Source: a virus. From it: a DNA stretch of 45,847 nt. Position 1 is the stretch's first letter. Each line of letters opens with the position of its first letter. Below the pieces are notes generated by a model. The model had not been told where the DNA came from and did no database searches. It was given only the letters and a program-made list of their open reading frames with translations. Made by a program: the position numbers and the translations under genes. Location: positions 1-45,847 of IMG/VR virus record IMGVR_UViG_3300023257_000042; one strand, written 5' to 3'. Shown here piece by piece: positions 1-45,847 of the stretch.

Positions 1-889
1 CCAGGGCCTCTTCCTTCCCCTTGAACGCCGCCAGGACACCCCTGAGGCCGTTTGCAAGGGACTTCGGAGAGATCTTCCACCAGCGGTCATCCTCAGCCTT
101 GGGCTGAGCGATCTTGGGGAAGGGCTTCGAATACAGCGACCACCCAAGGACCGCCCCGTCCCCCCGACGCAGGAAGAACATCCCAGCAGCCTTTCCAGGC
201 TCCTCTTTCGCCTCCAGCATTTCCAGGGTGTCCTCCTTACAGGCCGTCAGGAAAGCCGTGACCGCCGGGAGGTGCTGCCCCACCTGGATACGATGTATAA
301 CGTTGTCCAAACCTGGCATCTTGATGATCCCAAGAGTCTTGAGGGTGGTGGCCATGAGTTTCCCATCACGGAACTCGGTCACGGTGTTCTGCGGACCCCG
401 CTGCTCATCGGTACTGATGAAACCCTTGGCAGCATCGAGGGCACCCAGAAGACGGTCTGCACGACACGTCCCGGTCACCTTGGCACCCTGCAAGCGCTTA
501 TCGAAATCAGGATAGGCGTCCGGGCCAAGGGTACCGAAAGGGTAGTTGATCTTCGGTATAGCCGTATTGGAGACCGTGGTGATGGAGGTCTTCGTATCGA
601 AATCCACCGTCATCAGCGCATCAGGGGTCTCGGATGTGACGGCACCCAAGAAGTTCATCAGACCCTTCCCAAAGATTGTGAAAGCGGTCTCATCCCCCTG
701 CTCAACGTCCGCCACGAAAGATATGGACGCCTGTGACCAACGCTCATGCGTGAGCACATCCACACGACCAGCCGTCTGGGACTTTCGGAACAAAAAATGC
801 CCCTGCATGTCTGCGGCCTCGCTAGACATCGCTGCGTCCACGATGTTCAAAGCCTCAGTGAGATCCGACAATGCGACCTGGAATTTCAT
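1..889 (-). CDS. DNA polymerase sliding clamp-like protein (DnaN type), 3' end cut by window
   Basis: An open frame runs from an ATG at 889 to the left edge of the window, giving 296 residues with no stop, so the C-terminus is missing. GAGGAG lies just before the ATG. The fold is suggested by two spaced blocks: an N-terminal half with FTIFGKGLMNFLGAV, and a second block, CRADRLLGALDAAKGF followed by TEFRDGKLMATTLKTLG, which resembles the second domain of bacterial beta clamps. DnaN normally has about 370 residues, so roughly 75 should lie outside the window. The clamp would encircle DNA and tether the polymerase. Clamp-loader delta and delta-prime genes at 23.8-25.5 kb support the call. Identification is by pattern only; another ring-like or unknown replication protein is possible. 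Confidence 0.6.
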   Translation of the reverse strand, partial: MKFQVALSDLTEALNIVDAAMSSEAADMQGHFLFRKSQTAGRVDVLTHERWSQASISFVADVEQGDETAFTIFGKGLMNFLGAVTSETPDALMTVDFDTKTSITTVSNTAIPKINYPFGTLGPDAYPDFDKRLQGAKVTGTCRADRLLGALDAAKGFISTDEQRGPQNTVTEFRDGKLMATTLKTLGIIKMPGLDNVIHRIQVGQHLPAVTAFLTACKEDTLEMLEAKEEPGKAAGMFFLRRGDGAVLGWSLYSKPFPKIAQPKAEDDRWWKISPKSLANGLRGVLAAFKGKEEAL

Positions 890-891
890 AC

Positions 892-1161
892 CTACTCCTC
901 CAAAAAGGGTGCGACCTGGGTCTCCGCCTGCTCCAGTCGAGCCGACAGATCAGTTACCTCTGTTTCGAGCCTCTGCTCAAGTTGGGTGATCACGGTGTCG
1001 ATCTTGTCCGGATCGACTTTCTTGCTGCGACACTCCGCTTCGGTGTCAGCAAGCTCCTGACGAGCCGAGTCTAGTCGCCCCCGTACCCGCTGGATGTTCT
1101 CTCGTAGTGTGTCACGGCGCTGAACAAGTGCCGTCAGATCCTGCCCGGTGGTTGCTTTCAT
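892..1161 (-). CDS. Small coiled-coil protein
   Basis: 89 residues, ATG at 1161 with a purine-rich stretch (GGGGGTGA) before it; it stops two bases before the clamp-like gene begins. The whole chain is charged and heptad-like (LVQRRDTLRENIQRVRGRL, then LEQRLETEVTDLSARLEQA), so it should form a long helical coiled coil. A break near residue 45 contains ECRSKKVDPDKID. No enzymatic motif is visible. Its position beside the clamp hints at a replication or recombination accessory role, but no function can be assigned. Confidence 0.7.
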   Translation of the reverse strand: MKATTGQDLTALVQRRDTLRENIQRVRGRLDSARQELADTEAECRSKKVDPDKIDTVITQLEQRLETEVTDLSARLEQAETQVAPFLEE

Positions 1162-1182
1162 GGTTCACCCCCATCGGTTCTA

Positions 1183-2169
1183 CTACTCGCTCCCGTCCGT
1201 CTTTGGAACGGCCCCCATTGTAAAAACCGAAAATTCCGTCAGCTTCAGCTCATCTTTTTTCTTTCGGGGCTTCCGCCGGTTCGATTCCTTCTGCGCCATC
1301 CTCTCAGGACACACGGTCTCGAAGTCGCAGAACTTACACTGCTTCCAAGAGGGGTTCGCCTCGAACTGTTCCTTCTCTAGGCCCTTCCGGCAGTCCACCG
1401 CTCGCTGGGCCAGTCCCTTGAGGTCGTCCATTGAGAAGGGCACCCAGGTGACCCCCTCTTCCTTCTCCCCCGTGGGGTTCCCCTCCAGGTCAAGGACAGG
1501 ATCGCCCGCTGGGTAGCGGAAGTAAACGAAGCCCAGGCGGTCGGGCAGCTTCTGGTAGCAGAGGTAGAACAACATGGCGTACCAGCGAAGCTGATCTGGG
1601 TCGGTGAAGGTCATCCAACCGCCTTTGCCGTCTTTGTAACGCTTTCCGTTCTTTCCGTCCAGAATCGTGATGCCCGTGTCGTCACGCCGGATGATCATGT
1701 CCACCCGGCCACCGACCGGATTCCACTTGTTAATGTAGGCCAGCAACTCGACTTCTGACTTGGCGTAAGGGCCGAGGAACATCTGAGCCTTCAGCGTCCG
1801 AATGTAGCCCATGACACCGTCCCGGATAAGTTGTCGCATCTCCTCCAGGGGAATGGCCTGTCGCCAGTCAATGTACCGCTTGGCGATCTCTAGGTCCGTT
1901 TCCTTGATGGCAAGTTCCAGCAATCTGTCACGCAATTGGTCTGGTGGGAGCAGACGCCATAACTCTTCGTTGTAGAAAAGTTCGATTACGGCTTGGATGG
2001 CCGTGCCCATCACTGCGTGGTGTTCCGATCTCTTGACTGGACGGGCCTTCCCTCTGCCGGGGCCTCTTCCCAAATCGATGTTGCCCCACCCCTTTGTCCA
2101 CAGGAACTGCTGGGAACAGTTTTCGTACATCTTAAAACTACTGAAATACAAGGTGAAAGACTTAATCAC
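1183..2169 (-). CDS. PD-(D/E)XK exonuclease, Cas4/RecB family with Fe-S cluster
   Basis: 328 residues, GTG start preceded by GAGGG. The nuclease core is readable: Asp157 in GGRVDMII, then Asp171 and Lys173 in ILDGKNGK, and a QLRWY motif at about 193-197. One cysteine near the N-terminus (Cys18, ENCSQQF) and three near the C-terminus in CKFCDFETVC reproduce the four-cysteine arrangement that holds a 4Fe-4S cluster in Cas4 and AddB proteins. Such enzymes resect single- or double-stranded DNA ends. With RecA, SbcD and a RecD2-type helicase encoded nearby, a role in phage recombination or host DNA degradation is likely. The upstream side is occupied by a divergent homing endonuclease gene. Confidence 0.85.
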   Translation of the reverse strand: MIKSFTLYFSSFKMYENCSQQFLWTKGWGNIDLGRGPGRGKARPVKRSEHHAVMGTAIQAVIELFYNEELWRLLPPDQLRDRLLELAIKETDLEIAKRYIDWRQAIPLEEMRQLIRDGVMGYIRTLKAQMFLGPYAKSEVELLAYINKWNPVGGRVDMIIRRDDTGITILDGKNGKRYKDGKGGWMTFTDPDQLRWYAMLFYLCYQKLPDRLGFVYFRYPAGDPVLDLEGNPTGEKEEGVTWVPFSMDDLKGLAQRAVDCRKGLEKEQFEANPSWKQCKFCDFETVCPERMAQKESNRRKPRKKKDELKLTEFSVFTMGAVPKTDGSE

Positions 2170-2257
2170 GGTACCCTCAACAAAGGTTCATCGTACTCTA
2201 CCCCGAAAAGACCTTGTGCAGACCAAAAATCTTCTCTATCCTTTAGAGAACGAAAGG

Positions 2258-3322
2258 ATGGAGAAGGAAACAATGGAGAAGGAAAAGCTTTTTCAAGTCG
2301 GAGATGTCATTGGACGGCTGCATGTTACAACTGTCTTACCTAACCACAACAGCCCCAATAAGGGATCCTTCCAGAAAGTAAAGGTTCTTTGTCCCTGTGG
2401 CAGCACCTTCACAATCTGTTCCATTAGGTTGACGGAAAACAGCCGCTGCTGGCACTGCAAACACAGGGGGCTCATCAGGTACAACGTAGGAGATCGGTAC
2501 GGAAAACTGACAATTCAAAGTTTCTATCTGGAAGGTGGCAACAAAAAGACCCGGAGAATGGCCCACTGTACCTGTGACTGTGGGGGTGAAAAGGATATCT
2601 TCATCGCATTATTAAAACGAAACAAAACCATTAGCTGTGGATGTCTCCCACTTGGAAACTTTCGGGGTATCGGAAATCTTTCAGGAGCCTACATGTCCAG
2701 CCTACGGACAGGTGCCCGAACAAGAGGGCTAACCTTTGCGGTAACAAAGGAACAGCTATGGGATCTTTTTCTCACACAAAACCAGAAATGTGCCCTAACA
2801 GGACTCCCCCTAGTGCTATGTATCCGAAACAAAACAGATGGAACGGCCTCTCTAGACCGCAGAGATTCAAAACTCCCCTACACAATAGACAATGTCCAGT
2901 GGGTCCATAAGGACATCAACAGGATGAAACAGAACATCAGCCAGCCAAGATTTCTTCTGTGGTGCCAACGGATCTGCACGTTCCAAGACACAGGAAAACC
3001 GGGGGAACCTCTTGATCCGCTTCCCCTATCCCGTCCCCGAATAAAACCTGTCGGACGGAGGGATAAAAAGACACGTTTTAAAGGAAAGCCCCTTTCCATC
3101 CTCAGTATCCTGGATGATGTAGACAGATTCAAACTGTTACATGGACGCTTCCCTATCGCACATGACGGAAAAACGGTGCCGGACAAACCGATAGAAAACT
3201 GGACAGCTTATGACAGTGCCTTGCGAACCGGAGGACGAGGTCTAACCGGAGAGTCATCTCTTTTCAAACTGATGCAGGAGTACCGGAAGACCCCCCTGGT
3301 GGCTACTTGCCGAGGCTCTTGA
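2258..3322 (+). CDS. Freestanding HNH homing endonuclease
   Basis: About 354 residues from ATG 2258; ATG 2273, with GGAGAAGGA in front, is an equally good start. The frame is open back to 1997, but the upstream part overlaps the nuclease gene antisense and has no ribosome site. The N-terminal half holds two zinc-ribbon-like repeats (VLCPCGSTF, then CTCDCGG and SCGCL), each near a GDRYGKLT-type strand. The catalytic part is the CALTGLPL ... ASLDRRDSKLPYTIDNVQWVHKDINRMK type found in phage homing endonucleases. It lies on the strand opposite its neighbours, is visibly more A/T-rich and overlaps the HU-like gene end by 20 bases, all signs of a mobile insertion. A 6-bp hairpin (TTCTCT/AGAGAA, 2232-2250) sits just before the start. 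Confidence 0.8.
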   Translation: MEKETMEKEKLFQVGDVIGRLHVTTVLPNHNSPNKGSFQKVKVLCPCGSTFTICSIRLTENSRCWHCKHRGLIRYNVGDRYGKLTIQSFYLEGGNKKTRRMAHCTCDCGGEKDIFIALLKRNKTISCGCLPLGNFRGIGNLSGAYMSSLRTGARTRGLTFAVTKEQLWDLFLTQNQKCALTGLPLVLCIRNKTDGTASLDRRDSKLPYTIDNVQWVHKDINRMKQNISQPRFLLWCQRICTFQDTGKPGEPLDPLPLSRPRIKPVGRRDKKTRFKGKPLSILSILDDVDRFKLLHGRFPIAHDGKTVPDKPIENWTAYDSALRTGGRGLTGESSLFKLMQEYRKTPLVATCRGS

Positions 3323-3560
3323 GCCACGTCTTGGATGCGGAGAACCGCACGGCGGTACGCTCAGGTACGGTGACCATGCCACCCGCAGCCGGGTTCACAA
3401 CCTGACGTTCCTTGGCCCTCTTGACAATGAAGGAACCGAACTTGTAGATCACCAGTTTGCCCGGCTTCTCATCCGGCGAGGTGGGGGCGATCTCTTCCAG
3501 TTCCCGCTTGAGCAACTCCGCAGCCACCTTGACGATATCATGTTCATCTTTACTCAGCAT
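3303..3560 (-). CDS. HU/IHF-family DNA-binding protein
   Basis: 85 residues. The ATG at 3560 is chosen because AGGAGG sits seven bases before it; the frame is open to 3665 but that extension overlaps the next gene and has no ribosome site. The C-terminal half has the HU arm signature: FGSFIVKRAKERQVVNP (41-57), then GGMVTVPERTAVRFSASK (60-77). HU and IHF dimers bend DNA and organise nucleoid or virion DNA. The N-terminal half (DEHDIVKVAAELLKRELEE) is helical as expected, and total length matches the family (about 90). The gene end overlaps the convergent homing endonuclease. Confidence 0.8.
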   Translation of the reverse strand: MLSKDEHDIVKVAAELLKRELEEIAPTSPDEKPGKLVIYKFGSFIVKRAKERQVVNPAAGGMVTVPERTAVRFSASKTWLKSLGK

Positions 3561-3628
3561 CCCTTCCTCCTTGCGGCACCGCCGCTTGTTGAATAGGGAC
3601 ACTGTACCCACGACATCAGGACAAACCG

Positions 3629-4717
3629 TCAGTCTTCCTGCACAGACCGGACGATTTCCTGACAAAGTTCATCCAACGCTACCCTGTCGGGTTGTTTCGG
3701 AAGGGCCGACCCCTTGGCGACCTCCACTAAGGACTCGTCCTGCTCCTCGGCCCAACCGATAAGTTTGTCGTAGCTCCAAGCACCATCACGGATGGCCAGC
3801 AGTTCCTTGGCGTCCTCACGCCGGACATGGACGACTCCCTCGGTGAGGATCTCCCGGCACATCCGCATGAGCCTCACGAGATGCATCCCGTGCTTGGTGT
3901 CGTACCCGTGGTGCGCCTCCAGCGCCGCCCGTATGGGGTTCCGGGTGGTCTTCCACTCCTGGTACTGCCTCCAGTTCTTGGAGGCCGCAGAGTAGTGCCT
4001 CTCCCGGTCCAGCAGGACGATGAAGTTCTCATCATAGCCGATAAGCCTCGCCGCAGCCTGGAACTTCTCGTCCGCTCCGATCTCAAGCTCGGCCAAGTGG
4101 GTTGCAACCTGCTCCTGGATGTAAATCTTGGAGGACTCACTCAGATCCCCGAAGTCCACCTCCCAACCGTCAATCTTCTTCCTTATGTCCGCCATCGCCG
4201 CCGCAAGCTGGTCCTTGGGGATCAGCGTCCGCTCGGGCAGATCGAACTCGCCCCTGGTAGGCTGATGGTCAGGCGGGTTCAAGAGCCACTTGCGATGTGT
4301 CCTGATACGCTTAAGTTGTGCGATGGCGTACCCTCGAAAAGTATACAGCGCCTTCTTGCTCAGGAACCGGGACCGGGCATCGATCAGCAACTGGCCCTGG
4401 GGGAGTACAATCAGTTGATCTTCCTTAGGCACCCACATCACCTCGATGATGTTCGGGTTGCAATCCGCCGCCAGGGCGAAGAACTTCCGTATCCCGAAGA
4501 TCGTGGCGTCCGGCTCTTTGATCTGGGCCTGCTCGAATCGATGGAGGAACCCATCCCGGTACTTCCTCGGGGGGATAGCGACCCCCTTGAAGTCATAGTC
4601 CGAATCCGGTCGGCTGGTCCCGTAGGCCCGGCTCCCCGACGTGCAGTACAGGATCGTGCGGGGCACGAGCCACTCCAGCGGCCCGTCATATGGGATCTTG
4701 TGTGTATTCTCAGCCAC
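3629..4717 (-). CDS. Nucleotidyltransferase, DNA polymerase beta superfamily
   Basis: 362 residues from a GTG at 4717 preceded by GAGGAGG; the stop of the upstream gene lies inside the first codons, so the two are translationally coupled. The catalytic signature GSRAYGTSRPDSDYDFKGV near the N-terminus gives the GS strand-turn and the two metal-binding aspartates (SDYD). This family (PF10127, predicted nucleotidyltransferases) is often annotated in phages as an RNA repair or tRNA-modifying NTase; the substrate is not known. The rest is helical, with a DTKHGMHLVRLMRMCREIL segment typical of the family. It could modify RNA ends during infection, but this is inference. Confidence 0.8.
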   Translation of the reverse strand: MAENTHKIPYDGPLEWLVPRTILYCTSGSRAYGTSRPDSDYDFKGVAIPPRKYRDGFLHRFEQAQIKEPDATIFGIRKFFALAADCNPNIIEVMWVPKEDQLIVLPQGQLLIDARSRFLSKKALYTFRGYAIAQLKRIRTHRKWLLNPPDHQPTRGEFDLPERTLIPKDQLAAAMADIRKKIDGWEVDFGDLSESSKIYIQEQVATHLAELEIGADEKFQAAARLIGYDENFIVLLDRERHYSAASKNWRQYQEWKTTRNPIRAALEAHHGYDTKHGMHLVRLMRMCREILTEGVVHVRREDAKELLAIRDGAWSYDKLIGWAEEQDESLVEVAKGSALPKQPDRVALDELCQEIVRSVQED

Positions 4718-4892
4718 CCTGAGCCTCCTCGAAAAGGCCAACCTCTCCGGTCCTGAAATCGATGTACCCCAGATAGGCACCGGCTGGGTCTGTCACCGCC
4801 AAGTTCCCCACCTTATTCGGGGTGAAACAGGTGCCGGGCTTCATCCCAGCCAGGATCTCCTGAAGTTGCTCTCGGGTTAGTCTCCGATCCAC
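4710..4892 (-). CDS. Small conserved-type hypothetical protein
   Basis: 60 residues, GTG start with GAGGAGG four bases upstream. It overlaps the HNH gene before it by 16 bases and the nucleotidyltransferase after it by 8, which supports translation as part of one operon. An N-terminal helix (LTREQLQEILAGM) is followed by a short beta-rich part (YLGYIDFRTGEVGLFE). No motif allows a functional call. Confidence 0.65.
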   Translation of the reverse strand: MDRRLTREQLQEILAGMKPGTCFTPNKVGNLAVTDPAGAYLGYIDFRTGEVGLFEEAQGG

Positions 4893-5650
4893 GTTGCCTC
4901 CTCAGGTACCTCTGTGCCTATGTAGTACATGGCCATCCCAATGTCCCCATGAGGGGGACAACACACGGGACCGCTTTCGTAGGGCAACCACCCCTTCTCC
5001 AGAGCATGGCGGATGACCCTCTCAACGTCCTCGGTTGACACCGTGATCTTGGCATCCCCCAAGACGTCAGCATGCCTGGGGATGAGCCTACACCGTAGGA
5101 TCGCCCCCGGCTCCTCCGCACAAACCCGCACAATCAAGTAAGGGGTCGGTTTGGCCTGCCCAATGAAATGGCGTCGCCCCATCAGCCGCCACCTGTATCT
5201 CACCCCATCAACCCTAAACGGACTGGTCAACCTCTTGGACATGTTAACGTCCTCGGGGGGTGGATCCAAAGTCCGACCATCTGCCTTTGCCTCATTACAA
5301 AGGGCGCACATGACCTGGAGGTTGCCCAGGTAGTTTTTGCCGCCTCGGGACACAGGCACGATGTGGTCCTTGGTCATCAACACTTCTGTCCCATCAGGCT
5401 GTACCCCATAGAGATTGAGGTGGTACCGACCTGTCGGGGAGTGCCGCTCCTTGTACAGGTACTGACCATGTAGGCCACACTTGACGCAGGTCACCCCGGA
5501 GGAAGCGAAAAGCTGGAGTCTCAAGGAGGTGACCTTGATAAGATCCCCGTCGAAATCCACCAGCACCTTTGCCTTGGTTCGGCTCTCCTCGGTGGCACGA
5601 ACCACCGAAAACACCTCTTCGGGTGTGTATGCTCTGTCCTTACGCTTCAT
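4877..5650 (-). CDS. HNH nuclease domain protein
   Basis: 257 residues, ATG with GGAGG five bases before it. Residues about 55-125 form a classic HNH module: CVKCG, then MTKDHIVPVSRGGKNYLGNL, then CALCNEAK. Both zinc CxxC pairs and the DH catalytic pair are intact, so it should cut DNA. The C-terminal 130 residues (VDGVRYRWRLMGRRHFIG and on) are unknown and are not the DNA-binding repeats of homing endonucleases. It is on the same strand and in the same operon as its neighbours, so it may be a resident phage nuclease and not an intruder. A perfect copy of the bipartite phage promoter ends 17 bases before its ATG. Confidence 0.8.
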   Translation of the reverse strand: MKRKDRAYTPEEVFSVVRATEESRTKAKVLVDFDGDLIKVTSLRLQLFASSGVTCVKCGLHGQYLYKERHSPTGRYHLNLYGVQPDGTEVLMTKDHIVPVSRGGKNYLGNLQVMCALCNEAKADGRTLDPPPEDVNMSKRLTSPFRVDGVRYRWRLMGRRHFIGQAKPTPYLIVRVCAEEPGAILRCRLIPRHADVLGDAKITVSTEDVERVIRHALEKGWLPYESGPVCCPPHGDIGMAMYYIGTEVPEEATWIGD

Positions 5651-5667
5651 CTCGGCCTCCTCACTGT

Positions 5668-5695
5668 TCTACTCCAGGATAGCGTCAGATGATCC
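5668..5695 (-). promoter_or_regulatory. Bipartite phage promoter-like motif, copy 1
   Basis: Reading the minus strand: GGATCATCTG (5695-5686), 11 bases, then GAGTAGA (5674-5668). The HNH gene starts 17 bases further on. Same layout as seven other sites in the window. Confidence 0.7.
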
Positions 5696-6034
5696 CTAAT
5701 CCTTGAAGTCGGACTTCACGACCATCGCTGAAACGGGGGGCTTTTTACGGGGTTCCGGGGCCTGTGCAAAATCCTTGGCAACAGCCAGTCGGCCCTTGCG
5801 GAGCTTCCAGGCAAGCTGCTCGATGTAGTCCATAGGGGGCTTCTCATTGTGGTGTGCCAGGAACGCCTGCTGCTTGGGGGACAGATCATCCTCCAGGTCT
5901 TCCGGTTCTAGATCCCACACATCGGGACGAACCGACATCACCTTCCCCGAGGGGAGCATCATCGTCTCGCCCTCGTCTATGGAGAGGGCGACCATCCCGT
6001 TACGAGAGTTAAGATAGTAGAAAGGCTCAATCAT
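5696..6034 (-). CDS. Hypothetical protein, small acidic-central
   Basis: 112 residues. ATG 6034 is chosen because the previous gene stops one base before it (TGAG-ATG), a coupling arrangement; the frame extends further upstream only as an overlap. The start has no strong ribosome site of its own. The central part is acidic (DLEPEDLEDDLSP) and a basic, helical stretch follows (QLAWKLRKGRLAVAK). No recognised family. Confidence 0.6.
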   Translation of the reverse strand: MIEPFYYLNSRNGMVALSIDEGETMMLPSGKVMSVRPDVWDLEPEDLEDDLSPKQQAFLAHHNEKPPMDYIEQLAWKLRKGRLAVAKDFAQAPEPRKKPPVSAMVVKSDFKD

Positions 6035-6035
6035 C

Positions 6036-6434
6036 TCAGTCCGTGCCCCCGATCTTAACGTCCAGGTAGAAATCACGCTTCCCCTGGGCATCCAGGACCA
6101 GAGCGTCCCTCTCATCTTCCAGGCGGTTGCAGGCGTCCCAGTCCCGATAGTCCCCGGCAGAATCGAATTGCTGCTGGACCGACTTCAACTTCTCGGCGGC
6201 TTTCCTGCGTTTGTGTATCTCCTCGTCGTCAGGCCACGCCACATATGGACCCTGGCCAGAGGCTATCACGAAGAAGCCCATTATAGGATGCTTGGCAAGG
6301 GCGATCGGGTACCCCTCGTCCGTCCCCTCCTGGGCCATCCTGACGGCCTCGGGGTCCGCCCCGCACGTTGCCCACTCGTCGTAGGGCACCATGTGCTTCT
6401 CAAGGTAGTGGGCCAACTCTGCTTCACGGTTCAT
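6036..6434 (-). CDS. Hypothetical protein
   Basis: 132 residues from ATG 6434, whose ATGA overlaps the stop of the preceding gene; GGGG lies six bases before the start. An N-terminal alpha/beta part contains HPIMGFFVIASG, and a charged coiled-coil-like stretch (EEIHKRRKAAEKLKSVQQQ) follows. Function not recognised. Part of a chain of four overlapping small genes (6951 down to 5696) likely cotranscribed. Confidence 0.6.
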   Translation of the reverse strand: MNREAELAHYLEKHMVPYDEWATCGADPEAVRMAQEGTDEGYPIALAKHPIMGFFVIASGQGPYVAWPDDEEIHKRRKAAEKLKSVQQQFDSAGDYRDWDACNRLEDERDALVLDAQGKRDFYLDVKIGGTD

Positions 6435-6622
6435 CTGCAACCCCTACAACGGGACTGGTTGGTGAGCAGATCCACACCACCCTTCCCCTGCCCCGCCATC
6501 CGACGCATCCCGAAGGCATCCAGGGGGAGCAACTTGTGGCACTTCGGACACCTCCGATGCACCACCCCATCCACGATCTCGTCGCCTCTAATCCTGACAT
6601 CATCTCGTGAAATGTCTACCAT
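6431..6622 (-). CDS. Small zinc-ribbon protein
   Basis: 63 residues, ATG 6622 overlapping the previous stop (TGATG), with GGAGG ten bases upstream. Two CxxC pairs (CPKCHKLLPLDAFGMRR and CRGC at the very C-terminus) frame a short loop. This is the arrangement of the short zinc module often attached to phage HNH nucleases, here standing alone. It could bind DNA or RNA; no partner can be named. Confidence 0.65.
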   Translation of the reverse strand: MVDISRDDVRIRGDEIVDGVVHRRCPKCHKLLPLDAFGMRRMAGQGKGGVDLLTNQSRCRGCR

Positions 6623-6951
6623 CAGTTCAAGTCCTCCGGGCGAGGCTTCCGCCCAAAAATGTTCTCCCAGCCATCACGGTAAGCGTCGGACGCAACCTTG
6701 GATGGCCCCTTCGACCACTTGGTCCCAGACTCCCTCATGGAATGCACCACCTCCACCTCGTGGAAAGGCGTCCCCCCACAAGGACTCAGCGAGATGAGTT
6801 CAGCCCCCAGTGGGATCGCTTTGCCGTCCTCAGCCGGAACTATCTGTCCCGTGGTGTACTCGGTCTCACCGTCATCCCCCTCACGCATCCGGGTGACCGG
6901 CGTACTGCCGTCCGGTTGCAGAGGACCAACGATGGCCAGTTGCTTTTTCAT
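6622..6951 (-). CDS. Hypothetical protein
   Basis: 109 residues from ATG 6951 (MKKQLAIVG), which has GAGGT four bases before it; the frame is open to 6984 without a better site. The C-terminal part reads SDAYRDGWENIFGRKPRPEDLN, a helix-turn ending seen in small phage proteins, but no family is recognised. It is the first gene downstream of the region disrupted by the 7080-7592 homing endonuclease, so its original leader may have been altered. Confidence 0.55.
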   Translation of the reverse strand: MKKQLAIVGPLQPDGSTPVTRMREGDDGETEYTTGQIVPAEDGKAIPLGAELISLSPCGGTPFHEVEVVHSMRESGTKWSKGPSKVASDAYRDGWENIFGRKPRPEDLN

Positions 6952-7079
6952 CACACCTCGATTGGGGTCTGAAACTAATCCCACAAGACCCCACTACCCT
7001 CCAGGCTACCCAAAACGACAATAGTTCCTTTATGGTGTAACCTTTTTGGGTGATGGACTTTCCCCAGGAGGAACCCTGA

Positions 7080-7592
7080 ATGCAACAATGTAGCCGCTGT
7101 AAACAGACTAAACCAAAGGTAGAATTTTACAACTCTCAGGGTTCCCCTGTTAAAAGTTGCAGGCGCTGCCAGGAACACTCCCAAAAAACCTATTGGGCTG
7201 ATCCGAAACATGCCATTGAAAGAGCACAAAAAAGCATAAGGAACAGACCTGAACAAATCCGAGCATACAAAAGGGAACAAAACAGAAAACATCCTGCAAG
7301 ATACCTCCTCCAGCTAGCCCGGACCCGTGCTCGAAAGAAAAACATCCCCTTCAATCTGTGTGTCAACGACATAACGATCCCAAAAAGATGCCCTGTCCTT
7401 GGTCTGTTGCTCGTTATAAATGACGGTCATTGTGGCCCCAATTCAATTTCGCTGGACCGAATCGTCCCCAGTAAAGGATACACAAAAGAAAATGTGAGGG
7501 TGATTTCCTACAAGGCAAACACAATTAAAAGCAACGCCAATCTCGATGATTTGCGTCGTGTGGTTGCTTACCTGGAAAACCTTTCCGATTAA
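7080..7592 (+). CDS. HNH homing endonuclease with N-terminal zinc ribbon
   Basis: 170 residues, ATG with CAGGAGG eight bases upstream. It begins with a zinc ribbon (CSRCKQTKPKVEFYNSQG, then CRRC), followed by a basic linker and the catalytic block CPVLGLLL ... NSISLDRIVPSKGYTKENV, typical of phage HNH homing enzymes. It is A/T-rich and lies opposite to its neighbours. It sits between a P-loop fragment that breaks off inside its Walker A motif (7605-7658) and the 6951 gene, so it probably entered a nucleotide-binding gene. Confidence 0.85.
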   Translation: MQQCSRCKQTKPKVEFYNSQGSPVKSCRRCQEHSQKTYWADPKHAIERAQKSIRNRPEQIRAYKREQNRKHPARYLLQLARTRARKKNIPFNLCVNDITIPKRCPVLGLLLVINDGHCGPNSISLDRIVPSKGYTKENVRVISYKANTIKSNANLDDLRRVVAYLENLSD

Positions 7593-7909
7593 AGCACCCC
7601 ACATCTAAGGACATCTCCCACTGCCCGGCGGTCCCATAAGAATGACGATCTCACCCATAGAGCACCTCCTACACAGTCTACTCGGACGAACCGGAGGATG
7701 ATCCACTTTGGGTCGTCGTGGAACACGTGGCATTTGCCACAGTGCCGTTCCTTGACGTCGTTGGGATTCCAAGATGTCATCCCGCACGTCAGACACTTGA
7801 TGGCTTTGCCATCCTCCACGATGAGGTACCGGCCCGTCACTGCACCCGGCTCGTCCATGAGCATTTCTGACCATTTGATGTTAATCGGGAAACGGGTGGG
7901 CTTAGGCAT
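7589..7909 (-). CDS. Small zinc-finger protein with possibly altered C-terminus
   Basis: 106 residues from ATG 7909 (GAGGAG six bases before it); a GTG three bases earlier is a weaker start. Residues about 35-65 are a zinc finger: KCLTCGMTSWNPNDVKERHC then GKCHVFHDD. The last 30 residues (from ALWVRSSFLW) run through the start of the P-loop fragment in another frame and end in sequence brought by the homing endonuclease insertion, so the native stop may have been elsewhere. Function unknown; the finger suggests nucleic-acid binding. A copy of the phage promoter motif lies just upstream. Confidence 0.6.
   Translation of the reverse strand: MPKPTRFPINIKWSEMLMDEPGAVTGRYLIVEDGKAIKCLTCGMTSWNPNDVKERHCGKCHVFHDDPKWIILRFVRVDCVGGALWVRSSFLWDRRAVGDVLRCGVL
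7605..7658 (-). pseudogene. P-loop NTPase/kinase N-terminus truncated at Walker A
   Basis: A 17-codon frame with a strong ribosome site (GGAGG six bases before ATG) encodes MGEIVILMGPPGSGRCP and stops. MGxIVILMGPPGSGK(S/T) is the textbook start of a phage kinase or other P-loop enzyme, but the lysine and everything after are missing. The break falls where the homing endonuclease segment begins. Past the endonuclease, near 7060, the minus strand resumes with GGGAAAGTCC, which could continue GSGK, but only about 30 open codons remain. It is therefore probably a wreck left by insertion and deletion. Confidence 0.6.
7677..7704 (-). promoter_or_regulatory. Bipartite phage promoter-like motif, copy 2
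   Basis: GGATCATCCT (7704-7695), 11 bases, GAGTAGA (7683-7677), then CTGTGTAGGAGG leading into the truncated P-loop gene. It lies inside the zinc-finger gene. Confidence 0.7.
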
Positions 7910-7938
7910 CACGCTCTCCTCGTAGGCTTTACACTGAG

Positions 7939-7966
7939 ACTACTCGGGAGTCGGGTGAGATGATCC
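7939..7966 (-). promoter_or_regulatory. Bipartite phage promoter-like motif, copy 3
   Basis: GGATCATCTC (7966-7957), 11 bases, GAGTAGT (7945-7939), followed by the zinc-finger gene start at 7909. It begins directly at the stop codon of the preceding gene. Confidence 0.7.
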
Positions 7967-8476
7967 TCAGGGGGCTGCGGAGTCTAGGAAAGTCAGGTCG
8001 AGGGTCCAGTCCCACTGCGACTGGACGTTCCACACACGGAAAGCTTCCTTGAAGTGGGCACCCGCCTGATCCTCGGTCCAGTCGTTGAGCCGCTGAAGGC
8101 GTGTCAAGATTCTGGCAATGCCTTTCGGACCGTCCAGCTTCGCCGTCCGTCCTGCATGTTTAACTTCGTGACACAAAGGACACAGGGCAACGAGGCCCAC
8201 GAGCTTCTGGATCCTGAGATCCTCGTTGTAGCTCCAGACCTCATGGCACTCTACGGGCCAATCTCTACCCTGGTCCTTCCCTGACTCACCACAGATCTCG
8301 CAACGGTACTCCGCCCGGCGATAACACATCCGGCGGAATCGGTCCCACATGGAGCGTGGGCACTTGGTACGAACGTTCTCCGCCCACGCTGTAAAGGGAA
8401 CAAGCTCGATGTACAGCGGTTTGGTCGGTCGCTTCGGGATGGGGTCGTTTCCAAAGGTGAAGGTCTTGACGGTCAC
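7967..8476 (-). CDS. HNH-like protein
   Basis: 169 residues, GTG start overlapping the SbcD stop codon (GTGA), with GGAG upstream. The zinc frame CEICGES and LCPLCHEVKHAG encloses PVECHEVWSYNED, a variant of the HNH core with the conserved His-Glu. Proteins of this type are widespread in phages and are probably nucleases; several occur beside DNA-packaging or recombination genes. The coupling to sbcD suggests a resident role in DNA processing. Confidence 0.7.
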   Translation of the reverse strand: MTVKTFTFGNDPIPKRPTKPLYIELVPFTAWAENVRTKCPRSMWDRFRRMCYRRAEYRCEICGESGKDQGRDWPVECHEVWSYNEDLRIQKLVGLVALCPLCHEVKHAGRTAKLDGPKGIARILTRLQRLNDWTEDQAGAHFKEAFRVWNVQSQWDWTLDLTFLDSAAP

Positions 8477-9540
8477 TTCGCTCCAGTTTGCTCCAGGTAA
8501 GCCAGGGTACGTTCCTTCACCAACTCTGGCACGTCTGGGAGTGCCCTCACGTCATCCAGGAGAGAAGTGACCTGACGGACAGCCAGGGCGCTGTGGAGGC
8601 TGTCAACTAGGGCATCCACCGTCATCTTGCGGGCTTCCTGCCGGACACGACCAACGAGGTCGAACACCTCAGCGGAAGGAGCCACCTTCAGAGGCTTCAC
8701 CTCGTGGGTTATCTTCCCGTCCTGGTCGAACCCGAGGACCACACAACTGGGGGTGCGCTCCAGGTCGTCCTGGCTCAGGGAACCACGGGAAAGGCTCCCC
8801 GTGTTGACGACCCACTTTCCCTTGGCAATCTCCTTCACACCCTGGTCCTTATGCCAGTGGCCGAAACAGAAAACATCAGGGTCAAGAGAAGCAAGCTCCT
8901 CATACTTAATGATGTCCTCAGCCTCGAACATGGTCCCACCACGCTGGCTGGCCAGGCAATGGACCATCACGACCAGGAAATCCTCCTCCCCCTTGATGAT
9001 CGAAGTGAAACGAGCAAAGTCATACTGGGTACCATGGAAGGGGATGCCCACCACCCGCACGACAGGTTCGGTCCTACCTGGGACGAAGGGGCTACCCTGG
9101 ACCCAACCTGTACCTGCCCGGTCGAAGAGAAAAGCTCTCACCGTGGGGCTACTCTTATCGGACTGTCCGAAGTACACCTCCAACGGGTCATAACAGGGCT
9201 GGATGATCTGGGACTTGAACAGCACCCCCAAAGGAGCCTCTGACAGAAACCGTATGTCTCCGTACTTCACGTCGTGGTTGCCCACAATGCCCAGAGTCGG
9301 ACAGGGGTAAACCCGATGGATCTCCGTGACCCGCTGTATCAACTCGTGGCTGGTCCGGGACGGACTCTTAACATGAAAAAGATCACCACCATCCAGCACT
9401 GCAGAGGCACCGGCCTGTCTGGCAATATCTCCCACCTGGACGAGCTTGTTGAGGATAGTATCAGCCCAGTCATCAATACGGGACTGAGGGGGCTGATCCG
9501 CCAGATGGGCGTCCGTGCGCCACACAAGTGAAACGGCCAT
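8473..9540 (-). CDS. SbcD-like metallophosphoesterase nuclease subunit
   Basis: 355 residues from ATG 9540 (CAGGAG eight bases before it). All metallophosphoesterase motifs are present: DAH (10-12), GGDLFH (51-56), GNHD (87-90), a later VHC histidine and FGHWH. SbcD/Mre11 is the nuclease partner of the SbcC/Rad50 ATPase and of T4 gp47; the complex processes DNA ends and hairpins. Its start lies one base past the stop of the SbcC-like gene, as in most sbcCD operons, although the order here is sbcC then sbcD on the minus strand. Confidence 0.9.
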   Translation of the reverse strand: MAVSLVWRTDAHLADQPPQSRIDDWADTILNKLVQVGDIARQAGASAVLDGGDLFHVKSPSRTSHELIQRVTEIHRVYPCPTLGIVGNHDVKYGDIRFLSEAPLGVLFKSQIIQPCYDPLEVYFGQSDKSSPTVRAFLFDRAGTGWVQGSPFVPGRTEPVVRVVGIPFHGTQYDFARFTSIIKGEEDFLVVMVHCLASQRGGTMFEAEDIIKYEELASLDPDVFCFGHWHKDQGVKEIAKGKWVVNTGSLSRGSLSQDDLERTPSCVVLGFDQDGKITHEVKPLKVAPSAEVFDLVGRVRQEARKMTVDALVDSLHSALAVRQVTSLLDDVRALPDVPELVKERTLAYLEQTGAK

Positions 9541-9541
9541 T

Positions 9542-10762
9542 CTAGTGCTCCTGGTGATTAATGGATCCACAAACAGGACACGCCCCAATTGTCCCGAGAG
9601 TCTCCAGCAGTTCCTTGGTCAACTCGGCCTCATCAGCCTCATCCTCACTCAGCACTTGCTCCAAGGTCTCGATCTGAACCCGCACCTTGATCAGACGGGT
9701 CTGGAAATCCTTGGCCGTCTGGAGAGCCTCTACTAACCGTGTCGCCTTAGCTGGGTCTACATCCACGGTAACGTCTTCAACACCCTCCAGGGAGGCCACC
9801 CCTTCCTGTGCCCCCACCCGCCGATCCCTGAGCAGCTTATGACCCCGCAGCTCTTCCTGAAGTAACGCCACCGTGTCAAAGGCATCAGTCTCGGGGGGTG
9901 CCACAGCCTCGATCCCCGAAAGAGAGTCCACAGCGGTAGACGCCTCGTTCAACCGTTCCTGAAGATGCACACAACCCTGCAACTGCCGATGCAACAGATC
10001 CACCGTAGTGAAAGCAGCGTCCTCGGGAGGGGTGACGTCCTCGATCCCCGAAAGATCTGACACCGCAGTGGATGCCTCTACCAATCGATCTCTCAGCCCG
10101 AACAAGGACTCAAGGGCAACCTCTATCCGCTGGGCGAGTTGGGCGCTCTCCTCAAGGCTGGTTACCTCCGTAGCCAACTCATCCAGACCATCGAAGCGAT
10201 CCAACTCTATAGTCAGCCTCTCGTGGTCCCCCCGGCGGACACCCAACTCGGATGAGGCCGAACGTTTGTCAGACGTAGCAAGGCGCAAAGCGTCATTGAG
10301 TTGTCGGACCCGCTCTACGTCGGCAACAGCCTCTGCCATCACAGAACCAGGCAAATCCAGCAGGAAAACCTGACCCGTAAACTGGGGTGCCACCTGGGGC
10401 CAAATCTCTCGGTTGGCTGCTGTGATAGGGCACACCCCGAACGCTGCTACCTCAGGAGGGACACCTTGACCGGGATAGATTGGATCCCCCCCATCTATAA
10501 TGTAGGTCGGTTTGTCCCCCCGAGCCCTCCCCTTCTCCCAGGCCAAGGTGCGCCCATCGTCAAACTCGATGTCCACACGAGCCTTGGTTTCCCCGTGCCG
10601 GATGAAGCTGGTCCCCCTCAGATTCTGGAAGGCTGCTCGGATCGCCCGCATAAGAGAGGACTTCCCAGTGTTGTTCGCTCCGGTCACCACAGTCAGATGG
10701 TCCACCTCAATGGACACATCTACCAGCGACTGGAAGTTCTGGACTCGGATCTTGACGGACAT
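9542..10762 (-). CDS. Half-length SbcC/Rad50-like ATPase ending at a zinc hook
   Basis: 406 residues. Walker A is GANNTGKSS (28-36), and the N-terminal lobe continues as in SbcC. A coiled coil follows, containing three copies of a roughly 50-residue unit (LSGIEDVTPPEDAAF, LSGIEAVAPPETDAF, LEGVEDVTVDVDP). The protein ends with CPVCGSINHQEH, a zinc-hook CxxC. Normal SbcC returns from the hook along a second coil to a C-terminal lobe with signature, Walker B and D-loop; all of that is missing. The stop is followed at once by sbcD, so it is not an edge effect. The second half may be a separate gene outside the window, or this is a different architecture. Confidence 0.8.
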   Translation of the reverse strand: MSVKIRVQNFQSLVDVSIEVDHLTVVTGANNTGKSSLMRAIRAAFQNLRGTSFIRHGETKARVDIEFDDGRTLAWEKGRARGDKPTYIIDGGDPIYPGQGVPPEVAAFGVCPITAANREIWPQVAPQFTGQVFLLDLPGSVMAEAVADVERVRQLNDALRLATSDKRSASSELGVRRGDHERLTIELDRFDGLDELATEVTSLEESAQLAQRIEVALESLFGLRDRLVEASTAVSDLSGIEDVTPPEDAAFTTVDLLHRQLQGCVHLQERLNEASTAVDSLSGIEAVAPPETDAFDTVALLQEELRGHKLLRDRRVGAQEGVASLEGVEDVTVDVDPAKATRLVEALQTAKDFQTRLIKVRVQIETLEQVLSEDEADEAELTKELLETLGTIGACPVCGSINHQEH

Positions 10763-12051
10763 CAGTCTTCTACCTCTTCGGCACTAGGTACCTCGGGCTT
10801 CTTCGTCGGATCCTGACCATCCACGATAGCCATGACCTCACGGATGGTCTCAGATTCGTCATCCTCGTTGAAATCGTCCCCGATCCCAATCGGAGCATCA
10901 GGGCTGGCGTTCAGTGACTGGAGGGCCAACGTGTGTATCTCCTCCCAGGCACCAGGGGTGGTCCTAATGAGATCCTTGAAACCGTCTATTCCCTGCGCCC
11001 GCAGGGAAGAACCATCTGCCCGCTCCCAGGAGTACCAGGAACCCGCCTTCTTAACCAACCCCCGCTTGGCGGAAAGGTCGATCATGGAGCGGACATCATC
11101 GATCCCCTCCCCAAACACGAGATAGAATTTGGCCTCCCGGCCCTGTGAAGCGGAAACCTTACACTTGTCAATCTTGGCCAAAACGACATTGGCCACAGGA
11201 ACTTCGATGTTGGTGTGGGTCATCGGATCGTACCGCTTCCCTTTCTCTGTCGCTATCCTTCTCAATCCGAGACGCACCTCACTGTAGAACTTCCAGGCGT
11301 AACCACCCTGCTGGGTCGTCTGCGGCCCCTTGTTGAAACCACCACCGCCGCCAGTGTTGATCTTGGAACGAAGCTGGGAGATACCAACCACGCAGGTATT
11401 CGTGCGGGCCATCATCGCCTTAAGCTGCGGGAGGTACTCGGACCACTTGGCTGCCTTGGCCCCAACCCGTCCGATCTCACCCTTGTCTTCGAGCTTCTGG
11501 TCCCACTGTGCCGTCGTGGCCCCAGCCGCCACCGAGTCAATAATGACCAGATCCACACCCGCCTTGACCATCCCCCAGAGGTAGGCCAGGCCCTTCTCCA
11601 GGGTCTCTGGCTGGAGGAGCAGGAAGCGGTCGGGTTCATCGATGGGGACGCCCAGCGACTTAGCATAGGCCACATCGATGGCGTGCTCCCAGTCGATAAA
11701 ACCGACACACCCTCCCCGCCTACATGTCTCGGCTGCGACAGTCAGTGCCATCGTCGTTTTTCCCGAGGTCTCGGCCCCGTAGAGGTTGATGAGTCGTCCA
11801 CGAGGGAACCCCGGACACGGCAACACGCCCGCCCGGTTGGGGACACCACCGATCAGGAAGTCGATAATAACTGACCCGGTCGGAAGATGTGGGTGCGACT
11901 GTGTGAAACGAGCCTCATCAATCCGTACCTCAGAAGACTTCTCGTCTGGGAACACCTTGTTCATGACGCTACGAGCCTGTGCCAATGCTGACAGCCCTAC
12001 ATCCTTCTCCGGGACTTTCCCCGTCGCTGTATCTTTCTTTTTCCGTGCCAT
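10762..12051 (-). CDS. recA: RecA-family recombinase
   Basis: 429 residues, ATG start overlapping the RuvC-like gene. Walker A is GAETSGKTT (92-100), followed by GFIDWEHAIDVAYAKSLGV, the Walker B strand LVIIDSVAAG and the GISQLRSKI switch, all diagnostic of RecA. It should form filaments on single-stranded DNA and drive strand exchange. Compared with bacterial RecA (about 350) there are a longer N-terminus and an acidic C-terminal tail ending EEVED. It sits between the resolvase and SbcC-like genes in one overlapping operon. Confidence 0.92.
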   Translation of the reverse strand: MARKKKDTATGKVPEKDVGLSALAQARSVMNKVFPDEKSSEVRIDEARFTQSHPHLPTGSVIIDFLIGGVPNRAGVLPCPGFPRGRLINLYGAETSGKTTMALTVAAETCRRGGCVGFIDWEHAIDVAYAKSLGVPIDEPDRFLLLQPETLEKGLAYLWGMVKAGVDLVIIDSVAAGATTAQWDQKLEDKGEIGRVGAKAAKWSEYLPQLKAMMARTNTCVVGISQLRSKINTGGGGGFNKGPQTTQQGGYAWKFYSEVRLGLRRIATEKGKRYDPMTHTNIEVPVANVVLAKIDKCKVSASQGREAKFYLVFGEGIDDVRSMIDLSAKRGLVKKAGSWYSWERADGSSLRAQGIDGFKDLIRTTPGAWEEIHTLALQSLNASPDAPIGIGDDFNEDDESETIREVMAIVDGQDPTKKPEVPSAEEVED

Positions 12052-12716
12052 CAGTTGACTCCCTTAGACCAAAGGAAAAAACGCTCATCCTCACGGTGAC
12101 AAATGCCCCGCACTACCGTCTGACCCGCCCTCTTGCCCCGCTGGTAGGTGTGGATCTCCGTAAACTGCTTCAGTTCTTTGGGGGTCAGATCGCTTTCCTT
12201 CAGGACCCCCTTGTAGAACGACCAGAAACGGGCACCAGCCCTCGCTGCCCAATAGGCATCGGCCTCATTATGGTTCCAGCGACCCTTCCCACCGGCGTCC
12301 AGCTTGGCCCCCTCTACCATGTCCGGTTTCATCATCTTCCAGCCTTTGGGGCGTTGGAGGAAGGTGTGACAATGGGACTTGATCTGCCCAGGGGAGAAGA
12401 ACACCACGTCGACCTGTGCCGCTCGCAGCGCTTCACAAACGTACAGGAACAGCCCATACAGTCCCTCACTATACATCTCGTGGAAAACGGGGTACTCCAA
12501 ACTGACGAGGGTGATCCCATAGGTCACCCCACACCGCTCAACCAGCAGCCTGACGCTCTCCCTCAACTCGCAGTAGCGGTCGATGAAGAGCGTCTTGGCG
12601 CTAGTTTGAAAACGTCCCCGACTCAGACATCTAGCAGTCGAGCCCTCAGGGGTGTCCGAGTCATGGATGGCCCACCCAAAATTCGTAAGACTTGGGTCAA
12701 ACCCCAAAACTCGCAT
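12051..12716 (-). CDS. RuvC-like Holliday junction resolvase (RNase H fold)
   Basis: 221 residues. GFDPSLTNFGWAI at the N-terminus gives the first catalytic Asp, LVSLEYPVF the glutamate, and HNEADAYWAA the C-terminal Asp of the RuvC/RNase H fold. Such enzymes cut four-way junctions made by RecA. The gene ends on the recA start codon, and an SSB-like gene precedes it, so recombination use is strongly suggested. The C-terminal 60 residues are a basic extension not seen in classic RuvC. Confidence 0.8.
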   Translation of the reverse strand: MRVLGFDPSLTNFGWAIHDSDTPEGSTARCLSRGRFQTSAKTLFIDRYCELRESVRLLVERCGVTYGITLVSLEYPVFHEMYSEGLYGLFLYVCEALRAAQVDVVFFSPGQIKSHCHTFLQRPKGWKMMKPDMVEGAKLDAGGKGRWNHNEADAYWAARAGARFWSFYKGVLKESDLTPKELKQFTEIHTYQRGKRAGQTVVRGICHREDERFFLWSKGVN

Positions 12717-12734
12717 CCCCGTCCCCTCCCTGAA

Positions 12735-13472
12735 TTAGTCGTCCAGGAGACCGCTCACCACGCTCTCGATGTCCCCGGAGGCGACAGCATTGTCCCCGAC
12801 GTCGAGGGGGGCGGGTGCCCCACCAGCACCCTGGAGCTTCTCCCGAAGCTGCGAGATCGTCATTTCACGCCCAATGAAGTCCTGGACGTTCGCCACGAGG
12901 CCCGCCACGGCCTCCTTGATCTCGCCCGCCACCTTCGCTCCCTTGGGGGATGTCAGGAACTGACGGTAAAGATTCTCCTTGCAGGGGGTGAACGTCATCT
13001 TCTGGAACTGCGTGCCACCCTCTTCGCACTTGGCAGTAACGTCGTGCTCACCGAAACCGAACTCGGCGTGGATCTGCTCCAGCGTCTTGTACTTGTCGGC
13101 GGAAATGACCCAGGGCTTAACCTCGTACTCACCGGCCTGGAGGCGCTCCGAGGACAGAGCACCCCGCTTGTCGGTCGGCCACACGATGACGACGGTCACG
13201 ATACGCTGGCGGGGGGGCTCACCAGCCATCTTCGTGTACTCTGGCCCCCTGTTCATCACGTACCCGGCACCCTGGATGAAATTGACGGGTCCACCCGAAA
13301 ACAGCGGGGCCTGCCCACTGTCCGCCTCTCCCAGATCGGGCTCTCCCGCCTCGTTCTGGCTCCACCAGGCAAAGGAGAGACGGTAGGTGTTGCCACCCTG
13401 CGCTTTCCAAGCCTTCGTCTTGAAACCGATGTGGTCGTCGTTCTGACCAAAACTGAATGTACCGTCGCTCAT
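12735..13472 (-). CDS. Putative single-stranded DNA-binding protein
   Basis: 245 residues; the second of two adjacent ATGs (13472) gives the better spacing from GGGAGG. The N-terminal half is rich in aromatic and beta-type sequence (YRLSFAWWSQNEAGE, QRIVTVVIVWPTD). The C-terminus is a linker followed by an acidic tip, DIESVVSGLLDD, a feature shared by SSB proteins that recruit partners. Two cysteines (AKCEEGG, FTPCKEN) could bind zinc as in T4 gp32, but the full zinc motif is not visible. Location directly upstream of ruvC-like and recA supports the role; sequence alone is not decisive. Confidence 0.45.
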   Translation of the reverse strand: MSDGTFSFGQNDDHIGFKTKAWKAQGGNTYRLSFAWWSQNEAGEPDLGEADSGQAPLFSGGPVNFIQGAGYVMNRGPEYTKMAGEPPRQRIVTVVIVWPTDKRGALSSERLQAGEYEVKPWVISADKYKTLEQIHAEFGFGEHDVTAKCEEGGTQFQKMTFTPCKENLYRQFLTSPKGAKVAGEIKEAVAGLVANVQDFIGREMTISQLREKLQGAGGAPAPLDVGDNAVASGDIESVVSGLLDD

Positions 13473-13563
13473 CATTTGCCTCCCGGCTGTTGTATGGACG
13501 GAACAAGGTCTACTAGACAGGTTCCGTCATCATCTTCTACCCGAACGGGATTAAAAAGGGACT

Positions 13564-14589
13564 CTATGGAGCCTCAAATTCTGCAAGAAGATCTAAAAGA
13601 TTCTCTTCGGGGATTGCCATCCTCCCAGTGGGGGGTGGTGGGGGTTCCTTCCTGGCGTCATTCATCGTCAAGGTCTCCAGGAACACCTCAGCGGACTCAG
13701 CGGACACCGTAGGAGGCAGGATAGCCTCACCCGAAGCCACCACACCAGTCTCTGGTAGAAGCTCGTCCACAAGCGACGTAGGCCCCACAGGGGGCACTTC
13801 CACAAGGGGGTCTGGTTCTACAACTACTGCCTCGGCCACAGGCTCTGGTTCCGGGGGTGTTGCCTCCTCAGGGGAGACCACCGAGGTGGGAACCTCCTCT
13901 GCCACAACGGGATCCTCCCAGTCACCAGAGTCCTGAGCAAGGTGAACCTCACTGTCCACCCTCCCAATGATCTCTTTGATACTGGCCGCATCAGACTGTG
14001 CTGGACGACCTTCCTCCAGGTTCACACTTGTCTCAGCAGGAGGTACTCTTGACCCCCACTGGTGTCCTACGACCAACTCAGTCTGACACAACCGGATCTG
14101 GTCCCGCAAACGACCCTCAGTGTCCTTCAGATCATATCGCTTGGACTTCACCACGACCAGGACGGCATCCAGATCCGCCGTCAGCATCTCCAGGTCATGC
14201 ATCTTCCGCACTTCGCCGGAGAGTTTCCCCTGGGCAATGGCTTCCCGATCAGCCACGGAACGACCAGCACGGGTTTCAGGATCGTCAGCGAACAGGCGCT
14301 TCTTGGCCATGTCCAGACCCGTCTCTACCACACGGAGATGCCGCTTCGTCCAGTACAACCGCTGGGACACATCCAAGAAAATGCGTTCGCAACGATCCAG
14401 CATACGGCGGACCACGGCGGTCTTCTTGTTCAGCCGCTTCGGTCCGAAAGCCAGGGGATCCTCATCAAGCTCAACACTGAGGGTGCCTAATTCGGTGAAG
14501 ATGGCCTCGGCATCATCTGGCGGAAACACCACGATCTTGGGAGCCTCCGAAGGCTCCTCTACGACCGGATCCTGGGACTCGTCAGTCAT
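13564..14589 (-). CDS. Hypothetical protein with helical core and Pro/Glu/Val-rich tail
   Basis: 341 residues, start overlapping the previous stop (ATGA). Residues about 50-185 are helical and charged (AVVRRMLDRCERIFLDVSQRL, shortened here to its key part, then DLDAVLVVVKSKRYDLKDT). Residues about 225-320 are low complexity, with repeated Pro, Glu and Val (PPEPEPVAEAVVVEPDP). The end is acidic. No family recognised. Placed between the SSB-like and RecD2-type genes, it may be a recombination accessory factor; this is only context. Confidence 0.6.
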   Translation of the reverse strand: MTDESQDPVVEEPSEAPKIVVFPPDDAEAIFTELGTLSVELDEDPLAFGPKRLNKKTAVVRRMLDRCERIFLDVSQRLYWTKRHLRVVETGLDMAKKRLFADDPETRAGRSVADREAIAQGKLSGEVRKMHDLEMLTADLDAVLVVVKSKRYDLKDTEGRLRDQIRLCQTELVVGHQWGSRVPPAETSVNLEEGRPAQSDAASIKEIIGRVDSEVHLAQDSGDWEDPVVAEEVPTSVVSPEEATPPEPEPVAEAVVVEPDPLVEVPPVGPTSLVDELLPETGVVASGEAILPPTVSAESAEVFLETLTMNDARKEPPPPPTGRMAIPEENLLDLLAEFEAP

Positions 14590-14993
14590 TCTAGCCCTCC
14601 CCCGCCATCCCCGAGCATGTCCACAATGAGGCGGGAGTAGTTGGTCTTGATCGCACGGAGAGCCTGATCCCGCTGCTCCTCCGAGATGCTACCACCCGCA
14701 GCCGAATGGTCATGAGCAGCGATGTCCGCCTGCATCCCAAGTACGAAGGCTGCGACCTTGGCCTCCTTGAGGGTCATCCCTATCTGAGTCTGTGCAATAG
14801 CCATATCCCCCTCACCCTGGGGGGTCATCAGATCGGCAGCGCCCCCGGCGTCGTCTTGGGTGCTATCCCAGGCGGCGGAGAACCCAACGTAGTGGTCACC
14901 ACTGCGACCCTTCACAGAACGGGTACAAACCACCTTGGTGACACGCAACCGCTCCTTGAGCCTCTGAATCAGGGGATCGCTTTTGATGTCCAT
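14586..14993 (-). CDS. Hypothetical protein in recombination operon
   Basis: 135 residues from ATG 14993, with GAGGAG six bases before it; the frame extends to 15014 without need. It starts with a basic helix (DPLIQRLKERLRVTKVVC) and includes HYVGFSAAWDSTQDDAGGA; the C-terminal helix ends glycine-rich (LGDGGGGLE). It overlaps the next gene by four bases. Function unknown. Confidence 0.6.
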   Translation of the reverse strand: MDIKSDPLIQRLKERLRVTKVVCTRSVKGRSGDHYVGFSAAWDSTQDDAGGAADLMTPQGEGDMAIAQTQIGMTLKEAKVAAFVLGMQADIAAHDHSAAGGSISEEQRDQALRAIKTNYSRLIVDMLGDGGGGLE

Positions 14994-15027
14994 TTCGGTC
15001 TCCTCAATCGGCAACAGCCAGGATCAT

Positions 15028-17379
15028 CTACTCGCAGACGACCGCCGATGTTGGTGGATCGCAGGAAGAATTAAGGCGATCCCTTAACAGAGTGTTGCGT
15101 TGGTCCTCACGATCATTCAGGACTGCTGTAGTGAGAGCCGAGGGGGTTCCTACAAGAACCACACCCTGCTTTGCCCTCGTCACCGCTGTGTAGAGGAGAT
15201 TCCGCTGAAGCTGATGCCTGAAGGAGTCCACGAGGGGCAGCACGATGACGTCGTACTCCAGGCCCTGGGCCTTGTGGACGGTACAGGCATAAGCAAGGCG
15301 GATGGTCGTCGGTGCTTTTCGGAATGTGATCCGGACCTGGAGGACGGGGTCACCGAAAATCTTGACCTCTATCTCCTTGGCCTTCTGGTCAACATGAACG
15401 ATCTTCCCCACGTCCCCGTTATACACCCCCAACTTGTAGTCGTTCCTGACCACCATCACACGGTCATCCTCTCTCACGATACTGTCGGCGCCCAGTCGGA
15501 ACTCATGGAGACCATCCCGAGCGGGATTCAACAGATCTCGGAGCCGAGCGTTCAGACTTGTGACGCCCACCGTTCCCGAATGTCTTGGGCTTAGAACCTG
15601 GAAGTTCGCACGCCTCTTGTAGAGCTTCTGCGCCAACTCCAGAATAACAGCCTGGGCGTGATCCTCACTGCGGGTATGTATCAGGGTGAACTCCGGGGAG
15701 GATGAGAACTCTGGAACTTCTCCCCTGAAGATGTCGTGGGCAGCAAACACAATCGCTGATGTGTCCTTCTGACGGAAAATCTCCCGGAGGTCCGTCACAG
15801 GGAACAGCCCCGAGTTAATCATGTCCCGAAGAACGTTTCCAGGACCGACCGAAGGAAGCTGGGCAGCATCCCCTACAATAACGAGCCGGGTCTTTGGAGA
15901 GGTACAATTCAGCAGGCGGTACAAGAGGTGCTGGTCTAGCATAGATGCCTCGTCAAGGATGACGACCTCAGCAGGGTAAGGGTTATCCTGATCGTAACCC
16001 CACTCCTCGTCCCTCTCAGACATGGAGAGTCCACCAGAACTGTTGCCGACCACCCCGATGTAGGTGGAGGCCCTCTGGTCGTCACGCTTCCCACGGGCAG
16101 CAAAAGCCCTATGGATGGTAGAGGCCGAGGCACCTGTCAGCGCACCCAGGTTCTTCGCAGCAATCCCAGTCGGAGCACACAGGAGGAATTTCACCCCCGC
16201 CTCTTGAAGGATGTTCACAACGGCCCGTAAACCCGTGGTTTTGCCGGTACCCGGTAGGCCCGTAAGAATCGACACAGGAGCGAGAAGAGCATTAACTGCC
16301 CCCCTCTTCTGATCCTCGGACAACACGAGCTTGTTGGAGGCCCCCCACTCGTCCACGGCCACCGAAACTACGGATGCCAATCGGGGCCGTTTCGTCTTCG
16401 CTGCCTTCTCCGTCCGGGTGCCAAACAGAGCCAATCGCTGGAGGTACTCCTTGGTGGCCTGCCTTACTCCCTTGAAGCTGGCGGTTTTGAGCCTGCCCTG
16501 CAACATCTCTGCAGAATCCTTCTCCAGTTGGTAGGACCAGGGATCGTAAATGGCAAAGGTCCCCGGCTTCACATCCCGGTCGACAACAATGCCCTCGTTC
16601 TTGTGGCTGACTGCAATAGCCGCCCCCAACTCCTTTGGGGGTACGTCAGCAATCGTGACACCCACCTCCGCTGCCAGTTGCGGGGTGCTCATGTACATGT
16701 GGCCCATCTGCCGCCGGGACTTGGACACATACACGATGAGACCTTGGAGGCGTGCGGGAGAGTCCATGGACACCCCCAATCGCTTGGCAATCTCATCGGC
16801 CTGATGGAAGGAGATGCCGTTCACCTTAGTCAAGGCCCAGGGATTGGCCCCCAGCACGTCAGCGACATCATCCCCAAACATCGACCACACCCGCTTCACC
16901 ACTGCCGGAGGCAACCGGAGATCCAACAGGAAAGCCAGGCCCTTGAAATACGCCTGCACCTTCGTCCAACGCTGATGGACATAGAGAGCTGTGAAGGAGT
17001 CTAAACCGGGAACCTCCTCCAACGACTCAGCCTTCCCTAATGCGGGGATGAAGTCGTCCTCCCCGAAGAACTCCCGGATTGAGGCCACCACCCGCTCACC
17101 CACCCCATAGGACACGAGGGCATGAACTGCGGAAGGTACGTCCCAGGACGATTTGAGGACGGGAGCTTTGCTGATGGACAGTTGGTCGCCATAGCTCTTG
17201 TGCTTCACCCAGGAAGCCTCGAACCCAAACCAGGTGCCGATCTTAACGGGCATCCCAGGGATCGAACCCTTCACGGAAACGATGCCGTCGTCAACCTCAT
17301 CCAGCACCATCTTCAGAATGTAGAACGCCTTGGCGGGATCGTCATAGACGACGGTATGTACTCGCCCTGAAAAATACAC
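15028..17379 (-). CDS. RecD2-type superfamily 1 helicase
   Basis: 783 residues, GTG start sharing bases with the previous stop (TAGTG). Walker A is GLPGTGKTT (374-382), Walker B VVILDEASMLD, motif III LVIVGDAAQLPSVGPG, motif IV LREIFRQ, and the C-terminal SF1 motifs TVHKAQGLEYDVIVLP and YTAVTRAKQ are all intact. The N-terminal 340 residues resemble the RecD2 lead region with its helix-hairpin-helix repeats (LEEVPGLDSF, LTKVNGISFHQADEIAK). It should unwind DNA 5' to 3'. It can work with the RecA, SbcD and Cas4-like genes here. Confidence 0.88.
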   Translation of the reverse strand: MYFSGRVHTVVYDDPAKAFYILKMVLDEVDDGIVSVKGSIPGMPVKIGTWFGFEASWVKHKSYGDQLSISKAPVLKSSWDVPSAVHALVSYGVGERVVASIREFFGEDDFIPALGKAESLEEVPGLDSFTALYVHQRWTKVQAYFKGLAFLLDLRLPPAVVKRVWSMFGDDVADVLGANPWALTKVNGISFHQADEIAKRLGVSMDSPARLQGLIVYVSKSRRQMGHMYMSTPQLAAEVGVTIADVPPKELGAAIAVSHKNEGIVVDRDVKPGTFAIYDPWSYQLEKDSAEMLQGRLKTASFKGVRQATKEYLQRLALFGTRTEKAAKTKRPRLASVVSVAVDEWGASNKLVLSEDQKRGAVNALLAPVSILTGLPGTGKTTGLRAVVNILQEAGVKFLLCAPTGIAAKNLGALTGASASTIHRAFAARGKRDDQRASTYIGVVGNSSGGLSMSERDEEWGYDQDNPYPAEVVILDEASMLDQHLLYRLLNCTSPKTRLVIVGDAAQLPSVGPGNVLRDMINSGLFPVTDLREIFRQKDTSAIVFAAHDIFRGEVPEFSSSPEFTLIHTRSEDHAQAVILELAQKLYKRRANFQVLSPRHSGTVGVTSLNARLRDLLNPARDGLHEFRLGADSIVREDDRVMVVRNDYKLGVYNGDVGKIVHVDQKAKEIEVKIFGDPVLQVRITFRKAPTTIRLAYACTVHKAQGLEYDVIVLPLVDSFRHQLQRNLLYTAVTRAKQGVVLVGTPSALTTAVLNDREDQRNTLLRDRLNSSCDPPTSAVVCE

Positions 17380-17879
17380 TAGCGCTTCCCCTTTGGGATC
17401 CCCGCCGTCACCCCCTCAAGAAACAGACGCATTCCTGCAATCTCGTCCATCATACTGGACAGGTCATTAGCGCTCATGTTTTTGGGCATTTTGAAGTCGG
17501 TGGCGAGAACCAGCCGGGTGTCATGGCCGGGCACTTCGTCAAAGGGGAGAACAACACCCCCAACAGCCCAAACGGGAATGTCGGTCATCTCACCTTGAGC
17601 CTGGAAGACCAGCATTTTGCCTGGATCGTCATTGTGCCCTGCAGGGCAATCCTGGGGGTTGTTGTCCCAATGACAACAACCCATACCCCTCTTGGTTGGA
17701 TCCGGGGTGACTGGGTTGAAATGCAGGACCATCTTCACATTGCGACCGACAAAAGGAACCAACTCCTTGTCCAGGTCTACCACCTCGCCGTCCTCTTTGA
17801 GGACATAGAGGACTCCAGCGGCGTCCCTCTGGAACAATCCCGCCAGCACCAAAGACCTGAAATGTTCTTCCTTCACCAT
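17379..17879 (-). CDS. Hypothetical protein with Cys/His cluster
   Basis: 166 residues. Three ATGs occur in a row (17885, 17882, 17879); the third has the right distance from AGAGG. The middle has a metal-binding-looking cluster, GCCHWDNNPQDCPAGHNDD, and a beta-rich half with IPVWAVGGVVLPFDEVPG. Unknown family. It lies between the ribonucleotide reductase and the helicase and shares its stop with the helicase start. Confidence 0.6.
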   Translation of the reverse strand: MVKEEHFRSLVLAGLFQRDAAGVLYVLKEDGEVVDLDKELVPFVGRNVKMVLHFNPVTPDPTKRGMGCCHWDNNPQDCPAGHNDDPGKMLVFQAQGEMTDIPVWAVGGVVLPFDEVPGHDTRLVLATDFKMPKNMSANDLSSMMDEIAGMRLFLEGVTAGIPKGKR

Positions 17880-17913
17880 CATCATCCTCTACTCATTTGG
17901 GGGAGGTCAGGAA

Positions 17914-20900
17914 CTATGAGACAGGGAGCATACACTTGTCCCCGGAACAGAAGGAATCATCCGTGTCATGGTGTACAGAGTCCAGCAGCATCGGAGTGAT
18001 CCGAGCAGTCATCTCAGTGTACTCCGCCTCGGTGATGGCTTCGTAGGGGGCCTGCTTGTATCCGTGGTCCCCGAGAGGAAGCACAGAGACCGCTTTGAGC
18101 TTGTCCTCGAACATCTCCAAACAAGCCTGTAGGTCCTCAACCTCATCCTTCCCAAAAGATACTGTAATGGAGACCTGATTATCTGTCCAGTGATGCTGCA
18201 AGGCAGCAGCGTTGGCGAACTGCTCCCACACGGTAACCTGCTCCTTCCCCTTCACAAAGAGCTTCTCCTTGACAGGAAAGGACACGACAACGGTGTCGTC
18301 GGCAACGACGTCAGGCTCCACGGGGTAACCGGCATCCACACAGATCTTGATCAGGGGGCTGGTAGCCTGGATGCGGACCCGGCGGATGTAGTACTCGCTG
18401 TGGGGGTAATGGATGCCCGGTGTCGCCCCACAGAGCAAACTGACGGTTCCTGAAGGTTTACATGTTGTAGTCTTGATGCTCAGGGGGATACCCAACCAGT
18501 CCGAATAAATTCGGTCCAGCTTCTGAACGTAGGTGTAACCTCGGTCGCACCAGTTCAGGAAGTCCCTCCGCCCAAACCGAGCCATCGCTTGAACGATTCC
18601 GGACATAGAACATCCGATACGACGATTCCGCATCATCACAGCATTCGCCCGAGGATCATGGGTCGGAACCAAGGTCACGGTCTTAGCATACAAATAGGCC
18701 ATTTTCAAAGTGCGCTCGAAGTCCTCGTATGTGTCATGATGCGCCGGGTAAGTTTCGACTAAATTACACAACTCCCAACTCTCCAATGATTGTTCGCCAC
18801 ATGGGTTTGTGCCACCTACCCGCCAATCCTTATTATCAGGAGAATGCCCCATGCGAGAAAACTTCCGAGCATTGTCCAACCAAAAGATACCAGGCTCTCC
18901 ATTGACAGCCATGGACCGGGCGACCTCAGCGTAATTCATCCCCACGTAACCAAAAATGGAATTATTTGAGTTGTGTACCAGAAAACCACTAGCCGAAAAG
19001 GACTTCACCTCTGGCACGGACATATCAAAAACAGCCTCTACCGGATCCTTGTTAATAGACGTAACCTTAAAATAAAGCGGCGGAAGATTACTTTCTCTAC
19101 TTGGTGTCCCAACCCCTTGCCAGGTCAGCAGCTTCGGTTGATGATGTATCCCACACAAGGACACAAAGCGTGCTGCCTCGGAGTGCCCTGCAAGGATAAG
19201 CCGATAAACAGCTTTGCAGTTAGCAATCTTACCCTGGAAGTCTTTACACTGAGCGTTTCGAACCTTGTGTACCCTAGAGGTGATCCCCAACCGGAACAAC
19301 ATTCTCTGCAAACGCTCCAAAAGAATCGGACAACTTTGATCGATTGCCAACGTTCGTCGTTTTTTCATTACATAACCGTCAGCATCAAAAAGACCAGAGG
19401 CAACACCAGCCACAAAGCTCAAAGACCCAGACTCCATCTGAGAAGTCAGTGTTTTGTTTCCCCTTTTCACACCCCATTGATGAGCGAAATCCGTAAAAGC
19501 CTTGGCTGAAATAAACCAATATGCTCTAGTACCCTTACCATGTGGTCCAGAAAAGCCCCTAAAATCAGACCTAGTTGGGAAATTGAAAATCTGACTGATG
19601 TAATTACGCAGAGAGTCGCACCCCGAATCTCCTACATAAATCACAATCCTAGCGATGTGAGAACGAACCGGATGGGTAGGGACATAACTCCCATCCCCTA
19701 TCAAGGATCCTAGTAGGTACCCCCGCTGATACTCTTGAGATGTTGGCAACACCTCATCTAAACAGGATGTCCTGTTATCAGAAATAACTAACCAATCATC
19801 AACCTGCAAATTTTCCGCTCTAACCCATCCTTGACGTGTCATTAAAGGATGGTTCCCTGAAACTCTTAAACTTTGCCCCCCCAACGTAGAGATACGAAAG
19901 ATAGGTTTGTGTCCCGTTTTCTTAACACCTGCCACTGGATAGAACTTCCCATTCACACGAGCTTGAAGACCTTTCTTCCCCACCAAACTTTGAATGGGCA
20001 CAAATCCCAAAGATGTCTCCACCATTGTGTCACCTGTTACACAGGCCCAACGTCTGTCAGCCAATGCTTCCTGATCCTGTTTGAGGGTGATAAAGTCCTG
20101 ATCATCGGGTTCCCCAAACATTATTTCGGCTGTATTATGTACTAGATACCCCCCCTGAACCACAAACTCATTAGCAGCCACAGAAAGATCATATGTCTCA
20201 TCCTCACGAACAGCATGTTCCACACCCAGGATGGCGACAGGAACAAGGGTAACCTCCCGGCCCGTGACGGACTCAAGTCGAGCAACTGTCATCTGGCGAC
20301 TGGTCCGACTCCAAACCATTCCCCCATCGGCCCATCCAGACACACCTCCGTCAAGGACCATAGCAGACGGAAAACCATAGTCATTTTGAGACCGAGGAGT
20401 TTTGTTCCCATTACAGTACTTAGAAGCAAAAGGAACAACACGCTTCTCCCATTGGGACACGGCCTTTTCCCCTACCACCGTCAAATAGTAAAGTGGCTGC
20501 CACCCATTAGGTACACGAGACTTGTCCTTATGTAACTGAAAACGAGAGGGAACACCAAGAGACGCCAAAACAGCCTGAACCTGTTTCAAATAATCGGGGT
20601 AAACACTAGCTGCCACAACAAGAGGGCGATTCTTAGACGAACCATCGGCGTCAAAAAGGCCTGCTACATACCCGGCTCGAACTGACGGTGTCCCTTGTAG
20701 AATACAATCGGGAACGTCAATCGAAACATGAGCCTGTTTGAATTGAGAGAAGTAGTCAGCAAGTTGTTTTGATGAAGCACGAAGCTTAAAACAACGGTCA
20801 TCCTCTTTGGGACCAATGATACCCGTGTTAACTCCAAAACGTCTAAACACGGCCTTTGCACGCTCCAAAATTGCCTCTTGACCCTCAGCTATAGCAATAC

Positions 20901-22266
20901 TGACTAAACCCTTCCCAGATGTCAGCCGCACGTAACCGTCCCCGTGCAGCAGTCCTAAAAACCAACCTGTCTCTGAATCCAACTCTGGGATTGTGATGTC
21001 CTTACACGTCGTGGAATGCAGAGGCCGATCATAGCTGTAGGGGGGTAACTCCGTAGGAGTGCCCTCAAGAACATGGTCTACGAACACCATGCGGTCACCA
21101 ACACCCAACTCCTTAGCCATCTTCCAGATATAACCACCCCTGATGTCAGAAAGCACCGCTATTTGATGTTTGTCGGTACACTCGAAAACACCCATCTGAG
21201 TGGTTATCTGACTGATAGGCTGAACACCCTGATCAACCCAATCCGTCACCTTGCTGTATCCGTCAGAGGTAACTACAGACAACCCCCTCCTCACCCTCTC
21301 AATAGGAATCAAACCTTCAGAGGTATGCACTAGGGTTCCTGCTGGGAGACATCGACGGACGCCTCCGGCCACGACTGCTTTGCCAATGAAGTTGAAAATG
21401 TCCACGATCTGAGCCGAAGAGATCCTCCGGGAGTCGCCTTCACCCTCCAACGTGATTGTAGCTGTCTGGATCGTAGCCCAGTCGTCAATGGTCTCGGTCT
21501 TGTGATGGGCCTTCATCCCTGTAGGAAGAAGGATCTTGGTGAGGTTTTCTACCAGTCCTGCAAGGGGCTTCGGTCCCGAGGCAATACCACCGAACGTCTT
21601 GATGGGCGTACCCCGCCCCCGAACCTGTGAATAATCGATGACCAGAGGATAGTGGCCCTTCCCCACGAAAGAGTTGAGCACGGTGCGGATCAACTCCACC
21701 CAACCCTCACGACTGTCCTCCACCACATGCGGTTCCAAGGTTGTCCTCGGTGCCACAAGCTTCGCTTTACCCACACCCTTTGTGTCACCCCCTACACCAA
21801 CACCTAACATTGACATATCCATCAGGAAACAGAAGGGTGCAGCGAAATCCTCGCCTATGTTCTCAGAGCTGACGAAGGCACAATTCTGAAGGCTGGCTGA
21901 ACCCCTTTGGTACACCAGATCAGTGCCCATGATCCACAGGCCCCTCCCCGGAGGGGAAAACTTGAAGTCCCACATACGTTCAAACATGTCTTGGGCTGAA
22001 CCTTGAGCCTTCTGCTCAACCCAGGGGAGGCCCATCTGGCGGCAGTGGATCTTCTGGATGTTGAAACACCCCTCCACCACACGCTGACAGGTTTGCCAGA
22101 ACTCCTCCGTGCCCCCATCAGGAAGATCCCTGGAGTAAGTTCTTTTGTAAGTAAGAAATCCGACCGGACCCCATTTGGGTTGACGTCCCTTAAACTGTTC
22201 TAAGAAGGATGAACTCAATGAAAAAACCCGAACCTTCCTATCGTCAGCCTCCTGCTGAAATATCAT
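17914..22266 (-). CDS. Class II (B12-dependent) ribonucleotide reductase containing two inteins
   Basis: 1,450 codons from ATG 22266 (GGGAGGA before it). After removal of the two inteins the enzyme has 686 residues, close to the monomeric adenosylcobalamin-dependent RTPR type (about 740). Recognisable parts: ASLQNCAFVS with the first active-site Cys; GTNPCGEQSLESWELCNLVE with the thiyl-radical Cys; CKPSGTVSLL; and a C-terminal CSGDKC redox pair. It converts ribonucleotides to deoxyribonucleotides for phage DNA synthesis, using cobalamin and no separate radical subunit. Both inteins sit in highly conserved stretches only 30 extein residues apart, so the enzyme is inactive until both are spliced. 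Confidence 0.93.
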   Translation of the reverse strand: MIFQQEADDRKVRVFSLSSSFLEQFKGRQPKWGPVGFLTYKRTYSRDLPDGGTEEFWQTCQRVVEGCFNIQKIHCRQMGLPWVEQKAQGSAQDMFERMWDFKFSPPGRGLWIMGTDLVYQRGSASLQNCAFVSSENIGEDFAAPFCFLMDMSMLGVGVGGDTKGVGKAKLVAPRTTLEPHVVEDSREGWVELIRTVLNSFVGKGHYPLVIDYSQVRGRGTPIKTFGGIASGPKPLAGLVENLTKILLPTGMKAHHKTETIDDWATIQTATITLEGEGDSRRISSAQIVDIFNFIGKAVVAGGVRRCLPAGTLVHTSEGLIPIERVRRGLSVVTSDGYSKVTDWVDQGVQPISQITTQMGVFECTDKHQIAVLSDIRGGYIWKMAKELGVGDRMVFVDHVLEGTPTELPPYSYDRPLHSTTCKDITIPELDSETGWFLGLLHGDGYVRLTSGKGLVSIAIAEGQEAILERAKAVFRRFGVNTGIIGPKEDDRCFKLRASSKQLADYFSQFKQAHVSIDVPDCILQGTPSVRAGYVAGLFDADGSSKNRPLVVAASVYPDYLKQVQAVLASLGVPSRFQLHKDKSRVPNGWQPLYYLTVVGEKAVSQWEKRVVPFASKYCNGNKTPRSQNDYGFPSAMVLDGGVSGWADGGMVWSRTSRQMTVARLESVTGREVTLVPVAILGVEHAVREDETYDLSVAANEFVVQGGYLVHNTAEIMFGEPDDQDFITLKQDQEALADRRWACVTGDTMVETSLGFVPIQSLVGKKGLQARVNGKFYPVAGVKKTGHKPIFRISTLGGQSLRVSGNHPLMTRQGWVRAENLQVDDWLVISDNRTSCLDEVLPTSQEYQRGYLLGSLIGDGSYVPTHPVRSHIARIVIYVGDSGCDSLRNYISQIFNFPTRSDFRGFSGPHGKGTRAYWFISAKAFTDFAHQWGVKRGNKTLTSQMESGSLSFVAGVASGLFDADGYVMKKRRTLAIDQSCPILLERLQRMLFRLGITSRVHKVRNAQCKDFQGKIANCKAVYRLILAGHSEAARFVSLCGIHHQPKLLTWQGVGTPSRESNLPPLYFKVTSINKDPVEAVFDMSVPEVKSFSASGFLVHNSNNSIFGYVGMNYAEVARSMAVNGEPGIFWLDNARKFSRMGHSPDNKDWRVGGTNPCGEQSLESWELCNLVETYPAHHDTYEDFERTLKMAYLYAKTVTLVPTHDPRANAVMMRNRRIGCSMSGIVQAMARFGRRDFLNWCDRGYTYVQKLDRIYSDWLGIPLSIKTTTCKPSGTVSLLCGATPGIHYPHSEYYIRRVRIQATSPLIKICVDAGYPVEPDVVADDTVVVSFPVKEKLFVKGKEQVTVWEQFANAAALQHHWTDNQVSITVSFGKDEVEDLQACLEMFEDKLKAVSVLPLGDHGYKQAPYEAITEAEYTEMTARITPMLLDSVHHDTDDSFCSGDKCMLPVS
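18970..20043 (-). other. Intein 2 in ribonucleotide reductase, LAGLIDADG type
   Basis: 358 residues between ADRRWA and SNNSIFGY. Starts with Cys (CVTGDTMVET), includes a SGNHPLMT block-B motif, two LAGLIDADG helices (LLGSLIGDGSY, ASGLFDADGYV) and ends SGFLVHN with Ser as the +1 residue. Splicing and nuclease residues are intact. It is unlike intein 1 in sequence, so they are independent arrivals and not a duplication. Confidence 0.93.
20134..21351 (-). other. Intein 1 in ribonucleotide reductase, LAGLIDADG type
   Basis: 406 residues, joined after AVVAGGVRR and before TAEIMFGE. It starts with Cys (CLPAGTLVHT), has a block-B-like region, two LAGLIDADG helices (FLGLLHGDGYV and VAGLFDADGSS), and ends YLVHN with Thr as the +1 residue. 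All splice residues (Cys1, the penultimate His, last Asn, +1 Thr) are present, so self-splicing is expected. The nuclease helices keep their acidic residues. The DNA is more A/T-rich than the exteins. Confidence 0.93.
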
Positions 22267-22350
22267 CCATCTTCCTCCCATGTGTACGAAGCACCGGAAC
22301 ACCAACCCAGTAAGAGGATGAGATTATCAAATCCCTACCGTGCCGCTCTC

Positions 22351-23583
22351 CTAAACTAACCCAATCAAGGACAAGCCTTGACTGGCGTTAGGTTCCTGCT
22401 TCACTGAGGATAGTTTCACCGGGTCCAAATGGACCAAGCCAGAGCTTTCCTCTCCACAGGCTGACACCGCCGAACTGACGGCCATATTTCTTAAATTACA
22501 AGCTGCGTTCTCATCACGATCCTGAATGTGCCCACAGGATACACAATGGAAAACCCGATCCCTCAAGGTTAAGTTGTGCCTAACCTCTCCGCAAACTGAA
22601 CACATTTTGGACGAAGGGAACCACCGATCTGCCTCTACGACTTCCCCACCGTGCCAGGCTACCTTGTACTTCAGACATCGAAGGAACTCTGACATACCAG
22701 CATCAGACAAAGCCCCAGCAAGGCAATGATTCTTCATCATTCCTGACACATTTAAGGACTCGATCCCAACAACCGCACACCGTTTGGCTATCGCAGTGGT
22801 GGCCTTATGAGTCGCATCCCTACGAACACAGGAAACTCGATAATGCTGACGAGCAAGACGATGCTTTGCTTTCCTCCGGTTCCTCGATCCCTTCCTCTTT
22901 CTGCTTACACCTTTTTGTAATCGCCGTAGACGTTGTGTTGCAGCCTTAAGTGCTCTGGGGTTCTCAAAGACCGTACCGTCCGATAAGACAGCAAGAGACT
23001 TGATCCCAACATCAACGCCGAGGATTTCGGTTCCAACGGTCCTCTCGTTCTCTTCCTCAAGGGCTAACGAAACGAACCAACGCCCAGCTCTTTCGGAAAC
23101 AGTAGCCCTCGTAATCTTAGCGCCTATTGGAACATATCCGTGCTCTTTCAGCCGAAGGTGGCCTAAACGAGGAAGTTGAACGTGGGTCTCTGAAACGTGG
23201 ATAGCGCCCGTCAGGGTAAAGGATCCGATGCCTTTACGTCGGCTCTTAAACCTTGGAAATCCCTTACGTTTTGCTTTCGTTTTGCAACGACGGAAGAAAC
23301 CATCGAAGGCTTTATCGAGGTTTCGTAAGGCTTCCTGCGGAGCGCACTTGGAAACCTCGTACATCCAAGGCATACCACCGTCATCTTTGGGAACTTTCTT
23401 AAGGGCATTCAATTCACGATGGAGGCTGATTGCCGAGGGAGATTTCTCTCCAGCTTTATGAGCCTCGATCTTTCGTCCCAATCCCCAATTATAGGCCCGT
23501 CTGGCTGCTCCAGCGTGCTGAAACAACGACGTTCGTTGGACGTTGTTTGGGTCCAGTTCGGTCTTGTAAGCCCGTTGGATCAT
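22351..23583 (-). CDS. tnpB: TnpB RNA-guided nuclease (IS200/IS605 or IS607 family)
   Basis: 410 residues. RuvC residues are intact: Asp191 (LGVDVGIKSLAV), Glu275 (VGIESLNVSG) and Asp357 (QDRDENAACNL). The zinc finger is CSVC (328-331) and CVSC (347-350). An active TnpB uses an RNA made from the element's right end to cut DNA and keep the element in place. No TnpA transposase is seen. Its ATG overlaps the stop of a tiny ribbon-helix-helix gene. The guide RNA should span the gene's 3' end and the sequence below 22351, but its boundary cannot be fixed by eye. Confidence 0.92.
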   Translation of the reverse strand: MIQRAYKTELDPNNVQRTSLFQHAGAARRAYNWGLGRKIEAHKAGEKSPSAISLHRELNALKKVPKDDGGMPWMYEVSKCAPQEALRNLDKAFDGFFRRCKTKAKRKGFPRFKSRRKGIGSFTLTGAIHVSETHVQLPRLGHLRLKEHGYVPIGAKITRATVSERAGRWFVSLALEEENERTVGTEILGVDVGIKSLAVLSDGTVFENPRALKAATQRLRRLQKGVSRKRKGSRNRRKAKHRLARQHYRVSCVRRDATHKATTAIAKRCAVVGIESLNVSGMMKNHCLAGALSDAGMSEFLRCLKYKVAWHGGEVVEADRWFPSSKMCSVCGEVRHNLTLRDRVFHCVSCGHIQDRDENAACNLRNMAVSSAVSACGEESSGLVHLDPVKLSSVKQEPNASQGLSLIGLV

Positions 23584-23723
23584 TGGGTGGTTTTTTCCAT
23601 AGCGGCAAGGATCAGGTCACGAATTATTTGTGCCATACTGCATCGTCGTCTTTTTGCCTCATCACGTAACCACTGGTCCATCTCAGCATCTAACTGTATC
23701 AAGATTCTTCGGTCTTTCTTCAT
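23580..23723 (-). CDS. Ribbon-helix-helix mini-repressor upstream of tnpB
   Basis: 47 residues, ATG 23723 with AGGAG six bases before it, ending in an ATGA overlap with tnpB. The sequence KDRRILIQLDAEMD is a basic beta strand, followed by two helices (QWLRDEAKRRRCSMAQIIRD, LILAAMEKTTQ), the CopG/Arc/MetJ fold. These proteins bind DNA as dimers on short palindromes. A perfect palindrome lies 25 bases upstream over the promoter, so it should repress itself and tnpB. It is too short to be found by usual gene-length cut-offs. Confidence 0.8.
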   Translation of the reverse strand: MKKDRRILIQLDAEMDQWLRDEAKRRRCSMAQIIRDLILAAMEKTTQ

Positions 23724-23741
23724 CACTATCTCCTGACCTGA

Positions 23742-23770
23742 AGGGTATGACAGTCTGTAGTGACTGTCAA
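23742..23770 (-). promoter_or_regulatory. Promoter overlapped by palindromic operator (RHH-tnpB unit)
   Basis: Minus strand: TTGACA (23770-23765), 17 bases, TACCCT (23747-23742). Within it lies a perfect inverted repeat TGACAGTC-6-GACTGTCA (23748-23769) that covers the -35 box and the spacer. This is the expected site for the adjacent ribbon-helix-helix protein. Confidence 0.75.
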
Positions 23771-23831
23771 GTAATTCTTTCTGAGCCGAGAGTCTTCATT
23801 TGGGACCGGTCGACCCTGATTTTGACCATAA

Positions 23832-24818
23832 CTACTGTGCCCCTGAGCAGACGGAGAGTACCCCAGCACAGAGGCTTGTCCAGGGACTTAAGGCCCCACT
23901 CAACTGAAGCCGCTGTGCCTCTGCGAGACTTCCGATCAGGGCCACCAAATCCTTGGCTGACCACCTCCGAAGTGGGGGCAACAATTTGTTTTTTAGAACC
24001 CACTGATTCATCCCAGTCATGCCACTAATCTCATCAGGGGATTTTCCAGCATCCCGAAGGAGAACGTAGTTCAACCACCGAACTACGATCTTCCCAAGCT
24101 GTACCGCCACGGAGATCGTAGGGTCACCCGAACCGGACTGACGGAGCCGCCTGAGAACGTTGGCGACCTGTAGTGGGTCACGAGCCAGGACCGTATCCGC
24201 TAACACCGTGACGTCAGTCAGGGTGAGAGGGGCCATACTCTGCTTCACCAAACTGGCCGTGATGTCCGTAACCCCCTCAGCCTCGGCCAAAGTCGAGACC
24301 TTCAGGATCTCGAATGAGAGGAAGCCTAGATCCTGACCCAGTCGGGCAACGATGGCCTCGGCCAGATCCTCCGGGAGAGTCATCCCCCGATCCTTGGCCT
24401 CCTGCCGCACGAACCTCTGAGCAGCCTCTGCCTTCTGGTATGCCTTGGCGGGGATGGGGTAGGATTGGACGGCCCGTTTCCCTAGCCCCTGGAGGAACTT
24501 AGCGAACTTCGTAGTGGCCTTAGGATCCTTCGGGTAGTCCAACAACAGGACCACGTTAGGGTCCCCCCGTTTGGCATGACCTTCCAGGACAGACAACTTC
24601 ACCTTCTCAGGGTTGGACACGATCACTAGGGTCCGTGACACCTCCAGGAAGCACCCAGCAGACCCTACGGCGATCTCCACTACTTTTGATTCAGATCCGT
24701 CAATATAATCCAGAGACCATCCAGCTTTCCGCTGAACGTCTATTGCCTTCAGAAGGGCTCTCCGTTGGATGAAAACTTCCGCCCCTGTAATGGCCACTAC
24801 GGTGGGATTCTTCGCCAT
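23832..24818 (-). CDS. DNA polymerase III delta subunit-like clamp loader (HolA type)
   Basis: 328 residues, ATG overlapping the previous stop (TGATG). The order of parts matches HolA: a degenerate N-terminal AAA+ part (VVAITGAEVFIQRRALLKAI) with the strand RTLVIVSNPEKVK and VLLLDYPKDPKATTKFAKFL, then the lid (DLAEAIVARLGQDLGFLSFEI) and a C-terminal helical collar (KSPDEISGMTGMNQWVLKN). Delta opens the sliding clamp. Length is near that of bacterial delta (about 340). It is coupled to a delta-prime-like gene, an unusual pair to find in a phage. Confidence 0.8.
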   Translation of the reverse strand: MAKNPTVVAITGAEVFIQRRALLKAIDVQRKAGWSLDYIDGSESKVVEIAVGSAGCFLEVSRTLVIVSNPEKVKLSVLEGHAKRGDPNVVLLLDYPKDPKATTKFAKFLQGLGKRAVQSYPIPAKAYQKAEAAQRFVRQEAKDRGMTLPEDLAEAIVARLGQDLGFLSFEILKVSTLAEAEGVTDITASLVKQSMAPLTLTDVTVLADTVLARDPLQVANVLRRLRQSGSGDPTISVAVQLGKIVVRWLNYVLLRDAGKSPDEISGMTGMNQWVLKNKLLPPLRRWSAKDLVALIGSLAEAQRLQLSGALSPWTSLCAGVLSVCSGAQ

Positions 24819-25447
24819 CAGAAACCTGCAAACGCAGTCACAACCTCTAGGAAGGTTGGATCTCGTTTCATCGTCACCATTCTAACCCGGTCCCAAAGTG
24901 CCCTGCTGCGCTCGTTATCCAGTTGATCACTCAGGCACTCTGCAACCACTTGGAGGAACACCCCAACAGGTGCCTTTTTGCCCCCTATAATCCGAAGACC
25001 ATCGATTGCAGTCGCCTGGTCCCCCTTAACTGCCGCATGCACCACGGACCAAGCTGCGGAGGAGATGTTATCATCTATCACGTCCGGCTCTTTGTTGGGT
25101 GCCCAGCGATCCAGACAACGGGAGCGGATGGTTCCGGGCACCTCCCCCAGGTCATTGGCCCATAGAAGGGGTGTGACGTAACCACTACCACCCTCTTCTA
25201 CGGTCTTGAGGAGGGCGTCCGAAGACTTGAGTGTCGCCGTTCCATCCATAGGCCCGACAACCACAACCGCCCTGCGGGTACCCAACGGGGTGGACTGGAG
25301 AAGAGACACGACCTCCCGAGCTTCCGCCACCTTCAGACCCCGTCCCTCATCACCTACAGGCGGGACCAGCAAATAACCGATCCGGGCTGCCTCACCACAG
25401 GCTGCCATCTTTGCCCCAGGACCATGAAAGAGAAGACATGAAGACAC
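24818..25447 (-). CDS. Clamp loader delta-prime-like protein (HolB type), short
   Basis: 209 residues from GTG 25447, placed five bases after GGAGG; a GTG six bases earlier overlaps the ribosome site. The P-loop is broken (FHGPGAKMAACG has no GKT), as in delta-prime, which does not hydrolyse ATP. KSSDALLKTVEE and GTIRSRC (the SRC arginine-finger motif) are classic. The protein is about two thirds of the bacterial length and lacks most of the collar domain. With delta it would form part of a phage clamp loader; a DnaX-like motor subunit is not in this window and could come from the host. Confidence 0.75.
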   Translation of the reverse strand: MSSCLLFHGPGAKMAACGEAARIGYLLVPPVGDEGRGLKVAEAREVVSLLQSTPLGTRRAVVVVGPMDGTATLKSSDALLKTVEEGGSGYVTPLLWANDLGEVPGTIRSRCLDRWAPNKEPDVIDDNISSAAWSVVHAAVKGDQATAIDGLRIIGGKKAPVGVFLQVVAECLSDQLDNERSRALWDRVRMVTMKRDPTFLEVVTAFAGF

Positions 25448-25497
25448 GGACACCTCCCATCATCCTGTACTACTCGCAGAGGGGTGAGGAAGTCCCG

Positions 25498-25710
25498 TCA
25501 GGTGGTGATTTGAAAGACACCTTTACAAGTGAGACAGCGGTACCGGGTGAATGTCCCACCCTGCTCCGCATTGAAGGACCCAATGGAAATAGCTCCTACA
25601 GGACGGTTGGTCCTGCTGGAAATGATCTCAGCCTGGTTGCCTGGACACTTCTCATTCGCCCTACAGGAGATCCACACCGTCTTCTTGGGTTCTGTCTGTT
25701 TATCAATCAT
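25498..25710 (-). CDS. Small zinc-binding protein
   Basis: 70 residues from ATG 25710, overlapping the previous stop (TAATG), GGAGG seven bases upstream. Cysteines in WISCRANEKCPGNQAE and YRCLTCKGVF form a likely zinc ribbon. Unknown function. A GAGTAGT element lies at 25469-25475, just after its stop. Confidence 0.65.
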   Translation of the reverse strand: MIDKQTEPKKTVWISCRANEKCPGNQAEIISSRTNRPVGAISIGSFNAEQGGTFTRYRCLTCKGVFQITT

Positions 25711-26213
25711 TAGTCTACCTCCGGGTACTGCAACCGTTGATGTCCATCGATCCATGCGAGTTGGGGATCCACAACCGGGTAGGCTGAGTCCCCACTCAGG
25801 GCCAGAGGGCCTCTTAGGATCGGTTCCCCAATCAGGGAAGCCAGGAACTCAGCGTCTAAAACGGACACCTCAGTAGGATTGACCTGTTCCCTCAAGAGAG
25901 CAGCCCAAGCCCGTACCAAGGTCTCCCAGTCAGCCACGTCCCCCTTCTTGAACTGTACCCAAAGTTCGTCACCATCTCCCTGCATTAGTGGAACAACGGC
26001 ATACTGCCACATGTCCCAACTCACCTTGAAGGGGAAGAACCGATCAGCACCTTCCCCAACAGGAGGATTGACGTTCCTGCTAATCACCACCCACTCAGAG
26101 GGATGTGCCCTCGTAGACGTAGGGAAATCCACTACCGCTTTGTTGGCTTGGATGTAGGCACACCCCAAACCGATGAGCAGTAGATCCTGTTCTCCAAGAT
26201 AGGTGGTCGTCAT
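25710..26213 (-). CDS. Hypothetical protein
   Basis: 167 residues from ATG 26213, with GGGAGG eight bases before it; the frame is open to 26273 without a better signal. Contains DRFFPFKVSWDMWQYAVVPL and LIGLGCAYIQANKAVV. No family recognised. It is the first gene after the structured RNA region and starts the unit that includes the clamp-loader genes. Confidence 0.6.
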   Translation of the reverse strand: MTTTYLGEQDLLLIGLGCAYIQANKAVVDFPTSTRAHPSEWVVISRNVNPPVGEGADRFFPFKVSWDMWQYAVVPLMQGDGDELWVQFKKGDVADWETLVRAWAALLREQVNPTEVSVLDAEFLASLIGEPILRGPLALSGDSAYPVVDPQLAWIDGHQRLQYPEVD

Positions 26214-26289
26214 CGTAGATCCCTCCCACCCAGGTTCCTTCATAGGAGGAAAACCAGCAAGGAGATCCAGCACTGGTATAGATAAGGGC

Positions 26290-26930
26290 AGGGATTACAC
26301 AGGGTTAGGGAAGGGGAAGGAGAAGACGGTTAAACCTGTCTTTGGATACAGATCGGCCCCATAAAAGGGCCATAGGGCTTTCGCCCGTTGGTTTCAGGAT
26401 CACTCACCTCACGGTAACGATCTCTAAGGTTCTAGTTTTCAACTTTCTCATTTTCACTATCACTGATTCCACGAGCATCCTATCGGATGCCCTAAGACTA
26501 TGTAGGGTCCATAACCTTAGGGGTTTAACCGGAGATGCTGGGGCAACCCTTACGAGAGGATCATCCTCAATCCTCATGGGCTCCTTTCGGTCCCTCCCTC
26601 AAAGGGTAGGGCACACGTGGTCTTGCCACCTCCTCTTCCGAGGGGATGAAGGACATCCTGCAGGAAGAGGGAACTCTGTCTGTTCTTCAAAGAACGGGCT
26701 CAATCCAGGAGACATTCGGCCTAGCTCAACGGCTTTCCCATCGGTTACCCGATTGCCCCTCATCGCTGGTGTCCCTGACCCCAGGAACATCCAGATAGAC
26801 CCCCGACTTATACTTCCCCGAAGGGAACATCGAAGCGGGGCGGAAGAGGCACTCCCAGAACTGATTCTCAAGATCCGGTTGGATCGAGCCTACAGACTCA
26901 ATGGAACAGTTAGACTATGATGGTGGGCTG
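26290..26930 (-). ncRNA. Candidate large structured RNA (about 600 nt)
   Basis: No convincing gene fits 26214-26944. Instead the minus strand carries many perfect short stems whose loops are the stable RNA tetraloops: TTCCC-TTCG-GGGAA (26814-26827), ATCGG-GTAA-CCGAT (26740-26753), CCTC-GGAA-GAGG (26632-26643) and GGGC-GAAA-GCCC (26375-26386). Others are GTTCT-TTGA-AGAAC (26682-26695), a bulged CCCTACCCT/AGGGAGGG stem (26592-26611), GCATCC-GATA-GGATGC (26475-26490) and GGCCC/GGGCC (26355-26371). On the plus strand the same loops are not GNRA or UUCG, so the RNA is read from the minus strand. TTGACA at 26936-26931 could be the -35 box; the -10 is poor. Size and ornateness recall GOLLD and ROOL phage RNAs, but I cannot match either. 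Ends are approximate. Confidence 0.6.
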
Positions 26931-26944
26931 TGTCAAGCGGTCTG

Positions 26945-28039
26945 TCAGGAAAGTCCCAAGGTGCTGATGTACCTGGAGGCCACTCTTTTGATCTGTTCCT
27001 GGTTGTTTGCAGCGGCACGTGGGCGTGGACGGTCGGGTCGAGGTGACAGGAGGGAATCCATGTCTACACCTCTGAGGGAAGAAGCATCCCAGTAGATTCC
27101 GTAATCGCTGGCCTTCTCCTCCATCATAGTAAGCAGGCGGGGCTTGGACTTGAGCGCTTGGAGGAACTTCTTCCACCGGGGCTTCCAGTGCCGCTGATGG
27201 AAAGGTGAGGGCCTTATGCCTGCCTTCTCCGCTACCTCCTTCTGGGTCGGGTAACGGTGTTGACCTTCCACAATGCTGAGCCACTGAAGCATAGGGGGAC
27301 TGTCGTGCCAAGCAGCCCGCATCAGATCCCTGACCTTAGAACCCACCGGATCGTGGGTGTGGCGGAACACCACCTCTGCCAGGAACTCCCCAAACTCGTC
27401 CGGGTCATAACTAAGAAGGTTGGGGTCTTCTGCGGGGTCAGCCTCACCGAACTCGATGGGGTTCCCTTCCTCGTCCACAGGGTACGGGACATCCCGCTGC
27501 TTCCGTTCCTCTACGTCTACCTTGTTCCCAAAGTACTTACAGAGCATCCCTATTCCAATGCTGACGGGGGTTTCCTGACCGTCCAGGATCCGTTTCTTGA
27601 GCTTTTGGCCCACCATGTAGGCGGGACGTTTGATCGATCCAAGGTTGGCTCCGAGGCCCATGAGGTTGCTCGTGATGACGTCTAGGGGATCGATCCACCG
27701 GAGCTTGTAGCTGTTGATAAGTTTTGCCACACAACGGAAGACCGTGGTGTACATCCCAGTGTTGCCAGGGGAAAACCATCCTGCAGGGATCTGATGACCC
27801 TTGTCCTCGAAGTAGCTCTGGGCGTGCTGAAGCTGACCCCTCGGCCTCGGCTTCTCCATCCAGGTACCCACGGGGACGCCTGCGACACCCTCCAGTACCT
27901 GGAGGCGCAACATTATGTCGAAGTCTCGTTCGACGCCGCCCTTGACCCAGCGGGTTGCCAAACGTCGTGCCGGAGGCTCCGTGTCCGCTATCTTCCCACT
28001 CAGGCTTTTCAGCAGTTCCGCTCTGATTTCGATGCTCAT
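26945..28039 (-). CDS. Possible sigma-like or DNA-binding protein
   Basis: 364 residues from ATG 28039 (GGAGGG before it). A C-terminal part resembles sigma region 4 or another helix-turn-helix: MLQWLSIVEGQHRYPTQKEV then AEKAGIRPSPFHQRHWKPRW. An earlier helical block (YTTVFRCVAKLINSYKLRW, DPLDVITSNLMGLG) could be region-2-like. The C-terminus ends QIKRVASRYISTLGLS, sharing the VASRYL motif with the virion-like proteins downstream. It is divergent from the other sigma-like gene at 28283. The DNA-binding idea is moderate; an unrelated virion role is possible. Confidence 0.4.
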   Translation of the reverse strand: MSIEIRAELLKSLSGKIADTEPPARRLATRWVKGGVERDFDIMLRLQVLEGVAGVPVGTWMEKPRPRGQLQHAQSYFEDKGHQIPAGWFSPGNTGMYTTVFRCVAKLINSYKLRWIDPLDVITSNLMGLGANLGSIKRPAYMVGQKLKKRILDGQETPVSIGIGMLCKYFGNKVDVEERKQRDVPYPVDEEGNPIEFGEADPAEDPNLLSYDPDEFGEFLAEVVFRHTHDPVGSKVRDLMRAAWHDSPPMLQWLSIVEGQHRYPTQKEVAEKAGIRPSPFHQRHWKPRWKKFLQALKSKPRLLTMMEEKASDYGIYWDASSLRGVDMDSLLSPRPDRPRPRAAANNQEQIKRVASRYISTLGLS

Positions 28040-28141
28040 CCGTAACCCTCCATCACAACCGTCATCACAGTCTAAGTATAAGCATATCACCGTCCAGCAC
28101 TTTCGTCCCAAAACATCAGAGAAAAACCTGGATGTTTTCCC

Positions 28142-28169
28142 TTGACAGGTTCTGTGGGCGGGGTAAGGT
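28142..28169 (+). promoter_or_regulatory. Sigma-70-type promoter of the sigma-like gene
   Basis: TTGACA (28142-28147), 16 bases, TAAGGT (28164-28169), 113 bases before the ATG at 28283. The -35 box is perfect. Transcription would start near 28176, at the edge of the structured leader. Confidence 0.6.
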
Positions 28170-28259
28170 CCCTGGTGATCGAGGTGGACCTTGCTCCCGT
28201 TTCGAGCCCTGTCTACGCCCCGATCAAAGCTAAACCGAGGTGACTACACCCTACCAGGG
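28170..28259 (+). other. Structured leader, predicted three-way junction
   Basis: An outer stem CCCTGGT (28170-28176)/ACCAGGG (28253-28259) encloses GATCG (28177-28181)/CGATC (28221-28225) with an inner GCTC/GAGC hairpin (28193-28207), and GGTG (28239-28242)/CACC (28247-28250). The ribosome site AAGGAGG follows 10 bases later. It looks like a regulatory 5' leader. If the start point is really near 28176, the outer stem would be lost, so the transcription start is critical. Confidence 0.4.
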
Positions 28260-28282
28260 CTGTCACCCAAGGAGGCCCTTCC

Positions 28283-29371
28283 ATGACAATTGCTCTCCCC
28301 AGTTTCAGTGACTTCAGAAACCCTGTATTGACCGTGTTGGGAACCCTCACCGACAATCAGCCTGGTGTGTTCGTCCCCCTCACAGATAAGCTCTTCCTGA
28401 TGGTTTATCGGGCGGCAGGGTTCAACCCGAAGAGGCTCTCCCTGTGTGGGAAGCCTGAGGATGGCTGGCGCATTGAGGGCATCAGCGGTCCTCCGGGGTT
28501 TCGGCGCAAGGTTTCCATCGCCTACCAGGATCTACACACCCGAGTTAAGGTCCCCCTGACCGTGAAGGGTATCCGAGGCCAATGGGCACTCACCCCCGAG
28601 GGGGTAACACAGAATCAGGTCCTGGAGGAAGCGTCCAGGGGCAAGCCCAACGAAACTGCCCTGTTCATCGACCGGAGACTGAAGGAAACTAAAGGGGACT
28701 TCCTCCGCCTGCTCCATAGGTCCGTCGCCTCCAAGATGCTTGTGTCTGCTACTTCAGGGATGGTTGAGGATCATGTCCAGAATTGTATGGTCCGACTGAT
28801 CCACAGGAACGCTCTGAAGAGCCGCATCATGATGGGCCTCCCGATCCCCGATTACCATATCGTCCAGTGGGCCGTCAGAGCCGCATACACGGACGCCCGG
28901 AACGATGGAACAGAACCTGTGGCACGGGAGATGTACGGTGCCCGCACGGATACGGAAAGGGCACGGGCCAAATTGAACCCCTCTCTTATCGTTACGACAT
29001 CACACAGGGATCCCCGGATTCTGTGGGGAGGGGAAGACAGCGACGGAGCCTGGACGGATATTCGTGACGACAGCACCACCGCTACCAGCGACGCTGTGGA
29101 CGACAACCTGTTGTTCCAGGGCATCTGGGACAGGGTTGAATCCGTAATGCAGTCGAAGACCCCGGAGGGATCCCGTTACCTGGAACTGTTGGGGAGGAAG
29201 GCAACGGGGTTCTCCATCCAGGAATTGGCGGACGTCGAGGGGATACCCACCAAACGGATGAAGGCACTTCTGAACAAGGCCAAGCGGACGGCGAGAGCGT
29301 CCTGGGAGACTGTTCAGGCACAGATTCTGGAGACTGCTGAAATGTCCGAGGGGCGTCCTGTCGGGGTGTGA
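28283..29371 (+). CDS. Sigma-70-like RNA polymerase factor
   Basis: 362 residues, ATG preceded by AAGGAGG. A region-2-like block (DFLRLLHRSVASKMLV, MVEDHVQNCMVRLIHRNAL, IVQWAVRAAYTDARND) has the helical pattern in which sigma factors bind core polymerase and melt the -10 box. A region-4-like block (RYLELLGRKATGFSIQELAD, VEGIPTKRMKALLNKAKR) is a helix-turn-helix that would read a -35 box. The N-terminal 130 residues are unknown. It is the only long plus-strand gene in the minus-strand half of the window that is not a homing endonuclease, has its own host-like promoter, and is a good candidate to recognise the GGATCATCTC-N11-GAGTAGA motif. Confidence 0.55.
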   Translation: MTIALPSFSDFRNPVLTVLGTLTDNQPGVFVPLTDKLFLMVYRAAGFNPKRLSLCGKPEDGWRIEGISGPPGFRRKVSIAYQDLHTRVKVPLTVKGIRGQWALTPEGVTQNQVLEEASRGKPNETALFIDRRLKETKGDFLRLLHRSVASKMLVSATSGMVEDHVQNCMVRLIHRNALKSRIMMGLPIPDYHIVQWAVRAAYTDARNDGTEPVAREMYGARTDTERARAKLNPSLIVTTSHRDPRILWGGEDSDGAWTDIRDDSTTATSDAVDDNLLFQGIWDRVESVMQSKTPEGSRYLELLGRKATGFSIQELADVEGIPTKRMKALLNKAKRTARASWETVQAQILETAEMSEGRPVGV

Positions 29372-29439
29372 GGGCCGAAGGGGTCCCCGGGTGTAGGCCC
29401 CTCCCCGTCGCAGCGGTTCTCAGGGCCACGTAGCCCCTC

Positions 29440-29730
29440 CTAGCGGTGATCCTTCTCTACCCACTTGTCAACGGTTTCCCCGTCCAGGGTCAGGGACTTG
29501 ATGCAATCCTCACCATCCCCGTCGATTCCCCCGATCATTAAACTCTCGTCCTTCAGGGTGCAGGAGTGGCCTACGCCGCCGCACCACTGGAGGTAACTCA
29601 GGATGTTGGTGATGCCTTTAGCCCCATTGCGGTTGCAGATGATCTGGATGACGGCTGCGTTCTCCATGGTGTTGGGACACCCGTCTCCCGCTGCGAGCCA
29701 TCGGGAGGCTATCCTCTGTGTGGCTGTCAC
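29440..29730 (-). CDS. Hypothetical protein with VASRYL-like N-terminal motif
   Basis: 96 residues, GTG start with GAGG five bases before it, overlapping the previous stop (TGTGA). The N-terminus reads TQRIASRWLAAGDG, the motif shared with five other proteins nearby. A middle part with three cysteines (IICNRNG, QWCGGVGHSC) could bind metal. It converges on the sigma-like gene; a G/C-rich region at 29372-29439 separates them. Confidence 0.6.
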   Translation of the reverse strand: MTATQRIASRWLAAGDGCPNTMENAAVIQIICNRNGAKGITNILSYLQWCGGVGHSCTLKDESLMIGGIDGDGEDCIKSLTLDGETVDKWVEKDHR

Positions 29731-30047
29731 AGCATCCTCAGCATCGCCCTGAAGGGGCGGACGACCTCGTAGAGACGGTCGAGGGTGGAGCCAATGAACT
29801 GCTTCTCTTGTTCCAACTGCTGGGTGGCACCCTCGATCTCATCCAGGAGAACCTCGAAATCAGCGGGGTCGTCATTCATCGTGGTAGAAGCCAACCGCCT
29901 TACATTGTCAGCAAGGTCCGACCAGAGACGTGCGTTCTTTTCACGTTCCTTGGCTCCCCGTTGCATGGCGATTCCGAGCCTTTCCACGGATTGGTAATCA
30001 CCCTGGGACAGATACCGCAGAGCCAGCTTCCTCGTTGTGTCGCTCAT
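29727..30047 (-). CDS. Small coiled-coil protein with VASRYL-like motif
   Basis: 106 residues from ATG 30047, with GGAG eight bases upstream; the longer open frame to 30365 is a shadow of the next gene. Begins TTRKLALRYLSQGDYQSVER, then a charged helical region (EREKNARLWSDLADNVRRLA) and a coiled-coil tail (EIEGATQQLEQEKQFIGSTL). Probably a small structural or scaffold-type protein; inference from motif and context. Confidence 0.65.
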   Translation of the reverse strand: MSDTTRKLALRYLSQGDYQSVERLGIAMQRGAKEREKNARLWSDLADNVRRLASTTMNDDPADFEVLLDEIEGATQQLEQEKQFIGSTLDRLYEVVRPFRAMLRML

Positions 30048-30048
30048 G

Positions 30049-33000
30049 TCATTCACTCCAAGCCAGCCATCCGTCCACAGTGTCAGGTGCCCCCGATGCA
30101 GACTTCCGGTCGGGGTCAGGGTAACTGGAGTGTAGCAGCCGGGAATACACGCAGTCGCCTTCCTGGGCGTGCCTGTCCAGGAAGGCCGTGACATTGGTGT
30201 GCCTGTCCGACCGGCGGCTGTGAAGGTCCGAGACGAGGTGTCCGGCGACGTCCCGCACATCGGTGCAGGCGCTGAGTCCGAGGCGGGCGGTTTTGGCCAG
30301 GTGACCGTACAGGCCGTACTTCCGCTTGGCCGTCTTCCCATCCTCGGGGGGGTCCTCGGGTTCATCGCTGGCGATCTTCGGCCCGATGTTTCCGAGAGCT
30401 GCCACCAGGATCTTGGCCGAGAGGCTGTCCGCCTTCTTGGCGTGGGTTACGAGAAACGGGGCGACCCGCTCATCTTTGGCGTAAACCCTCCTCGCTACCT
30501 TCTCCGCTTGCTTGGTCAGCTTACGGACACAACCCTCGCAGTCGGACTGGACGCCCTTGGTGAAGCCATAGAGGCCCCCAGCGGCTGCACCTTTGATTTT
30601 GCCGTGCTCCCGTCCAATCCAGGCACACAGGGCGTTAGGATCCCTGATGTCTTTCCCGCACTCCTTCTGGTATGCCACGCAGTTGTCGAAGGCTTCACCC
30701 TTCCCACCCTTGAAGTCGCCCTTGTCGTCCTTGTACTTCTCACCGCAGGTACCCAGGCGGGTCCAGGTGATGTCCGCACCCTTAACACGGACTGAACCGT
30801 CAGGTTGCACGGATGATGACTTCCAGTCATTGATCTGGATCTGACCATCAGGGTATCCTTCCAAGGGATTGTCCGAGGCTGCCTTCCCGTCCAGTTCGTC
30901 CACTTTGCCGTGGTATTTGTCCCAGAGGGCCTTATCCTCCTTGGACATGTTCTCGGTGGGGTCAGCGGGCTTCCCTTCCTCGAACCGGGCGACCTGCTCG
31001 TCCGATGCGTCCTTCCCCTCCAGTTCGTCCACCTTGCCGTGGTACTTTTCCCATTTCTTCTTATCCTCAGGGGACATGTTCTCAGTAGGGTCGGCGGACT
31101 CGCCCTCTTCGAACCGGGCGAGTTGTTCGTCTGCCCGGATGCCCCGTTGTGCGTACTCCCGAATGATCCTTTTGTCCTGCCAGAAGGCTACTATGTCGTT
31201 GTCGTTGAACTGGTCCAGGATCGCCCCCCCATAGATGGCTCCATGCGGTCCCACCTGCTCATTGGGCTCACCCGGTTCAAGGGACTCGTTATGCTTCTTC
31301 ACGAAACGAGCGATGTTGTTGCGAGTGGGCTTTCCGTAGGACCGTGAGTCCCAGATGCTGTTGCTTTGGCTGTACCTTCGGGTGACGGGGTACACCTTCA
31401 GCACGTACCGTGGGGTGGAGTCCCGACCGGCTTGGTGGCCTGTGGGAGCGGGGTCAGTAGACCAGAAAGAAACCGGCTGTGCCCCGGATCCAACCACCCA
31501 GCGCCCGTTGAAAATGTAAAGGTCGCAACCCTTCTGACCCGGTCCCCAGTCACCACACATGTAGAAACCGTGGCCATATTCAGGTTTATGTTCGAGGGCT
31601 TCCAGCGCCCGGAGATTGCGGACACCCTTGGCCCGCATCAGGTCACGTAGGGACTTGTACTTGACGCCACCGTCACCGTACTTGACGTCGTTGTCCGTGA
31701 AACCACTGAACTTGAAGAAGTCTAGGTGCCCCCCTCGTCCCTCTTCAACCCCATAGATGTGCCCCACTTTCATCTGGGAAACTCTGACGAGGGAGTCCAG
31801 TACGTACTCCTTGCCGTAGAACTTGGGAAGGGCCTCCGGCTCGTTCCATCTACCAGCCCGGCGACTGTTCTTGATCATCTTGTTCAGTTCAGCCTTGATC
31901 TCCTTGGCTTTGGGGCCTCGCCAGGAGGAGGCATTGGTGAGGAAGTAGGCCACGATCTGACGGGCTGAATCCGCCCCGAAGCTGTCGGTGATGTCGTCCA
32001 GGCGGAACATGGCGTCCAGGTGGGGCTTGGCAGCGTAGTTCACGGGCTTCCAGTCCCTGCGGATGTCCACGGCGATCTCGTGGATGGGACGGACGCCAGC
32101 GGTGATGGTTTTGCCCCACTTGGACTCCAGGATTGTTTCTCCTGTGGCGGTTAGACCTCTGGCCACATTGTCAGGAAGGCTTGCGATGAAGTTATCATCC
32201 CAAGTGTCAGGGACAAGACGCAGCCTTGTCAGATCGATGATATGGTTGGGACTGATCTTCCGACCCACATTGTCATGGATCCAGTCCTTCAGGTCATTCC
32301 TGTCCGTGGTCCTGAGTTTGATGTCAGAAGTCGTCTTGCGAGGGTCACCCAACGTAACCAGGAACCCACCGCCAGAGTCCCTGGAGATCACGTACATCCA
32401 TTGTGTTACCTGTTTCTTTACCCCTTGACCTGAGGCGGCGATGTCCATGACGACCGTGGGTTCATCCCCGGCTCCAGGCAACTCAGAGCTTGGCTCCTCG
32501 TTGGGGATGACCGTGACGGGGCCACCGAGCCTCGTCATAGAGGACGTTTTGCCCTTGGGTTCAGGCTTCCTCTTGATCTCGGGCTCGGGGGTCTTCTCCA
32601 CTACGGTGTGCTCCACCGAATGCATCTGAGGATCAGCATCAGGGTGCTTCCTGAGGTATTCCCGCCTGGACGTCTCGTCGGGGAACACCGTGGCCTGCTT
32701 GAACTGGTCCTTGTGCTTGATGCGTTCCTCGTCCCACTTCTTCTTGTCCGCCTCGGACATGTTTTTGGTGGGGTCGGCAGGCTCACCTTTTTCGAACATG
32801 CCCTCACGTTCATCGTGGGCGTCACCGGGGAGCAGGGAGGTAGACTCCCCAACCGGGTTCGTGTCCCCGGTGATCTCCGTGTCGTCTTTGAGGTTGACGT
32901 TGATCAGGGATTGCATCGAGGCCAGTCTAGTGACATCCTTCTGGGACGCCGCTCTCAGGTGCTCCAAGTTGAGTGCCTTCAACTCTTCTTCGTCCCCATT

Positions 33001-33579
33001 GTCCAGGGCATCGATGATGTCCTGCATGTCACCAGTTGGGGTGAAGCGGTTGAGCTTCCGACGCCGCTTTTTGGCCTGTGCGACTTGGGACTTCCACTCT
33101 GCGTGCCCCATCATCTCCAGTACCTTGTAAAGACGGGAGTAGATTTTGTCCGCTCCAGGCCACGACGGAGTCGATGCAAGGACACGACGGAAGGCCGCAC
33201 GTAACTCAAGTGTTCCCGCCATTTCGAAGTTGCTCTCATCCACGGCTAGAGGGCATTCGGGAGAACCCCTTCCCGGTCCTGTACCATCGGGTACACCTTG
33301 GATTCCTTCGACCAGTTGTTCATCCTCGAACAGGGGATAGTCAGAGGAGTTACACCCCGGCCCCGTACCATCAGGCACACCTCTGGTTCCTCCAGCCAAC
33401 CGTTCGTGAGGACATTCAGGGGAGCCTTTTCCTGGGCCTGTGCCATCAGGTATACCTCGGGTTCCTTCTACCAGTTGCTCCTCTTCGGATAGAGGACAAT
33501 CCGGGGAGAATCTACCCAGTCCTGTACCATCAGACACACCCGGAACAATTCCTGCCAAACGTTGCATCTTTTTACTCAT
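30049..33579 (-). CDS. Large multidomain virion-like protein with internal repeats
   Basis: 1,176 residues, ATG with GAGGG eight bases before it. The first 115 residues hold four copies of a DGTG(P/L)G unit, e.g. GIPDGTGPGKGSPECP and GVPDGTGPGRGSPECP. Three copies of ADPT(E/K)NMS with DKKKW or DKALW follow at about residues 280, 815 and 860. The central part includes NHIIDLTRLRLVPDTWDD and YVLDSLVRVSQMKVGHIYG. Near residue 985 is a Cys motif (FDNCVAYQKECGKDIRDP, NALCAWIGREHG), and a later KVARRVYAKDERVAPFL segment recalls the VASRYL motif. Such motif mixtures occur in phage virion proteins. Enzymatic function is not visible; it could be an internal head or tail protein. Confidence 0.6.
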   Translation of the reverse strand: MSKKMQRLAGIVPGVSDGTGLGRFSPDCPLSEEEQLVEGTRGIPDGTGPGKGSPECPHERLAGGTRGVPDGTGPGCNSSDYPLFEDEQLVEGIQGVPDGTGPGRGSPECPLAVDESNFEMAGTLELRAAFRRVLASTPSWPGADKIYSRLYKVLEMMGHAEWKSQVAQAKKRRRKLNRFTPTGDMQDIIDALDNGDEEELKALNLEHLRAASQKDVTRLASMQSLINVNLKDDTEITGDTNPVGESTSLLPGDAHDEREGMFEKGEPADPTKNMSEADKKKWDEERIKHKDQFKQATVFPDETSRREYLRKHPDADPQMHSVEHTVVEKTPEPEIKRKPEPKGKTSSMTRLGGPVTVIPNEEPSSELPGAGDEPTVVMDIAASGQGVKKQVTQWMYVISRDSGGGFLVTLGDPRKTTSDIKLRTTDRNDLKDWIHDNVGRKISPNHIIDLTRLRLVPDTWDDNFIASLPDNVARGLTATGETILESKWGKTITAGVRPIHEIAVDIRRDWKPVNYAAKPHLDAMFRLDDITDSFGADSARQIVAYFLTNASSWRGPKAKEIKAELNKMIKNSRRAGRWNEPEALPKFYGKEYVLDSLVRVSQMKVGHIYGVEEGRGGHLDFFKFSGFTDNDVKYGDGGVKYKSLRDLMRAKGVRNLRALEALEHKPEYGHGFYMCGDWGPGQKGCDLYIFNGRWVVGSGAQPVSFWSTDPAPTGHQAGRDSTPRYVLKVYPVTRRYSQSNSIWDSRSYGKPTRNNIARFVKKHNESLEPGEPNEQVGPHGAIYGGAILDQFNDNDIVAFWQDKRIIREYAQRGIRADEQLARFEEGESADPTENMSPEDKKKWEKYHGKVDELEGKDASDEQVARFEEGKPADPTENMSKEDKALWDKYHGKVDELDGKAASDNPLEGYPDGQIQINDWKSSSVQPDGSVRVKGADITWTRLGTCGEKYKDDKGDFKGGKGEAFDNCVAYQKECGKDIRDPNALCAWIGREHGKIKGAAAGGLYGFTKGVQSDCEGCVRKLTKQAEKVARRVYAKDERVAPFLVTHAKKADSLSAKILVAALGNIGPKIASDEPEDPPEDGKTAKRKYGLYGHLAKTARLGLSACTDVRDVAGHLVSDLHSRRSDRHTNVTAFLDRHAQEGDCVYSRLLHSSYPDPDRKSASGAPDTVDGWLAWSE

Positions 33580-33591
33580 GATTTGTACCCT

Positions 33592-34182
33592 CTAGTTCAT
33601 TGCTTCAATTAAGGCAGCTAGTGACGTTTCATCTAGCCCCAGTCTCATTGCCTTGTTCAGTTTCAGTGCTAGTTGAACATCAGGCCCCAGGCTCTGAGTG
33701 GACTCGGCTTTCCTAATGTATCCCTTGAGGAACTGAACGACATCTGCCACTGTTTCAGCAATTGCTTTGCGGACACGAGGCTCATCATTATGTCCGGGAT
33801 CCTTCACTCGGTGGTCTACAAACCACCAGGAGTTAGTGTGTACCAGAAAGAACACCCCGTCCGGGAAGGTGAAGGTTTGCAGATGCTTCGTCCCGGACAT
33901 AGTAATGGCACTGATGGAGAGAGCAGCATACTCGCCCCCATGGAAGGTGGTTTGGGCAAAACCCACCGCTACGTCTGAGATCGTGGGGGAATCCAACTCA
34001 AAGGACATTGCCAGCTCGTTTTTTCGGGTGCCCTTTTTCCCGATGCCCTTCCCCACAGCCTGGATCACCTGAAGAGGTGTGCTTCGGTGGTCCCATCGAG
34101 CCTGTTTGAGGATCGGTACAAGGTGCCTCTGGGTCTCGGGGTGTTTCCTCGCCAGCTTCACAAGTTCTTTCCTCAGGCTCAT
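33592..34182 (-). CDS. Hypothetical virion-associated protein
   Basis: 196 residues, ATG five bases after GGGAGG, overlapping the previous stop (ATGA). Starts with SLRKELVKLARKHPETQRHL then VPILKQA, a helical N-terminal motif seen repeatedly in phage structural proteins. A mixed beta region follows (DVAVGFAQTTFHGGEYAALS, VFFLVHTNSWWFVDH) and a helical tail. Function unknown. Confidence 0.6.
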   Translation of the reverse strand: MSLRKELVKLARKHPETQRHLVPILKQARWDHRSTPLQVIQAVGKGIGKKGTRKNELAMSFELDSPTISDVAVGFAQTTFHGGEYAALSISAITMSGTKHLQTFTFPDGVFFLVHTNSWWFVDHRVKDPGHNDEPRVRKAIAETVADVVQFLKGYIRKAESTQSLGPDVQLALKLNKAMRLGLDETSLAALIEAMN

Positions 34183-35276
34183 TCCATCCTCCCAGACAAG
34201 TAGCGACGGGCCAACCGCCTTTTCATCTCGTCGTTACCTTGCTCGTGGAGCAGGTCGTTCTGTAGCTGTTGCATCACGTTGAAACCCCCGGTGAGCGGGG
34301 CGTCAACACCGTGGTCAATATCGTTCGGGTAGATGGGAACCCCATCAGGGTTGCCATCATATGTGGCAGTCCTTTCAGCCTCTTCCTCCAGGCGTCGTCC
34401 CAGGGTGTCCCCGGTGCCGTAGTCTGAACGGAGGCTTAGAGGCTGTGACAGAGCAGCGTCCCGCTCCCAGGGCTTGGGGTGTTTCTGCCGCCGCTGACGG
34501 CCCTTGGCCTCATCATAGGGCCTGTTCTGGTGCCGCCCACCGCTCGGACCCTTCTCAATCAGCCCCCGTGTGACCGGGTTCCTGATCTTGTTCCCAGGGC
34601 CTCTGACCTTGTTGTCCTTCCGTTTCCGGGGATTGACAGGCTGTGGGCGTTTGGCCTCTACCCCGAAGTCTGCAACTTCATCCAGCATTGTCATGTGTTC
34701 GGTCTGGCCCCGGATGGGCTGACTCAGTCCTGCACCTGTCAGAATCCTGCGGGAGGCGACCATCTGGCGTCCGTCCTGGGAAATCTCCCGCTCGACGGCC
34801 ATCGCAGGGCGACGAATAAGATAACCTTGTGACGCTTTTTCCCACCATTTCTCATAAAAATCGTCGTGGCTTAACACTCGTATTAGCCTATCAGGGTTTT
34901 TGATGTTGGGATCTGCAATGGAAACATCTGTGTCAGTCACACTAAAGATCAGACTGGCATGGGACCACTCGGCCCCTGTATTCCATCCGATCAGTACTGG
35001 TATTCCTTGGTCCGTCCACTGACGTACCATATTTAATGTGGCAGGAATCACTAGTGTGACCCTACAACCAAAATGGGATGCTGCACCTGCTACCTGATCC
35101 CATGACCCGCCTTGCAAGGGTACTGCCCCCAAAACTTTGTTGACATGTTTTACGGAACATTCAAAAGCGGGGATTCCCAAAGATTGCATTGCCATTGACA
35201 AAGACGTTGCTGTACACGAGTACTGATTGGGTTGTCGTTGGGGTGTAATCTTAACATGGGTTGTTTTCGCAATCAT
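34179..35276 (-). CDS. C39-like cysteine peptidase with basic linker
   Basis: 365 residues from ATG 35276, overlapping the homing endonuclease stop (TAATG); AGGAG is nine bases upstream. QYSCTATSLSMAMQSLGI gives the catalytic Cys (residue 21), WSHASLIF the His (about 106) and SIADPNIKN the Asp (about 122), the C39/papain order. After residue 165 come VASRRILTGAGL, a long basic proline-rich linker (KRKDNKVRGPGNKIRNPVTR) and a tail ending KRRLARRYLSGRME. Peptidases in this position may mature virion proteins; the enzyme could also digest host peptides. The catalytic triad is inferred by eye. Confidence 0.65.
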   Translation of the reverse strand: MIAKTTHVKITPQRQPNQYSCTATSLSMAMQSLGIPAFECSVKHVNKVLGAVPLQGGSWDQVAGAASHFGCRVTLVIPATLNMVRQWTDQGIPVLIGWNTGAEWSHASLIFSVTDTDVSIADPNIKNPDRLIRVLSHDDFYEKWWEKASQGYLIRRPAMAVEREISQDGRQMVASRRILTGAGLSQPIRGQTEHMTMLDEVADFGVEAKRPQPVNPRKRKDNKVRGPGNKIRNPVTRGLIEKGPSGGRHQNRPYDEAKGRQRRQKHPKPWERDAALSQPLSLRSDYGTGDTLGRRLEEEAERTATYDGNPDGVPIYPNDIDHGVDAPLTGGFNVMQQLQNDLLHEQGNDEMKRRLARRYLSGRME

Positions 35277-36544
35277 TAGGGGGTCTCCTGACACACCACA
35301 AAGGGAATCTGGTTTTGAGATTCAGGACCAACGGTTAACAACCCATACTCTGACAACACCCCTAGTGTTCGTTTCTTAGCCCTTGTGGGTAGGAGGTGCA
35401 CAGCCCCCTTGATCACAGTCGGGCGATGAGAGAAATCCACGCATCCGGCACCACCACTTTCTACAAGTGCCCTGTAAATGCGTAAAAGGGGGGGCCGTAA
35501 TTTATGTAACCGTTCGGACAGTGGGAGCTTTTTGTGCTGTGTAGTGAGCCACTCTTTGTAGTGTTTATTACACAAGGCCCGAATCGCAAACCTGTCCTGT
35601 TTCCCACAAACAAGACAAACATGAGCGTCTGTAAACTGTGGTTCTGTTTCCGTTTGGTACTTAGTCAGTTCTTCAGGCCAGATCACACGGAAGGTGTATC
35701 CCCGACTTCTCAAAAATGCTGCTTTCTTCTCCAACTTTTTTTTGTAGACTGTCCCTAGTGTTTTATGGGCCGCAAACCCAGCGTACTCAACTACCACGTT
35801 ATTGGGGAATAGCCAATCCACACGGTATGGACCAATAGTCACCTGTGCTTGATGTTCCTGTCCTATATGATGCCAGTAGAGGTCAATAACAGCCTCTGGG
35901 TAATTTACGTTTTCCCCCTCAGTGGTCAAGCAAATCAGGTCTCTTCGAGGAATCCCTAATTTTAACCTAGCAGCACGGACTATACAGGTAGTTGTACCAA
36001 GGGTGCGGGCAAGAGAAACATCACTTACTTTCCCAAGCGGTTGCTTTTCCCAACAAACATTAAGAGAGGGTTTGGGTGTTGGGTTTGGGAGTTTGCGTTG
36101 ATTACGTGCCGCTTGGACAACCCGAAGGGTCACCCCCAAAGATTCAGCTATATCCTTGTCGGGGAGTATTCCTATTTGTTCGGCATACCAATCTCGTTCA
36201 AAGGTAGTTCTATAGGCTGCTATTCCTCGTTTTTTACGTTCCGAACTCACAATGTTGTAGGAAACACCCAGGGTGGCCCCTAGTTCTTTATCCGAAAGCA
36301 TCCCTAATGGTTGCTTGTCCCAATTAATCTGATCTCGTTGATGGGTTCGACTGAAATGGGGTGTCCCCACCTGCCAACGCCTTTTTTGAATCTTCCAAGT
36401 AGAACACCCCAATTTCTTTGCCAACTGCACATCGGACATTTCCCCTAACGGTACATTGTCCCAATTGACTCCGAGTTGCCCAGAAGCAGTGGAACAAGTG
36501 TGCGTCTTTCTCGGATGCACATCAGCGGCTGCCGTTCGGTTCAT
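35276..36544 (-). CDS. VSR/EDxHD-type homing endonuclease with helix-turn-helix repeats
   Basis: 422 residues from ATG 36544, one base after the previous stop. The N-terminal 190 residues are four repeats of about 45 residues with the pattern W(D/E)xxPLGxxSDxxLAxxLG (WDNVPLGEMSDVQLAKKLG, WDKQPLGMLSDKELGATLG, WYAEQIGILPDKDIAESLG, WEKQPLGKVSDVSLARTLG), likely DNA-reading units. The catalytic part, NYPEAVIDLYWHHIG, YRVDWLFPNNVVVEYAG and FAAHKTLGTVYKKKL, fits the VSR-like fold of phage EDxHD homing enzymes such as I-Bth0305I. A zinc-like CLVCGKQDRFAIRALCNKHY follows. A/T-rich; inserted exactly between two virion-like genes without breaking either. Confidence 0.75.
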   Translation of the reverse strand: MNRTAAADVHPRKTHTCSTASGQLGVNWDNVPLGEMSDVQLAKKLGCSTWKIQKRRWQVGTPHFSRTHQRDQINWDKQPLGMLSDKELGATLGVSYNIVSSERKKRGIAAYRTTFERDWYAEQIGILPDKDIAESLGVTLRVVQAARNQRKLPNPTPKPSLNVCWEKQPLGKVSDVSLARTLGTTTCIVRAARLKLGIPRRDLICLTTEGENVNYPEAVIDLYWHHIGQEHQAQVTIGPYRVDWLFPNNVVVEYAGFAAHKTLGTVYKKKLEKKAAFLRSRGYTFRVIWPEELTKYQTETEPQFTDAHVCLVCGKQDRFAIRALCNKHYKEWLTTQHKKLPLSERLHKLRPPLLRIYRALVESGGAGCVDFSHRPTVIKGAVHLLPTRAKKRTLGVLSEYGLLTVGPESQNQIPFVVCQETP

Positions 36545-36545
36545 C

Positions 36546-37373
36546 CTACTTCTCCCTCCAGGCGTCGTTGACCAGGCGGGAAACACCCATCTTTTTCAGT
36601 TTGGAAGCGGTCTCGTCTAGCCCAGCCTTCTCCAGGGCCTTGAACAGTGCCCCCAGAACCTCTGGAGCGTTGAACTTGTTGAAGGACTGGAGGTAGCGTG
36701 AGGCCACCCTGTGAGTTGCCTGATCCGATCCGACTCGGTTCCGATACTTGAAGAGAGAGTGTTTGATGAACTCCTCGGCCATCCTGATTACGGATCCGTC
36801 TGCTCTAGGCTCAACGGACCGGAACGTGTCTCGGACCAACTCTCGCCCATGGGGTTTGAGGTTCAGAGGGTCAGGGCTTGTCGACACGATGATCTGCCAT
36901 TCCTTTGCAATACCCCGCCCCCCGAAATCGTTTTTTGCGTCCATTTTGTCGAACCAGACGTGGACATAAACGCCGCCGCTGCTGAAAGTAGCGTGACCCC
37001 TGTCCTTGATCTGGCGTATCGAAATCCCAGCACCCGTGTGACTTGTCATGGCTTTCTTCCCTCTCCACGAAGTGGTGCCCTCTATTGTATCTGCAAGTGA
37101 GGCACAGAAGGCTCCGGGGTCGTCAAACTTCCCCTTCATTTCCTTCATGCACTTGGTGACCTTGTGCTTGGCTTGACCTGTCAGTGAGGCCCAGAACTTC
37201 TTGACTGACTCCTGGGTCCAACCCTTGGGGAGCTTGTCCCACCCAATAGCTTCCTTGGCGATCCCAGCTATGACAGCGTTGACATCGGGATCGACAGCAG
37301 CAAGGTACTGAAGGGCACTCCCCCCACACCCACTGAAGATTGCTTGTTCGGCCAATTTGACGCCATAGTCCAT
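36546..37373 (-). CDS. Virion-like protein with Cys and VASRYL motifs
   Basis: 275 residues from ATG 37373 (AGGAGG seven bases before it). Contains KVTKCMKEMKGKFDDPGAFC then ASLADTIEG, a variant of the Cys motif of the 1,176-residue protein, followed by a beta domain (GGVYVHVWFDKMDAKNDFGG, WQIIVSTSP) and, near the C-terminus, THRVASRYLQSFNKFNAPEV. Shared motifs suggest the two proteins travel together, probably in the particle. Function unknown. Confidence 0.6.
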   Translation of the reverse strand: MDYGVKLAEQAIFSGCGGSALQYLAAVDPDVNAVIAGIAKEAIGWDKLPKGWTQESVKKFWASLTGQAKHKVTKCMKEMKGKFDDPGAFCASLADTIEGTTSWRGKKAMTSHTGAGISIRQIKDRGHATFSSGGVYVHVWFDKMDAKNDFGGRGIAKEWQIIVSTSPDPLNLKPHGRELVRDTFRSVEPRADGSVIRMAEEFIKHSLFKYRNRVGSDQATHRVASRYLQSFNKFNAPEVLGALFKALEKAGLDETASKLKKMGVSRLVNDAWREK

Positions 37374-37444
37374 CGGGATCCCTCCTGAGGTGAATCCTGA
37401 CAAAGGCATCTAATAGGGACTTCACCGAGAGGACAGAGGCGGGT

Positions 37445-37678
37445 CTAGTTCTCGATCCACTCGCAAGCATCGGTCTGAGCAACGACCGGGGAGGCCATGC
37501 CCACATCGATCCCCAGGTCTACACCCTCCACCAGACCCTCACCGAAGCCCGTCTGGAGGCCCATGTGCCATGCCTCCGTGACGGATTCGGTCTCAGGTGC
37601 CGGTTGCTCACGGAGTCCTCGGAACCGTTGCCAGATCTTTGGACGTCGTAGAGCTAGGATCTTGTCGAACAGACTCAT
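37445..37678 (-). CDS. Small hypothetical protein
   Basis: 77 residues from ATG 37678, ten bases after a GGGGG ribosome site; a TTG nine bases earlier is less likely. A basic start (DKILALRRPKIWQRFRGLRE) is followed by a glycine-rich acidic part (GFGEGLVEGVDLGIDVG). A GAGTAGA element lies at 37701-37707. Function unknown. Confidence 0.5.
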   Translation of the reverse strand: MSLFDKILALRRPKIWQRFRGLREQPAPETESVTEAWHMGLQTGFGEGLVEGVDLGIDVGMASPVVAQTDACEWIEN

Positions 37679-37721
37679 GAAATGCAATCCCCCTCTCTCA
37701 TCTACTCAGTCTATGGTTAGA

Positions 37722-38129
37722 TTAGTGTGTATGGAGCATCATTTTTAGGATTTCCCTGACAGAGTCTTGGGAAATCTTCGGGATCACATCAGCCAAGTTC
37801 TTCTCGACTTTCATTGCTAGATTCACGATAGCGGCATCAACTGCCTCAGGGTGTCTACAGGCCCGAAGGAACTCTTTGTCCTGGGTCATTGCAAGCAAGG
37901 CACAAACGTAAGCCTCTCGTCGTACCGCCTCGGTCAATAAGGCGTGGGCAATGTGTCTGACCCCACCGCCATCCCACTTCTGGGAAATTGCAGCATCCTC
38001 GGGTGTTTGGAAATCGTGCAGGGACTTGACGTGGCCGTGCTCGTCTACGGTGATCTGGACAATCAGGTGTGCTGTATTGGCATCCCGCAGGGGCAAACCT
38101 TCGGACGAGCTGCTTCCCGCATCATCCAT
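37722..38129 (-). CDS. Hypothetical helical protein
   Basis: 135 residues from ATG 38129, which follows GGAGG by eight bases. The frame is open to 38237, but that extension is the shadow of the small membrane-protein gene in another frame. Contains HLIVQITVDEHGHVKSLHDF and a helical half (RREAYVCALLAMTQDKEFLR, KVEKNLADVIPKI). Unknown function. It starts within the membrane-protein gene, so the two overlap by 67 bases. Confidence 0.6.
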   Translation of the reverse strand: MDDAGSSSSEGLPLRDANTAHLIVQITVDEHGHVKSLHDFQTPEDAAISQKWDGGGVRHIAHALLTEAVRREAYVCALLAMTQDKEFLRACRHPEAVDAAIVNLAMKVEKNLADVIPKISQDSVREILKMMLHTH

Positions 38130-38227
38130 TTGCCCAGCCTCCAGATCAGGTACCCTGGAATTGCTCCCAGGAACATTGCACCCACAACAGCCAGGACAAG
38201 GATCAGGATAGTCGCAGTCATTGTCAT
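38063..38227 (-). CDS. Overlapping small membrane protein
   Basis: 54 residues. ATG 38227 (or 38221) follows GAGG by nine bases. One strong transmembrane helix (ATILILVLAVVGAMFLGAIP, then GYLIWRLG) and a short cytoplasmic-type tail with CPCG. The last part overlaps the next gene in another frame. It is directly downstream of copy 4 of the phage promoter motif. It could be a holin-, spanin- or membrane-anchor-like protein, but nothing beyond the helix supports that. Confidence 0.65.
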   Translation of the reverse strand: MTMTATILILVLAVVGAMFLGAIPGYLIWRLGKWMMREAARPKVCPCGMPIQHT

Positions 38228-38246
38228 TTTTCATCACCTCACCCTC

Positions 38247-38274
38247 TCTACTCTGGACCCCCTTGAGATGATCC
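38247..38274 (-). promoter_or_regulatory. Bipartite phage promoter-like motif, copy 4
   Basis: GGATCATCTC (38274-38265), 11 bases, GAGTAGA (38253-38247), 19 bases before the membrane-protein ATG. Confidence 0.7.
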
Positions 38275-38293
38275 CAGGAGGCGTCCGTTTATC

Positions 38294-39868
38294 CTACCGT
38301 GTGATGGCTACCTCAACCGTCAGGATGGTGGTGGCTACGGAAACAGCCACCCGCAAAGCGGCCCTCACAACCTTGGTGGGGTCCATCACAAGCGGCTCCT
38401 CAGCCAGGTTACGTATCTGCCCCTGGGAGGCGTCCCATCCGATCCAGGGGTTCCCTGAGTCAGCCCACTCTCTCGTCATTGCCTCGATGACAGCCCCCGA
38501 CTTCTCCCCGGCGTTTTCAGCCAGGATCTGAAGGGGTCGTGCCGCAGCCTGGCCCAGGATCTCCCAACCCATCCGATGGGGGTAGCCCTTCTGGGGCCAC
38601 TGCACCCGGTGTGCGGCGTGGAGCAGAGCAGCACCCCCACCGGGCACAACCCCTCCCTGCAAGGCGGCTCGCACCGAAGCCAGGGCGTCCTCCACTCGGG
38701 CACGGCGCTCCTTCATTGCTATCTCCGTGACACCCCCGATCTTCAGGACAGCCAGGCCACCGGACAGTGCTGCCATCCGCTCCCGGATCTTGTCCTGGTC
38801 AAATGCTGAGGGAGATCGTTCCACCTGAAGCCGCAGGGTGTCAAGGTACTCCTGGAGGCCCTCTTGCTTGTCTTCGTAGGCTGTGATAACGATGGATTTG
38901 TTCCTGATACGGACATGATGGAAAGCTCCGAACCAGTCAGCATTCCATTCCTGTGGGCTCATCCCTAGTTCTCTGGTGACGAGGGTAGCTCCAGCCAGGG
39001 CTGCAATGTCCTGGAGGTGTTCTCTCTTCCAGTGTCCGAAACCAGGACATTGGAGGGGGACGTTCTTCACGGTGCCCTTTGAGTCATTCACGGACAGGAT
39101 CGCCAAAGCGTCATGACTGACCCCCAGCGAGAAAATCAGGAGTTCCCGAGGTTGCCACTGGGAGGCACATTCCAACAGATCCTGGATGTCTCTCACCGAC
39201 CTGAGTTCCTGGTTGATAACCGCAACGAGAGGACCAGTCATCGTCCGTTCCCTCTCGTTCCGTAGGAAGACATTGCTGACGGCCCCCCTGTTCAACTCCA
39301 TCCCTTCCTGGTACTCAAAACGGACGTCGGTACTTTGACCGTCCTCAATGACAATGGTGCCGTCCCGTCCCACGGCCATCGTCGCTTCGGACAGAGCCTC
39401 AGCGACCTCGGTGTCCCCGTTGGACGCCAGCATCGCTACCCGTGTGATTTGCTCAGGGGTGCTGATGGGTGTGGACATGTCCTGGAGTGCCTTGTCCAAG
39501 GCATCCGCAGCGTCTTTGATCCCCAGGCAAAGCTGACCAGGATCGATCCCAGCAGCAACCATCTGTTGACCACGTTTCAAAATCTCGGCGGCCAGGAGGG
39601 CAGTCGTGGTTGTCCCGTCCCCGACTTCCTCGTTCACCTTCACACAAGCAGACCTCAGGAGGGCTGCGCCCTGGTTCTCTACTGCATTGTCCAGCACGAC
39701 CTCGTGGGCCACGGTGACGCCGTCCCGTGTGGACAGGACACCAGCCCAGCGGGACAGGAGACAGTTTCTACCATGGGGGCCGTAAGTCACCCCCACAGCC
39801 TCTGCCAACCTGAACGCACCCCAGAGCAATTGCTTCCGCACCTTTTGGCCATGTAAAATGTAGGACAT
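38294..39868 (-). CDS. groEL: Phage-encoded GroEL-type chaperonin
   Basis: 524 residues, ATG preceded by GAGGAGGGGGGA. GroEL landmarks are clear: TYGPHGRNCLL and RDGVTVAHEV near the N-terminus, VGDGTTTTALLAAEIL (82-97) with the catalytic Asp, the NGDTEV hinge and GGVVPGGGAALLHAAHRV near residue 410. Length is essentially full, but the GGM tail is absent. Chaperonin encoded by a phage can fold virion proteins and replace host GroEL; known for the Pseudomonas phages EL and OBP. No groES is visible in the window. A perfect 10-bp inverted repeat lies just upstream. Confidence 0.93.
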   Translation of the reverse strand: MSYILHGQKVRKQLLWGAFRLAEAVGVTYGPHGRNCLLSRWAGVLSTRDGVTVAHEVVLDNAVENQGAALLRSACVKVNEEVGDGTTTTALLAAEILKRGQQMVAAGIDPGQLCLGIKDAADALDKALQDMSTPISTPEQITRVAMLASNGDTEVAEALSEATMAVGRDGTIVIEDGQSTDVRFEYQEGMELNRGAVSNVFLRNERERTMTGPLVAVINQELRSVRDIQDLLECASQWQPRELLIFSLGVSHDALAILSVNDSKGTVKNVPLQCPGFGHWKREHLQDIAALAGATLVTRELGMSPQEWNADWFGAFHHVRIRNKSIVITAYEDKQEGLQEYLDTLRLQVERSPSAFDQDKIRERMAALSGGLAVLKIGGVTEIAMKERRARVEDALASVRAALQGGVVPGGGAALLHAAHRVQWPQKGYPHRMGWEILGQAAARPLQILAENAGEKSGAVIEAMTREWADSGNPWIGWDASQGQIRNLAEEPLVMDPTKVVRAALRVAVSVATTILTVEVAITR

Positions 39869-39881
39869 TCCCCCCTCCTCA

Positions 39882-39919
39882 CTACTACACTACCCCCAAA
39901 GGGGTCGTCAGTGTAGTAG
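39882..39919. repeat. Perfect inverted repeat upstream of groEL
   Basis: CTACTACACT (39882-39891), 18-base loop with CCCC-AAA-GGGG inside, AGTGTAGTAG (39910-39919). It overlaps the end of the upstream gene and lies 14 bases before the groEL ATG. Could be an operator or an attenuator hairpin. It is not the CIRCE element known from bacterial groE. Confidence 0.7.
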
Positions 39920-40096
39920 AGGCTCCAGAACCTCTTTGTACCGAGGAAGGGACACCAGGAAGCGTTCTATTCTCCCACGGAGGACCCGGTCGTTGGGTGC
40001 CCGGCAACAATGCCCAAGTAGACCACGACGGTACCTCCCCAGATCCGGGTTGTCCCGAATCACCTGAGCCAGTCGAGGATAAAGGGTCAGCGCCAT
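39908..40096 (-). CDS. Small basic hypothetical protein
   Basis: 62 residues, ATG six bases after AGGAGG. Entirely helical and basic (LYPRLAQVIRDNPDLGRYRR, GRIERFLVSLPRYKEVLEPL). The last gene of the minus-strand block before the strand switch. Function unknown. Confidence 0.65.
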   Translation of the reverse strand: MALTLYPRLAQVIRDNPDLGRYRRGLLGHCCRAPNDRVLRGRIERFLVSLPRYKEVLEPLLH

Positions 40097-40141
40097 CTGG
40101 GGCCTCCTATTAAAGGAAGGGGATAGCGAGGAAAACGAATG

Positions 40142-40169
40142 GGATCATCGTCGGGGCATCCAGAGTAGT
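40142..40169 (+). promoter_or_regulatory. Bipartite phage promoter-like motif, copy 5
   Basis: GGATCATCGT (40142-40151), 11 bases, GAGTAGT (40163-40169), facing the plus-strand tRNA region. The stretch from 40097 to 41069 holds promoters, a tnpB remnant, a terminator and two very small genes. Confidence 0.65.
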
Positions 40170-40200
40170 TACTGTTGAAGGGACGGGATGAAAAAAACCC

Positions 40201-40229
40201 TTGACATAGGGTTCCCACCCCGGTATCTT
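40201..40229 (+). promoter_or_regulatory. Sigma-70-type promoter
   Basis: TTGACA (40201-40206), 17 bases, TATCTT (40224-40229). It lies 31 bases past the phage-type promoter, so the same transcript could be made by both classes of polymerase. Confidence 0.55.
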
Positions 40230-40441
40230 CTTTCAGAGAAGGAAGGTTTCCTTTTCGAGAGGTTGCGAATGAGTTTGGGTTTCAGCGGTGTGTTGAGTGT
40301 GATTGGGTCCGTAAGAGTAACAGGAAAGGTAAGACGTTCAAGTGTGGCAAATGTGGCTTCACCATAGATGCTGTTTTGAATGTGGCTTCTAACTTGAAAC
40401 TCGGTCTCTTTGAGATCCCATGGTGGGTGCGGCTAAGTTAA
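40205..40441 (+). pseudogene. tnpB 3' remnant (zinc finger and RuvC-III)
   Basis: An open stretch of 78 codons without a start codon encodes FPFREVANEFGFQRC then VECDWVRKSNRKGKTFKC, GKCGFTIDAVLNVASNL. The paired CxxC, the IDAVLNVASNL (compare DADxNAAxNL) and their spacing match the C-terminus of TnpB; the second Asp is Val here. It is unlike either complete tnpB in the window, so it is the stump of a third element. Confidence 0.7.
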
Positions 40442-40486
40442 ACAAACCGTAAAGGGTTCTTTTGGACTTCTGATGGTTTGTTTAAC
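40437..40486 (+). repeat. 12-bp perfect inverted repeat after tnpB remnant
   Basis: GTTAAACAAACC (40437-40448), 26 bases, GGTTTGTTTAAC (40475-40486). It begins in the stop codon of the tnpB remnant, where the subterminal hairpin of an IS200/IS605 right end would be expected. It could equally act as a weak terminator. Confidence 0.6.
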
Positions 40487-40573
40487 GAAGGGCGGGAGCC
40501 TATAGTCCCCGCTACCATAAAAGACAATGAAAGCAAGAAATTGCTACAACATTGTTGACTATCTATGGCGTAA

Positions 40574-40603
40574 CAGGGCAACCCCACCTGTGAGGATGCC
40601 CTG
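40574..40603 (+). other. Leader hairpin before small gene
   Basis: CAGGGCA (40574-40580), 16 bases, TGCCCTG (40597-40603), ending ten bases before the AAGGAG ribosome site at 40613. Possible control of the small gene that follows. Confidence 0.35.
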
Positions 40604-40623
40604 AGGATTGGAAGGAGACGATA

Positions 40624-40719
40624 ATGACCTGCTTGTTTACCACCTTAGAAGCCCGGACAGAGACGACCAGTTGGTCGCTCTATCTGTCCGAGCGGACGCT
40701 GGGGGTGGCGGGCGAGTAG
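40624..40719 (+). CDS. Putative 31-residue peptide
   Basis: ATG six bases after AAGGAG; encodes a 31-residue peptide (TCLFTTLEARTETTSWSLYL and on). A strong terminator follows 25 bases after the stop, giving a hairpin-gene-terminator cassette. Coding status rests on the ribosome site and layout only. Confidence 0.35.
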   Translation: MTCLFTTLEARTETTSWSLYLSERTLGVAGE

Positions 40720-40743
40720 CTCACCATAACGGGATCGAACCCG

Positions 40744-40775
40744 AAACCCCCCGGCGCTCAGGCTCCGGGGGGTTT
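40744..40775 (+). terminator. Strong intrinsic terminator
   Basis: AAACCCCCCGG (40744-40754), ten-base loop, CCGGGGGGTTT (40765-40775), followed by CTTCGTTCT. An 11-bp perfect stem with a T-rich tail. Confidence 0.8.
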
Positions 40776-40791
40776 CTTCGTTCTGGAATGT

Positions 40792-40819
40792 TTGACAACG
40801 GGTTTAAGTGACCTGTAAT
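40792..40819 (+). promoter_or_regulatory. Sigma-70-type promoter, leaderless layout
   Basis: TTGACA (40792-40797), 16 bases, TGTAAT (40814-40819). The ATG of the lipoprotein gene lies seven bases after the -10 box, at the expected transcription start. Confidence 0.65.
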
Positions 40820-40826
40820 GAGGACT

Positions 40827-40979
40827 ATGAAGGTTAAATTTTCAGTTTTGGCGGTTAGTTCGACCGTGACAGCCTGTTGCCTTGGAAGCTCTGGCTCTGG
40901 TCATAAGATCGGAGTGAAACTACCGATTGGGCAGGAACTTAACTCTAATCAAGGGATGACCCTGATTAGGTCAGTTTAA
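40827..40979 (+). CDS. Small lipoprotein
   Basis: 50 residues. A short basic start, a hydrophobic stretch and a VTAC lipobox (MKVKFSVLAVSSTVTAC) predict export, lipid attachment at Cys17 and a mature peptide of 34 residues (CLGSSGSGHKIGVKLPIG and on). ATG 40818 in the same frame is possible, but the promoter makes 40827 a leaderless start. Phage lipoproteins such as T5 Llp block receptors against superinfection; a similar role is conceivable but unproven. Confidence 0.6.
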   Translation: MKVKFSVLAVSSTVTACCLGSSGSGHKIGVKLPIGQELNSNQGMTLIRSV

Positions 40980-41037
40980 GAGAACGGCTTCTCAGTGCCC
41001 GTAAAACTGAGGCGGTCTTTGACAACTGGATGCCACG

Positions 41038-41066
41038 AGGGTGCTGGACGGCCACTCCAGCACCCT
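41038..41066 (+). other. 10-bp hairpin before tRNA array
   Basis: AGGGTGCTGG (41038-41047), nine-base loop, CCAGCACCCT (41057-41066), ending three bases before the first tRNA. Could be an RNase processing site or a terminator. Confidence 0.5.
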
Positions 41067-41069
41067 TAT

Positions 41070-41153
41070 GTCGGAATGGTGGAACTGGTAGACACGCTAG
41101 ACTCAGGTTCTAGTGCCTTAAATGGTGTGAGGGTTCGACTCCCTCTTCCGGCA
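41070..41153 (+). tRNA. tRNA-Leu (CAG)
   Basis: 84 bases. Acceptor stem pairs GTCGGAA with TTCCGGC (one wobble). Anticodon loop CTCAGGT gives CAG. Long variable arm as expected for Leu, T arm GAGGG-TTCGACT-CCCTC. 3' CCA not encoded. Confidence 0.93.
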
Positions 41154-41301
41154 CCGAGGACGGCTTGAGAGGTGGAAAACCTGTTTGAGCTTCACCCATT
41201 TGTACGATGGGCGTCGGGGTATAAACTTGAGGAGACGCTGCTGAATTCAAAACAGGTCAGCGGCAAGGGGCCTTGATAAAACTCGACCTGCGTGGGTAAC
41301 C

Positions 41302-41341
41302 AGTCCCACCCGTCCTGGCGGAGAGGAGACCGGGTGGGACT
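41302..41341 (+). repeat. 10-bp perfect inverted repeat between tRNAs
   Basis: AGTCCCACCC (41302-41311), 20 bases, GGGTGGGACT (41332-41341). It lies in the 208-base gap before tRNA-Tyr, which otherwise holds no recognisable gene. Possible processing hairpin. Confidence 0.55.
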
Positions 41342-41361
41342 CCCGGCCTTCTCTCTAGTAT

Positions 41362-41445
41362 GGTGGGGTGTGCCGAGCGGCGAAGGCAGCGGTCTGTAAA
41401 ACCGTGACGTAAGAAACATCGTAGGTTCGACTCCTACCCCCACCA
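41362..41445 (+). tRNA. tRNA-Tyr (GTA)
   Basis: 84 bases, acceptor GGTGGGG/CCCCACC, anticodon loop CTGTAAA, long variable arm, T arm GTAGG-TTCGACT-CCTAC. Confidence 0.93.
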
Positions 41446-41458
41446 CCATAAAGAGTAC

Positions 41459-41545
41459 GGAGGGGTGGGCGAGTGGTTGATGCCGACGCCCTGCTAAGGC
41501 GTTGTAGGGGAAACTCTACCGGGGGTTCGAATCCCCCCTCCTCCG
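41459..41545 (+). tRNA. tRNA-Ser (GCT)
   Basis: 87 bases, acceptor GGAGGGG/CTCCTCC with one G-T pair, anticodon loop CTGCTAA, long variable arm, T arm GGGGG-TTCGAAT-CCCCC, discriminator G as expected for Ser. Confidence 0.92.
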
Positions 41546-41668
41546 CTTTGTCCTGGTCTGAGCCTGCCGGGTGTAGGGTACAAACCCTTGTCCCCTTCTG
41601 TGTCAATCCTGAACTATTACCCACGGATAGGACGATGCGGAACAGCGAGGTAAGGTAGGGCTCATTTT

Positions 41669-41752
41669 GCGAACGTGGTGAAGGGGTAGACACGCTGCGT
41701 TGAGGGCGCAGTCCTGCTTGACGGGGTGTGGGTTCGAATCCCATCGTTCGCA
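41669..41752 (+). tRNA. tRNA-Leu (GAG)
   Basis: 84 bases, acceptor GCGAACG/CGTTCGC, anticodon loop TTGAGGG, long variable arm, T loop TTCGAAT. The 123 bases before it show no gene. Confidence 0.93.
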
Positions 41753-41756
41753 CTAT

Positions 41757-41845
41757 GGAGGGGTCGCCTAGTCAGGCTATGGGCATCTGCTTGGAAAGCA
41801 GACGTGGGTGCAAGTCCACCGGGAGTTCAAATCTCCCCCTCTCCG
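41757..41845 (+). tRNA. tRNA-Ser (GGA)
   Basis: 89 bases, acceptor GGAGGGG/CCTCTCC, anticodon loop TTGGAAA, long variable arm, T arm GGGAG-TTCAAAT-CTCCC, discriminator G. Its 3' end is overlapped antisense by the end of the 41827-42297 gene. Confidence 0.92.
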
Positions 41846-42297
41846 CTGTCCGTTGGTAACCAACCGCTGCTCAAGGTGGTCGCCATCTGCTGACGACCTT
41901 CAGGTGTGCTGGCGAGTTCCCGTAGGAAGGAGGGGCTAGCAAGAACTCTCGTCAAATCAATCTCCCAAGTCTTGTCAAGACACTGGAAACCAATTCGACG
42001 TGTTAGGACATTGTCCAGGGGTTCAATGGTTTTGTCCGAGTCATCAGACAAAACAAAGGCTTGGATCTGTACCAGCATGTCGGTCAGATCCTGATAGAGT
42101 CCCTCGTCCCCTCGGTAGATCTGATCGGACTCCAGGTAGATTTCTTGACCACGACAAACGGTCACCCTTCGGATCTGTCCCTTTGATGTTAGAGTCAGTC
42201 TTGCGATGGCTTCACCTTTTCGAAAGGGTTTAACCGCTGTGATGGTCCAACCAATAAGTTTTGCTAGGGCCTCAGCAGAGGGGTTTTTGATGCTCAT
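41827..42297 (-). CDS. Hypothetical protein inside tRNA array
   Basis: 156 residues from ATG 42297, nine bases after AGGAGG. Mixed alpha/beta sequence (SAEALAKLIGWTITAVKPF, GQIRRVTVCRGQEIYLES). It is the only minus-strand non-transposon gene in the tRNA region, and its last 19 bases run through the tRNA-Ser(GGA) gene. No family recognised. Confidence 0.65.
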   Translation of the reverse strand: MSIKNPSAEALAKLIGWTITAVKPFRKGEAIARLTLTSKGQIRRVTVCRGQEIYLESDQIYRGDEGLYQDLTDMLVQIQAFVLSDDSDKTIEPLDNVLTRRIGFQCLDKTWEIDLTRVLASPSFLRELASTPEGRQQMATTLSSGWLPTDSGEGEI

Positions 42298-42348
42298 GGT
42301 TTTTGTCCTCCTGTCCAACAATACCCCGGACAGGTGAATTCCTTTACG

Positions 42349-42421
42349 GGTGCGTAGCTCTAACTGGTAGAGCATCGGATTCCAAATCCGAGGGCTGGGG
42401 GTTCGAATCCCTCCGCACCTG
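42349..42421 (+). tRNA. tRNA-Trp (CCA)
   Basis: 73 bases, acceptor GGGTGCG/CGCACCT with one wobble, D stem GCTC/GAGC, anticodon loop TTCCAAA, T loop TTCGAAT, discriminator G. Confidence 0.92.
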
Positions 42422-42437
42422 CTGGTGTTCTTTCTAT

Positions 42438-42573
42438 GGCGGCGTGGGCAAACTGGTAAAGCCACAAGACTTAATCTTGTTTCGTAAAACATCGTTCCAC
42501 ACCTCGGACCCTGTCATGGGGACCAAACTGGGGAACAAACACGCACCTGGAGGTTCGAGTCCTCCCGCCGCCA
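42438..42573 (+). tRNA. Aberrant 136-nt tRNA, anticodon TTA (or TAA), with inserted arm
   Basis: Acceptor GGCGGCG/CGCCGCC and T arm GGAGG-TTCGAGT-CCTCC are perfect. The best anticodon stem, ACAAG/CTTGT, has the loop ACTTAAT: anticodon TTA with C at position 33, which would read the stop codon UAA. If the loop is misread, TAA (Leu) is the alternative. Between anticodon stem and T arm are 68 bases, with nested stems GTTCC/GGAAC (42494-42535) and GG-CCC/GGG-CC. A normal long variable arm is about 15 bases. It may be an insertion, a small processed segment, or a decaying gene. Confidence 0.6.
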
Positions 42574-42583
42574 CCCACCTTTT

Positions 42584-42656
42584 GCCGGGGTAGCTCAACT
42601 GGTAGAGCGCCAGACCGAAAATCTGGGCGTAGGCGGTTCGACTCCGCCCCCCGGCA
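42584..42656 (+). tRNA. tRNA-Phe (GAA) with C33
   Basis: 73 bases, acceptor GCCGGGG/CCCCGGC, D stem GCTC/GAGC, anticodon arm CCAGA-CCGAAAA-TCTGG. The anticodon is GAA, but position 33 is C where U is nearly universal. T arm GGCGG-TTCGACT-CCGCC. Confidence 0.88.
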
Positions 42657-42663
42657 CTCTTTT

Positions 42664-42738
42664 GCCCGGATGAAGGGAATTGGCATACCTCTAGCACTTA
42701 AAATGCTGGGTTTGGGGGTTCGACTCCCCCTCCGGGTA
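42664..42738 (+). tRNA. tRNA with anticodon TAA and short variable loop
   Basis: 75 bases, acceptor GCCCGGA/TCCGGGT, anticodon loop CTTAAAA (TAA, Leu UUA), T arm GGGGG-TTCGACT-CCCCC. The variable loop has only five bases, a class I structure, whereas bacterial tRNA-Leu has a long arm. Charging identity is therefore uncertain. Confidence 0.85.
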
Positions 42739-42742
42739 CTAT

Positions 42743-42826
42743 GCCAGGATGGTGAAGTTGGTAGACACTCCGGTTTTAGGGGCCGGTGGGCTTCGGTCCG
42801 TGCGGGTTCGACTCCCGCTCCTGGCA
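42743..42826 (+). tRNA. tRNA-Leu (TAG)
   Basis: 84 bases, acceptor GCCAGGA/TCCTGGC, anticodon loop TTTAGGG (TAG, reads CUA), long variable arm, T arm GCGGG-TTCGACT-CCCGC. Confidence 0.92.
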
Positions 42827-42832
42827 CTTTGT

Positions 42833-42860
42833 GGATCATCTCAGGTTCCCCCAGAGTAGA
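42833..42860 (+). promoter_or_regulatory. Bipartite phage promoter-like motif, copy 6
   Basis: GGATCATCTC (42833-42842), 11 bases, GAGTAGA (42854-42860), starting six bases after the tRNA-Leu and 21 bases before the next ATG. Confidence 0.7.
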
Positions 42861-42881
42861 CCTTGTGAAAGGAGGACTGGG

Positions 42882-43592
42882 ATGACGGACAAAGACATGT
42901 ACCCATCGGATGAACTTGGACTGCTCCTAGCGGAGATCGGACCTGGCCACCCGTTGGCTTTGCGCCTCCAACGGATTCTCACAAACATCCAAGACAGGAA
43001 GGAGATCACCCAAGAGTTCGATTTCCTCACCAGTGAGGGTGCAACTGTTCGTGTGCTCGAACACCCCTGTGGGGAACACAGATGGTTCTTCGATTACCGT
43101 TTCATAGGGGCACGGGATCAAAAGCGCAAACCCGAGTCCGTGGTGGAGTGGAAGTGCCTGGTGGATTATCGGAACGGCGTGCTGCAACCGTCACTCCAGA
43201 TCAGCATGAACATTACGATTCCCAAGCTACTGGGGAAAAGGTTCCTTTTCGGGCTGGACCTCTCGCCGGGGGCCAAAACGTATTTCAATTTCACCTACGA
43301 GATGTGTGACGAAGACACCTTCCGGCTCGTTGAGATCCAAAAGGGGGCCAGAACCGTCATGGACCTCCGACCAATGTGGGCCGAAGAGGGTGAGGGCTTG
43401 ATCCAGCAGGTAACACCCCCCTTCCCCCTGGTTGTACAGGAACGGATCCAGCGAGAGTACGAGAGTAAGGACCGGAAAACAGGAGAGACCCAATGGCTGG
43501 GGCGTTTCCGTGTACCCTTCCCCTACCGGGATCAGGAAGCCGGAATTGAGAGTGTGCATCACATCTATTTTTCAGACAGTATTGTCCGATAA
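42882..43592 (+). CDS. Hypothetical protein inside tRNA array
   Basis: 236 residues, ATG with GAAAGGAGG six bases before it; the frame open from 42786 runs through the tRNA and is not used. A helical start (PSDELGLLLAEIGPGHPLAL) is followed by a beta-rich body (ISMNITIPKLLGKRFLFGLD, TYFNFTYEMCDEDTFRLVEI). No family recognised. It is driven by copy 6 of the phage motif and ends five bases before tRNA-Leu(CAA). Confidence 0.75.
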   Translation: MTDKDMYPSDELGLLLAEIGPGHPLALRLQRILTNIQDRKEITQEFDFLTSEGATVRVLEHPCGEHRWFFDYRFIGARDQKRKPESVVEWKCLVDYRNGVLQPSLQISMNITIPKLLGKRFLFGLDLSPGAKTYFNFTYEMCDEDTFRLVEIQKGARTVMDLRPMWAEEGEGLIQQVTPPFPLVVQERIQREYESKDRKTGETQWLGRFRVPFPYRDQEAGIESVHHIYFSDSIVR

Positions 43593-43596
43593 TTCC

Positions 43597-43681
43597 GCCA
43601 ACGTGGTGAAATTGGTAGACATGCAGCACCCAAAATGCTGTGGGCTTTACGCTCGTGAGGGTTCGATCCCCTCCGTTGGCA
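43597..43681 (+). tRNA. tRNA-Leu (CAA) with C33
   Basis: 85 bases, acceptor GCCAACG/CGTTGGC, anticodon arm CAGCA-CCCAAAA-TGCTG, anticodon CAA (reads UUG) with C at position 33, long variable arm, T loop TTCGATC. Confidence 0.9.
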
Positions 43682-43688
43682 CCTTTGT

Positions 43689-43716
43689 GGATCATTTCTG
43701 GTCCCATCCGAGTAGA
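43689..43716 (+). promoter_or_regulatory. Bipartite phage promoter-like motif, copy 7
   Basis: GGATCATTTC (43689-43698), 11 bases, GAGTAGA (43710-43716), then CAGTGTGTGAACCG. No open gene follows before the antisense tnpB; the sequence down to about 43760 resembles that after copy 8, so both may head a related unit. Confidence 0.65.
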
Positions 43717-43848
43717 CAGTGTGTGAACCGTTGTCCCGGAAGGGATGGCCTGACGTGCCCGTATCCCGAACTGGTCAAGACACGCAGGTCAAAAGAGGGT
43801 GGACAATATGGTTAGTCAGAATGAACACATTCTGGCCTTAGCGACCTT

Positions 43849-44928
43849 TCAGGTCGTGCAGGACCGGGGGACCATAGACTCCCCGACGGCCCGAGCAAGG
43901 ATGTTCACGCTGCCAACAAAGTCGGCATCGGCGGCGTACCCACACCGCACGCACACGAACTTCTCATTCACTCGGTTGGATCTAGCCCGATGAGTACAGG
44001 AAGGACATATCTGCGAGGTGTACGCTGGATTTACTTCCACCCGTCGAACACGGTTCAGACGGGCTTTCCATTCAATCCGGCGCAGCACGTAGGCGTATGT
44101 CCAGGGGGCCAGAGCCCTGCGAAAACTCTTACCTCGATTGGGTTTCTTTCCCTTCTTGAGGTTTGTCAATTTTTCGACGGCCACCAACTGCAACTTATCC
44201 CAAGGCAGTTGATTCAACGTCTCATCAATGTATTGATCCCGAGCCCGTCGAGCACGGAACTTGCCCTTAGAACCGTTCTTACATCGGCAAACACGTCGCA
44301 CATACTTAGACATATCAGCGCCGTAGATCTTCCCATCGGAAGTGGCGATAAGCTTGTTCAATCCGACATCAATGCCCAAGACAGTTCCTTGCTCCTTGAG
44401 GGCAAGGTCCGGAAGCTCCACCCAGAGGGTTACGAAGTAGACCCCTGCTCGACATCCGATAGCACATCCACCCTTCAGTTTCGCCCCCGGCATAATCAAC
44501 AGCTTTCTGAGGTGTCTGGTGGCCTTGAGAGGTACATTGATACAGTGCCTTCTGGAGAGAGTCGAGAAACGCATCCACAAATCGAACTCACTCGTCTCGG
44601 TGGCTTCTGTTATGGCAGCAAGCTGCTTAGACAAAACCATTGCCCCAGAAAACGCAGGACAGGTGGCCAGATTCCCCGTTTGGGCAGCGCTTCTTCGTGT
44701 GGCCGCTACAATGCCGAGCGCCTGTTGGAGCGCATGCCCCCTCATCCGAAACGTCAGGTGACCAAGAGGAACGACGTCAGCGGTTGCTTTGTTAAGGCTA
44801 CCGCCATAACTCCAGATGTGCTGAATATAGGCGTTGACGGTAGCACGGTAGCGGTCAAGAACGGCCACGATCTTCGCCACTTTCGAGACGCTGGCAAACT
44901 TCAACGAGAGCTTGGTTGACGCAATCAT
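43849..44928 (-). CDS. tnpB: TnpB RNA-guided nuclease, second and unrelated copy
   Basis: 359 residues from ATG 44928, directly after a promoter, so probably leaderless; longer upstream frames have no signal. RuvC residues Asp187 (LGIDVGLNKLIATSDG), Glu252 (VAVEKLTNL) and the DAD at 334-336; zinc cysteines CPSC (308-311) and CVRC (326-329). All catalytic residues are present. It differs throughout from the first tnpB, so it is a separate arrival. No tnpA is seen. It lies between tRNA-Leu(CAA) and a small gene, antisense to the tRNA transcript. Confidence 0.9.
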   Translation of the reverse strand: MIASTKLSLKFASVSKVAKIVAVLDRYRATVNAYIQHIWSYGGSLNKATADVVPLGHLTFRMRGHALQQALGIVAATRRSAAQTGNLATCPAFSGAMVLSKQLAAITEATETSEFDLWMRFSTLSRRHCINVPLKATRHLRKLLIMPGAKLKGGCAIGCRAGVYFVTLWVELPDLALKEQGTVLGIDVGLNKLIATSDGKIYGADMSKYVRRVCRCKNGSKGKFRARRARDQYIDETLNQLPWDKLQLVAVEKLTNLKKGKKPNRGKSFRRALAPWTYAYVLRRIEWKARLNRVRRVEVNPAYTSQICPSCTHRARSNRVNEKFVCVRCGYAADADFVGSVNILARAVGESMVPRSCTT

Positions 44929-44934
44929 GGATAG

Positions 44935-44963
44935 AGTATATGCCGAAGAAATTGGTCTGTCAA
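44935..44963 (-). promoter_or_regulatory. Near-consensus sigma-70 promoter of second tnpB
   Basis: Minus strand TTGACA (44963-44958), exactly 17 bases, TATACT (44940-44935), then six bases to the ATG. The start codon falls on the predicted first transcribed base. Confidence 0.8.
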
Positions 44964-45152
44964 TTTTTGACGGGGAATTAAAAAAGAGGGTCAGGTTATG
45001 TCCATAAGGACCGGAAATGAAGGAACCTTTGCAACGCCGCAAGGCATGTTGGTGTCTCATACTCAAAGGCACAACACTAGTGGGTACTACTCGACGCCCA
45101 AACCCCTCGGATACGGTTGGAAGCCCGAACGGTTCACACTGATGGAGGTTCC

Positions 45153-45368
45153 ATGGCGAAACCAACGAAGAGGCAACGGGAACTGCGGGAAGCCGCTGAC
45201 CGTTTCGATGCGTGGTTTGGCACGGGGACCGAAGGCTCCCGGTCATGTCGCCGGGGTGCCCGCCGGATCGATGCAAGGAAGCGTGCCCAGTTCCACCACA
45301 CGAGAGGAACATGGCGGGACGCAGTGAGAGCTTCACAGGAGGGATCATCTCCGTCCCCGTCCGAGTAG
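45153..45368 (+). CDS. Small basic hypothetical protein
   Basis: 71 residues, ATG four bases after GGAGG. Rich in Arg and Lys (AKPTKRQRELREAADRFDAW, GARRIDARKRAQFHHTRGTW), suggesting nucleic-acid binding. Its stop codon lies inside the GAGTAGA box of promoter copy 8. The 224 bases between it and the second tnpB show no other gene. Confidence 0.6.
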   Translation: MAKPTKRQRELREAADRFDAWFGTGTEGSRSCRRGARRIDARKRAQFHHTRGTWRDAVRASQEGSSPSPSE

Positions 45369-45369
45369 A
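45342..45369 (+). promoter_or_regulatory. Bipartite phage promoter-like motif, copy 8
   Basis: GGATCATCTC (45342-45351), 11 bases, GAGTAGA (45363-45369), then CAGTGTGAGCCG. It would transcribe the tRNA-like gene 53 bases further on. Confidence 0.7.
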
Positions 45370-45421
45370 CAGTGTGAGCCGTAACCCCGGAAAGGATGAC
45401 ATGACGAGGTGACTGTGTTAT

Positions 45422-45551
45422 GGGAAGGGTGGTCTAGTAGCCGAGTGGCTCCCGAGTAGCGCACTCAGGGGTTGCGGAGCAGGCAAGGACACTCGTTGGG
45501 GACCGGACAACCCTGCAGAGAGGTCGGTGGTTCAAATCCATCCCCTTCCCC
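45422..45551 (+). tRNA. tRNA-like gene, 130 nt, identity unclear
   Basis: A perfect acceptor stem GGGAAGG/CCTTCCC and a T arm GGTGG-TTCAAAT-CCATC leave little doubt about tRNA ancestry. The interior is too long and gives no unique D and anticodon arms; stems GCTCC/GGAGC with CGCA/TGCG, and GCAGG/CCTGC with GTTG/CAAC, are possible. It could be a tRNA with an insertion or a tRNA-derived RNA. Confidence 0.5.
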
Positions 45552-45630
45552 TAGTGTTTGTTCTTTGAAGCATCGAACGGGAGTATTGACCGGAGTCCGA
45601 CATAGCGCCGAAAGGAGCCGTGTGGGGTAC

Positions 45631-45659
45631 TTGACAGCACCCGATTTACTTACTAAAGT
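45631..45659 (+). promoter_or_regulatory. Sigma-70-type promoter at right end
   Basis: TTGACA (45631-45636), 17 bases, TAAAGT (45654-45659). It faces the structured sequence that runs off the window. Confidence 0.65.
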
Positions 45660-45847
45660 TTAACTATTCCTGCTTGAAACAGGAAGCTGTTGTGGCAGGG
45701 AGGCTCACGCTGATTGGGTGGGAGGTTCTGGTGTGCCCAGATGTTCTGGGGGTGAACACATTGGTACTAACGATCACCCACGAGGCGTAAAACGAGTGCT
45801 GAGAGAGCGATTCCGTCTTCGACGGACCAGTTCCTTGGGATTCGGAC
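45660..45847 (+). ncRNA. Start of a second structured RNA candidate, cut by window
   Basis: Right after the promoter come TTCCTG-7-CAGGAA (45667-45685), CCCAG-5-CTGGG (45736-45750), GGTGA/TCACC (45751-45778) and a TCCGT/ACGGA hairpin near the end. No gene with a ribosome site is visible. The window ends before the RNA does, so size and class cannot be told. Adjacent to tRNAs, as GOLLD RNAs often are; no tmRNA tag was found. Confidence 0.4.

Follow-up and report, generated by a model that had tools for sequence, protein, structure and literature searches.

A gap between two genes in a 45.8-kb virus record (IMGVR_UViG_3300023257_000042; the whole stretch analysed, 45,847 nucleotides, is called the window here) is predicted, with strong support from comparative sequence analysis, to encode a large structured noncoding RNA on the minus strand. 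This RNA represents a new class that falls in none of Rfam's catalogued families, and it meets the general criteria for a large structured noncoding RNA, i.e. conserved structure, compensatory changes and no conserved ORF. Our favoured reading, which we hold to be probable in the absence of any transcript data, is that the locus encodes a large noncoding RNA, free-standing and at least ~500 nt long, and would be the type locus of a new giant-phage family.

The gap had previously been described as 730 bases without a gene; we measured 731 nt, bounded by the end of the sigma-like ORF at 26945 and by the probable ATG of the next ORF at 26213, which has a GGGAGGG ribosome site, and found no conserved gene in it (Table 1). 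An antisense ORF of 192 aa does lie on the plus strand (26342-26920) and is longer than shuffled sequences give (P=0.003). It is missing from all of the relatives and matched no PHROG or Pfam family, and it therefore provides no evidence of a gene and was dropped as a candidate.

Table 1. Coordinates of the RNA, its predicted elements and its flanking genes in the window.
Feature	Position	Strand	Details
Sigma-like gene	26945-28111	-	flanks RNA upstream; 28-36% identity to counterparts in relatives
Intergenic gap holding RNA gene	26214-26944	-	731 nt; no conserved ORF; conserved synteny
TTGACA, promoter -35-like box	26931-26936	-	TTGAC upstream of P1
5' domain closed by long-range helix P1	26697-26890	-	26881-26890 with 26697-26706, 10 bp
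Helix P2 enclosing hairpins B1 and B2	26754-26851	-	26845-26851 with 26754-26760
Hairpin B2	26766-26794	-	loop GGGU 26778-26781, complementary to 26505-26509
Signature block	26723-26753	-	GUAA hairpin C, then RGGRAAGCCNUUGAGCU
Hairpin D	26682-26695	-	5/5 pairs with two-sided changes
Arm E	26632-26670	-	8-bp helix, UGC/CUC internal loop, inner helix, loop UCCUU 26649-26653
Hairpin F	26592-26611	-	3/4 pairs with two-sided changes
Arm G	26540-26587	-	A/(GA,AG,UG) one-by-two internal loop, 7-bp hairpin, loop GAGGAU 26563-26568
3' domain hairpins H0 (26490-26522) and H1 (26476-26489)	26476-26522	-	predicted
Poorly structured linker	26425-26469 (approximate limits)	-	local folding energy drops
~167-aa ORF	25710-26213	-	flanks RNA downstream; adjoins RNA in 5/5 members

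Besides the window, four divergent members were found, at least two of them in giant phages. The first, L016, lies in a 536-kb phage record (G015) that was found by a ribonucleotide-reductase seed and also encodes the sigma-like protein; its gap of ~745 nt is flanked by the sigma-like gene on one side and by a homologue of the window's short ORF on the other, and folds at z=-4.0. The short ORFs of the window and L016 are 42% identical over 69 aa and the sigma-like proteins 32% identical. Aligning these short ORFs led to L064 (G046, IMGVR_UViG_3300025545_000003), a 107-kb phage contig that is one of three near-identical copies, L064-L066. Searching 2.9 million viral contigs and 11.3 million genome contigs with a pattern that describes only the RNA (GGTAACNNNNNGGNAANCCNTTGAG) then added two members: L067, in a 436-kb phage record, and L073, in a 124-kb contig that binning had assigned to a bacterial MAG and that also encodes the reductase and a phage-type helicase. 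In both, the sigma-like gene, the gap, the short ORF and the clamp-loader subunits follow in that order. The gene order common to the members is sigma-like gene, RNA, ~170-aa ORF, clamp loader and ribonucleotide reductase, and as the pattern that returned this matching neighbourhood was drawn from the RNA alone, the result argues strongly for homology. All other pattern matches in these contigs lacked the neighbouring genes and were set aside as chance.

Other searches returned little. Comparison of the RNA by blastn with phage records gave nothing or chance matches only, as did comparison of its sequence with 45 ribonucleotide-reductase relatives (chance matches only). Viral scans with the sigma-like protein alone, with GroEL or with a 20-base RNA pattern gave no usable result. 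A search with two aligned sequences of the sigma-like protein led back to the 536-kb phage alone, and no further member came from seeking this protein in 392 genomes of one phylum. An nhmmer profile built from the five gaps aligns them end to end at 290-460 bits, as it must by construction. Homologues in related phages, which the preliminary description had proposed to look for, thus exist as four divergent relatives at the same position, and a conserved protein at the locus, which it had named as a ground for refutation, is absent across the five members.

The five RNAs share little sequence beyond the GUAA hairpin with its RGGRAAGCCNUUGAGCU block and a few loops, so their helices can be tested by covariation. 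A two-sequence MAFFT/RNAalifold consensus misaligned the distant parts and was replaced by anchored helices; the structure was aligned by hand, with helices picked by eye, and rests on only five independent members. The sequence of P1, the long-range helix that closes the 5' domain, differs in every member: its strands are GGCUCGAUCC/GGAUUGAGCC in the window, GAACCGAUUC/GAAUCGGUUC in L067, GUUUAGGUCA/UGACUUAGAU in L016, GACCGACCUG/CAGGACGGUC in L064 (one mismatch) and CGUUGAUCC/GGAUCAAUG in L073. When all 120 assignments of strands were compared the cognate one ranked first (-12.6 vs -3.4 kcal/mol), while an unbiased window-versus-window duplex test was significant in some members only. P1 encloses P2, which carries hairpins B1 and B2 and is directly followed by the GUAA hairpin C; P2 has two-sided changes in 6/7 pairs and its cognate strands also rank 1 of 120. 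On the 3' side of P1 come hairpin D, arm E, hairpin F and arm G, in that order. All eight outer pairs of arm E show two-sided changes, and its UGC/CUC internal loop is invariant in 5/5 members. The 3' domain is poorly resolved overall; hairpins like H0 and H1 can be recognised in L016, L064 and L067, and L073 could not be resolved. In the relatives, too, local folding energy drops in roughly the region that corresponds to the linker of the window.

Taken over ten helices (61 pairs) in the five members, 286/298 cells hold standard pairs (96%), and 50 of the pairs have changed on both sides. When 3' strands were swapped between members as a control, pairing fell to a mean of 68% and a maximum of 81%. 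In the four members without the window, two-sided change was seen in 25/34 pairs, vs 11 in shuffles and 3-6 in slid controls. Covariation, which the preliminary description had proposed to test, is thus present in this structure, with compensatory changes in nearly every helix. We also built a covariance model from the E-G part of the four other members, leaving the window out. This held-out model finds the window at 26540-26670 (-) with 67.4 bits (E=9.7e-21), vs 31.5 bits for the same alignment without structure, so that base pairing contributes roughly half of the signal. Among 48 related records the model recovered known members only. The training alignment was not wholly blind to the window, because the helices had been chosen by eye on all five members.

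Two contacts between loops are also suggested by the alignment. Loop E is complementary to loop G in 5/5 members (cognate rank 1 of 120): UCCUU faces GAGGA or AAGGA in three members and CCUU faces AAGG in L016, while in L073 both loops have changed, loop E to GAUCCA and loop G to UGGAUC. Comparison thus shows a putative contact that is matched across five members, and sequence cannot separate an intramolecular from an intermolecular one. Loop B2 is complementary to the 3' domain at H0 through sequences that differ between members (rank 2 of 120), namely GGGUC/GACCC in the window, GGUCGGUC/GACCGACC in L067 and AGGCAU/AUGCCU in L073, with the weakest match in L016. This second contact is probable, and here too pairing within one molecule and between molecules cannot be told apart.

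Folding of the window sequence against 20 shuffles per strand gave z=-3.64 for the minus strand and z=-1.93 for the plus strand. The preliminary description had argued that minus-strand GNRA and UUCG tetraloops were far from chance and fixed the strand, and its strand argument holds: hairpins with a GNRA/UNCG tetraloop on a stem of at least 4 bp number four on the minus strand vs 0.19 expected (0/500 shuffles), and one on the plus strand (P=0.16). As evidence about the family, the four loops it had listed fare unequally. The GUAA loop (26745-26748) is conserved in 5/5 members, but inspection of the relatives showed UUCG (26819-26822) and GAAA (26379-26382) to be specific to the window, and GGAA (26636-26639) is no loop, its bases belonging to the 3' strand of the outer 8-bp helix of arm E, which covaries across members. 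The tetraloop statistic is correct, yet it reflects the structure of the family only in part. Perfect stems of at least 5 bp were only marginally enriched (12 vs 6.5, P=0.06).

In 5/5 members the sequence upstream of P1 contains a single TTGAC, 35-47 nt ahead of the helix; a -35 box would be expected at this distance if transcription began a few nucleotides before P1. The -10 boxes are weak, a consensus scan calls no sigma-70 promoter at the window site, and the stretch from the RNA to the next gene showed no terminator. The RNA probably has a TTGAC-type promoter of its own, placed immediately behind the sigma-like gene, a prediction that has only the -35 box behind it and no transcript data. 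Given boxes placed as expected, weak -10 regions and no terminator, a separate transcript is probable and has not been shown; with no terminator found before the next gene, the RNA may belong to an operon transcript.

This last point bears on the main rival explanation, that the RNA is a long structured 5' leader controlling in cis the operon of the ~167-aa ORF, the clamp loader subunits and ribonucleotide reductase. It owes that place to a position that never varies, always directly upstream of the ~167-aa ORF, and to the missing terminator between RNA and ORF; in the window, part of the ORF's ribosome site can also pair. However, no ribosome-site pairing common to all members was seen, the core exceeds 350 nt with several arms and is far larger than usual switches, and it ends at 26540, well before the ORF start at 26213, with a poorly structured and unconserved stretch between. 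We therefore regard a cis-acting leader as unlikely, although it remains a serious competitor.

The flanking proteins raise another alternative: the RNA could be part of a ribonucleoprotein with the sigma-like or the ~167-aa protein, perhaps steering phage transcription. RNA and both flanking genes occur together in 5/5 phages, and the upstream protein is weakly sigma-like in fold, its top PDB matches being mostly sigma factors, none of them significant (AlphaFold model, low confidence). The product of the ~167-aa ORF has no significant PDB fold match (AlphaFold model, low confidence), and, against a ribonucleoprotein, neither protein matches an RNA-binding family or fold. The 485-kb record LR745208.1 (L098) also speaks against it, as it shares the clamp-loader/reductase neighbourhood and has weak matches to both RNA-flanking proteins, but the RNA was not detected there and extra ORFs occupy the place where it would be; loss, replacement or an RNA too divergent to be seen are all possible. 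We consider the ribonucleoprotein improbable, and less credible than the leader. The sigma-like gene itself varies: in L067 two copies are fused in tandem within a single ORF of 710 aa (3786-5918, -), and G015 has a second, partial copy containing a stop codon (365863-366390).

Among known RNAs, the obvious comparison is with GOLLD and ROOL. The GOLLD cage is a 14-mer and the RNA is often found near tRNA islands; the ROOL cage is an octamer held by conserved intermolecular kissing loops. Both families are of unknown function and form cages (PMC12286853). Like the new RNA, GOLLD is large (hundreds of nt) and phage-encoded, with a GNRA loop, loop-loop contacts and a variable linker, and ROOL, whose solved structure has 659 nt, is of similar length and phage setting, with a conserved kissing loop and an unstructured linker (PMC12286853). 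The resemblance noticed at the outset thus stands for size, loop-loop contacts, a GNRA hairpin and an unstructured stretch, but does not extend to membership in GOLLD: the new RNA has no match to the model, lies outside a tRNA island and has its own secondary structure. No family matched in Rfam 15 at gathering/curated thresholds; at E up to 10 only weak, unrelated matches appeared in the three members searched, none of them credible, and intron, RNase P, tmRNA and other Rfam models likewise gave no credible match. The GOLLD model (RF02032) found a true GOLLD in G046 at 33496-33936 (154.4 bits, above cut-off), which served as a positive control, and did not match the new RNA in the same phage; since the one is found and the other not, the new RNA is not GOLLD. 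The model had no match in G000, G015, G049 or G050. The ROOL model (RF03087) matched none of six records and no control genome either, so that its silence comes without a positive control; the new RNA further differs from ROOL in not lying in a tRNA island. That it is a very divergent GOLLD or ROOL RNA, as phage setting, size, GNRA loop and loop-loop contacts could suggest, is very improbable given the lack of a credible Rfam match at any threshold in three members, the GOLLD control in the L064 phage and the absence of tRNA genes near the RNA in L016, L064, L067 and L073. Weakest of all, the notion that the pairing merely reflects base composition or a conserved protein gene could point to the 192-aa antisense ORF in the window, but that ORF is not kept in the relatives, covariation and held-out detection contradict the notion, and it can be considered refuted.

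The GOLLD of G046 (locus L107) lies inside a tRNA island and the new RNA of the same phage at 90.7 kb; one phage thus carries two different large ornate RNAs. OLE RNA is also large and ornate, at about 600 nt, but is found mostly in Gram-positive extremophile or anaerobe bacteria as part of a ribonucleoprotein complex (PMC12054373), and the new RNA has no Rfam match. That the RNA is a new class rather than a new member of a known one, the two options left by the preliminary description, is upheld by homologues at the same position, no conserved protein and compensatory changes in nearly every helix. We found no report of it in the literature; its novelty is judged only against Rfam 15 and the literature searched, because coverage of subscription papers and preprints is incomplete.

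As the comparison shows, the five members share one secondary structure, with a P1-closed 5' domain, hairpin D, arm E, hairpin F and arm G. Under the favoured reading of a free-standing noncoding RNA, transcription would probably start at the TTGAC-type promoter described above, and we infer that the RNA would accumulate during infection and act as a compact scaffold itself, not as a message or switch. The arms of this scaffold may be held by loop-loop contacts within or between copies; neither multimerisation nor a target is known. More tentatively, the RNA could assemble by itself into a multimeric particle made of RNA only, which would make it the third phage family of this type, without kinship to either GOLLD or ROOL; cage formation is untested.

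Other features of the window may be recorded here. The ribonucleotide reductase ORF (17914-22305, -, 1463 aa) has an HNH endonuclease-like stretch at 444-487 and is about 420 aa longer than that of L016, so that it probably contains an intein. Two TnpB-like (IS605 OrfB) genes lie at 22351-23583 (-) and 43849-45402 (-), the latter with an unusual long N-terminal part. Ten tRNA genes, five of them Leu, are clustered at 41070-43683 (+), whereas most genes lie on the other strand; the distance from the RNA to the first tRNA is 14 kb. A GroEL-type phage chaperonin gene (PHROG 5725) occupies 38294-39868 (-).

Very few RNAs of such size and complexity are known, most of them without a known function. 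With the covariance model and the five aligned members, further sequences of the class can be searched for, and probing and cryo-EM offer direct tests of the contacts proposed here. The new RNA, whose fixed address is marked by replication genes and a sigma-like gene, not by a tRNA island, offers a new comparison for the function of ornate phage RNAs. The phage that has both the new RNA and GOLLD suggests that the two RNAs are not interchangeable, and if the multimeric-particle reading were true, one virus would make two different ornate RNAs.
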